A stretch of 49,407 nucleotides of DNA from contig NZ_HE978521.1 of the NCBI RefSeq assembly GCF_000311725.1, positions 31,887-81,293 on the forward strand, in the 5' to 3' direction. The DNA comes from Robertmurraya massiliosenegalensis JC6. Lineage in GTDB: Bacteria; Bacillota; Bacilli; Bacillales; Cytobacillaceae. Shown piece by piece: positions 1 through 49,407 of this stretch (within the stretch, counting starts at the first letter, position 1; the number at the start of each line of letters is the position of its first letter). The notes below the pieces were generated by a model, which worked only from the letters and a program-made list of their open reading frames with translations, was not told where the DNA came from and did no database searches. Made by a program: the position numbers and the translations under genes.

Positions 1-75
1 ACAGCTGGTGTTAACAACCGTATGCAAGGTCGTTCTAAATACGGTACGAAGAAACCTAAAGCAGCAAAGAAATAA
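1..75 (+). CDS. rpsL: 30S ribosomal protein S12, C-terminal end (partial)
   Basis: The first 24 codons in frame 1 read as the basic C-terminal tail of S12 (NNRMQGRSKYGTKKPK) and stop with TAA at 73-75. S12 forms part of the decoding centre of the small subunit. The 5' part lies outside the window. The gene sits directly upstream of rpsG, as in the str operon of all Bacillaceae. Confidence 0.93.
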   Translation, partial: TAGVNNRMQGRSKYGTKKPKAAKK

Positions 76-89
76 AAACACAATTATAA

Positions 90-584
<495 letters not shown>

Positions 585-635
585 AATCTATTTCATAATA
601 AAAAATACACTCAAACATGGAAGGAGAAATACCAA

Positions 636-2714
636 ATGGCAAGAGAGTTCTCCTTAGAAAATACTCGCAATATCGGCATCATGGCTCACATCGATGCCGG
701 TAAAACAACAACAACTGAGCGTGTACTCTACTATACTGGTCGTATTCATAAGATCGGTGAAACTCATGAAGGTGCATCTCAGATGGACTGGATGGAGCAA
801 GAACAAGAACGCGGTATCACAATTACGTCTGCAGCAACAACTGCACAATGGAAAGGTCACCGCGTTAACATCATCGATACACCAGGACACGTAGACTTCA
901 CAGTTGAAGTTGAACGTTCTCTTCGTGTACTAGATGGTGCTGTTGCTGTTCTTGACGCACAGTCTGGTGTTGAACCACAAACTGAAACAGTTTGGCGCCA
1001 AGCAACAACTTACGGAGTTCCACGTGTCGTATTCGTTAATAAAATGGATAAACTAGGTGCGGACTTCCTTTATTCTTTAAAAACTCTTCATGATCGTCTA
1101 CAAGCTAACGCTGTAGCCATCCAATTACCAATTGGGGCTGAAGACGAGTTCGAAGGAATCATTGACCTTGTAGAAATGAAAGCTACTTTCTACGGTAATG
1201 ACCTTGGAACTGAAATTGAAGAGCGCGAAATTCCAGCTGAGTACATGGACCAAGCTGAAGAATACCGCGAAAAATTAATTGAAGCAGTTGCAGAACTTGA
1301 CGAAGAATTAATGGAAAAATACCTTGGTGGTGAAGAAATCACTACGGACGAGCTTAAAGCTGGTATCCGTAAAGGTACTGTTAATGTTGAGTTATACCCA
1401 GTTATCTGTGGTTCTGCTTTCAAAAACAAAGGTGTACAAAAAATGCTTGATGCAGTAATTGCATACCTTCCATCACCATTAGATGTTCCTGCGATTAAAG
1501 GTACACTTCCAGATAGTGATGAAGTTATTGAGCGTCATTCTGACGACAACGAGCCATTCTCTGCACTTGCATTCAAAGTTATGACTGACCCTTACGTCGG
1601 TAAATTGACATTCTTCCGTGTATACTCTGGTACATTAAGCTCAGGCTCATATGTACAAAACTCTACAAAAGGCAAGCGTGAGCGTGTAGGACGTATTCTA
1701 CAAATGCATGCGAACAGCCGTGAAGAGATTTCAATGGTATACGCTGGAGATATTGCTGCAGCAGTTGGTTTAAAGGATACAACTACTGGAGACACTCTAT
1801 GTGATGAAAAGAATCTAGTTATTCTTGAATCTATGGAATTCCCAGAGCCGGTTATCCAATTATCTATCGAGCCTAAATCTAAGGCTGACCAAGATAAGAT
1901 GACAACTGCACTTCAAAAGCTACAAGAAGAAGATCCTACATTCCGTGCGCATACTGATCAGGAAACTGGCCAGGTTATCATTGCCGGTATGGGTGAACTT
2001 CACTTAGATATCCTTGTAGACCGTATGAAGCGTGAATTCAAAGTAGAAGCAAATGTTGGTGCACCACAGGTTGCTTATCGTGAAACAATCCGTAATTCTG
2101 CACAAGTAGAAGGAAAGTTTGCGCGTCAATCAGGTGGTCGTGGTCAATACGGACACGTTTGGATCGAATTCTCACCAAACGAAGAAGGAAAAGGTTTCGA
2201 ATTTGAAAATGGTATCGTCGGTGGTGTTGTTCCTCGTGAATACATCCCTGCTGTTCAAGCTGGACTAGAAGATGCTCTTGATAGAGGACTTCTTGCTGGA
2301 TACCCAGTAGTAGATATCAAAGCGCGTCTTTATGATGGATCATACCATGATGTTGACTCCTCAGAAATGGCGTTCAAAATCGCTGCTTCTATGGCTTTAA
2401 AAAATGCAGCGTCTAAATGTAACCCTGTTATTTTAGAGCCAATGATGAGAGTTGAAGTTATCATCCCTGAAGAATACATGGGTGATATCATGGGTAACAT
2501 CACTTCCCGTCGTGGTCGTGTTGAAGGTATGGAAGCTCGTGGTAATGCACAAGTTGTCCGTGCTATGGTTCCGCTTTCTGAAATGTTTGGTTATGCGACA
2601 ACTTTACGTTCAAGCACTCAAGGTCGTGGTGTATTCTCAATGCATTTTGACCACTATGAAGAGGTACCAAAATCAATTTCAGAAGAAATCATCAAGAAAA
2701 ATAAAGGTGAATAA
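636..2714 (+). CDS. fusA: Elongation factor G
   Basis: The 692-aa translational GTPase drives tRNA-mRNA translocation on the ribosome. G1 ([15 protein letters not shown], near residues 17-31), G3 ([14 protein letters not shown]) and G4 (NKMDK) are all present. Domain II, the domain IV segment ([10 protein letters not shown]) and the C-terminal domain V follow. The length is normal for EF-G. The ATG at 636 follows GGAAGGAGA. It lies about 50 nt after rpsG and is almost certainly co-transcribed with it. Confidence 0.98.
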
Positions 2715-2787
2715 TTGATTTTCACCTATCTTTAAAGTATAACTACTTATGTACGAAGCTGTAGGAAAAGGGATAACTTTTTCCTAC
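2706..2787 (+). other. Two hairpins in the fusA-tuf spacer
   Basis: The fusA stop region contains GGTGAA (2706-2711) and TTCACC (2721-2726). Further on, GTAGGAAAA (2761-2769) can pair with TTTTCCTAC (2779-2787). Neither is followed by a clean T-run, so they may be pause or processing sites and not full terminators. The 119-nt spacer is longer than others in the operon. Confidence 0.4.
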
Positions 2788-2833
2788 TGCATCCATATAC
2801 TTAACTTTTTTATATTAAAGGAGGATTTCCAAA

Positions 2834-4021
2834 ATGGGAAAAGCTAAATTTGACCGTTCAAAACCACACGTTAATATCGGAACTATTGGTCACGTTGACC
2901 ATGGTAAAACTACTTTAACAGCAGCAATTACAACTGTACTTGCAAAATCAGGCGGCGGGGAAGCTCGCGGTTATGATATGATCGACAACGCTCCAGAAGA
3001 AAAAGAGCGTGGAATCACAATCAACACTTCTCACGTTGAGTATGAAACAGCTACTCGTCACTATGCACACGTTGACTGCCCAGGACATGCTGACTATGTT
3101 AAGAACATGATCACTGGTGCTGCTCAAATGGATGGCGGTATCTTAGTAGTTTCTGCTGCTGATGGTCCAATGCCACAAACTCGTGAGCACATCCTTTTAT
3201 CTCGTCAAGTAGGTGTACCTTACCTTGTTGTATTCATGAACAAGTGTGATATGGTAGACGACGAAGAACTTCTTGAATTAGTAGAAATGGAAGTTCGTGA
3301 CTTATTATCAGAATATGAATTCCCTGGTGATGATATTCCTGTAATCAAGGGTTCTGCTCTTAAGGCTCTTGAAGGAGAAGCTGAATGGGAAGAAAAAATC
3401 GTTGAATTAATGAACGCTGTTGATGAGTACATTCCAACTCCAACACGTGATACTGATAAGCCATTCATGATGCCAGTTGAGGATGTATTCTCAATCACTG
3501 GTCGTGGTACAGTTGCTACAGGTCGTGTTGAGCGTGGCCAAGTTAAAGTTGGTGACGTAATCGAAATCATCGGTCTTGCTGAAGAGCCAAAATCTACTAC
3601 AGTAACTGGAGTAGAAATGTTCCGTAAGCTTCTTGACTATGCTGAAGCTGGAGATAACATTGGAGCACTTCTTCGTGGGGTAGCTCGTGAAGAAATCCAA
3701 CGTGGTCAAGTACTTGCTAAGCCAGGTTCAATCACACCGCACACAAAGTTCAAAGCTGAAGTATATGTATTATCAAAAGACGAAGGTGGACGTCATACTC
3801 CATTCTTCACTAACTACCGTCCTCAGTTCTACTTCCGTACAACTGACGTAACTGGTATTTGTAATCTTCCTGAAGGCGTAGAAATGGTTATGCCTGGAGA
3901 TAACATCGAAATGAACGTTGAGCTTATCGCTCCAATCGCTATCGAAGAAGGTACTAAGTTCTCTATCCGTGAGGGTGGACGTACAGTAGGCGCTGGCGTT
4001 GTTGCTACAATCGTTGAGTAA
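2834..4021 (+). CDS. tuf: Elongation factor Tu
   Basis: The 395-aa GTPase delivers aminoacyl-tRNA to the ribosomal A site. G1 (GHVDHGKT, residues 19-26), G2 ([14 protein letters not shown]), G3 (DCPGHADY) and G4 ([10 protein letters not shown]) are canonical. They are followed by the two beta-barrel domains, ending [10 protein letters not shown]. The ribosome binding site AAAGGAGG lies about 7 nt before the ATG. It is the last gene of the str operon and is followed at once by a strong terminator. Confidence 0.98.
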
Positions 4022-4036
4022 CAACTAATAAATTAT

Positions 4037-4074
4037 AAAGAAAGCAGATGGGTGACGATCCATCTGCTTTCTTT
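4037..4074 (+). terminator. Intrinsic terminator of the str operon
   Basis: A perfect 15-bp stem pairs AAAGAAAGCAGATGG (4037-4051) with CCATCTGCTTTCTTT (4060-4074) around an 8-nt loop. The T-rich 3' arm supplies the U tract. It begins 16 nt after the tuf stop codon and separates str from the S10 operon. Confidence 0.9.
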
Positions 4075-4309
4075 ATGCTTTGAGAAATCTCTCCTCTTTA
4101 TTGTTACAAGCAAGTCGTGCTTTCACTTTCCTCTCGCTAAGAAATATCACTTAAAAAAAGTTTCTTCATTATATAAAACACGAAAACCTCAAGCTCAAAA
4201 ATCAGCAAGACTTGCAAACTGCCATCCATAAAATTTATCACAAAATCTATAATCAATCCCTTTCCATAAATTGTAGTCTAATTTAATAGTTCGACTATTT
4301 ACCGCACAC
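4075..4309. other. Intergenic stretch without a recognisable gene
   Basis: Together with its flanks this is part of a 515-nt gap between tuf (ending 4021) and rpsJ (starting 4537). The 4075-4309 part is AT-rich, and I see no ORF with a ribosome binding site, no RNA gene and no clear repeat. The left edge is the tuf terminator; the right part carries the S10 promoters and leader annotated separately. Confidence 0.6.
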
Positions 4310-4338
4310 TTGAAAACCGTAACGCTTGCCTATATAAT
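4310..4338 (+). promoter_or_regulatory. Putative upstream sigma-A promoter of the S10 operon
   Basis: TTGAAA (4310-4315), a 17-nt spacer and TATAAT (4333-4338) form a near-consensus vegetative promoter. It lies about 200 nt upstream of rpsJ. The assignment is by consensus match only. Confidence 0.65.
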
Positions 4339-4375
4339 AGAAAAAGTGTAATTGATAAAGAAATGAAATTTTATA

Positions 4376-4405
4376 TTGCATTTGCTTTATGATTCATTGT
4401 ATAAT
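4376..4405 (+). promoter_or_regulatory. Putative proximal sigma-A promoter of the S10 operon
   Basis: TTGCAT (4376-4381), an 18-nt spacer and TATAAT (4400-4405) form a second vegetative promoter. Predicted transcription starts near 4412 and gives a leader of about 125 nt before rpsJ. Confidence 0.65.
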
Positions 4406-4411
4406 AGACAA

Positions 4412-4845
<434 letters not shown>

Positions 4846-4922
4846 TTTTGAACGATTAGATGTAACTTAGAAACTTCAAACAATGAAATAAAAGATGATA
4901 ATTTATAGGAGGTGTGACTGTA

Positions 4923-5549
4923 ATGACCAAAGGAATCTTAGGAAGAAAAATCGGTATGACTCAAGTGTTTGCTGAAAATGGTGATCTTATCCCAGTAACA
5001 GTTGTTGAAGCAGCTCCAAACGTTGTTCTTCAAAAGAAAGCTGTTGAAACTGACGGATATGTGTCTGTACAATTAGGTTTTGATGACAAGCGTGAGAAAC
5101 TTTCAAACAAACCTGAAAAGGGACATGTTGCTAAGGCAAGTACTGCTCCTAAGCGCTTCGTACGTGAATTCCGCGGAGAAGGTTTAGCTGAGTTAGAAGT
5201 TGGTCAGGAAGTCAAAGTAGATGTATTCGCTGAAGGCGAAATCGTAGATGTAACAGGAATCTCAAAAGGTAAAGGTTTCCAAGGCTCGATCAAGCGCCAC
5301 GGACAATCTCGCGGACCAATGGCACACGGTTCTCGTTATCACCGTCGCCCAGGTTCAATGGGTCCTGTAGCTCCAAACCGTGTATTTAAAGGTAAAGCAT
5401 TACCTGGACGTATGGGTGGAGAACAAATCACTGTACAAAACCTTGAAATTGTAAAGGTTGACGTTGAACGTAACCTATTATTAATCAAAGGTAACGTACC
5501 TGGAGCTAAAAAAGCTCTATTAAAAATCAAAAGTGCGGTTAAAGCATAA
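4923..5549 (+). CDS. rplC: 50S ribosomal protein L3
   Basis: The 208-aa protein starts [16 protein letters not shown] and contains the L3 signature [11 protein letters not shown] and the W-loop region RPGSMG. L3 reaches into the peptidyl transferase centre and is an early assembly protein. I chose the ATG at 4923, about 9 nt after TAGGAGGT. The upstream GTG at 4914 overlaps the ribosome binding site. Confidence 0.97.
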
Positions 5550-5578
5550 ATCATTAAGGCAGAAAGGAGGAAACAAGA

Positions 5579-6202
5579 ATGCCAAAAGTAACATTGTTTA
5601 GCCAAGCTGGATCTCAAGTTGGTGAAATCGAACTTAATGAATCCATCTTTGGTATTGAGCCTAATAACCATGTGTTATTTGAAGCTGTTGTAGCTCAAAG
5701 AGCTTCTTTACGTCAAGGAACTCACAAAACAAAAATTCGTTCTGAAGTAGCGGGCGGTGGTCGCAAACCATGGCGTCAAAAAGGAACAGGTCGTGCTCGT
5801 CAAGGTTCGATTCGTTCTCCACAATGGCGCGGAGGTGGTACTGTATTCGGTCCAGTTCCTCGTAGCTATAGCTATAAATTACCGAAAAAAGTTCGTCGCT
5901 TAGCGATTAAATCGGCATTATCTTCTAAAGTAGTAGAAGAAAACATTTTAGTATTAGAAAGCCTTGCTTTCGAAACTCCAAAAACAAAAGACTTCAAAGG
6001 TTTCCTAAATGGTCTTTCTGTTGATTCAAAAGCACTTATCGTTACAGCTGATTTAGATGAAAACGTAGCATTATCTGCTCGTAACATCCCTGGTGTAACT
6101 GTTGTAACTGCTAGCGGAATCAACGTATTGGATGTTTTAGGTCATGACAAGTTAATCATGACAAAAGCAGCGGTTGAAAAAGTAGAGGAGGTGCTTGCAT
6201 AA
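5579..6202 (+). CDS. rplD: 50S ribosomal protein L4
   Basis: The 207-aa protein has the long basic extended loop ([19 protein letters not shown]) that lines the exit tunnel, followed by the globular L4 core. In enterobacteria L4 represses its own S10 operon; whether that holds here is unknown. AGAAAGGAGG precedes the ATG. Its TAA overlaps the rplW ATG by one base, so the two are translationally coupled. Confidence 0.97.
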
Positions 6203-6486
6203 TGGATGCACGCGAAATCATTAAGCGCCCCGTTATCACTGAACGTTCAACTGATTTAATGACTGAGAAAAAATACACTTTCGAAGTTGATGTTAGAGCG
6301 AACAAAACTCAAGTTAAAGATGCTGTACAAGAAATCTTCGGCGTTAAAGTTGAGAAAGTAAACGTTCAAAACTACAAAGGTAAATTTAAGCGTATGGGTA
6401 AATTTGGCGGTTACACAAACAAACGTCGTAAAGCTATCGTTAAATTAACTGCAGACAGCAAAGAAATCGAATTCTTTGAAGTTTAA
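6202..6486 (+). CDS. rplW: 50S ribosomal protein L23
   Basis: The 94-aa product starts [16 protein letters not shown], the typical L23 opening, and carries the [21 protein letters not shown] core. L23 sits at the tunnel exit and docks trigger factor and SRP. The ribosome binding site GAGGAGG lies inside the end of rplD, and start and stop codons overlap. Confidence 0.97.
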
Positions 6487-6517
6487 TTTATTCAAACAAG
6501 AAGAGGAGGGAAAATAA

Positions 6518-7348
<831 letters not shown>

Positions 7349-7351
7349 CGG

Positions 7352-7390
7352 GATTGAGCTACGGTTCAACCTAGGAGCCGTAGGGCAATC
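7352..7390 (+). other. Intercistronic hairpin between rplB and rpsS
   Basis: GATTG (7352-7356) pairs with CAATC (7386-7390). CTACGG (7359-7364) pairs with CCGTAG (7378-7383), with a 2-nt internal loop between the helices. No T-run follows and the rpsS ribosome binding site lies just downstream. It may be a translation or RNA stability element. Confidence 0.5.
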
Positions 7391-7408
7391 ACGAAGGGAG
7401 GTTCAATC

Positions 7409-7687
7409 ATGGGTCGCAGCTTAAAAAAAGGACCTTTTGTTGATGAACATTTAATAAACAAGATCGAAAAGCTTAATGAAACAGAAGGCAAGCAAGTGGT
7501 AAAAACTTGGTCACGCCGTTCTACGATCTTCCCACAATTCATCGGACACACAATCGCTGTTTATGATGGTCGTAAACATGTACCTGTATACGTCACTGAA
7601 GACATGGTCGGTCACAAGCTTGGAGAATTCGCTCCAACTCGTACTTACAAAGGTCATGCTAATGATGACAAGAAAACAAGACGTTAA
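7409..7687 (+). CDS. rpsS: 30S ribosomal protein S19
   Basis: The 92-aa protein starts [15 protein letters not shown] and contains the conserved [20 protein letters not shown] segment. S19 pairs with S13 in the 30S head and forms an intersubunit bridge. GAAGGGAGG precedes the ATG. The stop codon is followed within 20 nt by rplV. Confidence 0.98.
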
Positions 7688-7704
7688 TGAGAGGAGGCAT
7701 TCAG

Positions 7705-8046
7705 ATGCAAGCTAAAGCTGTTGCAAGAACAGTCCGTATTGCGCCTCGTAAAGTTCGTTTAGTTATCGATTTAATTCGAGGAAAGCAAGTAGGTGAAGCG
7801 GTAGCGATTTTAAAACATACGCCAAAAGCTGCTTCCCCAGTCGTTGAAAAATTATTAAATTCTGCTATGGCAAACGCCGAGCACAACTATGAAATGGACG
7901 TTAATAGCCTAGTAGTTGCGCAAGCATTCGTTGACGAGGGACCAACTTTGAAACGTTTCCGTCCACGTGCAATGGGTCGTGCAAGTGCAATCAACAAGCG
8001 TACTAGCCACATTACAATCGTATTAACAGAAAAGAAGGAGGGATAA
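7705..8046 (+). CDS. rplV: 50S ribosomal protein L22
   Basis: The 113-aa product ([20 protein letters not shown]) carries the long beta-hairpin region that lines the exit tunnel ([20 protein letters not shown]). The ATG at 7705 is preceded by AGAGGAGG. The ATG at 7687, which overlaps the rpsS stop, would add MRGGIQ upstream of the usual L22 start. Confidence 0.96.
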
Positions 8047-9335
<1,289 letters not shown>

Positions 9336-9357
9336 TCTGTGAGAGGAGGTTCGCACA

Positions 9358-9621
9358 ATGAGTGAACGCAACCAACGCAAAGTTTACACTGGACGCGTTG
9401 TTTCAGATAAGATGGATAAGACAGTCACTGTTCTTGTCGAAACTTACAAGAAGCATCCGTTATACGGTAAACGCGTTAAGTACTCTAAAAAGTACAAAGC
9501 TCACGATGAGCAGAACCAAGCAAAAATCGGCGACGTGGTACGTATTATGGAAACTCGTCCACTTTCCGCAACAAAACGCTTCCGTTTAGTAGAAGTAGTA
9601 GAAAAAGCTGTAATTATATAA
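9358..9621 (+). CDS. rpsQ: 30S ribosomal protein S17
   Basis: The 87-aa protein carries the S17 OB-fold sequence [19 protein letters not shown] and the C-terminal [21 protein letters not shown]17 is a primary 16S binding protein in the 5' domain. The ribosome binding site is GAGAGGAGG. Confidence 0.97.
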
Positions 9622-9634
9622 TGCTCGGAATTAG

Positions 9635-10030
<396 letters not shown>

Positions 10031-10066
10031 TTTCAAAATTAATTGCCTTTAAGGAGGTGCGAACAG

Positions 10067-10378
10067 ATGCATGTAAAAAAAGGTGATAAAGTAATGGTCA
10101 TCTCTGGTAAGGATAAAGGCAAATCAGGTGTGATTTTAGCTGCTTACCCAAAACAAAGCCGTGTCTTAGTTGAAGGTGTAAACATCGTTAAAAAACACTC
10201 GAAGCCTAGCCAAGTGAATCCTAACGGTGGAATCATCAGCCAGGAGGCACCTATTCATGTATCAAACGTAATGCCAATCGATCCGAAGTCTGGTGAACCA
10301 ACTCGCGTAGGCTACAAAGTGGAAGATGGCAAAAAAGTACGTGTTGCAAAAAAATCCGGTGAAGTTCTAGATAAATAG
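10067..10378 (+). CDS. rplX: 50S ribosomal protein L24
   Basis: The 103-aa product begins [19 protein letters not shown], a KOW motif, followed by the [18 protein letters not shown] segment. L24 is one of two initiators of 50S assembly. The ATG at 10067 follows AAGGAGGT. An upstream TTG in the same frame would include the ribosome binding site. Confidence 0.96.
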
Positions 10379-10405
10379 TTCAAATGAAGAAGGGAGGTAC
10401 AATGA

Positions 10406-10945
10406 ATGAACCGCCTAAAAGAAAAGTATCAAAAAGAAGTAACTCCTGCTCTAATGAGCAAGTTTAATTATAAATCAGTTATGCAAGTGCCTAAGTTAGA
10501 AAAAATCGTTATCAACATGGGTGTTGGTGATGCCGTACAAAACGCAAAAGCATTAGATAACGCAGTTGAAGAGCTAGCTACCATTACTGGTCAAAAGCCA
10601 GTTGTAACGCGCGCTAAAAAATCAATTGCTGGCTTCCGTCTTCGTGAAGGTATGCCAATCGGTGCTAAAGTTACCCTTCGTGGTGAACGTATGTATGAAT
10701 TCTTCGATAAATTAGTTTCTGTATCTTTACCACGTGTACGTGACTTCCGCGGGATCTCTAAGAAGTCATTTGACGGTCGTGGTAACTACACATTAGGTGT
10801 AAAAGAACAGTTAATCTTCCCTGAAATTGATTATGATAAAGTAAGCAAGGTTCGTGGTATGGATATCGTTATCGTTACTACAGCTAATACTGATGAAGAA
10901 GCTCGTGAACTTTTAACTCAATTTGGAATGCCATTCCAAAAGTAA
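10406..10945 (+). CDS. rplE: 50S ribosomal protein L5
   Basis: The 179-aa product ([17 protein letters not shown]) contains the L5 signature [16 protein letters not shown] and [18 protein letters not shown]5 binds 5S rRNA in the central protuberance. GAAGGGAGG lies about 9 nt before this ATG. A nearby ATG at 10402 is out of frame. Confidence 0.97.
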
Positions 10946-10952
10946 TCGCTAA

Positions 10953-11156
<204 letters not shown>

Positions 11157-11180
11157 ACCCCATTTCTGGGAAGGAGGTAA

Positions 11181-11585
<405 letters not shown>

Positions 11586-11616
11586 TAGAGTTTCTTAAAG
11601 AATGGAGGTGCAATAA

Positions 11617-12153
11617 ATGTCTCGTGTAGGTAAAAAACCAATTGAAATTCCAACAGGTGTTACCGTTACTATTAACGGCAACGTCGTTACTGTAAAAGGT
11701 CCTAAAGGTGAATTGACTCGTTCATTCAGCTCAGATATGGAAATTGTCGTTTCAGAGAACGTCATTAACGTAGTTCGTCCTTCTGATTCTAAAGAACACC
11801 GTACTATTCACGGTACAACTCGTGCACTACTTGCAAACATGGTTGAAGGTGTTTCTAAAGGATTTGAAAGAAACTTAGAACTTATCGGTGTCGGTTACCG
11901 TGCTCAAAAACAAGGAAAGAAACTTGTATTGAACGTTGGTTATTCTCATCCTGTTGAAATTGAGCCTGAAGAAGGTATTGAAATCGAAGTTCCTTCTAAC
12001 ACAAAGGTTACTGTAAAGGGTATCAGCAAGGAACGCGTTGGCGCATTAGCAGCTAACATCCGTGATGTACGTCCACCAGAACCTTACAAAGGTAAAGGAA
12101 TTCGTTACGAAGGCGAATATGTTCGTCGTAAAGAAGGTAAAACAGGTAAGTAA
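11617..12153 (+). CDS. rplF: 50S ribosomal protein L6
   Basis: The 178-aa protein ([19 protein letters not shown]) has the two repeated L6 domains and the C-terminal signature [13 protein letters not shown]. It binds near the sarcin-ricin loop, where translation factors dock. The ribosome binding site is ATGGAGGT. Confidence 0.97.
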
Positions 12154-12188
12154 TGGCAGCACTAGGTAAACGAAAGGAGTGACCCTAA

Positions 12189-12551
12189 ATGATTACGAAG
12201 GCTGATAAAAATGCAACCCGTAAGAAAAGACATGCACGTGTGCGTTCTAAACTTTCTGGTACTGCAGCTCGTCCTCGTTTAAATGTGTTTCGTTCTAGCA
12301 AACACATTTATGCGCAACTCATTGACGATGTAAATGGAGTTACTTTAGTAAGTGCTTCAACTTTAGATAAAGAAGTTAGTCTTGAATCTACTGGTAACGT
12401 TGATGCAGCAGTTAAGGTCGGCGAATTAGTTGCAAAACGTGCAGTAGAAAAAGGCATCAAAGCTGTTGTTTTTGACCGTGGTGGTTATTTATATCATGGA
12501 CGTGTAAAAGCACTAGCTGATGCAGCTCGTGAAAATGGATTAGAATTTTAA
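12189..12551 (+). CDS. rplR: 50S ribosomal protein L18
   Basis: The 120-aa protein carries the L18 core ([20 protein letters not shown]) and ends in the typical [24 protein letters not shown]. It binds 5S rRNA together with L5. The ribosome binding site is GAAAGGAGT. Confidence 0.97.
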
Positions 12552-12574
12552 GAGACAAAGGAGGGACATAATAG

Positions 12575-13075
12575 ATGCGTCGTATTGATCCAAACAAACT
12601 TGAACTTGAAGAACGCGTAGTTACCGTTAATCGTGTAGCGAAGGTTGTAAAAGGTGGACGTCGTTTTCGTTTCTCTGCTCTTGTAGTAGTTGGAGACAAA
12701 AACGGTCACGTTGGTTTCGGTACTGGTAAAGCTCAAGAGGTACCAGATGCTATCCGTAAAGCAATCGAAGATGCGAAGAAAAACTTAGTCGAAGTACCGA
12801 TGGTAGGAACAACTCTTCCTCACCAAGTTATCGGACACTTTGGTGCTGGTGAAATTCTTCTTAAGCCAGCTTCTGAAGGTACAGGAGTTATCGCTGGAGG
12901 ACCAGTTCGTGCGGTTCTAGAATTAGCTGGTGTTGGCGATATCCTTTCTAAATCTTTAGGAACAAACACACCAATTAATATGGTTCGTGCTACTATAGAC
13001 GGATTAACACAATTAAAACGTGCTGAAGACGTAGCTAAATTACGTGGTAAGTCAGTAGAAGAACTGTTAGGATAA
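12575..13075 (+). CDS. rpsE: 30S ribosomal protein S5
   Basis: The 166-aa protein has the N-terminal double-stranded RNA-binding fold ([26 protein letters not shown]) and the C-terminal S5 domain ([10 protein letters not shown]). S5 affects decoding accuracy; the loop around VKGGR is the classical spectinomycin resistance region, here with no obvious change. The ribosome binding site is AAAGGAGGG. Confidence 0.97.
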
Positions 13076-13088
13076 GGAGGGAAATCAA

Positions 13089-13271
13089 ATGGCTAACAAA
13101 TTAGAAATTACCCTCACTCGCAGTGTTATTGGTCGTCCACAGGATCAAAAGGAAACTGTTAAAGCATTAGGCCTACGCAAAATGCATCAAACAGTAGAGA
13201 AAAATGATAATCCTGCAATCCGTGGTATGATTAACAAAGTTACTCACTTAGTAACAGTGAAAGAAATATAA
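13089..13271 (+). CDS. rpmD: 50S ribosomal protein L30
   Basis: The 60-aa protein ([20 protein letters not shown]) has the short bacterial L30 fold with [10 protein letters not shown] and ends VKEI. It follows rpsE by 13 nt with AAGGAGGG upstream. Confidence 0.95.
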
Positions 13272-13302
13272 TTCAATTCTTCTTAAATAAGGAGGTGCCA
13301 AC

Positions 13303-13743
13303 ATGAAACTTCATGAATTAAAACCTGCAGAAGGATCTCGTCACGAACGCAAGCGTAAAGGACGCGGTATCGGGTCTGGTAATGGTAAGACTGCTGGTAA
13401 AGGTCATAAAGGTCAAAATGCTCGTTCAGGCGGTGGCGTACGTCCAGGATTTGAGGGTGGTCAAACACCTTTATTCCGTCGTTTACCAAAACGTGGATTT
13501 ACAAACATCAACCGTAAAGAGTATGCGATCATTAACCTTGATGCTTTAAATCGTTTCGAAGACGGTACAATCGTATCTCCAGAACTTCTTATCGAAACAG
13601 GGATTGTAAGCAAAGAGAAAGCAGGAATTAAAGTTCTTGCTAACGGCAAGTTAGAGAAAAAGCTTACAATTAAAGCTCATAAATTCTCCTCTGCTGCGAA
13701 GGAAGCGATTGAAGCTGCCGGCGGTAATGTAGAGGTGATTTAA
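13303..13743 (+). CDS. rplO: 50S ribosomal protein L15
   Basis: The 146-aa protein begins [22 protein letters not shown] and has the glycine-rich basic N-terminal extension ([20 protein letters not shown]) that threads into 23S rRNA, followed by the globular L15e/L18e-like domain. TAAGGAGGT precedes the ATG. Its TAA overlaps the secY ATG by one base. Confidence 0.97.
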
Positions 13744-15035
13744 TGTTTCAGACAATCTCCAATTTTATGCGCGTGGGTGATATAAGACGAAAAATCATAT
13801 TCACCCTTTTAATGTTGATTGTATTCCGTATCGGTACGTTTATTCCTGTTCCAGGAGTAGATGCAGAAGTGTTAAAGGCTCAAGATGAACTAAGTGTATT
13901 TGGGGTACTAAATACATTTGGCGGTGGTGCATTACTAAACTTCTCTATTTTAGCAATGGGTATTATGCCTTACATTACAGCATCCATCATCATTCAGTTG
14001 TTGCAAATGGATGTTGTACCGAAATTTTCGGAATGGTCAAAGCAAGGGGAGGTTGGGCGTCGTAAATTGGCTCAATTTACACGCTATTTCACCATCGTTT
14101 TAGGTTTTATACAGGCTTTAGGGATGTCGTATGGTTTCAATAACTTAGCCGGCGGAATGTTAATTAACAACCCTGGTATCGGAAGCTACTTACTCATTGC
14201 TACAGTGTTAACTGGAGGAACTGCGTTTTTAATGTGGCTTGGCGAACAAATTACGTCCAAAGGTGTCGGTAATGGAATCTCGATTATCATCTTCGCAGGT
14301 ATCGTTGCAGGAATTCCTTCAACACTAAACCAAATATATGCTCAACAATTTGAAAACGCAGGAGATGCGCTATTCATCCGTATTGTGACGATGCTCCTAA
14401 TTTTAGTAGCAGTCATTGCGATTATTGTAGGAGTTATTTTCGTAAACCAAGCGTTACGTAAAATTCCAATTCAATACGCAAAACGTGCAGTAGCAGGGCG
14501 TACGCCTACTGGTCAATCATCTCATTTACCTTTAAAAGTAAATGCTGCTGGTGTTATTCCAGTAATCTTTGCGATTTCTTTTATTGTAACACCTAAAACA
14601 ATTGCTCAATTCTTTGAGCAAAACAATGTTACTTTATGGATTCAAACAGTATTTGATTACACACACCCCATCGGTATGGTGGTATATGCTGCATTAATTA
14701 TTGCATTTACTTATTTCTATGCCTTTATTCAAGTGAATCCTGAACAGGTTGCTGAAAACTTGAAGAAGCAGGGTGGATATGTTCCTGGTATTCGTCCAGG
14801 TAAGAATACTCAAGAATATTTAACTCGTGTCTTATATCGTTTAACAATAGTTGGTGCGGTTTTCTTAGCAGTTATTGCCATTTTGCCAGTATTTTTCGTG
14901 AATTTTGCTGGTTTACCACAATCTGCACAAATCGGTGGAACAAGTTTGCTAATCGTTATTGGGGTTGCACTTGAAACGATGAAACAGCTTGAAGCTCAGC
15001 TTGTTAAACGTCACTATAAAGGTTTCATTAAATAA
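13743..15035 (+). CDS. secY: Protein translocase subunit SecY
   Basis: The 430-aa integral membrane protein forms the protein-conducting channel of SecYEG. About ten hydrophobic segments are visible. The typical opening ([21 protein letters not shown]), the plug/TM2 region ([21 protein letters not shown]) and the C-terminal cytoplasmic loop ([18 protein letters not shown]) are all present. Translation is coupled to rplO by the one-base TAATG overlap. Confidence 0.98.
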
Positions 15036-15078
15036 TTCGGTGGTGGGGACAACTGGTTCCCATTCCGTTTTAGCCTAA

Positions 15079-16487
<1,409 letters not shown>

Positions 16488-16499
16488 TTAGGTGATCCG

Positions 16500-16802
16500 A
16501 TGGTCGACTATCCTAGTACGTTACAATTAGGTCAAATAGTCTTAATTTCACACGGACGAGATGCAGGACAATATGCTATAATAGTAAGGTTGTTAGATGA
16601 ACGCTTTGTTTTTGTGGCGGACGGCGATAAAAAGAAGTTTGACCGACCGAAGAAGAAGAATCTAGTACACCTCAAGCTTATTGAATATGTATCACCAGAA
16701 GTTCAAAGAAGTTTATTAGAAACCGGTCGCGTTACGAACGGAAAACTACGATATGCATTGAAAAAGTTTGAATCAATTTTTCATGAAAATGAAAAATTCT
16801 AG
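16500..16802 (+). CDS. KOW-domain RNA-binding protein (L14e-like, YbzG-type)
   Basis: The 100-aa basic protein has a KOW-like segment near residues 9-35 ([33 protein letters not shown]) followed by a lysine-rich stretch ([20 protein letters not shown]). It occupies the place of ybzG between map and infA in B. subtilis. Its function is not known; a role in ribosome or RNA binding is inferred. The ATG at 16500 follows a weak ribosome binding site, TTAGGTGAT. Confidence 0.85.
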
Positions 16803-16819
16803 AAGGGAGACTAAGTTCG

Positions 16820-17038
16820 ATGGCGAAAGATGATGTAATTGAAATTGAAGGTACAGTACTTGAAACTTTGCCGAATGCAATGTTTAAGGTAGAATTAGAA
16901 AATGGTCATACAGTGTTAGCTCATGTTTCTGGTAAGATTCGCATGCACTTTATTCGTATTTTACCAGGGGACAAAGTAACTGTTGAGCTATCCCCATATG
17001 ATTTAACACGCGGAAGAATTACGTACCGCTTTAAATAA
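16820..17038 (+). CDS. infA: Translation initiation factor IF-1
   Basis: The 72-aa OB-fold protein ([22 protein letters not shown]) has the typical [22 protein letters not shown] core and ends [12 protein letters not shown]. It occludes the A site during initiation. The ribosome binding site is AGAAGGGAG. Confidence 0.97.
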
Positions 17039-17042
17039 TTGA

Positions 17043-17210
<168 letters not shown>

Positions 17211-17231
17211 TATTAAGGAGGTGCGCATATA

Positions 17232-17597
17232 ATGGCACGTATTGCTGGTGTAGACGTCCCACGTGAAAAGCGTGTAGTGATTTCTCTAACATACATTTTT
17301 GGTATTGGTAAAAGTACAGCACAAAAGGTTTTAGCTGAAGCAGGTGTTTCTGAAAACACTCGTGTTCGTGATTTAACTGAAGATGAACTAAATAAAATCC
17401 GTGATATCATTGATAAGCTAAAGGTTGAAGGTGACCTTCGTCGTGAAGTATCTTTAAACATTAAGCGTCTAATGGAAATCGGAAGCTACCGTGGTCTTCG
17501 TCATCGTCGTGGTTTACCTGTTCGTGGTCAAAATACGAAGAACAACGCTCGTACACGTAAGGGCCCACGTAAAACTGTAGCTAACAAGAAGAAATAA
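17232..17597 (+). CDS. rpsM: 30S ribosomal protein S13
   Basis: The 121-aa protein ([26 protein letters not shown]) has the helix-two-turn-helix core and ends in the basic tail [18 protein letters not shown], which contacts P-site tRNA. It forms intersubunit bridges with L5. The ribosome binding site is AAGGAGGT. Confidence 0.97.
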
Positions 17598-18008
<411 letters not shown>

Positions 18009-18037
18009 TTTTTCTGTATAGAATTTAAATCCCTGTC

Positions 18038-18153
18038 TATAATGGGATATGATACTAAATTTTTTGTAAATAAAAATACAGAATCATTCATCCAGTTGTT
18101 GTGCACAATCGGGAACGTATACAGGGGGAATTTCAGTTAGGATTCTTAACTGA
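18038..18153 (+). promoter_or_regulatory. rpoA upstream region: possible -10 element and leader hairpin
   Basis: The 175-nt rpsK-rpoA gap is long for this operon. It holds TATAAT at 18038-18043 without a convincing -35 hexamer, and a 7-bp hairpin of TCAGTTA (18133-18139) with TAACTGA (18147-18153) shortly before the rpoA ribosome binding site. An internal promoter for rpoA is plausible but not shown. Confidence 0.35.
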
Positions 18154-18183
18154 GATTTCGACGTTTTGAAGGAGGGTAATTTG

Positions 18184-19128
18184 ATGATCGAAATAGAAAA
18201 ACCAAAAATCGAAACGGTTGAGATCAGCGATGATGCAAAGTACGGGAAGTTCGTCGTAGAACCGCTTGAGCGTGGATATGGTACTACTTTGGGTAACTCC
18301 TTACGTCGTATCCTATTATCGTCACTCCCAGGTGCCGCTGTCACATCGATTCAAGCTGATGGGGTACTTCACGAGTTTCAAACAATTGAAGGCGTCGTTG
18401 AAGATGTTACATCTGTCATTTTAAACATTAAGAAACTTGCACTTAAAATCTACTCTGACGAAGAGAAGACGCTTGAGATTGATGTACAAGGTGAAGGTGT
18501 TGTTACAGCAGCAGACATTACTCATGATAGTGATGTTGAGATTTTGAACCCCGATCTTCACATTGCGACCCTAGGTACTAACGGTAATTTGCGTATGCGA
18601 TTAACGGCTAAAAGGGGTCGAGGTTATACGCCTGCTGATCAAAACAAGAGAGAAGATCAACCGATCGGTGTTATTCCAATCGATTCTATCTTTACTCCGG
18701 TATCACGTGTGGCTTTCCAAGTGGAAAATACGCGTGTCGGCCAATTAACCAACTATGATAAGTTAACCCTTGATGTGTGGACAGATGGAAGTACAGGTCC
18801 TCAAGATGCGGTTGCATTAGGAGCTAAGATCTTTACAGAACATTTGAATATCTTCGTTGGATTAACGGATGAAGCACAAAATGCTGAAATCATGGTTGAA
18901 AAAGAAGAAGATCAAAAAGAAAAAGTTTTAGAGATGACGATTGAAGAACTTGATTTATCAGTTCGTTCATATAACTGCTTAAAGCGTGCTGGCATCAACA
19001 CTGTTCAGGAATTAGCGAATAAGACTGAAGAAGATATGATGAAGGTACGTAACTTAGGACGTAAATCTCTTGAAGAGGTAAAACATAAATTAGAGGAGCT
19101 TGGACTAGGCTTACGCAAAGATGACTGA
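18184..19128 (+). CDS. rpoA: DNA-directed RNA polymerase subunit alpha
   Basis: The 314-aa subunit starts [17 protein letters not shown]. The N-terminal dimerisation domain contains [19 protein letters not shown]. The C-terminal domain ([23 protein letters not shown] to the end) binds UP elements and activators. I chose the ATG at 18184, after GAAGGAGGG; an upstream in-frame start would place this site inside the gene. Confidence 0.98.
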
Positions 19129-19137
19129 AACATGTAA

Positions 19138-19545
<408 letters not shown>

Positions 19546-19565
19546 TATCACTTTTATGACAGACC

Positions 19566-19614
19566 AAAGGGGCATAGGACAGTTTAAACAAACTTGTTTC
19601 TTGCCCTTTTTCTG
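19566..19614 (+). terminator. Intrinsic terminator after rplQ
   Basis: AAAGGGGCA (19566-19574) pairs with TGCCCTTTT (19602-19610) with one G-U pair, followed by a T-rich end. The loop of about 27 nt can form a further small helix (AACAAACTTGTT). It ends the long ribosomal cluster 20 nt after rplQ. Confidence 0.75.
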
Positions 19615-19740
19615 TAAGGAAGATTGAACTAAGCCTTTATTCGAGTGTTACGATGGGCATGTACCTATTGGGTTTTTATTTTATGCTAATTCTTTTGTTT
19701 TATGAGAAAGGATTATGCCATACATGTCACGTCTAGCTCA

Positions 19741-19774
19741 TGCACCTCTTTGAAAAGGATTAAAAAGAGGTGCA
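19741..19774. terminator. 11-bp hairpin, possible second terminator
   Basis: TGCACCTCTTT (19741-19751) and AAAGAGGTGCA (19764-19774) are a perfect inverted repeat with a 12-nt loop. The downstream sequence (GGCTTTATTTAAAATTT) is only moderately T-rich, so termination is uncertain. Confidence 0.55.
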
Positions 19775-19873
19775 GGCTTTATTTAAAATTTGGAGCCAAT
19801 GGGAGACATTTGCTTTTAAAAGAATATTGAACTTATTTTCTATTTTTAAACATGTCTTCACATACACAAGGCT

Positions 19874-19898
19874 CGCCAATTGGCGGGTTTTCTTTTTT
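19874..19898 (+). terminator. Small palindromic terminator-like hairpin
   Basis: CGCCAATTGGCG (19874-19885) is self-complementary and is followed by GGGTTTTCTTTTTT, which fits an intrinsic terminator on the plus strand. It is the third such element in the rplQ-ecfA1 gap. Confidence 0.55.
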
Positions 19899-19989
19899 AT
19901 CTTCATTTTATCTCCCCATTAACAATCCTGCGTTAAAAAATGGTATAGTAGATTTCGTTAGGTTGTTTTCGTACGGATGATGGTTATTT

Positions 19990-20015
19990 GGAATGGTCCT
20001 AATTCCGACCATTCC
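19990..20015. repeat. 9-bp inverted repeat
   Basis: GGAATGGTC (19990-19998) and GACCATTCC (20007-20015) are perfect inverted repeats around an 8-nt loop, with no T-run after them. It could be an RNA hairpin or a protein binding site upstream of the ecf operon. Confidence 0.6.
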
Positions 20016-20052
20016 GATTTATACGTAGCACCGTAACACGGTTTGAATAAGC

Positions 20053-20148
20053 AAGCTCTTTTCTCTGTTGTTTTTTTACTTGCCAATATAAAAGGATTTG
20101 CTATTAGAATTTTTTGATAGGTAGCAACAATGTTCGAGAAAAGAGCTT
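20053..20148 (+). repeat. 13-bp long-range inverted repeat in the ecfA1 leader
   Basis: AAGCTCTTTTCTC (20053-20065) is the exact reverse complement of GAGAAAAGAGCTT (20136-20148), 70 nt apart. Shorter complementary pieces (TGTTG at 20066-20070 and CAACA nearby at 20125-20129) could extend the helix. It lies about 60 nt before ecfA1, in the position of a 5' leader. Confidence 0.6.
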
Positions 20149-20205
20149 TTCGTTAAGAGTTTAGAAAAGAATAGAATAGTGAAGATGAGCTGAGAGGAGG
20201 ATACT

Positions 20206-21045
20206 ATGAAAAAACCACTAGTTTCAATTGAACATGTGCATTTTAAATACGATGGACAAGAGGAATATGCTCTTAAAGACGTTTCCTTTCAAATATATGA
20301 CGGTGAGTGGCTAGCGATTGTTGGCCATAATGGATCGGGTAAATCAACTTTAGCAAAACTATTAAATGGTCTTCAGTATCCGGAAAATGGGAGAATCCAA
20401 ATAGGAGATTTGGAGTTGACCGAAGAAACGGTTTGGGATACGAGAAAATTGGTCGGGATGGTCTTTCAAAATCCTGATAATCAATTTGTTGGAACAACCG
20501 TTCAGGATGATGTTGCCTTCGGGTTAGAAAATAACGGAATTCCCCGAGAAGTAATGGTTGAGAGAGTTGAAAGTTCTCTGAAGCAGGTCCAAATGGATTC
20601 ATTTATTCAGCAAGAGCCTCATCAGTTGTCAGGTGGCCAAAAGCAAAGGGTTGCGATTGCCAGTGTTATCGCATTGCGTCCACGAATTATTGTCTTGGAT
20701 GAAGCAACATCGATGCTCGATCCTCGGGGAAGAGAAGAGGTTCTAAACGTGATAAGAGAACTGAAGGATGCCCATGATATGACGGTCATCTCTATTACCC
20801 ATGATTTAGAAGAAGCAGCAAAGGCGGATCGGATGATTGTTTTAAATCGTGGAGAACTATACCGTGAGGGGACGCCTGAAGAAATTTTTCAAATGGATGA
20901 GGAATTGGTCAAGCTTGGCCTAGATATTCCCTTTCCTGTGAAAATGAGCAAAATGCTAAGGGAAAAAGGCATTCCTGTTAGCAAAAGTTATCTATCAGAG
21001 GAAGCGTTGGTGGCACAGTTATGGACATCTCACTCCAGCAAGTAG
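20206..21045 (+). CDS. ecfA1: ECF transporter ATPase EcfA1
   Basis: The 279-aa ABC ATPase shows Walker A (GHNGSGKST), a Q-loop (MVFQNPDNQFVG), signature LSGGQKQR, Walker B with catalytic Glu (IIVLDEATSMLDPRG) and the H-loop (ISITHDLEEA). With EcfA2 and EcfT it forms the shared energising module that powers vitamin and cofactor uptake by substrate-specific S components encoded elsewhere. GAGAGGAGG precedes the ATG. It overlaps ecfA2 by 25 nt. Confidence 0.95.
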   Translation: MKKPLVSIEHVHFKYDGQEEYALKDVSFQIYDGEWLAIVGHNGSGKSTLAKLLNGLQYPENGRIQIGDLELTEETVWDTRKLVGMVFQNPDNQFVGTTVQDDVAFGLENNGIPREVMVERVESSLKQVQMDSFIQQEPHQLSGGQKQRVAIASVIALRPRIIVLDEATSMLDPRGREEVLNVIRELKDAHDMTVISITHDLEEAAKADRMIVLNRGELYREGTPEEIFQMDEELVKLGLDIPFPVKMSKMLREKGIPVSKSYLSEEALVAQLWTSHSSK

Positions 21046-21890
21046 AATATCGTTATCAGGCAAATTCTCCCTTTGAGCGTCTTGCGATTGAGAATGTCTC
21101 AATTGACATTCCTTCAGGGACATATCTGGCGATTATTGGCCATACAGGTTCAGGGAAATCGACCATTCTCCAGCATTTAAATGCGATTTTGAAGCCTACA
21201 AACGGAACGGTCGTCATTGGTGAGAGGGAAGTTACCAATGCGAAAAAACAAAAGAATTTGAAGGAAATACGCAAGAAAGTTGGAATCGTCTTTCAATTTC
21301 CAGAACATCAGTTATTTGAAGAAACAGTGGAAAAGGATATATGTTTTGGTCCGATGAATTTTGGTGTTTCAGAGGAAGCGGCAAAGGCACGAGCAAGAGA
21401 GGCGATTAAACAGGTTGGCCTGTCCGAAGATATTTTGCAAAAGTCGCCATTTGATCTCTCAGGTGGGCAAATGAGACGTGTGGCAATCGCTGGTGTGTTA
21501 GCGATGGAACCAGAGGTCATTGTTTTAGATGAGCCAACAGCAGGCTTGGATCCACGTGGACGTAAGGAAATTATGGAGATGTTTTACCAGCTTCATAAAG
21601 AACAAAATCTTTCAACTGTTTTGGTGACTCACAGTATGGAGGATGCATCCATGTATGCTGACCAAATTGTGATCATGCATCATGGACAAGTATATAAGAA
21701 GGGCACTGCAGAAGAGATTTTTCATTCACCCGAAGGCTTGCTTGAGCTAGGGCTAGACGTGCCTGAGGTCGTTCGTTTCCAGCAAAAAGTGGAGAAAGCT
21801 TTTCAGACAAAGCTTGGCAAAACATGTTTAACAATAGAAGAACTGACAGAAGAAATTGACAAGCTTTTTAAAGGGGGAGAACGCCGATGA
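21021..21890 (+). CDS. ecfA2: ECF transporter ATPase EcfA2
   Basis: The 289-aa ABC ATPase has Walker A (GHTGSGKST), Q-loop (VFQFPEHQLFEETV), signature LSGGQMRR, Walker B (VIVLDEPTAGLDPRG) and H-loop (VLVTHSMEDA). It pairs with EcfA1 in an asymmetric ATPase dimer. The start lies within ecfA1, and its end overlaps ecfT by 4 nt (ATGA), so the three genes are translationally coupled. Confidence 0.95.
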   Translation: MDISLQQVEYRYQANSPFERLAIENVSIDIPSGTYLAIIGHTGSGKSTILQHLNAILKPTNGTVVIGEREVTNAKKQKNLKEIRKKVGIVFQFPEHQLFEETVEKDICFGPMNFGVSEEAAKARAREAIKQVGLSEDILQKSPFDLSGGQMRRVAIAGVLAMEPEVIVLDEPTAGLDPRGRKEIMEMFYQLHKEQNLSTVLVTHSMEDASMYADQIVIMHHGQVYKKGTAEEIFHSPEGLLELGLDVPEVVRFQQKVEKAFQTKLGKTCLTIEELTEEIDKLFKGGERR

Positions 21891-22684
21891 TGGATAAAAT
21901 GATTTTTGGTCGTTATATCCCAGCTGAATCCCCTTTACATCGAATGGATCCAAGGTCAAAACTAATTCTTGTATTTGCATTTGTATGTATTGTATTTATT
22001 GCGAATAATGCGATTACGTATGGGTTATTAGTCGTCTATACGATTTTTATGGTCCTTTCTTCAAAAGTTCCGATTCGTTTTTTGCTTGGGGGACTTAAGC
22101 TCGTATTGTGGCTTGTCCTATTTACCCTTATCCTTCACCTCTTTTTCACGAAAGAAGGAGAAATTATTTTTCAATGGGGCTGGGTGACAATCTATGAAGA
22201 AGGATTAAAGAAAGGGATTTTCATTTCGATGAGATTCTTCCTCTTAATTTTAATCACTTCATTGCTAACATTAACGACAACGCCAATTGAAATTACGGAC
22301 GGGATTGAGGTGTTACTTGATCCGTTGAAAAAAATAAAGTTTCCAGTTCATGAATTAGCGCTTATGATGTCGATTTCATTGCGTTTTATTCCGACGCTGA
22401 TGCAAGAAACTGACAAAATTATGAAAGCCCAGACTGCCCGTGGAGTAGAGTTTTCAGGGGGACCAATGAAAGAACGAATCAAAGCGATTATCCCGCTCTT
22501 AATCCCATTATTTATCGGCTCCTTTAAACGAGCAGAGGAACTGGCGATCGCAATGGAAGCAAGAGGCTACCGAGGTGGAGAAGGACGAACAAAGTACCGT
22601 CAGCTAAGGTGGGGACTTGTCGATACATTGATGCTGTTACTGCTTGTAGTTTTAGCAGGGGCGCTGTTCTTTTTTAGGTCGTAG
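21887..22684 (+). CDS. ecfT: ECF transporter transmembrane subunit EcfT
   Basis: The 265-aa integral membrane protein has about five to six hydrophobic segments. It carries the two Ala-Arg-Gly coupling motifs (QTARGVEF and MEARGYRGG) that insert into the ATPase dimer. It starts FGRYIPAESPLHRMDPRSKL, as EcfT proteins typically do. It couples ATP hydrolysis to S-component toppling in the membrane. Confidence 0.94.
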   Translation: MMDKMIFGRYIPAESPLHRMDPRSKLILVFAFVCIVFIANNAITYGLLVVYTIFMVLSSKVPIRFLLGGLKLVLWLVLFTLILHLFFTKEGEIIFQWGWVTIYEEGLKKGIFISMRFFLLILITSLLTLTTTPIEITDGIEVLLDPLKKIKFPVHELALMMSISLRFIPTLMQETDKIMKAQTARGVEFSGGPMKERIKAIIPLLIPLFIGSFKRAEELAIAMEARGYRGGEGRTKYRQLRWGLVDTLMLLLLVVLAGALFFFRS

Positions 22685-22700
22685 ATAAATGGAGGAAAGT

Positions 22701-23441
22701 ATGCAGAGGTTAAAATGTAAGATCGCCTATGATGGTTCAGCATTTTCTGGTTATCAAATTCAACCGAATAAACGTACCGTTCAAGGAGAGCTAGAGCAGG
22801 CATTACAGAAGCTTCATAAAGGGCAAGAAGTGAAGGTCTATGCTTCCGGTCGTACAGATGCTGGAGTGCATGCTAGAGGACAAATCATTCATTTTGATAC
22901 ACTGCTCAAGATCCCCGAGGAAAAATGGCGTGTCGCTCTGCAGACGCTTCTCCCAGAAGACATTGCTATTGAATCTGTCATAAAGGTTGATTCTACATTC
23001 CATGCTCGCTTTGATGTAGTGGCAAAGGAATATCGTTATGTTGTCCATACTGAGCAAGTGCGGGATCCTTTTCGTCGTCACTTTGTTTATCATTATCCTT
23101 ATTCTGTTGATGTAGCGGCCATTCGGGACGCAAGTCAATATTTGCTCGGAGTCCATGATTTTACGAGTTTTTGCTCGGCTAAAACAGAAGTAGAAGATCG
23201 GGTAAGGGAAATTTATGAAATCGAAGTGCTGGAAGAAGAGGGGCTTCTTATTTTTCGTTTTATTGGGAATGGTTTCCTTTATAATATGGTTAGAATATTA
23301 GTGGGAACGTTGTTACAGGTAGGGTTAGGGAAAATCAAAGTGGCTGAAATCCCTGACATTTTGGCAAAAAAAGACCGAATCTATGCCGGAAAAACAGCAC
23401 CACCTCAAGGCTTATATTTATGGAAAGTGATGTATGAATGA
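22701..23441 (+). CDS. truA: tRNA pseudouridine(38-40) synthase TruA
   Basis: The 246-aa enzyme isomerises uridines 38-40 in the tRNA anticodon stem. The catalytic Asp53 lies in the motif GRTDAGVHA. The opening [18 protein letters not shown] and the C-terminal [11 protein letters not shown] segment are also typical. I chose the ATG at 22701, downstream of GGAGGAAAGT. The ATG at 22689 lies directly before that site. Confidence 0.95.
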
Positions 23442-23476
23442 TTTTAAAACAACTTGCCCTGGTGTCAAATAAATTC

Positions 23477-23505
23477 TTGACATATAGGCCTCAGTGTTTT
23501 ATCAT
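23477..23505 (+). promoter_or_regulatory. Sigma-A promoter of rplM-rpsI
   Basis: A perfect -35 TTGACA (23477-23482), a 17-nt spacer and TATCAT (23500-23505) predict transcription starting near 23512, about 100 nt before rplM. Confidence 0.75.
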
Positions 23506-23511
23506 AATATG

Positions 23512-23602
23512 GTATGTATTTTAATCCCACGATAAGCCCCGGAACTTATTGTGATATAGAATATACGATGATGAAAATGAATTTTGAAAATGAACAATTT
23601 TA
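23512..23602 (+). promoter_or_regulatory. L13 ribosomal leader (cis-regulatory RNA)
   Basis: The leader between promoter and rplM can form a 9-bp stem of CACGATAAG (23528-23536) with CTTATTGTG (23545-23553), one G-U pair, and a CCCCGGAA loop. Bacillus species carry a conserved L13 leader at this place, thought to let L13 repress rplM-rpsI. The match is by position and fold; a covariance-model search with the Rfam L13_leader family would settle it. Confidence 0.65.
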
Positions 23603-23614
23603 GGAGGGTAACTC

Positions 23615-24052
23615 ATGCGTACAACGTTTATGGCTAACGCTAACAATATCGAACGTAAATGGTACGTAGTGGATGCTGCAGGTATGACTTTAGGTCGTCT
23701 TACTTCTGAAGTAGCGTCTATTCTACGTGGTAAACATAAACCAACTTTCACACCACATGTTGACACTGGTGATCATGTAATTATTATTAATGCTTCTCAA
23801 ATCCACTTAACTGGTAAGAAGCTAACTGACAAAATCTACTACCGTCATTCTATGCACCCAGGTGGATTGAAGACAAGAACAGCGCTTGAAATGCGTACAA
23901 ACTACCCTGAAAGAATGCTTGAGCTTGCTATTAAAGGTATGCTTCCAAAGAATTCTTTAGGACGTCAAATGTTTAAGAAATTACATGTTTATGCTGGAGC
24001 AGAGCATCCACATCAAGCACAACAACCTGAAGTTTACGAACTTCGTGGGTAA
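23615..24052 (+). CDS. rplM: 50S ribosomal protein L13
   Basis: The 145-aa protein has the hallmarks [19 protein letters not shown] and the loop [14 protein letters not shown], ending in the basic [13 protein letters not shown] region. L13 acts early in 50S assembly. TAGGAGGG precedes the ATG. It is co-transcribed with rpsI 18 nt later. A second in-frame ATG lies five codons downstream. Confidence 0.97.
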
Positions 24053-24070
24053 TTAAGGGAGGATTTATAA

Positions 24071-24463
24071 ATGGCACAGGTTCAATATATTGGTACTGGT
24101 CGTCGTAAGAGCTCCGTTGCACGAGTTCGTTTAGTTCCAGGCAACGGCAAAATTACAGTAAACGATCGTGACATTACAGATTACATTCCATTCGAAGCAC
24201 TACGTGAAGTAGTAAAGCAACCATTAAACGCTACTGAAACTCTTGGTAGCTATGATGTTCTTGTTAACGTTAAAGGTGGCGGCTACACTGGTCAAGCTGG
24301 CGCAATCCGTCATGGTATCGCTCGTGCGTTACTTCAAGCTGACCCAGAATTCCGTCCAACTCTTAAGCGTGCTGGACTATTAACTCGTGACGCTCGTATG
24401 AAAGAACGTAAGAAATACGGTCTTAAAGGCGCTCGTCGTGCACCTCAGTTCTCAAAACGTTAA
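24071..24463 (+). CDS. rpsI: 30S ribosomal protein S9
   Basis: The 130-aa protein ([21 protein letters not shown]) has the conserved [19 protein letters not shown] core and the basic tail ending QFSKR, which reaches the P-site tRNA. The ribosome binding site is AAGGGAGG. It is the last conserved backbone gene before the accessory segment. Confidence 0.97.
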
Positions 24464-24476
24464 TTTCTGGCGTTTC

Positions 24477-24514
24477 AAGGCTCTCGAACCTTTTGGTTTG
24501 GGGGTCTTTTTTGT
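24477..24514 (+). terminator. Intrinsic terminator after rpsI
   Basis: CTCTCGAACC (24481-24490) pairs with GGTTTGGGGG (24495-24504) through several G-U pairs, followed by TCTTTTTTG. It ends rplM-rpsI 13 nt after the stop codon. The 24515-24692 stretch beyond it is AT-rich and contains only the upstream region of the next gene. Confidence 0.7.
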
Positions 24515-24692
24515 TAGAGAAATAATAAAAGTATAGATGCTTCAATAAATAAGCAAAAATAAAATTGAGAATATAGTTCATAAATGTACAAACTAAATAT
24601 AACGATAAGGCCATTTCTAAATAAAAATAGACTTGGTCTTTTCAATTTATTGTAATAATGGGGCTCTATACTAATAAAAAGGTGAGTAAACA

Positions 24693-27600
24693 ATGATTCA
24701 TAATGATTTGACTTTTTTTACGAATGAGGAAGAAAATACGTTACAAGCTCGATTTGCCAAGGTTTTAAGAAGCCATACTCAATTTTTTGATATATTAGTT
24801 GGTTACTTTAGGACAAGCGGTTTTTTCGAACTTTATCAGTCTCTAGAAGAAATAGAAAAAATAAGGATATTAGTTAGAATAAATGTTGATAAGAAGACCG
24901 TGGAATTAATTCATGCTGGGGAAAATGACCAATTGAGCTTTCATTTTTCATCTAAAGAAATAAAGGACCATTATAAAAAAGTGGTAACCAAGGAATTAGA
25001 ATCATCAGACGATACAAATAAAGTGGAGCTAGGAATTAAAAAGTTCATTGAATACATTAAATCTGAAAAATTACAAATTAGAGTATATCCGCATTCTCCT
25101 ATACATGCAAAGGTATATATTATGCGAAAAGATTTAACAAAGGTACCAGATCAATTTGGTTCAGTTATAACAGGATCAAGCAATTTCTCTTCTGCTGGAC
25201 TTATCAATAATCTCGAATTTAATGTCGAACTTAAGGATTATAGAGATGTAACATTTGCTTTGGAGCGTTTTGAGAAATTATGGAGTGAAGGAATTGAGGT
25301 TTCAGAGGAGTATATTGATACGATTACCAATAATACCTGGCTTCGGGAGGATATTACTCCTTATGAAATATATTTAAAATTTCTTTATGAATTTTTTAAA
25401 GAGGAAATTAATTCGGATAAGGAGTCACTTGAAGGCGTTTTTTTACCAGAGGGATACAAAAAATTACAGTATCAAGAGGATGCTGTTAGTAGAGCCAAAA
25501 AAATACTAGATGCCTATGGTGGGGTTTTCATTGCTGATGTAGTTGGTCTAGGTAAAACATATATATGTGCAATGCTCGCACAAAGATTAAAAAAAGGAAA
25601 GAAGCTTGTCATATGTCCACCTGTCTTAAAGGATTATTGGAAAAGAGTTATGCTTGAATTTGATGTTTCAGTTCGAGTTGAATCAATGGGAAAATTAGAC
25701 CGATTAATAGAAGAAGGATTAGAGGGGTATAGCTATGTGTTTATAGATGAAGCTCACAGGTTTAGGAATCAGGAAACGGAGAGTTATCAAAAACTACACC
25801 AGATTTGTTATGGTAAAAAGGTTATCCTTATTTCAGCTACTCCACAAAATAATAATCTTAATGATATAGCGAATCAAATATATCTATTTCAGAACAAACA
25901 TAACAGCGATGTAATCCCCAATGTGAAAAATATAGAACGTTTTTTCGCAAATCTACAAAAACGACTGGAAGAGCACGATCGATCGAGTCCGGAATATCAC
26001 ATAATGGTCCAGGAAAATTCCAAAGAAATAAGAGACAAAGTTTTGCAAAATATTATGGTAAGGAGAACACGGAGGGAAATCGAAAAGTACTATGAACAAG
26101 ACTTAAAAAAGCAGGGTCTCAATTTTCCAAAATTAACTTCACCGAAAAGAATCATTTATCAGTTCAATGAGTCTGTGGAAGATATTTTTAATAAAACAAT
26201 TGAGGTTATTCAGCAACTTAATTATGCTAGATATAGACCATTAACCTATCTAAAAAGAAGGGAAAGCCCGGAATTTGCAACAATGCTGGTTGGTCAAAGA
26301 AATATGGGTGGTTTTATGAAATCTATCTTGGTAAAACGTTTAGAGAGTAGTTTCTATGCGTTCGGTAAAACCATTGAAAGATTTATTAACTCATACAAGA
26401 AATTTATTGAAATGTATAACAATGGGGCTATTTACATTAGTAAAAAAGTAAATATATACGATTTACTCGACAACGGTAATGAGGAAGACGTTTTAAGGTT
26501 CATTGAAAGTGAAGATATACAAAAATATATGTCTTTTGAATTTGAACAACATTTCATTGAGGAACTAAGAGAGGATTTAACTCTATTAGAACGTATTAAA
26601 TACCTATGGTCAAACATTCAAACAGACCCAAAATTAGATGATTTCATTCATTATTTACAAAATGATCATGTTCTTCAGAACAATAAAATACTCATATTTA
26701 CTGAATCAATGGAGACAGCTGAATATTTACATAAAGAACTTAATCAAGTCCGTCCAGAAGAAATCATTTTATTTACAGGAAAGTCAAGCGATCATCTTCG
26801 TAATGAGATAGAATACAACTTTAATCCGGATTATAAAGGAAACGAGTATCAAAACTATTCCATTTTAGTCACAACAGATGTACTTGCTGAAGGGATAAAT
26901 TTGCATAAATCAAATGTTATCGTTAATTACGATTTACCTTGGAACCCCACAAAAATAATGCAAAGAGTAGGTCGTATAAACCGAGTAGGAACGAAACATA
27001 AAGAACTGTTTGTCTATAATTTTTTTCCTACTTCTCAATCAAGCAAACACCTAAGCTTAGAACAAAATATTATTACTAAAATTCAAGCGTTTCACGATAC
27101 ACTTGGCGAGGATTTTAAATATCTGTCAGATGAAGAAGAGGTGTCATCACATGAATTATTTGGCAGAAGATTTTTGGACAAACTTCAATCCTTTCACGAT
27201 AATGACTTTGAAGAGTCCGAGTCTGAACTGAAATATTTAAAATTATTGCGTAAGGTTAGAGATGAGTCACCAGAAATTTTTAATAAGATTAAAATGTTAC
27301 CTAAAAAAGCGCGATCAGGGAGTTTATCTGCTAATGTAAATGAAGAAGCAGTATTAACCTTTTTCAGAAAAGGAGCTTTAAAAAAGTTTTTAATTACCGA
27401 CACGAGTGTAAACCGAGGAACAGAACTAAGGTTATTTGATGCACTGAACCTAATCGAAGCTGATGAATCAACAAAGTCCTTAAAAATAAGCAGTAAATAT
27501 TATGAATACCTTGACATTAATAAGAAATCTTTTTTAGAATCAATTTCAACAGAAGAGCAGATTATAGGATCAAAGGCTTCAATAAAAAGAAATAAAAGCG

Positions 27601-27887
27601 ATAGTAAAGTAATGAATATGTTAAAAGCCTTAAGAAGGATAATCATTACTGAAAATGAGGAAAACCAATTATCTAGGTTAATGGAAATTTGGGAAAATGG
27701 AGTAATTCCTATAAAAATCACAAAAGAAGTATTATCCTCAACAAAGGGAATGACAGATCCACTTAAAGTATTCAATACAATATTAAATATCGTGCCAAAA
27801 CAATACTTAGCTACAGATGAAAAAATTATAGATAAAATGGAAGGCGATATTGAAATCATCTTGTCTTCATATCTGCAAAAGGGGTAA
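24693..27887 (+). CDS. PLD-family nuclease / SF2 (SNF2-like) helicase fusion of a restriction-like system
   Basis: The 1064-aa protein has two parts. Residues about 25-180 form a phospholipase-D-like nuclease half-site: H138-x-K140 (IHAKVY), GSSNFS (161-166) and Glu175 (NNLEFNVE). Residues about 250-860 form a superfamily 2 helicase: motif I DVVGLGKT (about 282-289), motif II DEAH (352-355), motif III SATP (381-384), and C-terminal motifs V-VI (TTDVLAEGINL and QRVGRINR at about 757-764). The last 200 residues are unassigned. A single HKD motif implies dimerisation, as in BfiI-type PLD nucleases. AAGGTGAG precedes the ATG; the methyltransferase starts 6 nt after the stop. Base use is clearly more AT-rich than in the ribosomal genes. 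I infer an ATP-dependent DNA translocase-nuclease acting on unmodified DNA. Confidence 0.85.
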   Translation: MIHNDLTFFTNEEENTLQARFAKVLRSHTQFFDILVGYFRTSGFFELYQSLEEIEKIRILVRINVDKKTVELIHAGENDQLSFHFSSKEIKDHYKKVVTKELESSDDTNKVELGIKKFIEYIKSEKLQIRVYPHSPIHAKVYIMRKDLTKVPDQFGSVITGSSNFSSAGLINNLEFNVELKDYRDVTFALERFEKLWSEGIEVSEEYIDTITNNTWLREDITPYEIYLKFLYEFFKEEINSDKESLEGVFLPEGYKKLQYQEDAVSRAKKILDAYGGVFIADVVGLGKTYICAMLAQRLKKGKKLVICPPVLKDYWKRVMLEFDVSVRVESMGKLDRLIEEGLEGYSYVFIDEAHRFRNQETESYQKLHQICYGKKVILISATPQNNNLNDIANQIYLFQNKHNSDVIPNVKNIERFFANLQKRLEEHDRSSPEYHIMVQENSKEIRDKVLQNIMVRRTRREIEKYYEQDLKKQGLNFPKLTSPKRIIYQFNESVEDIFNKTIEVIQQLNYARYRPLTYLKRRESPEFATMLVGQRNMGGFMKSILVKRLESSFYAFGKTIERFINSYKKFIEMYNNGAIYISKKVNIYDLLDNGNEEDVLRFIESEDIQKYMSFEFEQHFIEELREDLTLLERIKYLWSNIQTDPKLDDFIHYLQNDHVLQNNKILIFTESMETAEYLHKELNQVRPEEIILFTGKSSDHLRNEIEYNFNPDYKGNEYQNYSILVTTDVLAEGINLHKSNVIVNYDLPWNPTKIMQRVGRINRVGTKHKELFVYNFFPTSQSSKHLSLEQNIITKIQAFHDTLGEDFKYLSDEEEVSSHELFGRRFLDKLQSFHDNDFEESESELKYLKLLRKVRDESPEIFNKIKMLPKKARSGSLSANVNEEAVLTFFRKGALKKFLITDTSVNRGTELRLFDALNLIEADESTKSLKISSKYYEYLDINKKSFLESISTEEQIIGSKASIKRNKSDSKVMNMLKALRRIIITENEENQLSRLMEIWENGVIPIKITKEVLSSTKGMTDPLKVFNTILNIVPKQYLATDEKIIDKMEGDIEIILSSYLQKG

Positions 27888-27892
27888 TACGG

Positions 27893-30800
27893 GTGGCAAA
27901 GCTAAAAAGGGAATTGATTAAAGATGTGTTTGAAGCAAAATTTAATTTAGAAGCATTTAAAAAATTAATGATTGAGCTGTTTAACGGGAATATCATACAC
28001 CATAAAACAAATGGCGAATCCATGATTGAAAAAGAGTACCAAGAGCATATAAAGTCCTTTCATAGCTTATTTACCTATGAAACAAACGGTAAGAAAGTTT
28101 TAATTTTAACAGTAGAGTTATTTGAAGAAATAATGATTAAGAGGTCTAGAAATATCCAAAGAAACTTTGTGGCTAAATTATTGGAAATAAATGAATATGA
28201 TGCAGCGATTGTAGCTTTTTATTCAGCATTTCACGATGATTGGCGATTGTCCTTTGTTAACTTGGAGTATGAATTTACTGAAAAGGGACTTACGAAAAAG
28301 ATTACTCACCCTAGAAGATCTTCCTTTTTAGTGGGGCAAAAGGAGCCGAGCCATACTGCAAAAAAACAATTACTAACATTGTTTTCCGTGGATGAACCTA
28401 CTTTTGAAGACATGGAAAATGCCTTTAGTGTAGAAATGGTTACTAAGGAATTTTTCGATAAATACAAGGAGAAATATCTTGAACTTAAGGATCATTTAGA
28501 TAATGATAAAGAATTTTTAGCGGTTTCTGCTGAAAAGGGATTTAATAGCGAAGAATTTGCTAAAAAGCTACTTGGTCAAATAGCCTTCCTATACTTTTTA
28601 CAAAAGAAAGGGTGGCTAGGCGTACAAGCAGTTCCCGAAAAACTTTCTACTAAGGAATTTACTGATATTTTTAATACCTTAGAAACCGAAGATGCTCGAG
28701 ATATATTCAGCAAATCCTTTTCAAAAAGGAATCATGATGACTATGTCTTGCATAAAAAAATGATTAAAGAGTTAAGTGAAGTAGAGGCTGAAATCCTGGC
28801 GCAGTCCTTTAAAGGTACCAAACATTACAAGCAATTTGGTAAAGGTGACAAAAGCTTTATTCGAAATTTATTTAATCAAAAGGATGAAAACTCTAATTAC
28901 TTTAATGATTATTTAGAGCCATTGTTCTACGAAGCATTAAACCAAAAACGGGGAGAAACACATTATTATACACCATTTAATATGCGTATCCCGTTCTTAA
29001 ATGGTGGCTTATTTGAACCTTTAGAAGGATATAATTGGAGAGATAATGATTTTCATATCCCAGACTTTATTTTTTCAAATAAGGATGAAACCGGGATATT
29101 GGATGTTTTTGATTTATATAATTTTACGATTAATGAATCTGAACCTTTGGAAACCGAAGTGGCGATTGATCCGGAAATGTTAGGGAAAATATTTGAAAAC
29201 TTATTAGAAATATCCGATAGAAAAAGCAAAGGTGCATATTATACACCACGTGAAATCGTACATTATATGTGTCAGGAAAGTCTGATAAATTTCATTTGGA
29301 ACAAGCTAGGAATAGATAAAGACGATTTACGGAAGTTTGTTGAAATTCATGATATTGCACAAGGTAAATTAAAACATTTTGCTGAGAATAATTCGTTAAT
29401 TCCTGAATCCATAATAAATAATTGCCAAGCTATAGACAATGCGTTAGAGAATGTAAAGATTGCAGACCCAGCAGTTGGCTCAGGTGCCTTTGCTTTAGGT
29501 ATGTTAATTGAAATTGTAAAAATTAGAAGTAACTTAACACCATTAATGTCAAAAAACATAGATGAAGAAGAGCTTCAGTCCTTTTACCGTAGTAGAACCC
29601 CTTATCATTTAAAATTAAAAACAATGCAAAATAACATCTTTGCAGTTGATATTGATTTTAGTGCAACTGATATTACAAAATTAAGACTTTGGTTATCCTT
29701 AATTGTTGATGATGAAATAAACACTGTAAATCCATTACCTAATTTAGAATGTAATATTAAAACGGGCAACAGTCTAATACAAGAGTTTAAAGGAATTAAA
29801 CTTTTTGATGATAAATTGTTGAAAGCTAGATCTGTTTCCCAAAAGGGTAGAAAAAAAGATGATAAGTTACAACTTGATTTATTTAAGGATCAAAGGGAGG
29901 AAATTCTCAAAAATTTAAATAGCTTCCAAAGGCAGTTATTTAACGAACACGATAAGGACGTTAAGAACGACCTTAAGAATAAAATTGAAAAATTGGAATG
30001 GATATTAATTGAATACGAATTAGATAGGAACAAGAACCAGGAAGGTTTAGCTTTGATTGAAAAACTAAAAAAACAGAGAAGTAAGCCCTTCTTTCTTTGG
30101 AAACAGGTGTTTTCTGAAATCTTTATGAATAATGGTGGTTTCGATATTGTAATAGGAAATCCACCTTATGGAGCAAAGGTAAGTAAAGAAGAAAAGCTAG
30201 TCATTCAAAAAAAGATGATTGATACCAATAACTCGAATAGTGCGTCTGTATTTATAGACTATTCTAAAAACTACCTTTTAAATGAACAGGGTATTTTGTC
30301 TTTTATTGTTCCTAAATCGCTGCTTTACTCTGAAAAATGGTTTTCACTTGTACAAGCTCTAAATCGAAATACCGAGATATTAGTGGATGTAGAAAAGGCT
30401 TTTGAAAAAGTAAAATTGGAACAAGTTGTTTTTATATATAATAAAAATTTCGAAAGTACTGCTTACACAGGGAAAAAATTTATTGATAAAAAATTTGTTC
30501 AGTCAACTTCAATTAATAATGACTTAGTTAATAAATTTAGAGCATGGATTTGCGATGTTAAGGTCGAGGATTTAGATATTGTCAACAGCTTGAAGAATGA
30601 TTTGATCCCAATGAGCAAAATCTCGACTACTAAAAGAGGAGTAGGTCTACAAAAATTCCTAAAGGATGAGGGAGACATTCCCGTTGTAGGTGGAAAGAAT
30701 CTTGATCGATTCATGATGAAAGGCCATAAAGGCTATATAGCAAAAGATATGATTGAGGGCCATCAAACAAAATTGGCATTTATGCAACAACCCAAAATTA

Positions 30801-31261
30801 TGTCGCAGGATTTAGTTGCTCATATACAAAACCCAGTACCACGAATACGAATAACATCTTGCTATGATCTGAGCGGAAAAATATTAAGTGTTGACACTGT
30901 GCAAAATACAGTGATTACGGATGATCATTTTGATGGGTACTTTATTGAAGGACTTTTAAATTCAAATTTTGTAAGCTGGTACACATATAAATTTATTTAT
31001 TGTTCTGCAATTAGAACAATGCATTTTGATAATGGTTACATTGGGAAGATTGTCATTCCCGCTGCAACTAAAGATCAGCAACGACCTATTATAGAAATTG
31101 TGAAAAATATTCATCGTTTAAATGAAAGTTCATTTAATGGATTAGACGAGCATCAATCAAAAGAAATAAAAAAATATATCAATGAACTAAACACATATGT
31201 ATATAACTTATACGGTTTAACAGCAAATCAAATAGAGGTTATTGAAAGAACCTTTAGATAA
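27893..31261 (+). CDS. Eco57I/PglX-like adenine-specific DNA methyltransferase with TaqI-like specificity domain
   Basis: The 1122-aa protein starts at GTG, 8 nt after AAAAGGGG. Residues 1-150 are a family-typical N-terminal region (SFLVGQKEPSHTA near 146-158). A linker with FLNGGLFEP and KGAYYTPREIVHYM leads into the SAM-dependent catalytic domain: motif I DPAVGSGAF (from residue 525) and motif IV NPPY (756-759), the N6-adenine type. The C-terminal 250 residues (KISTTKRGVG onward) resemble the TaqI-like target recognition domain. I see no PD-(D/E)xK nuclease in the N-terminus, so cleavage would fall to the partner protein. It is coupled to the helicase gene and AT-rich like it. The likely role is modification of the host recognition site in a defence system. 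Confidence 0.87.
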   Translation: MAKLKRELIKDVFEAKFNLEAFKKLMIELFNGNIIHHKTNGESMIEKEYQEHIKSFHSLFTYETNGKKVLILTVELFEEIMIKRSRNIQRNFVAKLLEINEYDAAIVAFYSAFHDDWRLSFVNLEYEFTEKGLTKKITHPRRSSFLVGQKEPSHTAKKQLLTLFSVDEPTFEDMENAFSVEMVTKEFFDKYKEKYLELKDHLDNDKEFLAVSAEKGFNSEEFAKKLLGQIAFLYFLQKKGWLGVQAVPEKLSTKEFTDIFNTLETEDARDIFSKSFSKRNHDDYVLHKKMIKELSEVEAEILAQSFKGTKHYKQFGKGDKSFIRNLFNQKDENSNYFNDYLEPLFYEALNQKRGETHYYTPFNMRIPFLNGGLFEPLEGYNWRDNDFHIPDFIFSNKDETGILDVFDLYNFTINESEPLETEVAIDPEMLGKIFENLLEISDRKSKGAYYTPREIVHYMCQESLINFIWNKLGIDKDDLRKFVEIHDIAQGKLKHFAENNSLIPESIINNCQAIDNALENVKIADPAVGSGAFALGMLIEIVKIRSNLTPLMSKNIDEEELQSFYRSRTPYHLKLKTMQNNIFAVDIDFSATDITKLRLWLSLIVDDEINTVNPLPNLECNIKTGNSLIQEFKGIKLFDDKLLKARSVSQKGRKKDDKLQLDLFKDQREEILKNLNSFQRQLFNEHDKDVKNDLKNKIEKLEWILIEYELDRNKNQEGLALIEKLKKQRSKPFFLWKQVFSEIFMNNGGFDIVIGNPPYGAKVSKEEKLVIQKKMIDTNNSNSASVFIDYSKNYLLNEQGILSFIVPKSLLYSEKWFSLVQALNRNTEILVDVEKAFEKVKLEQVVFIYNKNFESTAYTGKKFIDKKFVQSTSINNDLVNKFRAWICDVKVEDLDIVNSLKNDLIPMSKISTTKRGVGLQKFLKDEGDIPVVGGKNLDRFMMKGHKGYIAKDMIEGHQTKLAFMQQPKIMSQDLVAHIQNPVPRIRITSCYDLSGKILSVDTVQNTVITDDHFDGYFIEGLLNSNFVSWYTYKFIYCSAIRTMHFDNGYIGKIVIPAATKDQQRPIIEIVKNIHRLNESSFNGLDEHQSKEIKKYINELNTYVYNLYGLTANQIEVIERTFR

Positions 31262-31266
31262 TATTT

Positions 31267-31299
31267 TTTAACACACCTTTTATGGGTGTGTTTTTTATT
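31267..31299 (+). terminator. Terminator of the restriction-like operon
   Basis: AACACACC and GGGTGTGTT form a hairpin with a TTTTAT loop and run into TTTTTT. It starts about 8 nt after the methyltransferase stop codon, so the next gene is probably expressed separately. Confidence 0.75.
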
Positions 31300-31359
31300 G
31301 ATGAAGGAAAAAACGCATGGTTTGTAGAATATCAATATAAAAAAGAAAGAGGGGTTTTT

Positions 31360-31776
31360 ATGAACGATAGTCAATTTTTTGAAGTACTAGGTTTTTTGAG
31401 TAACAGGAATATATTAATCGAAGCTGAGGTATCAAAAAAAGTTGCAACTAAGTTTGAAAGGGAATACCTAGAAATGACAGGTGAGCTTGTTAGAGGAGTA
31501 CCGGAATATTATATAATTGACGACAAATGGGGAAAAGAATTAAGGGTCTATATTTCAGACATAGCTAATGTTCCTAGCCAATTAAGTAGTATTTTGAGAA
31601 CTGATACATACAAAGGCTACCCGGCGAGATTTAATAATAATGATATTATTACTCGAATGTTCAGGTATGGATTTCGTATAGCTTCGGTCCAGGATAGGGC
31701 ATTAATTGAGAAATCAATACCAGCAGACTATCAAGGAGATTTCAAGAAGGGCCAAGAAATTATACTTTTGAAGTAA
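31360..31776 (+). CDS. Uncharacterised 138-aa protein next to the restriction-like pair
   Basis: I do not recognise this protein. It starts MNDSQFFEVLGFLSNRNILI, is soluble and charged, and has no membrane segment, signal peptide or cysteine motif. I chose the ATG at 31360, about 6 nt after AAGAAAGAGGGG. A longer frame from 31282 would begin inside the preceding terminator. The AT-rich base use matches the two upstream genes, so it may have arrived with them. It may be an accessory, immunity or regulatory protein, but nothing in the sequence shows which. Confidence 0.65.
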   Translation: MNDSQFFEVLGFLSNRNILIEAEVSKKVATKFEREYLEMTGELVRGVPEYYIIDDKWGKELRVYISDIANVPSQLSSILRTDTYKGYPARFNNNDIITRMFRYGFRIASVQDRALIEKSIPADYQGDFKKGQEIILLK

Positions 31777-31793
31777 GAAATGTCCTATGAACC

Positions 31794-31828
31794 AAAGTGT
31801 GTTGATATAACAGCACACCTTGGTTACA
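31794..31828. terminator. Imperfect hairpin between convergent genes
   Basis: CCAAAGTGTGTTG pairs with CAGCACACCTTGG around ATATAA, with two G-U pairs. It lies between the 138-aa gene and the convergent 229-aa gene. No T-run follows on either strand, so it may act as an RNA stability element instead of a terminator. Confidence 0.4.
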
Positions 31829-31863
31829 GGTATACGAACTATCCTGTTAGCTTAGGTGAAGCA

Positions 31864-32553
31864 TTACCATTTCATCAGTTCATTTAGAAATACCCTTTCA
31901 TCCTTAACTTCTGTATCGGTATCTTTGATAACTACATAATGTTCATCAATTCCCCTAATATTAATGGTCGTTACCTTATATTTTTTGGTTTTGTCAATCT
32001 TAATGAAAATCATTTTCGCAGGATCTTGATAGTGTAAAATAATCCATACATTTTCATCGGGATGATTTTTAATATATTCAATTTTATCCGGTCTAATCCA
32101 GTAATCTGACCCTCTCATTTTTTCCGATCCAGAAACCTCTATTTTAGCAACTTCATCAGTCTGAACTTGTACGCTTAAATCGGGTGAGCCATGTTCTTTC
32201 GTATGGGTAAAGATGGCATCTGTGGAATCAGCTCCAAAACCGATAATCTCAACGCTAATATCGCTTCGCTTTGTTTCAATATACTTTTTAACTGCTTCAA
32301 TTCTAACCTTTTCTCTTTCCCAAGAGCCATTGTTATACAGCGTTTTCCACTTAAATTCATTTTCGAACTTTAGTTGTTTAATATCAACATCCATGCCTTC
32401 TTTTAAGTCCCAGGATTGATATATAGCAGGATGCACCCATGTCGTGGAACCATCACGAAAATCAATATAATATCTTACAACGGCTGTTTCCCCTTTTGGT
32501 ATCCAAGGTTTAATTCTCAAAATTACTGCCAATTTAGTTGCCCCTTTCACCAT
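31864..32553 (-). CDS. Uncharacterised 229-aa protein with possible restriction-endonuclease-like fold
   Basis: The soluble protein has a segment that looks like a PD-(D/E)xK core: GSPDLSVQVQ, then KIEVSGSEKMRG and YWIRPDKIEYIKNHP, ending in strand-like VWIILHY. The spacing Asp...Glu-x-Ser resembles D...E-x-K with the lysine replaced. The fold assignment is inference. An N-terminal strand-rich region (VVRYYIDFRDGSTTWVHP) is of unknown type. A TTG at 32532, 9 nt after AAAGGGG, is a possible better start than the ATG at 32553. It lies next to the restriction-like locus on the opposite strand and may belong to the same island. Confidence 0.7.
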   Translation of the reverse strand: MVKGATKLAVILRIKPWIPKGETAVVRYYIDFRDGSTTWVHPAIYQSWDLKEGMDVDIKQLKFENEFKWKTLYNNGSWEREKVRIEAVKKYIETKRSDISVEIIGFGADSTDAIFTHTKEHGSPDLSVQVQTDEVAKIEVSGSEKMRGSDYWIRPDKIEYIKNHPDENVWIILHYQDPAKMIFIKIDKTKKYKVTTINIRGIDEHYVVIKDTDTEVKDERVFLNELMKW

Positions 32554-32678
32554 TTCTCTAACCTTACACTAATTTGACTAAATTTCCATTTATCCTCTTT
32601 TTAGTATATATGAAAAATATATTAGAATATAATTAAATCTTTCTGCTCTCCAAACTGTCTTTTTAAGTGCTTTAAAAT

Positions 32679-32724
32679 TTGACTTCATCTTCAAACAGGA
32701 ATATTATCTAATAGTGTTAGATAA
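32679..32724 (+). promoter_or_regulatory. Promoter and palindromic operator of the marR-ABC operon
   Basis: TTGACT (32679-32684), a 17-nt spacer and TATTAT (32702-32707) form a sigma-A promoter. A perfect 8-bp inverted repeat, TTATCTAA-N5-TTAGATAA (32704-32724), overlaps the -10 box and start site. A 21-nt palindrome in this position upstream of a MarR gene is what an autoregulatory operator looks like. Binding by the encoded MarR is inference. Confidence 0.75.
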
Positions 32725-32741
32725 AAGAGAGGGGAGAGATC

Positions 32742-33176
32742 ATGACCTACAAAGAGCTAGCAAATGAACTGTTTGATACGATGAAAAAAATCATTCATAA
32801 ACCCTTTCAGAAAAAAGTAGGAGATATCACGCAAGGGGAACGAAGAATTTTAGGATTTCTTACCTTTGAAGGAGATGGGCTAACAGCAGGTGAGCTCAGC
32901 GAAAAGCTTCACTTTAGCACTCCTCGAATTGCATCTGTATTAAAAAGTTTAGAGAAGAAAGATTTTATTAAGCGTGATCGAGATCCAAAGGATAAAAGGG
33001 TTGTTGTCGTTCATATTACGGATACGGGGAAAAGCTTTGTATTAGAAGAGCATGAAAAGGCGATGATGATGCTTGAAGAGCTTCTCGCAAAACTAGGGGA
33101 AAAGGATACAAAGGAATTAATCAGAATTATGTCTCGCATCGTCGAAATCACAAACAAGAGTGAAAAAGGGGATTAA
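32742..33176 (+). CDS. MarR-family transcriptional regulator
   Basis: The 144-aa protein has the winged helix-turn-helix of MarR regulators: helices around LTAGELSEKLHFSTPRIASVLKSLEK and the wing DRDPKDKRVVVVHITDTG. Flanking helices would form the dimer. GAGAGGGGAGA precedes the ATG. It is the first gene of an operon with two ABC exporter genes and lies just downstream of a palindrome over its promoter. The simplest model is ligand-relieved repression of the exporter. Confidence 0.88.
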   Translation: MTYKELANELFDTMKKIIHKPFQKKVGDITQGERRILGFLTFEGDGLTAGELSEKLHFSTPRIASVLKSLEKKDFIKRDRDPKDKRVVVVHITDTGKSFVLEEHEKAMMMLEELLAKLGEKDTKELIRIMSRIVEITNKSEKGD

Positions 33177-33183
33177 AAAAATC

Positions 33184-34947
33184 ATGGTGAAAATCTTAAA
33201 ATACCTTGAGAAAAAAGATTGGCTTCTCATATTGGGCTGTTTGGTATTCATCGTAACCCAGGTTTGGCTGGATTTAAAGCTACCTGATTATATGTATGAG
33301 ATTACGATGCTTGTCCAAACAGAAGGAAGTCAAATGAGTGACATTTTGTTACAAGGTGGCTATATGCTTATATGTGCAGTTGGCAGTATGGCTGCAGCGA
33401 TTGTGGTCGGTTACTTTGCGGCAAAAGTGGCCGCAGGATTTGCAGTTCGCTTGCGTGGAAAAGTGTTTGAAAAGACGATGTCCTTTTCCATGGAAGAGAT
33501 CAATGGTTTCTCAACGGCTAGTTTAATTACTCGGTCTACAAATGATATTACACAGATTCAATTATTGATTGCCATGGGGCTTCAGGCCATTGTAAAGGCA
33601 CCGATTTTGGCTGTATGGGCGATCGCAAAAATTATGGGGAAGAGCTGGCAATGGACGGCTGCAACCGGGTTTGCGGTAGTATTCTTAATTTTATTATTAT
33701 CAATGGTGATTTTTATCGCGATGCCAAAATTTAAAGTCATTCAAGGCCTCACCGATAACTTGAACCGCGTAACTCGAGAAAACTTAACAGGAATACGAGT
33801 TGTGCGAGCTTACAATGCAGAGGATTATCAGGAAGCAAAATTTGAAAAAGCAAATGAGGATTTAACGAAAACGAATTTGTTCGTCACTCGATTGATGGCT
33901 CTTATGCAACCAAGCATGGGTTTAATAATGTCGGGAATAAGCTTATCGATCTATTGGATTGGGGCCTATCTCATATACAATGCCGCAATGGTCGATCGAT
34001 TACCGCTATTTTCTGATATGGTTGTTTTCTCTTCCTATGCGATGCAAGTCATTATGGCGTTTATGCTCCTATCGATTGTGTTCTTTTTGCTACCAAGAGC
34101 ATCCGTATCGGCAAAGCGGATCAATGAAGTATTAGATACAAAGGCAAAGATTGTTGATGGAAACCTGACTGAAGGAAAAGAAGGACAAGTGGGAGAAGTG
34201 GAGTTCAAAAATGTTAGCTTCAAATATCCTGATGCGGCCGATTCTATTTTGCAAAACATTAACTTTAAGGCAAGTGTTGGGGAAACTGTCGCTTTTATTG
34301 GGTCTACTGGGAGCGGGAAAAGTACATTGATCAATCTAATTCCACGATTCTATGATGCGACCGAAGGGGAAATATTGGTCGATGGGGTAAATGTCAAAGA
34401 CTATACCCAAGAGGCGCTTCATAATAAGCTTGGCTACGTATCGCAAAAAGCCGTGTTATTTAGCGGTACGGTTTCATCAAATGTTTCATATGGCGACAAT
34501 GGACAAAATGATCCAGGTGAGGAAGTCGTGAAAAAAGCGATTGAAATTGCCCAAGGTAAGGATTTTGTGGAAAAAATGGAAGGTCAATACGAGGCAAGTG
34601 TCGCCCAAGGAGGTACCAATATTTCCGGAGGGCAAAAGCAAAGGCTATCCATTGCACGTGCGATTGCAAGAAAGCCGGAAATTTATCTATTTGATGATTC
34701 ATTTTCTGCTCTCGATTATAAGACAGATCGAGTGTTGCGCTCAGCTCTCAAAAAAGAAATCGACAACGCCACCACTTTAATTGTCGCTCAACGGATTGGG
34801 ACGATTATAGACGCCGACCGGATCATTGTGCTGGATCAAGGAAAAGTGGCGGGAATAGGTACACATGAAGAGTTAATGAAAAGCTGCAGTGTATATCAAG
34901 AAATTGCGTATTCCCAATTAACGAAGGAGGAGCTTGAAGTTGGCTAA
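33184..34947 (+). CDS. Heterodimeric ABC exporter half, degenerate-site subunit
   Basis: The 587-aa protein has an N-terminal six-helix ABC transmembrane domain (about 1-310) and a C-terminal ATPase domain with Walker A (GSTGSGKST) and signature ISGGQKQR. Its Walker B reads IYLFDDSFSALD, with Asp where the catalytic Glu is expected. The switch histidine is replaced by Gln (IVAQRIGT). This is the pattern of the non-catalytic partner in heterodimeric multidrug exporters such as TM287/288 or LmrCD. I prefer the ATG at 33184, after AAAGGGGA; a GTG at 33160 overlaps marR. The substrate is unknown. Confidence 0.9.
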   Translation: MVKILKYLEKKDWLLILGCLVFIVTQVWLDLKLPDYMYEITMLVQTEGSQMSDILLQGGYMLICAVGSMAAAIVVGYFAAKVAAGFAVRLRGKVFEKTMSFSMEEINGFSTASLITRSTNDITQIQLLIAMGLQAIVKAPILAVWAIAKIMGKSWQWTAATGFAVVFLILLLSMVIFIAMPKFKVIQGLTDNLNRVTRENLTGIRVVRAYNAEDYQEAKFEKANEDLTKTNLFVTRLMALMQPSMGLIMSGISLSIYWIGAYLIYNAAMVDRLPLFSDMVVFSSYAMQVIMAFMLLSIVFFLLPRASVSAKRINEVLDTKAKIVDGNLTEGKEGQVGEVEFKNVSFKYPDAADSILQNINFKASVGETVAFIGSTGSGKSTLINLIPRFYDATEGEILVDGVNVKDYTQEALHNKLGYVSQKAVLFSGTVSSNVSYGDNGQNDPGEEVVKKAIEIAQGKDFVEKMEGQYEASVAQGGTNISGGQKQRLSIARAIARKPEIYLFDDSFSALDYKTDRVLRSALKKEIDNATTLIVAQRIGTIIDADRIIVLDQGKVAGIGTHEELMKSCSVYQEIAYSQLTKEELEVG

Positions 34948-36808
34948 TAAAGAAATGGCAAATGAGCAAAAGATGGCTCCTGAGGATAATCAAATAAAAG
35001 GAAGCAAAGGCGCTCATCCAGGACCACCAGGTGGTGCAATGGGTGCTCCGGGAGCAAAACCCAAAAACGTAAAAAAGGCGATGAAACAGTTAATTGGCTA
35101 CTGTAGGAAGTATTTGGCCTTCATCATTATAGCTTTAGCACTTGGGATGGTAGGAGCAATCTTTAATATTGTCGGACCAGAGATCCTTAGTCAAATGACA
35201 GATTTAATCGGGGAAGGATTAATGGCAGAAATCGACCTTGATGCCATTATTCGCTTAGCGGTAATTCTGGCAATTTTGTATGGCTTAGGATTTATCTTTA
35301 ACTATGTTCAAGGATTCATCATGGCGACCATTACTCAAAGCGTAACGAAACGATTGAGAACGGATATTTCTACGAAAATCAATCGCTTGCCGTTAAAATA
35401 TTTCGATAAAACGAGTTATGGTGATATTCTGAGTCGTGTTACGAATGACATTGATTTAATTGCACAAACGATGAATCAAAGCTTAGGAATGTTGGTGACC
35501 TCTTTAACGATGTTCTTAGGTTCTCTCGTGATGATGTTCTATACGAACTGGATCATGGCTCTTTCGGCTGTGCTGTCAACAATCGTTGGTTTTGGATGCA
35601 TGTCTTTAATTATCTCTAAATCGCAACGTCATTTTATTCAACAGCAACAGGAACTAGGAAAGCTCAATGGGCATATTGAGGAGACGTATTCTGGCCATAC
35701 TATCGTCAAGGTATACAACGGTGAGAAAGCAGCGAAAAATACATTTCATGATATCAATACAAGATTGTATGATAGTGCCTGGAAATCACAGTTTATGTCC
35801 GGTCTCATGATGCCGCTGATGATGTTTGTCGGAAATTTCGGCTATGTTGTCGTTTGTATTGTCGGAGCGGTATTGGTTCACAACGGATCGATTTCATTTG
35901 GCGTCATCGTCGCTTTCATGATTTATATACGTCTCTTTACTCAACCTCTTTCTCAACTTGCGCAAGTAGCGACGAGCTTACAATCGACTGCTGCTGCAAG
36001 TGAGCGCGTATTTGAATTCATTGATGAGGAAGAACTAGATAACGAAAGCGATAAGATGGAAAAGCTAGAAACAGCGAAAGGGAATGTGGAATTTCGTCAT
36101 GTCCGTTTTGGGTATAGTGAGGATAAAATGGTCATTAATGACTTTTCCGCAATCGCTAAAGCAGGACAGAAGGTAGCGATTGTTGGTCCTACCGGAGCGG
36201 GTAAGACGACGCTTGTCAATTTACTGATGCGCTTTTATGAAATCAATGATGGGGAAATATTGATTGATGGTGTGCCGATTGACAAGCTGACGAGGGAGAA
36301 TATTCACAATCTGTTTTGTATGGTTTTGCAAGATACATGGCTATTTGAAGGGACGATTCGTGAAAATATTAAATACTCAAAAGAATATGTAACCGATGAA
36401 AAAGTAGAAGAAGCTTGTAAGGCAGTGGGGCTCCATCATTTCATTAAAACGCTGCCTCTGGGCTATGACACAATTTTAGATGATAAAGCGAATTTGTCAT
36501 CTGGTCAAAAACAGCTCATTACGATTGCTCGTGCAATGGTTGAAAATGCACCATTACTTATTCTAGATGAGGCGACAAGCTCTGTAGATACACGAACAGA
36601 GGTATTGATTCAAGAAGCGATGGATAAGTTGACTGTCGGTAAAACATCTTTCGTCATTGCTCACAGGCTCTCTACCATAAAAAATGCAGATCTAATCCTT
36701 GTGATGAAGGATGGAGATATTATCGAAAGTGGCAATCACGAAGAACTACTCGAAAAAAATGGCTTCTATTCAGAGCTTTACAATAGCCAATTTGAACAAG
36801 TTTCATAA
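34940..36808 (+). CDS. Heterodimeric ABC exporter half, catalytic subunit
   Basis: The 622-aa protein starts with a Gly/Pro-rich linker (HPGPPGGAMGAPGAKP, about residues 30-45). A six-helix transmembrane domain and an ATPase domain follow, with Walker A GPTGAGKTT, Walker B ILDEATSSVD with the catalytic Glu, and H-loop VIAHRLSTI. Its signature reads LSSGQKQ, the usual variant in this partner. It complements the degenerate subunit upstream. Its start lies inside the upstream gene: TTG at 34940 is 9 nt after AAGGAGG, though TTG 34934 or ATG 34955 are possible. Confidence 0.9.
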   Translation: MANKEMANEQKMAPEDNQIKGSKGAHPGPPGGAMGAPGAKPKNVKKAMKQLIGYCRKYLAFIIIALALGMVGAIFNIVGPEILSQMTDLIGEGLMAEIDLDAIIRLAVILAILYGLGFIFNYVQGFIMATITQSVTKRLRTDISTKINRLPLKYFDKTSYGDILSRVTNDIDLIAQTMNQSLGMLVTSLTMFLGSLVMMFYTNWIMALSAVLSTIVGFGCMSLIISKSQRHFIQQQQELGKLNGHIEETYSGHTIVKVYNGEKAAKNTFHDINTRLYDSAWKSQFMSGLMMPLMMFVGNFGYVVVCIVGAVLVHNGSISFGVIVAFMIYIRLFTQPLSQLAQVATSLQSTAAASERVFEFIDEEELDNESDKMEKLETAKGNVEFRHVRFGYSEDKMVINDFSAIAKAGQKVAIVGPTGAGKTTLVNLLMRFYEINDGEILIDGVPIDKLTRENIHNLFCMVLQDTWLFEGTIRENIKYSKEYVTDEKVEEACKAVGLHHFIKTLPLGYDTILDDKANLSSGQKQLITIARAMVENAPLLILDEATSSVDTRTEVLIQEAMDKLTVGKTSFVIAHRLSTIKNADLILVMKDGDIIESGNHEELLEKNGFYSELYNSQFEQVS

Positions 36809-36820
36809 GATGTATAGAAA

Positions 36821-36857
36821 GGCTCTCATTCCACATGGATTGAGAGCCGTTTTTTCT
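36821..36857 (+). terminator. Terminator of the marR-ABC operon
   Basis: GGCTCTCA (36821-36828) pairs with TGAGAGCC (36841-36848) and is followed by GTTTTTTCTTT. It lies 12 nt after the exporter stop codon. Confidence 0.85.
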
Positions 36858-36932
36858 TTATTGACTCTCTTGCATAAAGATGCTGTGCAAAAGAAATGCT
36901 AAAAGAAAAAAAGTTTTCCAATAGGTGAAAGT

Positions 36933-37340
36933 ATGGACAATCATAGTAATGATAATTCAGCAAGAAGATACATAGCCCATGTTAGCATTCTAGGTACGAC
37001 GCAAATTCATCTTCGTAATCCCTATATTATCGCTTGGTGGAGCGCTGCTTTCCCAGGGTTTGGGCATCTTCTATTATCGAAGTATCTTCGCGGTTTCGTG
37101 TTGTTTATGTGGGAAGTCGTCGTCAATATTAAATGCAATCTCAATTTTGCCATGATCTATTCTTTCCAAGGTGATATTGAAAAGGCGAAAGATATTTTGG
37201 ATACAAGGTGGTTATTAATCTATATACCGGTTTATATTTTTGGAATTTGGGATAGTTATCGAACAACCGTTGATATGAACAAAGTATATATTTTGGCAGA
37301 GCATGAGGAACACAGATTCAATTCATTTAGTATTGGCTAG
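36933..37340 (+). CDS. Small membrane protein, paralogue A
   Basis: The 135-aa protein has about three hydrophobic segments (AWWSAAFPGFGHLLL, GFVLFMWEVVV, WLLIYIPVYIFGIWD). The PGFGHLLL-type turn resembles TM2-like small membrane proteins. It shares GDIEKA, WLL and the D/SY..T motif with the next gene, so the two are paralogues. AGGTGAAAG precedes the ATG. The function is unknown. Confidence 0.8.
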   Translation: MDNHSNDNSARRYIAHVSILGTTQIHLRNPYIIAWWSAAFPGFGHLLLSKYLRGFVLFMWEVVVNIKCNLNFAMIYSFQGDIEKAKDILDTRWLLIYIPVYIFGIWDSYRTTVDMNKVYILAEHEEHRFNSFSIG

Positions 37341-37355
37341 CTTGAAATTAATTAT

Positions 37356-37721
37356 TTGGATAAAAGAAATCCAGTCATGGCGATCATATGGTCTCTTTTT
37401 ATCCCAGGACTTGGACAGTTGTACCTACATAGAATTGTAACAGCCTTTTTTGTGATCATTTGGGTGGTAGTCTTTTTTTATCAATCTCGAGGTTTAGAGG
37501 CAATCTCTTTATTGTTTTTAGGAGATATTGAAAAAGCTACTTCACTTATAAACCCTGAGTGGCTCTTATTTTTCCCCTCACTATACGGTTTTTCAGTCTA
37601 TGACTCCTACATCAATACGGTTGAGAATAACAAATTATTTGATAAAGAACAGCGAGCTTTTTTCAAGAAGAACTATCAATCTCCGTTCTTTAAAGTATTA
37701 AAAGGGCAAAAGGTGAATTAG
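37356..37721 (+). CDS. Small membrane protein, paralogue B
   Basis: The product of up to 121 aa has PGLGQLYLHR followed by hydrophobic segments, and repeats the GDIEKA-x-WLLFFPSLYGFSVYDSY layout of the upstream gene. The start is unclear: TTG at 37356 or ATG at 37377, both with weak ribosome binding sites. The frame is the same as that of the upstream gene, whose TAG (37338-37340) is the only stop between them, so coupling or readthrough is possible. The function is unknown. Confidence 0.75.
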   Translation: MDKRNPVMAIIWSLFIPGLGQLYLHRIVTAFFVIIWVVVFFYQSRGLEAISLLFLGDIEKATSLINPEWLLFFPSLYGFSVYDSYINTVENNKLFDKEQRAFFKKNYQSPFFKVLKGQKVN

Positions 37722-37724
37722 AGC

Positions 37725-38183
37725 ATGCAACTATTTTCCACATTTGAACATACGGCCTATATCGAGATGGCGATTTCTACATTGGAGAAAAAAGGAATTA
37801 AGAAAGAACATATATTTGTCGTCCCTCTCGATAACCGAAGTGAGGAGCATAAGTTATTTGATAACATAAAACGCTCTGACGGAACTTCTTTAATTGATAT
37901 TGGGGCCGCATTATCAACAGCGTTTGCAGTTATTGGAGCAAGTATCGGGTTTAAACTTGCGTGGGGACCGATTTATTGGGGCTTAATTGGCGCTACAGTA
38001 GGTTTTGTACTTGGAGTTGTGATTCGTCTTTTCACTGAAGTCGTTTTAAAAAAGAAAAGAAGACTTATGAAGGGATATCACTCTGAAATCATTGTTATTG
38101 TTGATTGTGAGGAGGAAAAAGCAGAGACTGTCGAAAATATTCTTTTTAAGCACTATGCCTTAGGGGTCGCAAAAGTGAAATGA
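37725..38183 (+). CDS. Uncharacterised membrane protein with glycine-rich hydrophobic hairpin
   Basis: The 152-aa protein has a soluble start (FSTFEHTAYIEMAISTLEKKGI), a central pair of glycine-rich hydrophobic segments (about residues 60-110: GASIGFKLAWGPIYWGLIGATVGFVLGVV) and a soluble C-terminus (HSEIIVIVDCEEEKAETVENIL). Such proteins recur in Bacillaceae without a known role. It starts 3 nt after the preceding stop with AAAGGTGA upstream, so it is probably co-transcribed with the two paralogues. Confidence 0.78.
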   Translation: MQLFSTFEHTAYIEMAISTLEKKGIKKEHIFVVPLDNRSEEHKLFDNIKRSDGTSLIDIGAALSTAFAVIGASIGFKLAWGPIYWGLIGATVGFVLGVVIRLFTEVVLKKKRRLMKGYHSEIIVIVDCEEEKAETVENILFKHYALGVAKVK

Positions 38184-38261
38184 GTGAATGCTCCCCCTAG
38201 TTAAGAACGGAAATATTTAAGCGAAGTTGCGTAAAAAATTCGAAAGTTGAGATACACTACT

Positions 38262-38284
38262 TTTGTCTTAAAGTATGCGACAAA
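38262..38284 (+). promoter_or_regulatory. Inverted repeat upstream of the mtlA promoter, possible MtlR site
   Basis: TTTGTC (38262-38267) and GACAAA (38279-38284) are an exact inverted repeat with an 11-nt spacer, ending 8 nt before the -35 hexamer. This is a fitting place for an activator such as MtlR. The assignment is inference. Confidence 0.45.
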
Positions 38285-38292
38285 GCTGTATT

Positions 38293-38320
38293 TTGACTTT
38301 GTTGATAACGCTATCATACT
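38293..38320 (+). promoter_or_regulatory. mtlA promoter with embedded cre (CcpA) site
   Basis: TTGACT (38293-38298) and CATACT (38315-38320), 16 nt apart, form the likely promoter. Between them TGATAACGCTATCA (38303-38316) matches the cre consensus TGWNANCGNTNWCA at every fixed position and is palindromic. CcpA binding there would block RNA polymerase, giving repression by preferred carbon sources. Confidence 0.75.
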
Positions 38321-38362
38321 AAGATAGGATAAGGAAGAACGAACTATAAAGGGGAGATTAAA

Positions 38363-40273
38363 ATGTCTCAGTCTAATATTAAAGTGGCTGTTCAGAAGTT
38401 CGGTAATTTCCTTAGTTCTATGGTAATGCCGAACATCTCAGCGTTTATCGCATGGGGTTTAATTACAGCTTTATTTATACCTACTGGCTTCTGGCCAAAT
38501 GAAGAACTTGCTAAAATGGTTGACCCAATGGTGACCTACTTGCTCCCAGTATTAATTGGATATACAGGTGGTAAGTTAGTTTACGATCAACGGGGAGCCG
38601 TTGTTGGTGCGATCGCGACAATGGGGGTTATTGCGGGTGCGGGCATCCCGATGTTCCTTGGAGCGATGATTATTGGTCCACTTGGTGGATGGGTGATTAA
38701 GAAATTTGACCAGATGATCGAAGGGAAAATTCGTGCTGGTTTTGAAATGCTAGTCAACAACTTCTCTGCGGGTATTCTAGGGGCGATCCTTGCAATTCTT
38801 TCCTTCCTAGGTGTTGGCCCGGTCATTTCAACATTTACAGATGCACTTGTTGCAGGGGTTGACTGGTTGGTAGGTACAGGTTTATTACCGTTAACAAGTA
38901 TCTTAATCGAACCAGCGAAAGTTTTATTCTTAAACAATGCCATTAACCATGGTGTCCTTTCTCCAATTGCCATTGAACAGGCAAAAGAAACGGGACAATC
39001 ACTTCTATTCTTATTAGAAGCAAACCCAGGACCTGGTATTGGTGTTCTACTTGCTTATATGTTCTTTGGGAAAGGAGCTGCGAAAAAGTCGGCTCCAGGT
39101 GCAGGAATCATTCACTTCTTTGGTGGAATTCATGAAATTTACTTCCCATACATCTTAATGCGTCCACTGTTAATTGTTGCGGTTATCCTCGGTGGAATGA
39201 GTGGCGTGTTTACATTAGTATTATTAGGCGGTGGTTTATTCGCTCCATCTTCACCAGGAAGTATCATTGCCATTACAGCAGTTACACCACACCATGCAAG
39301 TGCCTATTTAGCTAACTTTGCAGGTGTTATCGTTGCGGCAGCTGTATCATTTCTTGCTTCATCGTTTATCTTGAAAACAGGAAAACAAGGTGAAGATGAT
39401 CTTGAAGCAGCGGCTCAAAAGATGCAAGAAATGAAGGGCAAGAAAAGCTCTGTTGCGAATGTGTTTGCAGGAGATCAAGGAGCAATGCCTGATAACGTGA
39501 CAAAAATCATTTTTGCGTGTGATGCAGGAATGGGTTCAAGCGCAATGGGAGCTTCTCTCCTTCGTAAAAAGGTGAAGGAAGCTGGCATGGATGTAGCTGT
39601 TACCAATACATCCATCAGCAATCTCCCGGCAGATGCTCAAATTATCATTACTCAAGAAGAGTTAACACCAAGAGCACGGAATAAAGTGCCTAATGCTTAC
39701 CATATTTCCGTCGATAACTTCTTATCTAGTCCTGAATATGATAAGTTAATAAGCAAGTTACAGTTTCCGGCAAATTCTGAACTACACGAAATTGTCGAGG
39801 AAGCAGAAGAAGCAGGAACGGTTAATGAATCACAAGAAGGACAAAGTGAAGACTTGCTTCTTCCGGAAAATGTTTTCTTGAATCAAACGTTTGCAAATAA
39901 AGATGAAGCGATTCGTTTTGCTGGAAGAGCATTAGTCAATGCAGGTTACGTAGAAGAAAGCTATGTAGAGGCAATGATTGAACGTGAACAAATGACTTCA
40001 ACCTATATGGGGAATGATGTGGCGATCCCGCATGGAACGGAAAGTGCGAAAAAAGCTGTGCTTAAATCTGGATTTACGGTAATCCAAGTACCAGAAGGTA
40101 TTGATTTTGATGGACAGAAGGTTCGTTTAATTTTCGGGATTGCTGGAAAAGATGGTACGCATCTAGAGATTCTTTCTGGAATTGCTGTCACATGCTCTGA
40201 TATGGAAAATATCGAAAAAATGGTTGAGGCTAAAACTGCTCAAGAGATCATCGATATTATCGGAAAGAAATAA
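38363..40273 (+). CDS. mtlA: PTS mannitol transporter EIICBA (fused)
   Basis: The 636-aa protein imports mannitol and phosphorylates it to mannitol-1-phosphate. The membrane EIIC domain (about 1-345) is followed by EIIB with the phospho-cysteine Cys386 (FACDAGMGSS), an acidic linker (about 470-492) and an EIIA domain with the phospho-histidine His557 (NDVAIPHGT). In B. subtilis EIIA is the separate protein MtlF; here it is fused, as in E. coli MtlA, and no mtlF is present in the cluster. AAAGGGGAG precedes the ATG. A CcpA site lies in the promoter. Confidence 0.95.
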   Translation: MSQSNIKVAVQKFGNFLSSMVMPNISAFIAWGLITALFIPTGFWPNEELAKMVDPMVTYLLPVLIGYTGGKLVYDQRGAVVGAIATMGVIAGAGIPMFLGAMIIGPLGGWVIKKFDQMIEGKIRAGFEMLVNNFSAGILGAILAILSFLGVGPVISTFTDALVAGVDWLVGTGLLPLTSILIEPAKVLFLNNAINHGVLSPIAIEQAKETGQSLLFLLEANPGPGIGVLLAYMFFGKGAAKKSAPGAGIIHFFGGIHEIYFPYILMRPLLIVAVILGGMSGVFTLVLLGGGLFAPSSPGSIIAITAVTPHHASAYLANFAGVIVAAAVSFLASSFILKTGKQGEDDLEAAAQKMQEMKGKKSSVANVFAGDQGAMPDNVTKIIFACDAGMGSSAMGASLLRKKVKEAGMDVAVTNTSISNLPADAQIIITQEELTPRARNKVPNAYHISVDNFLSSPEYDKLISKLQFPANSELHEIVEEAEEAGTVNESQEGQSEDLLLPENVFLNQTFANKDEAIRFAGRALVNAGYVEESYVEAMIEREQMTSTYMGNDVAIPHGTESAKKAVLKSGFTVIQVPEGIDFDGQKVRLIFGIAGKDGTHLEILSGIAVTCSDMENIEKMVEAKTAQEIIDIIGKK

Positions 40274-40290
40274 ATTAGACTTTAGGAATA

Positions 40291-40314
40291 GAAAAGCGTA
40301 GTTTTGCGCTTTTC
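40291..40314 (+). terminator. Hairpin between mtlA and mtlR
   Basis: GAAAAGCG (40291-40298) and CGCTTTTC (40307-40314) form an 8-bp stem with a TAGTTTTG loop. The T-run lies mostly inside the stem, so it may be only a partial terminator that lowers mtlR-mtlD expression relative to mtlA. Confidence 0.5.
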
Positions 40315-40358
40315 TATTCATTGTTTATAGCTATTTTATCAGGAATGAGTTGATAACT

Positions 40359-42449
40359 ATGCACATTACCTCGAGAGAAAAAGCGATTATTGAACTGATT
40401 ATTAAAACGTCAGGGAAACATACTGCTTTATCGATTTCAACCTCTCTTCATGTAAGTGCTAGGACGATTCAACGAGATTTGAAAGCAGTGGATAAGATCT
40501 TAGAATATTTTGATCTGAAACTGTCGCGCAACAAGAACGAAGGACTAGTAATTGAGGGGAAAAATGAACAGATCTTTCGCCTTGTTCAGCATTTAACTTC
40601 CCATGATCCCATTGATGAAACACCACAGGAGCGGAAATTACGTCTCCTACTGGCGATTTTGAATGAGGATATGTATAAAACGCAGGTGTTAGCCAATTAT
40701 CTTGGCGTGAGCACGGCTACGTTGGCGGTCTATTTGGATGAACTAACAGCGTGGTTTAGCCATTTTCAGCTTAAACTTACGAGAAAAAGAGGAGTGGGCG
40801 TTGAATTATATGGGAGTGAAGCCAATAAACGTAGGGCACTGGCCTATTTTTTTATTCAAAATTTCCACGATGAATTAATCGAAAAGTTGTTTTTGTTAGA
40901 GCAAGACGCACTTCATGAGGATAAAGTACTTCATTATTTTATTCCGGAGCATTTGCAGGAAGTGAACACGCTTGTGACAGCGGCTTTTCATCATGAACCT
41001 GAACGCCTCGCAGACAGTGGGTTTTTAGAAGTGATATTACATATTTATATCACGCTGCAACGAAGTGAAACGAATTTCCTTATGGATGAGGAAGTCAGTC
41101 TAACGGAGAGCGAGGTTGCAGTAGAGTATGAATTGATGGAGCAAATTGTGCGGCAGCTTGAGAAAACATTTGATGTTGAGGTTTCACAGGAAGATGTTTT
41201 TTATTTAGCCCTCATTCTCAAGGGTTCAAAGCTTCGTGCTTCAGATGCTGTACCGAATGACAGTATTATTTTTGCCCAGAAGATCAAAAATGTGATTCAA
41301 GCGGTATCTGATCAATTACATGTCGATTTAACGCAAGATTTTTCTTTGTTCCAAGGGTTGCTCGCCCATATGGGTCCATCCCTGTTTCGAATAAAGCAAA
41401 AAATGGAGACATTTAATCCATTAAAAGAGGAAATCAAACAGAAATATCCGGTCCTATTTTTAGCTGTAAAAAATGGAGTAGAACGAGAATTTCAAGAAAT
41501 TGATGATTTCCCAGACGATGAAATTGCGTTCATGGTCTTGCATTTTGGTTCTTCCCTCGTGATGCGTGAAGAAAATTTATTGATTAAAGCATTGGTGATC
41601 TGTCCAACGGGAATCGGTACTTCGAAAATGCTGGCGAGCCGAATAAAAAAAGAAATCAGTGAAATCAATGCGATTGAAATTAAGTCAATAAAGGATATAA
41701 CGGGACAAGTCGATTTAAAAGAGTATGACATGATTATCTCGACTGTGCGCTTGCCGTTTATGAATGTGGAATATACATTGGTAAATCCCCTTTTGACGGA
41801 AGAGAATATTGTTACGATAAAGACCTTTTTACAGAATCATATTGAAACGATGACGCAGGGTAAAGAGTATGTAACAGGAGAACCCTTTTCAAAAAGAAAC
41901 GAGCACCATGTAGAATTGGATGATATGTTGCAGGATTTAAAGGATGTTCATCAAAGCATTGAGTCGCTTATGAATCATTTTCGATTTTATCGAATGGAAC
42001 AATGGGCGAGTCAAGAGGAGATTCTCGCAGTAATGCTTCGAAAGGCAGAAGAGGAGATGCTGCTTGAGAACTCGGTGGATGTTTTGACAGCTTTAAGAGA
42101 GCGAGGGGCGCTGGGTGGACTGGGGATTCCAGAGACGAATATTGCTCTTTTTCACACGCGCAATAAGAATGTGCATCAGCTTATTTTTCAGATTACCCAT
42201 CTCCCAAATCCATGTCTAGTCAAAGGAATGGATGGTCAAGATGTGTTAATGAAGAATTTGTTGCTCATGCTTGCACCGGAAGAATTGAGTATGAGGGAAC
42301 AGGAGATATTAAGTTTGATCAGTACGAGTATTATCGAAACAGATGAGGCCCTCCTTATTTTTTCGTCAGCGAACGAAGAATTAATCTATAACAAACTGAA
42401 ATCGATCTTTGTAAAATATATCGATACCAATTTTAAAATTTTGAAATAA
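40359..42449 (+). CDS. mtlR: Mannitol operon transcriptional activator MtlR
   Basis: The 696-aa modular regulator has an N-terminal helix-turn-helix (HTALSISTSLHVSARTIQRDLKAV), two PRD domains, an EIIB-Gat-like domain with its cysteine (ALVICPTGIGTSKML) and a C-terminal EIIA-Mtl-like domain with its histidine (IALFHTRNKNVHQL). Phosphorylation of these sites by the PTS tunes activity in Bacillus and Geobacillus MtlR. I prefer the ATG at 40359 because it aligns with family starts; a TTG at 40350 lies nearer to AGGA. It is placed between mtlA and mtlD. Confidence 0.93.
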   Translation: MHITSREKAIIELIIKTSGKHTALSISTSLHVSARTIQRDLKAVDKILEYFDLKLSRNKNEGLVIEGKNEQIFRLVQHLTSHDPIDETPQERKLRLLLAILNEDMYKTQVLANYLGVSTATLAVYLDELTAWFSHFQLKLTRKRGVGVELYGSEANKRRALAYFFIQNFHDELIEKLFLLEQDALHEDKVLHYFIPEHLQEVNTLVTAAFHHEPERLADSGFLEVILHIYITLQRSETNFLMDEEVSLTESEVAVEYELMEQIVRQLEKTFDVEVSQEDVFYLALILKGSKLRASDAVPNDSIIFAQKIKNVIQAVSDQLHVDLTQDFSLFQGLLAHMGPSLFRIKQKMETFNPLKEEIKQKYPVLFLAVKNGVEREFQEIDDFPDDEIAFMVLHFGSSLVMREENLLIKALVICPTGIGTSKMLASRIKKEISEINAIEIKSIKDITGQVDLKEYDMIISTVRLPFMNVEYTLVNPLLTEENIVTIKTFLQNHIETMTQGKEYVTGEPFSKRNEHHVELDDMLQDLKDVHQSIESLMNHFRFYRMEQWASQEEILAVMLRKAEEEMLLENSVDVLTALRERGALGGLGIPETNIALFHTRNKNVHQLIFQITHLPNPCLVKGMDGQDVLMKNLLLMLAPEELSMREQEILSLISTSIIETDEALLIFSSANEELIYNKLKSIFVKYIDTNFKILK

Positions 42450-42462
42450 AGGAATGATTCCG

Positions 42463-43605
42463 ATGAAACAAGCTGTACATTTTGGAGCAGGTAATATTGG
42501 GAGAGGGTTTATTGGAGCGTTGTTTTCCCAATCAGGATATCAAGTAGTATTTGTTGATATTGCAGACCCAATAATCGATCAATTAAATGAGAAAAAAGAG
42601 TATCGAGTGATGCTCGCAACAGATGCGAAAGAGTCGGTAAAAATCGAAAACGTCTCAGGATTGAATAACTTGAAGCAGGAAAATGAAGTGATCGAAGCGA
42701 TTACGAATGCGGAGTATTTAACAACTGCGATCGGGCCTAATATTCTTCCGAGAATTGCACCGTTAATTGCGAAGGGGCTAGCTGCTAGAGTCGAGAAAAA
42801 TCATGAAAAGCTTTATGTTATTGCTTGTGAAAATCAGATCTCGGCAACGGATTTATTAAAAGGGTACATAATGGAACATCTTGATGAAGCGACGAAAGAG
42901 AAAGTCTTAGCCCAAGTTTCATTCATGAATTCAGCTGTTGACCGCATCGTACCGATTCAAAACAATGAAGGTTCGCTGGATGTTCTTGTTGAGCCATACT
43001 ATGAATGGGTTGTGGAATCAAGCGAAGAAATTCCTCATATTGAAGGAATGACAATCGTTCCTGAACTTGCACCATTCATTGAAAGAAAACTGTTCACGGT
43101 AAATACTGGACATGCGGTAATTGCTTACTTCGGCTATCTTGCCGGCAAAGAAACGATTGATCAAACGTTAGCGGATGAAGCGATTTATAAGCAAGTAAAG
43201 GCGACTCTTGGTGAGACAGGTGCTTATTTGATCCATGAATATCAATTGGATGAAGCGGATCATCAGAAATATATCGATAAAATTATCGGACGCTTCGAAA
43301 ATGCACATTTGAATGATGGTGTTACAAGAGTAGGACGTTCTCCACTTCGAAAGCTTGGTCATGAGGACCGATTAGTCCGACCTGCTCTACAAGCTCAAAA
43401 AGCTGGCCTTTCTTACACGAACTTAGCGAAGGCGATTGCCGCTGCGTTAATGTTTGACTTTAGTGGGGATGAAGATGCGGTTAAATTACAGTCGATGATT
43501 CAAGAACATGGAGTCGAGTACGTACTACAGGAAGTTTCTGGCTTAGAACCAACAAACGAACTGACAAAGGAAATTGTTAATCAATATGGTGTATTGAAAA
43601 AATAA
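42463..43605 (+). CDS. mtlD: Mannitol-1-phosphate 5-dehydrogenase
   Basis: The 380-aa enzyme oxidises mannitol-1-phosphate to fructose-6-phosphate with NAD. The N-terminal dinucleotide-binding motif HFGAGNIGRGFIG and the catalytic-domain segment FTVNTGHAVIAYFGYLAG are typical. I chose the ATG at 42463, 9 nt after AAAGGA; the ATG at 42454 adds MIP and lies too close to that site. It starts 13 nt after mtlR and completes mannitol catabolism. Confidence 0.95.
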   Translation: MKQAVHFGAGNIGRGFIGALFSQSGYQVVFVDIADPIIDQLNEKKEYRVMLATDAKESVKIENVSGLNNLKQENEVIEAITNAEYLTTAIGPNILPRIAPLIAKGLAARVEKNHEKLYVIACENQISATDLLKGYIMEHLDEATKEKVLAQVSFMNSAVDRIVPIQNNEGSLDVLVEPYYEWVVESSEEIPHIEGMTIVPELAPFIERKLFTVNTGHAVIAYFGYLAGKETIDQTLADEAIYKQVKATLGETGAYLIHEYQLDEADHQKYIDKIIGRFENAHLNDGVTRVGRSPLRKLGHEDRLVRPALQAQKAGLSYTNLAKAIAAALMFDFSGDEDAVKLQSMIQEHGVEYVLQEVSGLEPTNELTKEIVNQYGVLKK

Positions 43606-43613
43606 ATGCCTTT

Positions 43614-43646
43614 AGCTGTCGAGAAATTTCTCGATGGCTTTTTTTA
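43614..43646 (+). terminator. Terminator of the mtl operon
   Basis: TCGAGAAATTTCTCGA is self-complementary within the longer stem AGC(TG)...(TG)GCT (43614-43639), followed by TTTTTTT. It lies 8 nt after the mtlD stop. Confidence 0.88.
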
Positions 43647-44059
43647 TCCGGAATTTATAAATTCCCTCGACTTGTGGATAAGTGTTCGTATATACAGTTG
43701 GCGTATCGGTATGAAAACATAACAGGAAAGGTTCCGCTTAATAAGCAAACATCATGAAAAAGAGCCGACATAACAGGAAAAATTCCTGCTATTTCCTCAA
43801 AAAAAGCCAAAATAAGTGATTTTGCCCTCCATAAGCGGAAAATCTTCCGTTATTTCTCCTAAAAGGGACTTCATTGAGGAGATAACAGGAAAAATTCCGC
43901 TTAAGGGTGAGAGATGGTTGGAGCGAATGAGACAAACCGGAAGCTTCCTACATTTTGTAGGAGCTTAGAGCCTTTCCATTTAGATTAAAAATTGGCAATG
44001 GGTGCTTGGTATTTCTCTTTCGAAGTCGATAAAGACTATGCGAAAGGGGTGAGCAATCC
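43647..44059. other. Repeat-rich spacer between mtlD and the ybaK-like gene
   Basis: I see no supported gene in this gap. It contains a 16-bp palindrome (GGAATTTATAAATTCC, 43650-43665), four copies of a short interspersed repeat and a CCTACA/TGTAGG hairpin near 43947-43961. It marks the right edge of the accessory segment. Confidence 0.65.
43719..43905. repeat. Four copies of a short palindromic interspersed repeat
   Basis: Units at 43719-43740, 43770-43798, 43831-43860 (inverted) and 43876-43905 share ATAACAGGAAAAATTCCGCTTA, each with an internal GGAA...TTCC dyad. Copies 2-4 also carry a flanking GAGGAGA or TTTCTCC extension. Spacing is irregular (about 30-50 nt) and the units are diverged, so this is not a CRISPR array. 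Confidence 0.75.
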
Positions 44060-44503
44060 GTGAATGTGGTGACAACCTTTAATGAAAAAAGAAAAGAGAA
44101 GCAGTTAAAATATGAAAAATCAGTGTTAAGGGAAATTTCTCTTAAGGCCTTAAAAGAACGAGTGACACAATTTTTTGGTTCATCGGACTTAACGTCGAGC
44201 CTTATTTTACAATCGGGAGTTGAAGAGGCTTGTTATGACGTAGCAATAGAAGCGTATCTATTAGGAGCTCATTTCAGCCGCTTTGGTTACTATGGTGAGG
44301 ACATTGAGAACGTAAAGAATAGATGTAGGAAAGAGGAAAAACATTTGATGGATACTTTATATAACTTCTTGCTTTATTGGGGGAAAGGGAATGAAGGGAT
44401 CTATAGTGAGTCACTTTATTACTTATGTGAACAGTATGTCGATAGCTGGTGGATGGAAGGGTTTCGTAAAGGAGAAAGAAGACATAAGCTGAGGCTTCAT
44501 TAG
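44060..44503 (+). CDS. ybaK: DUF2521-type protein (YbaK-like)
   Basis: The 147-aa soluble protein starts at GTG (MNVVTTFNEKRKEKQLKYEKS) after AAAGGGGTGAG. Its length and place directly before cwlD match YbaK of B. subtilis. It is rich in aromatic and charged residues (YNFLLYWGKGNEGIYSESLYYL). The function is unknown; co-location with sporulation genes hints at a sporulation link. The symbol is given by synteny and general likeness. Confidence 0.78.
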   Translation: MNVVTTFNEKRKEKQLKYEKSVLREISLKALKERVTQFFGSSDLTSSLILQSGVEEACYDVAIEAYLLGAHFSRFGYYGEDIENVKNRCRKEEKHLMDTLYNFLLYWGKGNEGIYSESLYYLCEQYVDSWWMEGFRKGERRHKLRLH

Positions 44504-44618
44504 CGCAAGGCAAACGATAAAGCAGAGAAAAGGAAGGGCTATATTCGTTGTTCTAATCCTTCTACTTGTCCCATATATTGAATTGAAAAGGACGAGCAGG
44601 AAGGGTTGGTTAAGGCGC

Positions 44619-45338
44619 ATGAACAGGAAAATTAAAATAGCGGCATTTCTTGTAGGGCTTACCCTATTGATTTTCATTTTACAATATGATTTTCGAGAGA
44701 ATAATTCCATTAAACCGTGGAACCTTCCCCTCTCAGGGGAGATAATTTTATTAGATCCTGGGCATGGTGGTCCTGATGGCGGTGCTGGTGACAAAGATGC
44801 ATTAGAGAAAGATATTGCCCTTGAGATTTCCTTTAAGCTACGAGATTATCTGCAACAACAAGGTGCATTAGTGATGATGACCCGTGAGGAAGATAAAGAT
44901 TTGGCGGATGAGGAAACAAAAGGGCTTAGTCGCCGTAAAACAGAAGACTTAAAGAGAAGACTGGATATGATTAATGAATCTGAAGCGGACTTTTATGTCA
45001 GTATTCATTTGAATGCGATTCCTTCACCAAGATGGAGCGGAGCGCAAACTTTTTATGCAAGTCAAATATCAGAGAATGCACGAGCGGCGAAATTTATTCA
45101 AGATGAACTGCGCCTTAATTTAGAAAATACAACAAGAAAAGCAAAGCCGATCAATCAAGTATATATCTTAAAATATGCCAAAAAGCCAGGGGTACTAGTG
45201 GAAGTTGGTTTCTTATCAAACCCAGCAGAACGTCAAAATCTGACGAAAGAAGACTATCAAGAACAGGTTGCCGCATCTATCTATAAAGGGATATTGCGCT
45301 ATTATTCAAAAGAGGATGAATTAGAGGAAAGCGAATAG
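44619..45338 (+). CDS. cwlD: N-acetylmuramoyl-L-alanine amidase CwlD
   Basis: The 239-aa protein has an N-terminal membrane anchor (about residues 5-25) and an Amidase_3 domain. Zinc ligands are visible in DPGHGGPDGGA, the Glu of LEKDIALEI and SIHLNA; the catalytic Glu is in VEVGFLSNP. CwlD strips peptides from muramic acid so that PdaA can form the muramic delta-lactam of spore cortex, which is needed for germination. The ATG at 44619 aligns with the B. subtilis start but has only a weak ribosome binding site. Confidence 0.93.
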   Translation: MNRKIKIAAFLVGLTLLIFILQYDFRENNSIKPWNLPLSGEIILLDPGHGGPDGGAGDKDALEKDIALEISFKLRDYLQQQGALVMMTREEDKDLADEETKGLSRRKTEDLKRRLDMINESEADFYVSIHLNAIPSPRWSGAQTFYASQISENARAAKFIQDELRLNLENTTRKAKPINQVYILKYAKKPGVLVEVGFLSNPAERQNLTKEDYQEQVAASIYKGILRYYSKEDELEESE

Positions 45339-45339
45339 G

Positions 45340-45367
45340 AAGGCGCTAACTAGCCTTTCTTTTTTCA
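45340..45367 (+). terminator. Terminator after cwlD
   Basis: AAGGC (45340-45344) pairs with GCCTT (45353-45357) and is followed by TCTTTTTTC. The stem is short but directly follows the cwlD stop. Confidence 0.6.
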
Positions 45368-45454
45368 TTTTCTAGGGTGTGATTGAATTAACAGACAGGG
45401 ATATGTTATATGTTATACTATGATTGGAAACGAATTCAAGAAGGGGTGTCATAC

Positions 45455-46501
45455 ATGTTAACGGAAGCAAAAGTTGTTGAAATTCTTAGCGGTATTAAGG
45501 AACCTTTCTTACATAAATCGTTAAAAGAATTGAATGCAATCGAGGAAATTAAAATTAAAGAAGAAAAAAATCACGTCAGTGTCAAAATAGCGATTGCTAA
45601 AACTGGAACTGCAGAGCAATTACAGCTTCAACAGGAAGTCGTTCGATTATTGAAACAAGGCGGTGCTGAAACAGTTGGAATTCGCTTCTCGCAACTTCCA
45701 GAAGAAGTGCTTGCCGAGCATCGAACAGCTGAAGATGAATCTGAAGGCTTGCTGAAAAGTGATACAACCTTTATTGCCATAGCGAGTGGTAAAGGGGGAG
45801 TAGGTAAATCTACAGTTTCTGTCAATTTAGCTGTTTCTTTAGCGAGACTCGGCAAAAAAGTAGGACTAGTGGATGCAGACATTTACGGATTTAGTGTTCC
45901 GGATATGATGGGGATTACAGAGCGACCAGCTGTTCGCGGCGAAAAAATAATCCCAGTTGAGCGTTTTGGTGTACAAGTCATCTCCATGGGTTTCTTTGTG
46001 GAAGATAATGCACCAATCATCTGGCGTGGTCCAATGCTAGGGAAAATGCTCAATAGCTTCTTTAATGAAGTGGAGTGGGGTGACCTAGACTATTTATTAT
46101 TGGATCTTCCGCCAGGGACAGGAGATGTTGCGTTAGATGTACATTCTATGCTTCCTTCTTGTAAAGAAGTAATCGTTACAACTCCTCATCCTACAGCAGC
46201 TTTTGTTGCAGCTCGTGCTGGAGCGATGGCATTGAAAACTGACCATGAAATCCTCGGCGTTGTTGAAAATATGGCGTATTTTGAAAGTCAGTTAACTGGC
46301 GAAAAGGAATATGTATTTGGCCAAGGTGGTGGAGAGAAGCTTGCGGATGAGCTTCAAACTGAAGTGTTAGGGCAATTGCCATTAGGACAGCCTGATTGGA
46401 ACGAAGACGATTTTGCGCCTTCCGTCTACCAAGAAGATCATAAAATGGGTAAAATTTATTTAGACATTGCAGAAAAAGTGAATTCAAAATTAAAACAGTA
46501 A
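45455..46501 (+). CDS. salA: Mrp/NBP35-family ATPase SalA
   Basis: The 348-aa protein has an N-terminal MIP18-like domain (about 1-95) and a P-loop ATPase domain with the deviant Walker A GKGGVGKS, VDADIYGFSVPDMMG and DLPPGTGD. The CXXC iron-sulfur motif of many Mrp proteins is absent; the site reads NMAYFESQLTGEKEY, as in B. subtilis SalA, a regulator that represses scoC. The ATG at 45455 follows AAGGGGTG; an upstream in-frame start lacks a ribosome binding site. Confidence 0.88.
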   Translation: MLTEAKVVEILSGIKEPFLHKSLKELNAIEEIKIKEEKNHVSVKIAIAKTGTAEQLQLQQEVVRLLKQGGAETVGIRFSQLPEEVLAEHRTAEDESEGLLKSDTTFIAIASGKGGVGKSTVSVNLAVSLARLGKKVGLVDADIYGFSVPDMMGITERPAVRGEKIIPVERFGVQVISMGFFVEDNAPIIWRGPMLGKMLNSFFNEVEWGDLDYLLLDLPPGTGDVALDVHSMLPSCKEVIVTTPHPTAAFVAARAGAMALKTDHEILGVVENMAYFESQLTGEKEYVFGQGGGEKLADELQTEVLGQLPLGQPDWNEDDFAPSVYQEDHKMGKIYLDIAEKVNSKLKQ

Positions 46502-46506
46502 TTTAG

Positions 46507-46546
46507 AAAAAGAGGATACCCATTTATTGGACATCCTCTTTTTTTT
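46507..46546. terminator. Bidirectional terminator between salA and gerD
   Basis: AAAAAGAGGAT (46507-46517) and ATCCTCTTTTT (46533-46543) form a perfect 11-bp stem. A-runs and T-runs on both sides make it work for the convergent salA and gerD genes. Confidence 0.88.
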
Positions 46547-47135
46547 ATTCTTCTTCTTTCTTTTCTTCTCCACCTTCTCCTTCAGCGCCAGCCTTTTCAG
46601 TGGCAGCTTTTAGAAGGATATCCTCGATTTTCGCCTTATAAAGAGGGCTTTCAAAGGTTTCGGTCATGACTTTTTGTAAATGTTCACGATATTCTTTGCT
46701 TTTCATTAATTCAGTAACTTCCTTTGTTAACTCGGGATCTTTCATGAGTTCAATCATCATCCCTTGATATTCTGGATCCTTCATCAAGTTTTTGATGAGT
46801 TTCTCATGTTCCTGTTGCATGCTTTTAGCGAAGGCTTCTGCAAATTTAGGGTCTTCAAACTGTTTTTTCCAAAATTCTGCCCCTTTTTCAGATGTAAGAG
46901 ACTGTTGGATGGTTGAAGAAACGACTGCTTGATCCATGACGAGACGCTCTTTCATTCCGTCGTCATCCATGACTTCTTGGAGGGCTTTTTTTCCATCGTC
47001 TGTTTTTAAAATGTCTACAACCATTTTCTTTGTTTCTTCGTAATCTAATTCTTTACTTCCTGCTTCTGTTTGGGCGCAACCAGCAACTCCAAAAATAAGT
47101 AAACCAATGAGGAGCAAAACCATTTTATTCCTCAT
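46545..47135 (-). CDS. gerD: Spore germination lipoprotein GerD
   Basis: The 196-aa lipoprotein has a signal peptide ending in the lipobox VAGC (Cys about residue 20). A helical body with repeated MKDPE segments follows, then a charged Glu/Lys tail (EGGEEKKEEE). GerD clusters germinant receptors in the spore inner membrane. I chose the ATG at 47135 because AAAGGAGC lies 7 nt upstream on the minus strand. Two features agree with expression in the forespore: a sigma-G-like promoter upstream and synteny with B. subtilis. Confidence 0.93.
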   Translation of the reverse strand: MRNKMVLLLIGLLIFGVAGCAQTEAGSKELDYEETKKMVVDILKTDDGKKALQEVMDDDGMKERLVMDQAVVSSTIQQSLTSEKGAEFWKKQFEDPKFAEAFAKSMQQEHEKLIKNLMKDPEYQGMMIELMKDPELTKEVTELMKSKEYREHLQKVMTETFESPLYKAKIEDILLKAATEKAGAEGEGGEEKKEEE

Positions 47136-47217
47136 AACAAAAGCTCCTTTCACTAAATGCTAAATTAGGTCTATAGTTGCAAATCTTAGTGATGAACATA
47201 TAAGCCTACTTATCGAT

Positions 47218-47247
47218 TAGGATGAAGAAATTCGACAATTTTTATGC
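47218..47247 (-). promoter_or_regulatory. Sigma-G-type promoter of gerD
   Basis: On the minus strand GCATA (47247-47243), an 18-nt spacer and CATCCTA (47224-47218) match the sigma-G pattern GHATR-N18-CATNHTA. It lies about 80 nt before the gerD start. B. subtilis gerD is a sigma-G gene, which supports the match. Confidence 0.7.
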
Positions 47248-47327
47248 GTTTGATCCGAATACCTAGATTTTTCAAACTATGGTTGGTACAATCTAGAGGG
47301 GAATCTAGAACTTGGAGGAAAACAAAC

Positions 47328-47939
47328 GTGAAAAGCCGTTATGTTGTTCAATTGTTTATGTCCACATTGTTATTGGGTGGGCTTGCGACTGGAATCATAG
47401 GATTTATTGTTCGTTGGGATGAATTTCAACCGTATTTTACGGATTTTGATATTCTAAAAATCTTATCCACATTGTTTTGGTTTATTGGAGTAGGCTTGAT
47501 TTTTAGTTTAATTAGTCAAATGGGCTTTTTTGCTTACTTGACTGTGCATCGCTTTGGTCTCGGGATATTTAAGTCGGTAAAACTATGGAATGCTGTACAA
47601 ATTGTTCTTATTTTATTTGTTTTATTTGATTTAGTCTATTTCCGTCTTAGAGCCTTTGGCGGGGAAGTCACTTCTTATTTATTGGATCCAGCTATAATAC
47701 TCGTGGTGGCACTTGTTGTAGCGTATTTTAAAGCGAAACAAACAAATAGAGAAGCTTTTGTACCAGCGGTCTTTTTTATGATTGTTGTGACGACAATTGA
47801 ATGGATGCCTGTTCTTCGAGTGAATGAAGAAGGTTGGCTATACTTAATGCTTTATCCATTACTATTATGCAACGGTTATCAAATGCTCATACTTCATAAA
47901 TTAAATCAAAAATCAGCACAAGAAAAGAAGCCATCCTAA
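47328..47939 (+). CDS. kbaA: KinB-signalling pathway activation protein KbaA
   Basis: The 203-aa integral membrane protein has about six hydrophobic segments, starting KSRYVVQLFMSTLLLGGLATG. KbaA is needed for activity of the sporulation kinase KinB in B. subtilis. I chose the GTG at 47328, 8 nt after TGGAGGA; a longer frame from 47244 would run through the gerD promoter region. Its 3' end forms one arm of a long hairpin. Confidence 0.9.
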   Translation: MKSRYVVQLFMSTLLLGGLATGIIGFIVRWDEFQPYFTDFDILKILSTLFWFIGVGLIFSLISQMGFFAYLTVHRFGLGIFKSVKLWNAVQIVLILFVLFDLVYFRLRAFGGEVTSYLLDPAIILVVALVVAYFKAKQTNREAFVPAVFFMIVVTTIEWMPVLRVNEEGWLYLMLYPLLLCNGYQMLILHKLNQKSAQEKKPS

Positions 47940-47967
47940 TAAAGGGAGGCTTCTTTTCTTGTGCTGA
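47913..47967. terminator. 20-bp hairpin overlapping the end of kbaA
   Basis: TCAGCACAAGAAAAGAAGCC (47913-47932) is the exact reverse complement of 47948-47967, with a 15-nt loop that holds the kbaA stop codon. The T-rich arms (TTCTTTTCTT) could end transcription of the convergent kbaA and pdaB genes. Confidence 0.75.
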
Positions 47968-48034
47968 AATGATAATTGTATATAATCAACTCAAATACTT
48001 CATTGTTTGCCTTCGATTAGTAAACGTGAAACGG

Positions 48035-48787
48035 TTACTTTATTTCTTTTGTACTCGAATCAGCATTTACAATCATTTCAGAAACGGTTATAAGCTTATG
48101 TCCTTTTTTACGAAGTTCCTTTAATATTGAAGGAAGCGCATCGGCAGTTTGTTTTGCAGAATCAGATGCATGCATCAGGATAATATCTCCTTTTTTTGCT
48201 TTCGAGACATTATCTACGATGATTTCAACTCCAGGATTTGTCCAATCTTTCGAATCAACACTCCAATGTACAAGAGTTAGGCCGTAGCGTTCAGCTACTT
48301 TTAAAGTTTTTTGATCAAAATGACCTGTTGGAGCACGGGCATGTTTAATATTTTTGATATTCAATTTACTAAACGCTTCTATTGCTGTAGCCAGATCCTT
48401 TCGAATTTCCTCTTCCTTGACATCGGTATAATCAATATAGTTGTAACCTAATATCCCGATTTCGTAGCCATCTTTAACAATTCTATTGACTAAGTCAGGA
48501 TGTCTTTCAGCCCACGATCCAGATAAAAAGAAGGTTGCTGTCGTTATTTTTTCCTTTTTTAAAATGTCGAGAATCGGTTCTGCTTTTTCGTCTCCCCACC
48601 CAATATTAAAGGTTAGTGCGAGATCTTTTTCTCCTTTGTAAATGGCCTTTGGGTCATTTTTATCTGAGAAAGTAGGGATATGAATAAAACTTTCTAGATA
48701 CAAAAACCACGCTGTGAAAAAGGCTGCTACAACAATAAGGGTTAACTGCTTAATCGTTTTTCCATTTAATACGAAAAAAAAGTTCAT
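48035..48787 (-). CDS. pdaB: Polysaccharide deacetylase-family sporulation protein PdaB
   Basis: The 250-aa protein has an N-terminal transmembrane anchor (about residues 12-32) and a NodB-homology domain. Motif 3 (R151-A-P153-T-G), motif 4 (DSKDW, 178-182) and motif 5 (LMHAS) are present. Motif 1 reads TFNIGWGD, with Asn61 for Asp, and both motif 2 histidines are missing (GILGYNYIDY, 111-120). PdaB is required to keep spores stable late in sporulation, and the position after kbaA matches B. subtilis ybaN. GAGGTGATGGAAG precedes the ATG on the minus strand. Confidence 0.9.
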   Translation of the reverse strand: MNFFFVLNGKTIKQLTLIVVAAFFTAWFLYLESFIHIPTFSDKNDPKAIYKGEKDLALTFNIGWGDEKAEPILDILKKEKITTATFFLSGSWAERHPDLVNRIVKDGYEIGILGYNYIDYTDVKEEEIRKDLATAIEAFSKLNIKNIKHARAPTGHFDQKTLKVAERYGLTLVHWSVDSKDWTNPGVEIIVDNVSKAKKGDIILMHASDSAKQTADALPSILKELRKKGHKLITVSEMIVNADSSTKEIK

Positions 48788-48822
48788 CTTCCATCACCTC
48801 GTCCAATACACTCCTTGTCTCA

Positions 48823-48849
48823 TAGGTATGCTTCGATAAGAAAAATATG
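48823..48849 (-). promoter_or_regulatory. Sigma-E-like promoter of pdaB
   Basis: On the minus strand CATATT (48849-48844), a 13-nt spacer and CATACCTA (48830-48823) resemble sigma-E promoters (ATATT and CATACA-type -10). It lies about 35 nt upstream of pdaB. The assignment is by pattern only. Confidence 0.5.
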
Positions 48850-48919
48850 TTAATGAAGTCATAAAAATAATTAAAATGGATAACACTACAATAACCATTA
48901 AGTTATAGGAGTGGTTAAA

Positions 48920-49138
48920 GTGTTAGGAATGATGATTAATGAAAAGGAAGTAAAAGAGATTCAATATTTAATTAAAAGAGAAATGGATGAAATTCTTTTT
49001 GATTTAGACGATGAGCGGATTGATCATATCGTCAAAAGAGCGATGGAAGAAAGGTATAAAATATTATTTTCTTTATTTAAAAGGGTTGCTCCTACAGAAG
49101 AATGTTTAACGTATCTTCGCTCTATAAAAAGCATTTAA
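48920..49138 (+). CDS. Small uncharacterised soluble protein
   Basis: The 72-aa product starts at GTG 48920, 8 nt after AGGAG, and reads MLGMMINEKEVKEIQYLIKREM. It is highly charged and probably all-helical (EILFDLDDERIDHIVKRAMEERYKILFSLF), with no signal or membrane segment. A GTG at 48911 overlaps the ribosome binding site. I do not recognise a family. It lies alone between pdaB and the rRNA promoters. Confidence 0.65.
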   Translation: MLGMMINEKEVKEIQYLIKREMDEILFDLDDERIDHIVKRAMEERYKILFSLFKRVAPTEECLTYLRSIKSI

Positions 49139-49157
49139 ATAATTTGCGAAAAAAGTG

Positions 49158-49186
49158 TTGACTTCACATTGCTATCTTGATATATT
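49158..49186 (+). promoter_or_regulatory. rRNA operon promoter P1
   Basis: TTGACT (49158-49163), a 17-nt spacer and TATATT (49181-49186) form a strong sigma-A promoter. It is the first of two tandem promoters, the usual layout of Bacillus rrn operons. Confidence 0.8.
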
Positions 49187-49240
49187 AATAAACGTCGCTG
49201 ATAACAACTGAGTAAAAACAAAAAAGTTTTTAAAAAGTTG

Positions 49241-49269
49241 TTGACGAAAGTCGAGCGGTGTGCTATATT
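49241..49269 (+). promoter_or_regulatory. rRNA operon promoter P2
   Basis: TTGACG (49241-49246), a 17-nt spacer and TATATT (49264-49269) form the second strong promoter. An A/T-rich tract (AAAAACAAAAAAGTTTTTAAAAAG, 49214-49237) directly upstream resembles an UP element. Confidence 0.85.
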
Positions 49270-49275
49270 AAGAAA

Positions 49276-49407
49276 GTCGCTTACGAGCGATAAAGAAGAA
49301 TTTTCCTTATGGAAAACCGAGAAATCGCACTTTGAAAACTAAACAAATCATACGTCAACATATAATAGTGAAGGCGACTGTACAGCTTCGACAGACATTG
49401 GAGCTTC
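49276..49407 (+). other. 5' leader of an rRNA operon (16S gene beyond the window)
   Basis: Downstream of P2 the sequence includes a TTTTCC-TTAT-GGAAAA hairpin (49301-49316) and a boxA-like stretch, GCACTTTGAAAACTAAAC (49327-49344). This is the usual antitermination leader before Bacillus 16S rRNA. The mature 16S start is not in the window. The place after pdaB matches rrn synteny in B. subtilis. Confidence 0.75.

Follow-up and report, generated by a model that had tools for sequence, protein, structure and literature searches.

A nuclease-helicase gene followed directly by an adenine methyltransferase (MTase) gene raises the question of whether the two products act as one restriction-modification (R-M) system and, if so, which of them reads the target DNA. 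We analyzed such a pair from Robertmurraya massiliosenegalensis JC6 in a window of 49,407 nucleotides (the whole stretch of contig NZ_HE978521.1 that was analyzed).

Domains of the two proteins

The features of the locus are collected in Table 1. The first protein (P0001) consists of a single N-terminal PLD domain (HxK/GSSN), an SNF2-type SF2 helicase and a C-terminal region of about 260 residues with no assigned fold. Such a fusion of a PLD half-site to an SF2 helicase had been described in a first-pass annotation of this DNA, and is confirmed by the Pfam matches PLDc_2 and Helicase_C (residues 648-766, 1.5e-21) and by H138xK140, GSSN161-164 and E175; SNF2-rel_dom, ResIII and DEAD were also matched. 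Across 39 sequences, some of them archaeal or cyanobacterial, the PLD site (H138, K140, G161-S162-S163-N164, E175, N177) is invariant, as are the motor residues G285-L286-G287-K288, D352-E353-H355 and Q757-R758-G760-R761. The invariant PLD active site argues for a needed nuclease. However, R145 stands at the position of the HKD aspartate, and all 36 closer sequences share it, so that nuclease activity of the PLD-helicase is likely, not certain.

Table 1. Position of the pair, its motifs and neighboring elements in the window.
Feature	Position	Strand	Remarks
rpsI	24071..24463	+	pair sits directly behind
PLD-helicase ORF (P0001), putative restriction-motor subunit	24693..27887	+	ATG start, 1064 aa, intact
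PLD nuclease domain, aa 29-197	24777..25283	+	Pfam PLDc_2, 4.7e-10
Walker A GLGKT of SNF2 motor, aa 285-289	25545..25559	+	G285-K288 invariant, T289 almost invariant
Walker B DEAH box, aa 352-355	25746..25757	+	D352, E353, H355 invariant
Helicase motif VI QRVGRINR, aa 757-764	26961..26984	+	Q757, R758, G760, R761, R764 invariant
MTase ORF (P0002), putative modification and specificity subunit	27893..31261	+	GTG start, 1122 aa, intact
N-terminal alpha/beta domain of MTase, aa 1-245	27893..28627	+	conserved family-wide; no invariant PD-(D/E)xK residues
MTase motif I DPAVGSGAF, aa 525-533	29465..29491	+	contains invariant residues
MTase catalytic motif NPPY, aa 756-759	30158..30169	+	contains invariant residues; TRD blocks of relatives diverge from these codons
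Variable C-terminal part with TRD, from about aa 836	30398..31258	+	Pfam TaqI_C at aa 930-1052
Intrinsic-terminator-like hairpin, right after MTase stop	31270..31292	+	

Each P0001 chain carries one HxK half-site, and the PLD nuclease must therefore pair. The earlier suggestion that it acts as a dimer is supported by this single half-site and by a PDB fold search, in which the predicted fold resembled SNF2 remodellers, RapA and SauUSI; the dimeric PLD-SF2 enzyme SauUSI (7clg) ranked fifth by E-value with a low TM-score of about 0.2. The two structure models had mean pLDDT values of 73.1 and 73.3, a middling confidence, and fold matches were thus used for broad class only.

The second protein (P0002) is a PglX/Eco57I-like N6-adenine MTase with a C-terminal TaqI-like recognition domain (TRD). 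The first reading had assigned it to this class, and the assignment agrees with the Pfam matches Eco57I (5.9e-23), N6_Mtase (5e-09) and TaqI_C (3.9e-06) and with the location of the DPAVGSGAF and NPPY motifs. Identity of 25 homologues to P0002 was 0.43-0.78 over residues 301-650, versus 0.08-0.13 over residues 851-1100. The predicted fold resembles CamA, BrxX, MmeI, M.TaqI and BpuSI.

Linkage of the genes and position of specificity

The MTase gene lies directly next to the helicase gene, as first described, whereas the spacing, initially given as 6 nt, was counted as 5 nt (27888-27892). Co-occurrence of the pair across genomes is borne out. Indeed, among 41 homologous loci found, the MTase lies directly downstream of the helicase in 35 of the 36 that could be assessed, with a spacing of -31 to +11 nt in 26 measured pairs, and this linkage recurs across phyla. 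These data indicate that helicase and MTase form a unit. The system is rare. In the window's class it is carried by 2 of 398 genomes, including that of the window. In the class of another carrier (G102), 5 of 391 sampled genomes, G102 included, hold the helicase and four hold an MTase above threshold; in the fifth the MTase is cut by a contig end, and two of the five helicase genes are partial.

The terminator-like hairpin behind the MTase makes it most likely that the operon comprises two genes; six such sites were found in the region, versus 2.9 expected from shuffles. The small proteins P0003 (31282-31776) and P0004 (31864-32553) were considered as third and fourth components and dropped, having neither a weighty family match nor a homologue in the fetched homologous loci. 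The PADLOC 'mad3' matches of four flanking ATPases were read as ABC-transporter ATPases and also dropped. The region of the pair is AT-rich (G+C 0.30-0.33 at 25-32 kb, versus 0.38-0.42 at 20-24 kb and 0.39-0.42 at 33-37 kb), and the 3' side of rpsI is a variable insertion site in the window's genus. The pair was apparently acquired horizontally at this place. No att-like copy of the rpsI 3' end was found behind the pair in the window, where only the original is present.

The linkage bears on two readings in which one gene would be a bystander. In PADLOC, the top model for P0002 is labelled Type IIG REase-MTase (REase_MTase_IIG, 1.2e-118), and a look-alike Prevotella locus is assigned to Type IIG in the accessible text of PMC5608340; the MTase would then be a self-sufficient enzyme with an N-terminal nuclease, and the helicase an unrelated neighbor. 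We consider this very improbable. Despite the label, the first-pass view that the MTase shows no nuclease stands: no invariant PD-(D/E)xK pattern occurs in the N-terminal 245 or so residues of 26 MTase homologues, and PDB sequence searches gave nothing credible for this domain (a single match, E 0.93) and 0 matches for the whole MTase. With the 35/36 linkage, this argues against Type IIG, which was rejected on the missing sequence pattern. Residues 1-245 might possibly serve as a docking face for the helicase. If the pair is indeed one R-M system, the MTase family that PADLOC models label Type IIG is mislabelled, and its nuclease resides in the neighboring PLD-SNF2 motor. Just as improbable is a modification-dependent, Type IV-like role of the PLD-helicase, which would then cut DNA modified by other enzymes and have its MTase neighbor by accident. 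The PLD-SF2 domain order of P0001 is that of SauUSI, its fifth-ranking fold match, but Pfam detected neither an SRA nor a DUF3427 domain in P0001, and the recurrence of the MTase across phyla does not suit an accident.

Close relatives indicate which subunit holds the specificity. In loci L014 and L015 the helicases are 99% and the MTase bodies 99% identical, with TRDs at 29%; the corresponding values are 98%, 97% and 23% for L042/L047, and 98%, 93% and 26% for L008/L042. L014 and L015 are metagenome bins, and the isolate genomes L008, L042 and L047 give the same result. DNA identity stops within 0-18 nt behind NPPY and resumes near the gene end, thus delimiting an exchange block. The TRD is not exchanged in every close pair (L010/L041: 84% for the TRD, with helicases also 84% identical). 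Since unrelated TRDs lie beside helicases that are 98-99% identical, specificity sits in the MTase. The first-pass idea that the helicase reads unmodified DNA does not agree with these 23-29% identical TRDs, nor with Pfam, which found no reader domain in the helicase. Thus, target reading should fall to the MTase, which would in turn direct the helicase.

Altogether, the sequences suggest that the pair is probably a two-subunit ATP-dependent R-M system built like Type III and Type ISP enzymes. The C-terminal TRD would bind a short, probably asymmetric target, where the MTase would methylate an adenine and so mark self DNA. At an unmethylated site, the MTase-bound complex would activate its PLD-helicase partner, whose SNF2 motor would travel along the duplex. 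PLD half-sites would then pair, either in one dimer or between converging enzymes, and foreign DNA such as that of a phage would be cut. The helicase would have no matched specificity of its own. If so, the pair is a two-gene model for a TRD that steers a separate motor, with natural TRD swaps and an almost constant motor.

Comparison with known systems

Like the Type III enzyme EcoP15I and the Type ISP enzymes LlaGI and LlaBIII, the proposed system combines an ATP-dependent motor-nuclease with specificity from an MTase/TRD; at the level of sequence, the MTase sets specificity here too, and the motor-nuclease lacks a matched one. The Res subunit of Type III enzymes has a PD-(D/E)xK nuclease. 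In contrast to Type III and Type ISP, the nuclease here is of the PLD type (PLDc_2), the motor is SNF2-type and the MTase is in gamma order (motif I, NPPY, TRD). Type ISP enzymes hold nuclease, motor, MTase and TRD in a single polypeptide (PMC3874165, as far as the accessible text goes), unlike the two ORFs found here, with separate stop and start. CglI and NgoAVII are R-M systems that likewise combine a PLD nuclease with an SF2 ATPase and an MTase (accessible parts of PMC4267653 and PMC5737866). Their R protein consists of the PLD and a B3 TRD, next to an ATPase that is a protein of its own (PMC7913695, in part), whereas here a single chain holds PLD and motor, and the MTase bears the TRD.

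According to the accessible part of PMC7913695, the Type IV enzyme SauUSI is a translocating and cleaving PLD-SF2 dimer with stably dimeric nuclease domains. As in SauUSI, P0001 begins with a PLD half-site nuclease, followed in the same chain by an SF2 motor. However, SauUSI brings an SRA reader of its own and cleaves DNA with modified cytosine (same part of PMC7913695), whereas no reader was found in our helicase and its partner is an MTase with a TRD.

The Type-2 BREX-related (BR) system, which combines a DUF499 ATPase, DUF3780, an N6-MTase (DUF1156) and an HKD-Snf2 helicase (accessible text of PMC12839542), has the same PLD/HKD-SNF2 order near an N6-MTase gene. Its models are NCBIfam NF042962-NF042964 and PADLOC PLD_Helicase. 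Unlike a Type-2 BR helicase, P0001 scored 159.5 bits with NF042964, for a cut-off of 1100; the control helicase L100 reached 1361.7 bits, and its MTase 1407.8 with NF042963, to which P0002 gave no match. Blast segments shared by P0001 and five Type-2 BR helicases showed 23-30% identity, and at 1e-4 blast gave no match in these Type-2 BR loci for P0002 or three further MTases from the pair family. A tree separated the pair helicases from the Type-2 BR helicases (100/100); long branches meet among its distant rows, and only this split is therefore used. DUF499 (PF04465) gave 0 matches in the window genome, with a model that matches 1 of 14 control genomes. Type-2 BR was rejected: DUF499 was not found in the genome, the helicase is under the cut-off and the MTase did not match the DUF1156 model.

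DISARM and BREX were also rejected. None of DrmA, DrmB and DrmC was found among ten flanking window proteins (1e-15) or in two small proteins encoded after the MTase gene, in line with the initial statement that DrmA and DrmB are absent; P0001 scored 157.9 bits with DrmD (NF038317), below the cut-off of 610. The best PglX score of P0002 was 28.1 bits, far under the cut-off of 900; BREX would also require PglZ, BrxC and others, and no BREX model matched the ten flanking proteins. An MTase and a helicase can also make a non-cleaving system, as debated for BREX. In a DISARM/BREX-like exclusion system, the MTase would mark self DNA, and the PLD-helicase would block phage DNA or expel it; cleavage triggered by a sequence, as in Type III/ISP enzymes, would play no part. 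Weak matches of the helicase to DrmD, BrxH, DrmA and HmaA models (1e-40 to 1e-23), and of the MTase to DrmMI and PglX models and to the BrxX fold, are compatible with such exclusion. We nevertheless hold it unlikely: neither DUF499 in the genome nor a DISARM or BREX accessory model among the ten flanking proteins (1e-15) was detected, and the invariant PLD active-site residues speak against a non-cleaving mode. These comparisons support the first-pass proposal of a compact two-gene R-M-like system outside classical Type I, III, ISP, BREX and DISARM.

Putatively invertible TRD cassettes in relatives

The first-pass annotation had not foreseen that relatives carry apparently invertible TRD cassettes. 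A silent inverted TRD lies beside a serine recombinase in 6 of 24 homologous loci; L012, L018, L024, L035, L036, L040 and L105 carry an inverted silent TRD, inverted repeats and a recombinase, L024 being the gut isolate Gallibacter intestinalis DSM 108706. In Prevotella nigrescens, the stretch that was read holds one active and two silent TRDs with an Mpi-type invertase. Thus, in several relatives a serine invertase probably switches specificity by swapping the TRD with inverted silent copies. We propose that the invertase acts at short sites within the MTase gene, either at NPPY or deeper in the TRD half.

The three sites of L105 share a junction sequence of 16 bases. A core, GAGSGYTT, is present in 8 of 8 cassette loci, a circular count since the core was read off those loci; only its scarcity elsewhere is informative (2 of 19 other MTase genes, in neither case at a proven junction). 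In L105, the core is missing from the second silent cassette.

The window copy is a fixed-specificity member by the same features: a second TRD was not found within 18 kb downstream, neither of two query recombinases had a match at 1e-6 between 20 and 45 kb, and the MTase gene holds no GAGSGYTT core. This matters for a further reading, in which the pair is an epigenetic switch (phasevarion) whose MTase regulates genes, with the helicase as a maintenance or repair partner and restriction secondary. The cassettes and serine recombinases of relatives do resemble phase-variable Type I systems. However, the window copy keeps an intact PLD-helicase without cassette, recombinase or core site, and over 325 pairs the helicase is better conserved than the MTase body (mean identity 0.64 versus 0.58), which makes a primarily regulatory role quite doubtful.

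Returning to restriction, we lean, with some reserve, towards an undescribed class of ATP-dependent R-M systems, in which a PLD-SNF2 motor-nuclease would be guided by a separate gamma-MTase/TRD, its specificity switchable by an Mpi-type serine invertase. A literature search, with most subscription journals outside it, listed no paper recognised as an account of the pair as a unit or of its TRD inversion. The search for a well-characterised restriction class, which the first-pass annotation had named as a possible refutation, did not place the pair; a look-alike locus of Prevotella intermedia is, however, printed as 'Type IIG' (accessible text of PMC5608340).

In that text, the locus (Pin17FIII, strain 17F) has an SNF2/RAD54 helicase upstream of a 3354 bp MTase gene, followed on the opposite strand by a 918-bp partial MTase gene. 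The MTase beside the SNF2 helicase, cloned in E. coli, methylates GGYGAB, in which the sole fixed adenine lies on one strand. Strain 17F has the three m6A motifs GGNYAG, CCNYAG and GGYGAB, only one of which was reproduced by cloning the locus. The accessible portion of that paper proposes neither a PLD domain nor TRD inversion, nor that MTase and helicase act as one unit. No record of this P. intermedia protein was among the matches of our search, and kinship of Pin17FIII with the pair is judged from the order and sizes of the genes and from their published description. TRD inversion in relatives may account for these three motifs, which would give the published puzzle of Prevotella m6A motifs a testable answer. 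One strain could then show several m6A motifs from a single locus, and gut and oral bacteria with the invertible form would have a serine-invertase route by which restriction specificity and the methylome could change across a whole population.

Some of the inverted arms, chiefly those of L018 and L040, reflect similarity between two TRDs and are not junctions.

Architecture, linkage and relation to known systems

Pfam assigned PLDc_2 (aa 29-197), SNF2/ResIII/DEAD and Helicase_C domains to the PLD-SNF2 helicase P0001. In an alignment of 39 sequences, which takes in archaea and cyanobacteria, H138, K140, GSSN161-164, E175, N177, Walker A, DEAH and the motif VI residues are invariant. Because P0001 holds one PLD half-site only, a PLD dimer is expected. 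Its AlphaFold model (mean pLDDT 73.1) matched SNF2 remodellers and RapA; SauUSI, a restriction enzyme of the PLD-SF2 type, ranked fifth, and all TM-scores were low. P0002, the N6-adenine methyltransferase (MTase), contains Eco57I, N6_Mtase and TaqI_C domains (Pfam), and its family has invariant residues within DPAVGSGAF and NPPY. Its model (pLDDT 73.3) matched CamA, BrxX, MmeI, M.TaqI and BpuSI. The N-terminal 245 aa showed neither an invariant PD-(D/E)xK pattern in the homologue alignment nor a credible match in a PDB sequence search.

The two genes are separated by 5 nt and directly preceded by rplM-rpsI (contig 11 of the window's genome, G000; gene names read from sequence). G+C content is 0.30-0.33 over 25-32 kb of the window, versus 0.38-0.42 at 20-24 kb and 0.39-0.42 at 33-37 kb. 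For the two small ORFs behind the pair, no convincing family match was obtained, and no homologue among the homologous loci compared.

Features of the pair and its 3' flank (window coordinates)
Feature	Position	Description
P0001	24693-27887	1064 aa ORF
P0002	27893-31261	1122 aa ORF, GTG start
Terminator-like hairpin	31270-31292	3' of P0002 gene
Two small ORFs	31282-31776, 31864-32553	behind pair, within or at edge of AT-rich stretch

Scanning genome contigs for relatives of P0001 yielded 41 loci, five of which (L031, L043, L044, L045 and L046) have a helicase gene that ends or breaks; in 35 of the remaining 36 an MTase gene lies directly downstream, its frame being broken in one (L038). The sole exception, L033, has only 539 nt left at that point. 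Spacing ranged from -31 to +11 nt in the 26 pairs measured. Thus, PLD-helicase and MTase are a unit. In L045 (near 4213) and L046 (near 9948), the helicase gene breaks off behind Walker A and runs into unrelated sequence, reflecting either insertion or metagenome misassembly.

Eight plasmid records, chosen among the 40 best of 609 that matched, were also inspected: two from Prevotella and one each from Parabacteroides, Allomeiothermus, Thermus, Thermococcus, Synechocystis and Natrinema. Each of them has a P0002-like MTase at most about 4.2 kb away, in varying gene order; in the three from Parabacteroides, P. nigrescens and Natrinema the two genes are immediate neighbours. In the Allomeiothermus and Thermus plasmids (L050, L052), distant relatives, the order is a shorter MTase (787 and 810 aa ORFs), a hypothetical gene and the PLD-helicase, which looks as though the target recognition domain (TRD) had become a protein of its own. 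In viral contigs (IMG/VR; 305 helicase relatives in all, 80 loci listed), the MTase was present in the four listed loci that were checked (L110, L111, L112, L116), whose helicases are full-length and 39-45% identical.

The system is sparse across the genomes sampled. Positives numbered 2 of 101 in the family sample (the window's own genome and one distant relative) and 2 of 398 in the window's class, one again being the window's own; the second, G314, also has an MTase directly behind the helicase. In the class to which G102 (the genome with locus L042) belongs, 5 of 391 genomes were positive, G102 counted, with a partial helicase gene in two. The MTase profile hit 4 of these 391, all within the five helicase carriers; in the remaining carrier, a contig end truncates the MTase gene.

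Among filed systems, the nearest with the same helicase layout is the DUF499/DUF3780/DUF1156/PLD-helicase set named Type-2 BR (PMC12839542). A helicase from this set scores far above the NF042964 cut-off, whereas P0001 falls far below, and a tree separated five Type-2 BR helicases from 21 pair helicases in a 100/100 split. No DUF499 component was found in the window's genome. Mechanistic precedents come from SauUSI (PMC7913695) and CglI/NgoAVII (PMC7913695, PMC4267653, PMC5737866), and HKD nucleases accompanied by SF2 helicases are on record for further systems (PMC10853773, PMC2292703, PMC3710099). In our literature search, we recognised no published account of the PLD-helicase and MTase pair as a unit.

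Location of sequence specificity

Over 325 pairwise comparisons, mean identity was 0.64 for the helicase, 0.58 for the MTase body and 0.21 for the TRD. Closely related loci accentuate this pattern: helicase, body and TRD are 99%, 99% and 29% identical in L014/L015, 98%, 97% and 23% in the isolates L042/L047, and 98%, 93% and 26% in L008/L042. TRDs are sometimes common to two loci, as in L010/L041 (TRD 84%, helicases 84%) and L022/L047 (78% and 76%). In nucleotide sequence, L042 and L047 share 91% identity over 8.1 kb, ending with the final base of the NPPY codons; the TRD then differs throughout, and 91% identity returns at the gene end for 2.3 kb. Identity between L007 and L041 ends at the same base, and that of L008/L042 and L014/L015 ends 8 and 18 nt behind NPPY, respectively.

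Such exchanges beside a nearly unchanged helicase make it hardly tenable that the helicase has a matching specificity of its own. The main correction to the first-pass annotation, in which the helicase protein reads unmodified DNA, is therefore that TRD exchanges beside 98-99% identical helicases place specificity, as judged from sequence, in the MTase. The same exchanges are also what chiefly speaks for a logic of the Type III/ISP kind.

Putatively invertible TRD cassettes in relatives

Cassettes were surveyed in the 24 genome-contig loci that include the end of the MTase gene and 2.3 kb or more of sequence beyond it, counting L038 (broken MTase) and L012 and L019 (shortened). Six (L012, L018, L024, L035, L036, L040) contain a second TRD, encoded on the opposite strand, and a serine recombinase of about 200 aa occurs in seven, namely these six and, as a remnant, L019. 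In L019, the truncated recombinase copy (15443-15760) is overlapped by the MTase gene, which looks like a recombination scar. The four recombinases scanned matched Pfam Resolvase (1.4e-33 to 1.1e-36), and those of L012, L018, L035, L036, L040, L105 (Prevotella nigrescens) and the viral contig L110, where the gene lies behind the MTase, share 64-81% identity with the L024 enzyme.

Inverted arms match perfectly over 37 nt in L036 and at 96% over 47 nt in the Prevotella locus; the figures are 93% over 313 nt for L012, 93% over 30 nt for L024 and 88% over 34 nt for L035. The arms of L018 and L040 are weaker and in part reflect nothing more than similarity between TRDs. Arm position coincides with the NPPY codons in L036 and L105, which is also where TRD exchanges between loci set in; the Clostridia loci have their arms deeper inside the MTase gene. 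The core site GAG[GC]G[TC]TT occurs within 0-3 nt of the start of the shared stretch in L012, L018, L024, L036 and L040, and inside it in L035 and L105. The MTase gene contains it in all eight loci with a cassette or recombinase, from which the pattern was derived, versus 2 of 19 others. Silent cassettes match active TRDs from other species: that of L036 is 42% identical to the active TRD of L015 over 377 aa, and a Prevotella one 49% to that of L029 over 314 aa.

L105 comprises helicase, MTase and, at 9157-13494, two inverted Eco57I/TRD cassettes along with a serine recombinase, which the record itself annotates as 'master DNA invertase Mpi family serine-type recombinase'. Sixteen bases with internal dyad symmetry, GACCCTCAAAAGAGGG, are common to all three junctions, one copy lying on the MTase strand and two in inverted orientation; the second silent cassette is without GAG[GC]G[TC]TT. 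An AAA_14/DUF4143 ATPase gene (10210-11469) lies between the two silent cassettes.

A similar locus is described in passages of PMC5608340 on P. intermedia 17F, with an MTase gene (22231-25584), an SNF2/RAD54 helicase upstream and ORF9595 (complement 25608-26525) behind. The strain displayed the m6A motifs GGNYAG, CCNYAG and GGYGAB; the cloned MTase produced GGYGAB only and ORF9595 alone no motif, and the authors suspected helicase interaction (PMC5608340). Gene order and sizes, as described there rather than by sequence, agree with L105. From this we infer that ORF9595 may be a silent inverted TRD, the other motifs coming from cells in which a different TRD occupies the active position. A second silent TRD is predicted; the passages name one silent ORF.

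The window copy and its site behind rpsI

The window has no second TRD in the 18 kb downstream, no match to the query recombinases at 20-45 kb and no core site in its MTase gene. Its specificity would thus be fixed.

This copy was apparently acquired. The helicase is absent at 1e-60 from all six genus relatives, and none has a DNA match to window 24514-38246 (stretches of 5 to 17.5 kb compared); similarity returns at 38247 in two of them. Since no relative matches the window DNA behind rpsI, the 3' side of this gene (window 24071-24512 and behind) is a variable insertion site in the genus. Genome G056 carries a tyrosine integrase directly behind rpsI, and in genome G002 a second, partial copy (60 bp) of the 3' end of rpsI lies 6.5 kb downstream, where it borders a YcaO/nitroreductase cluster.
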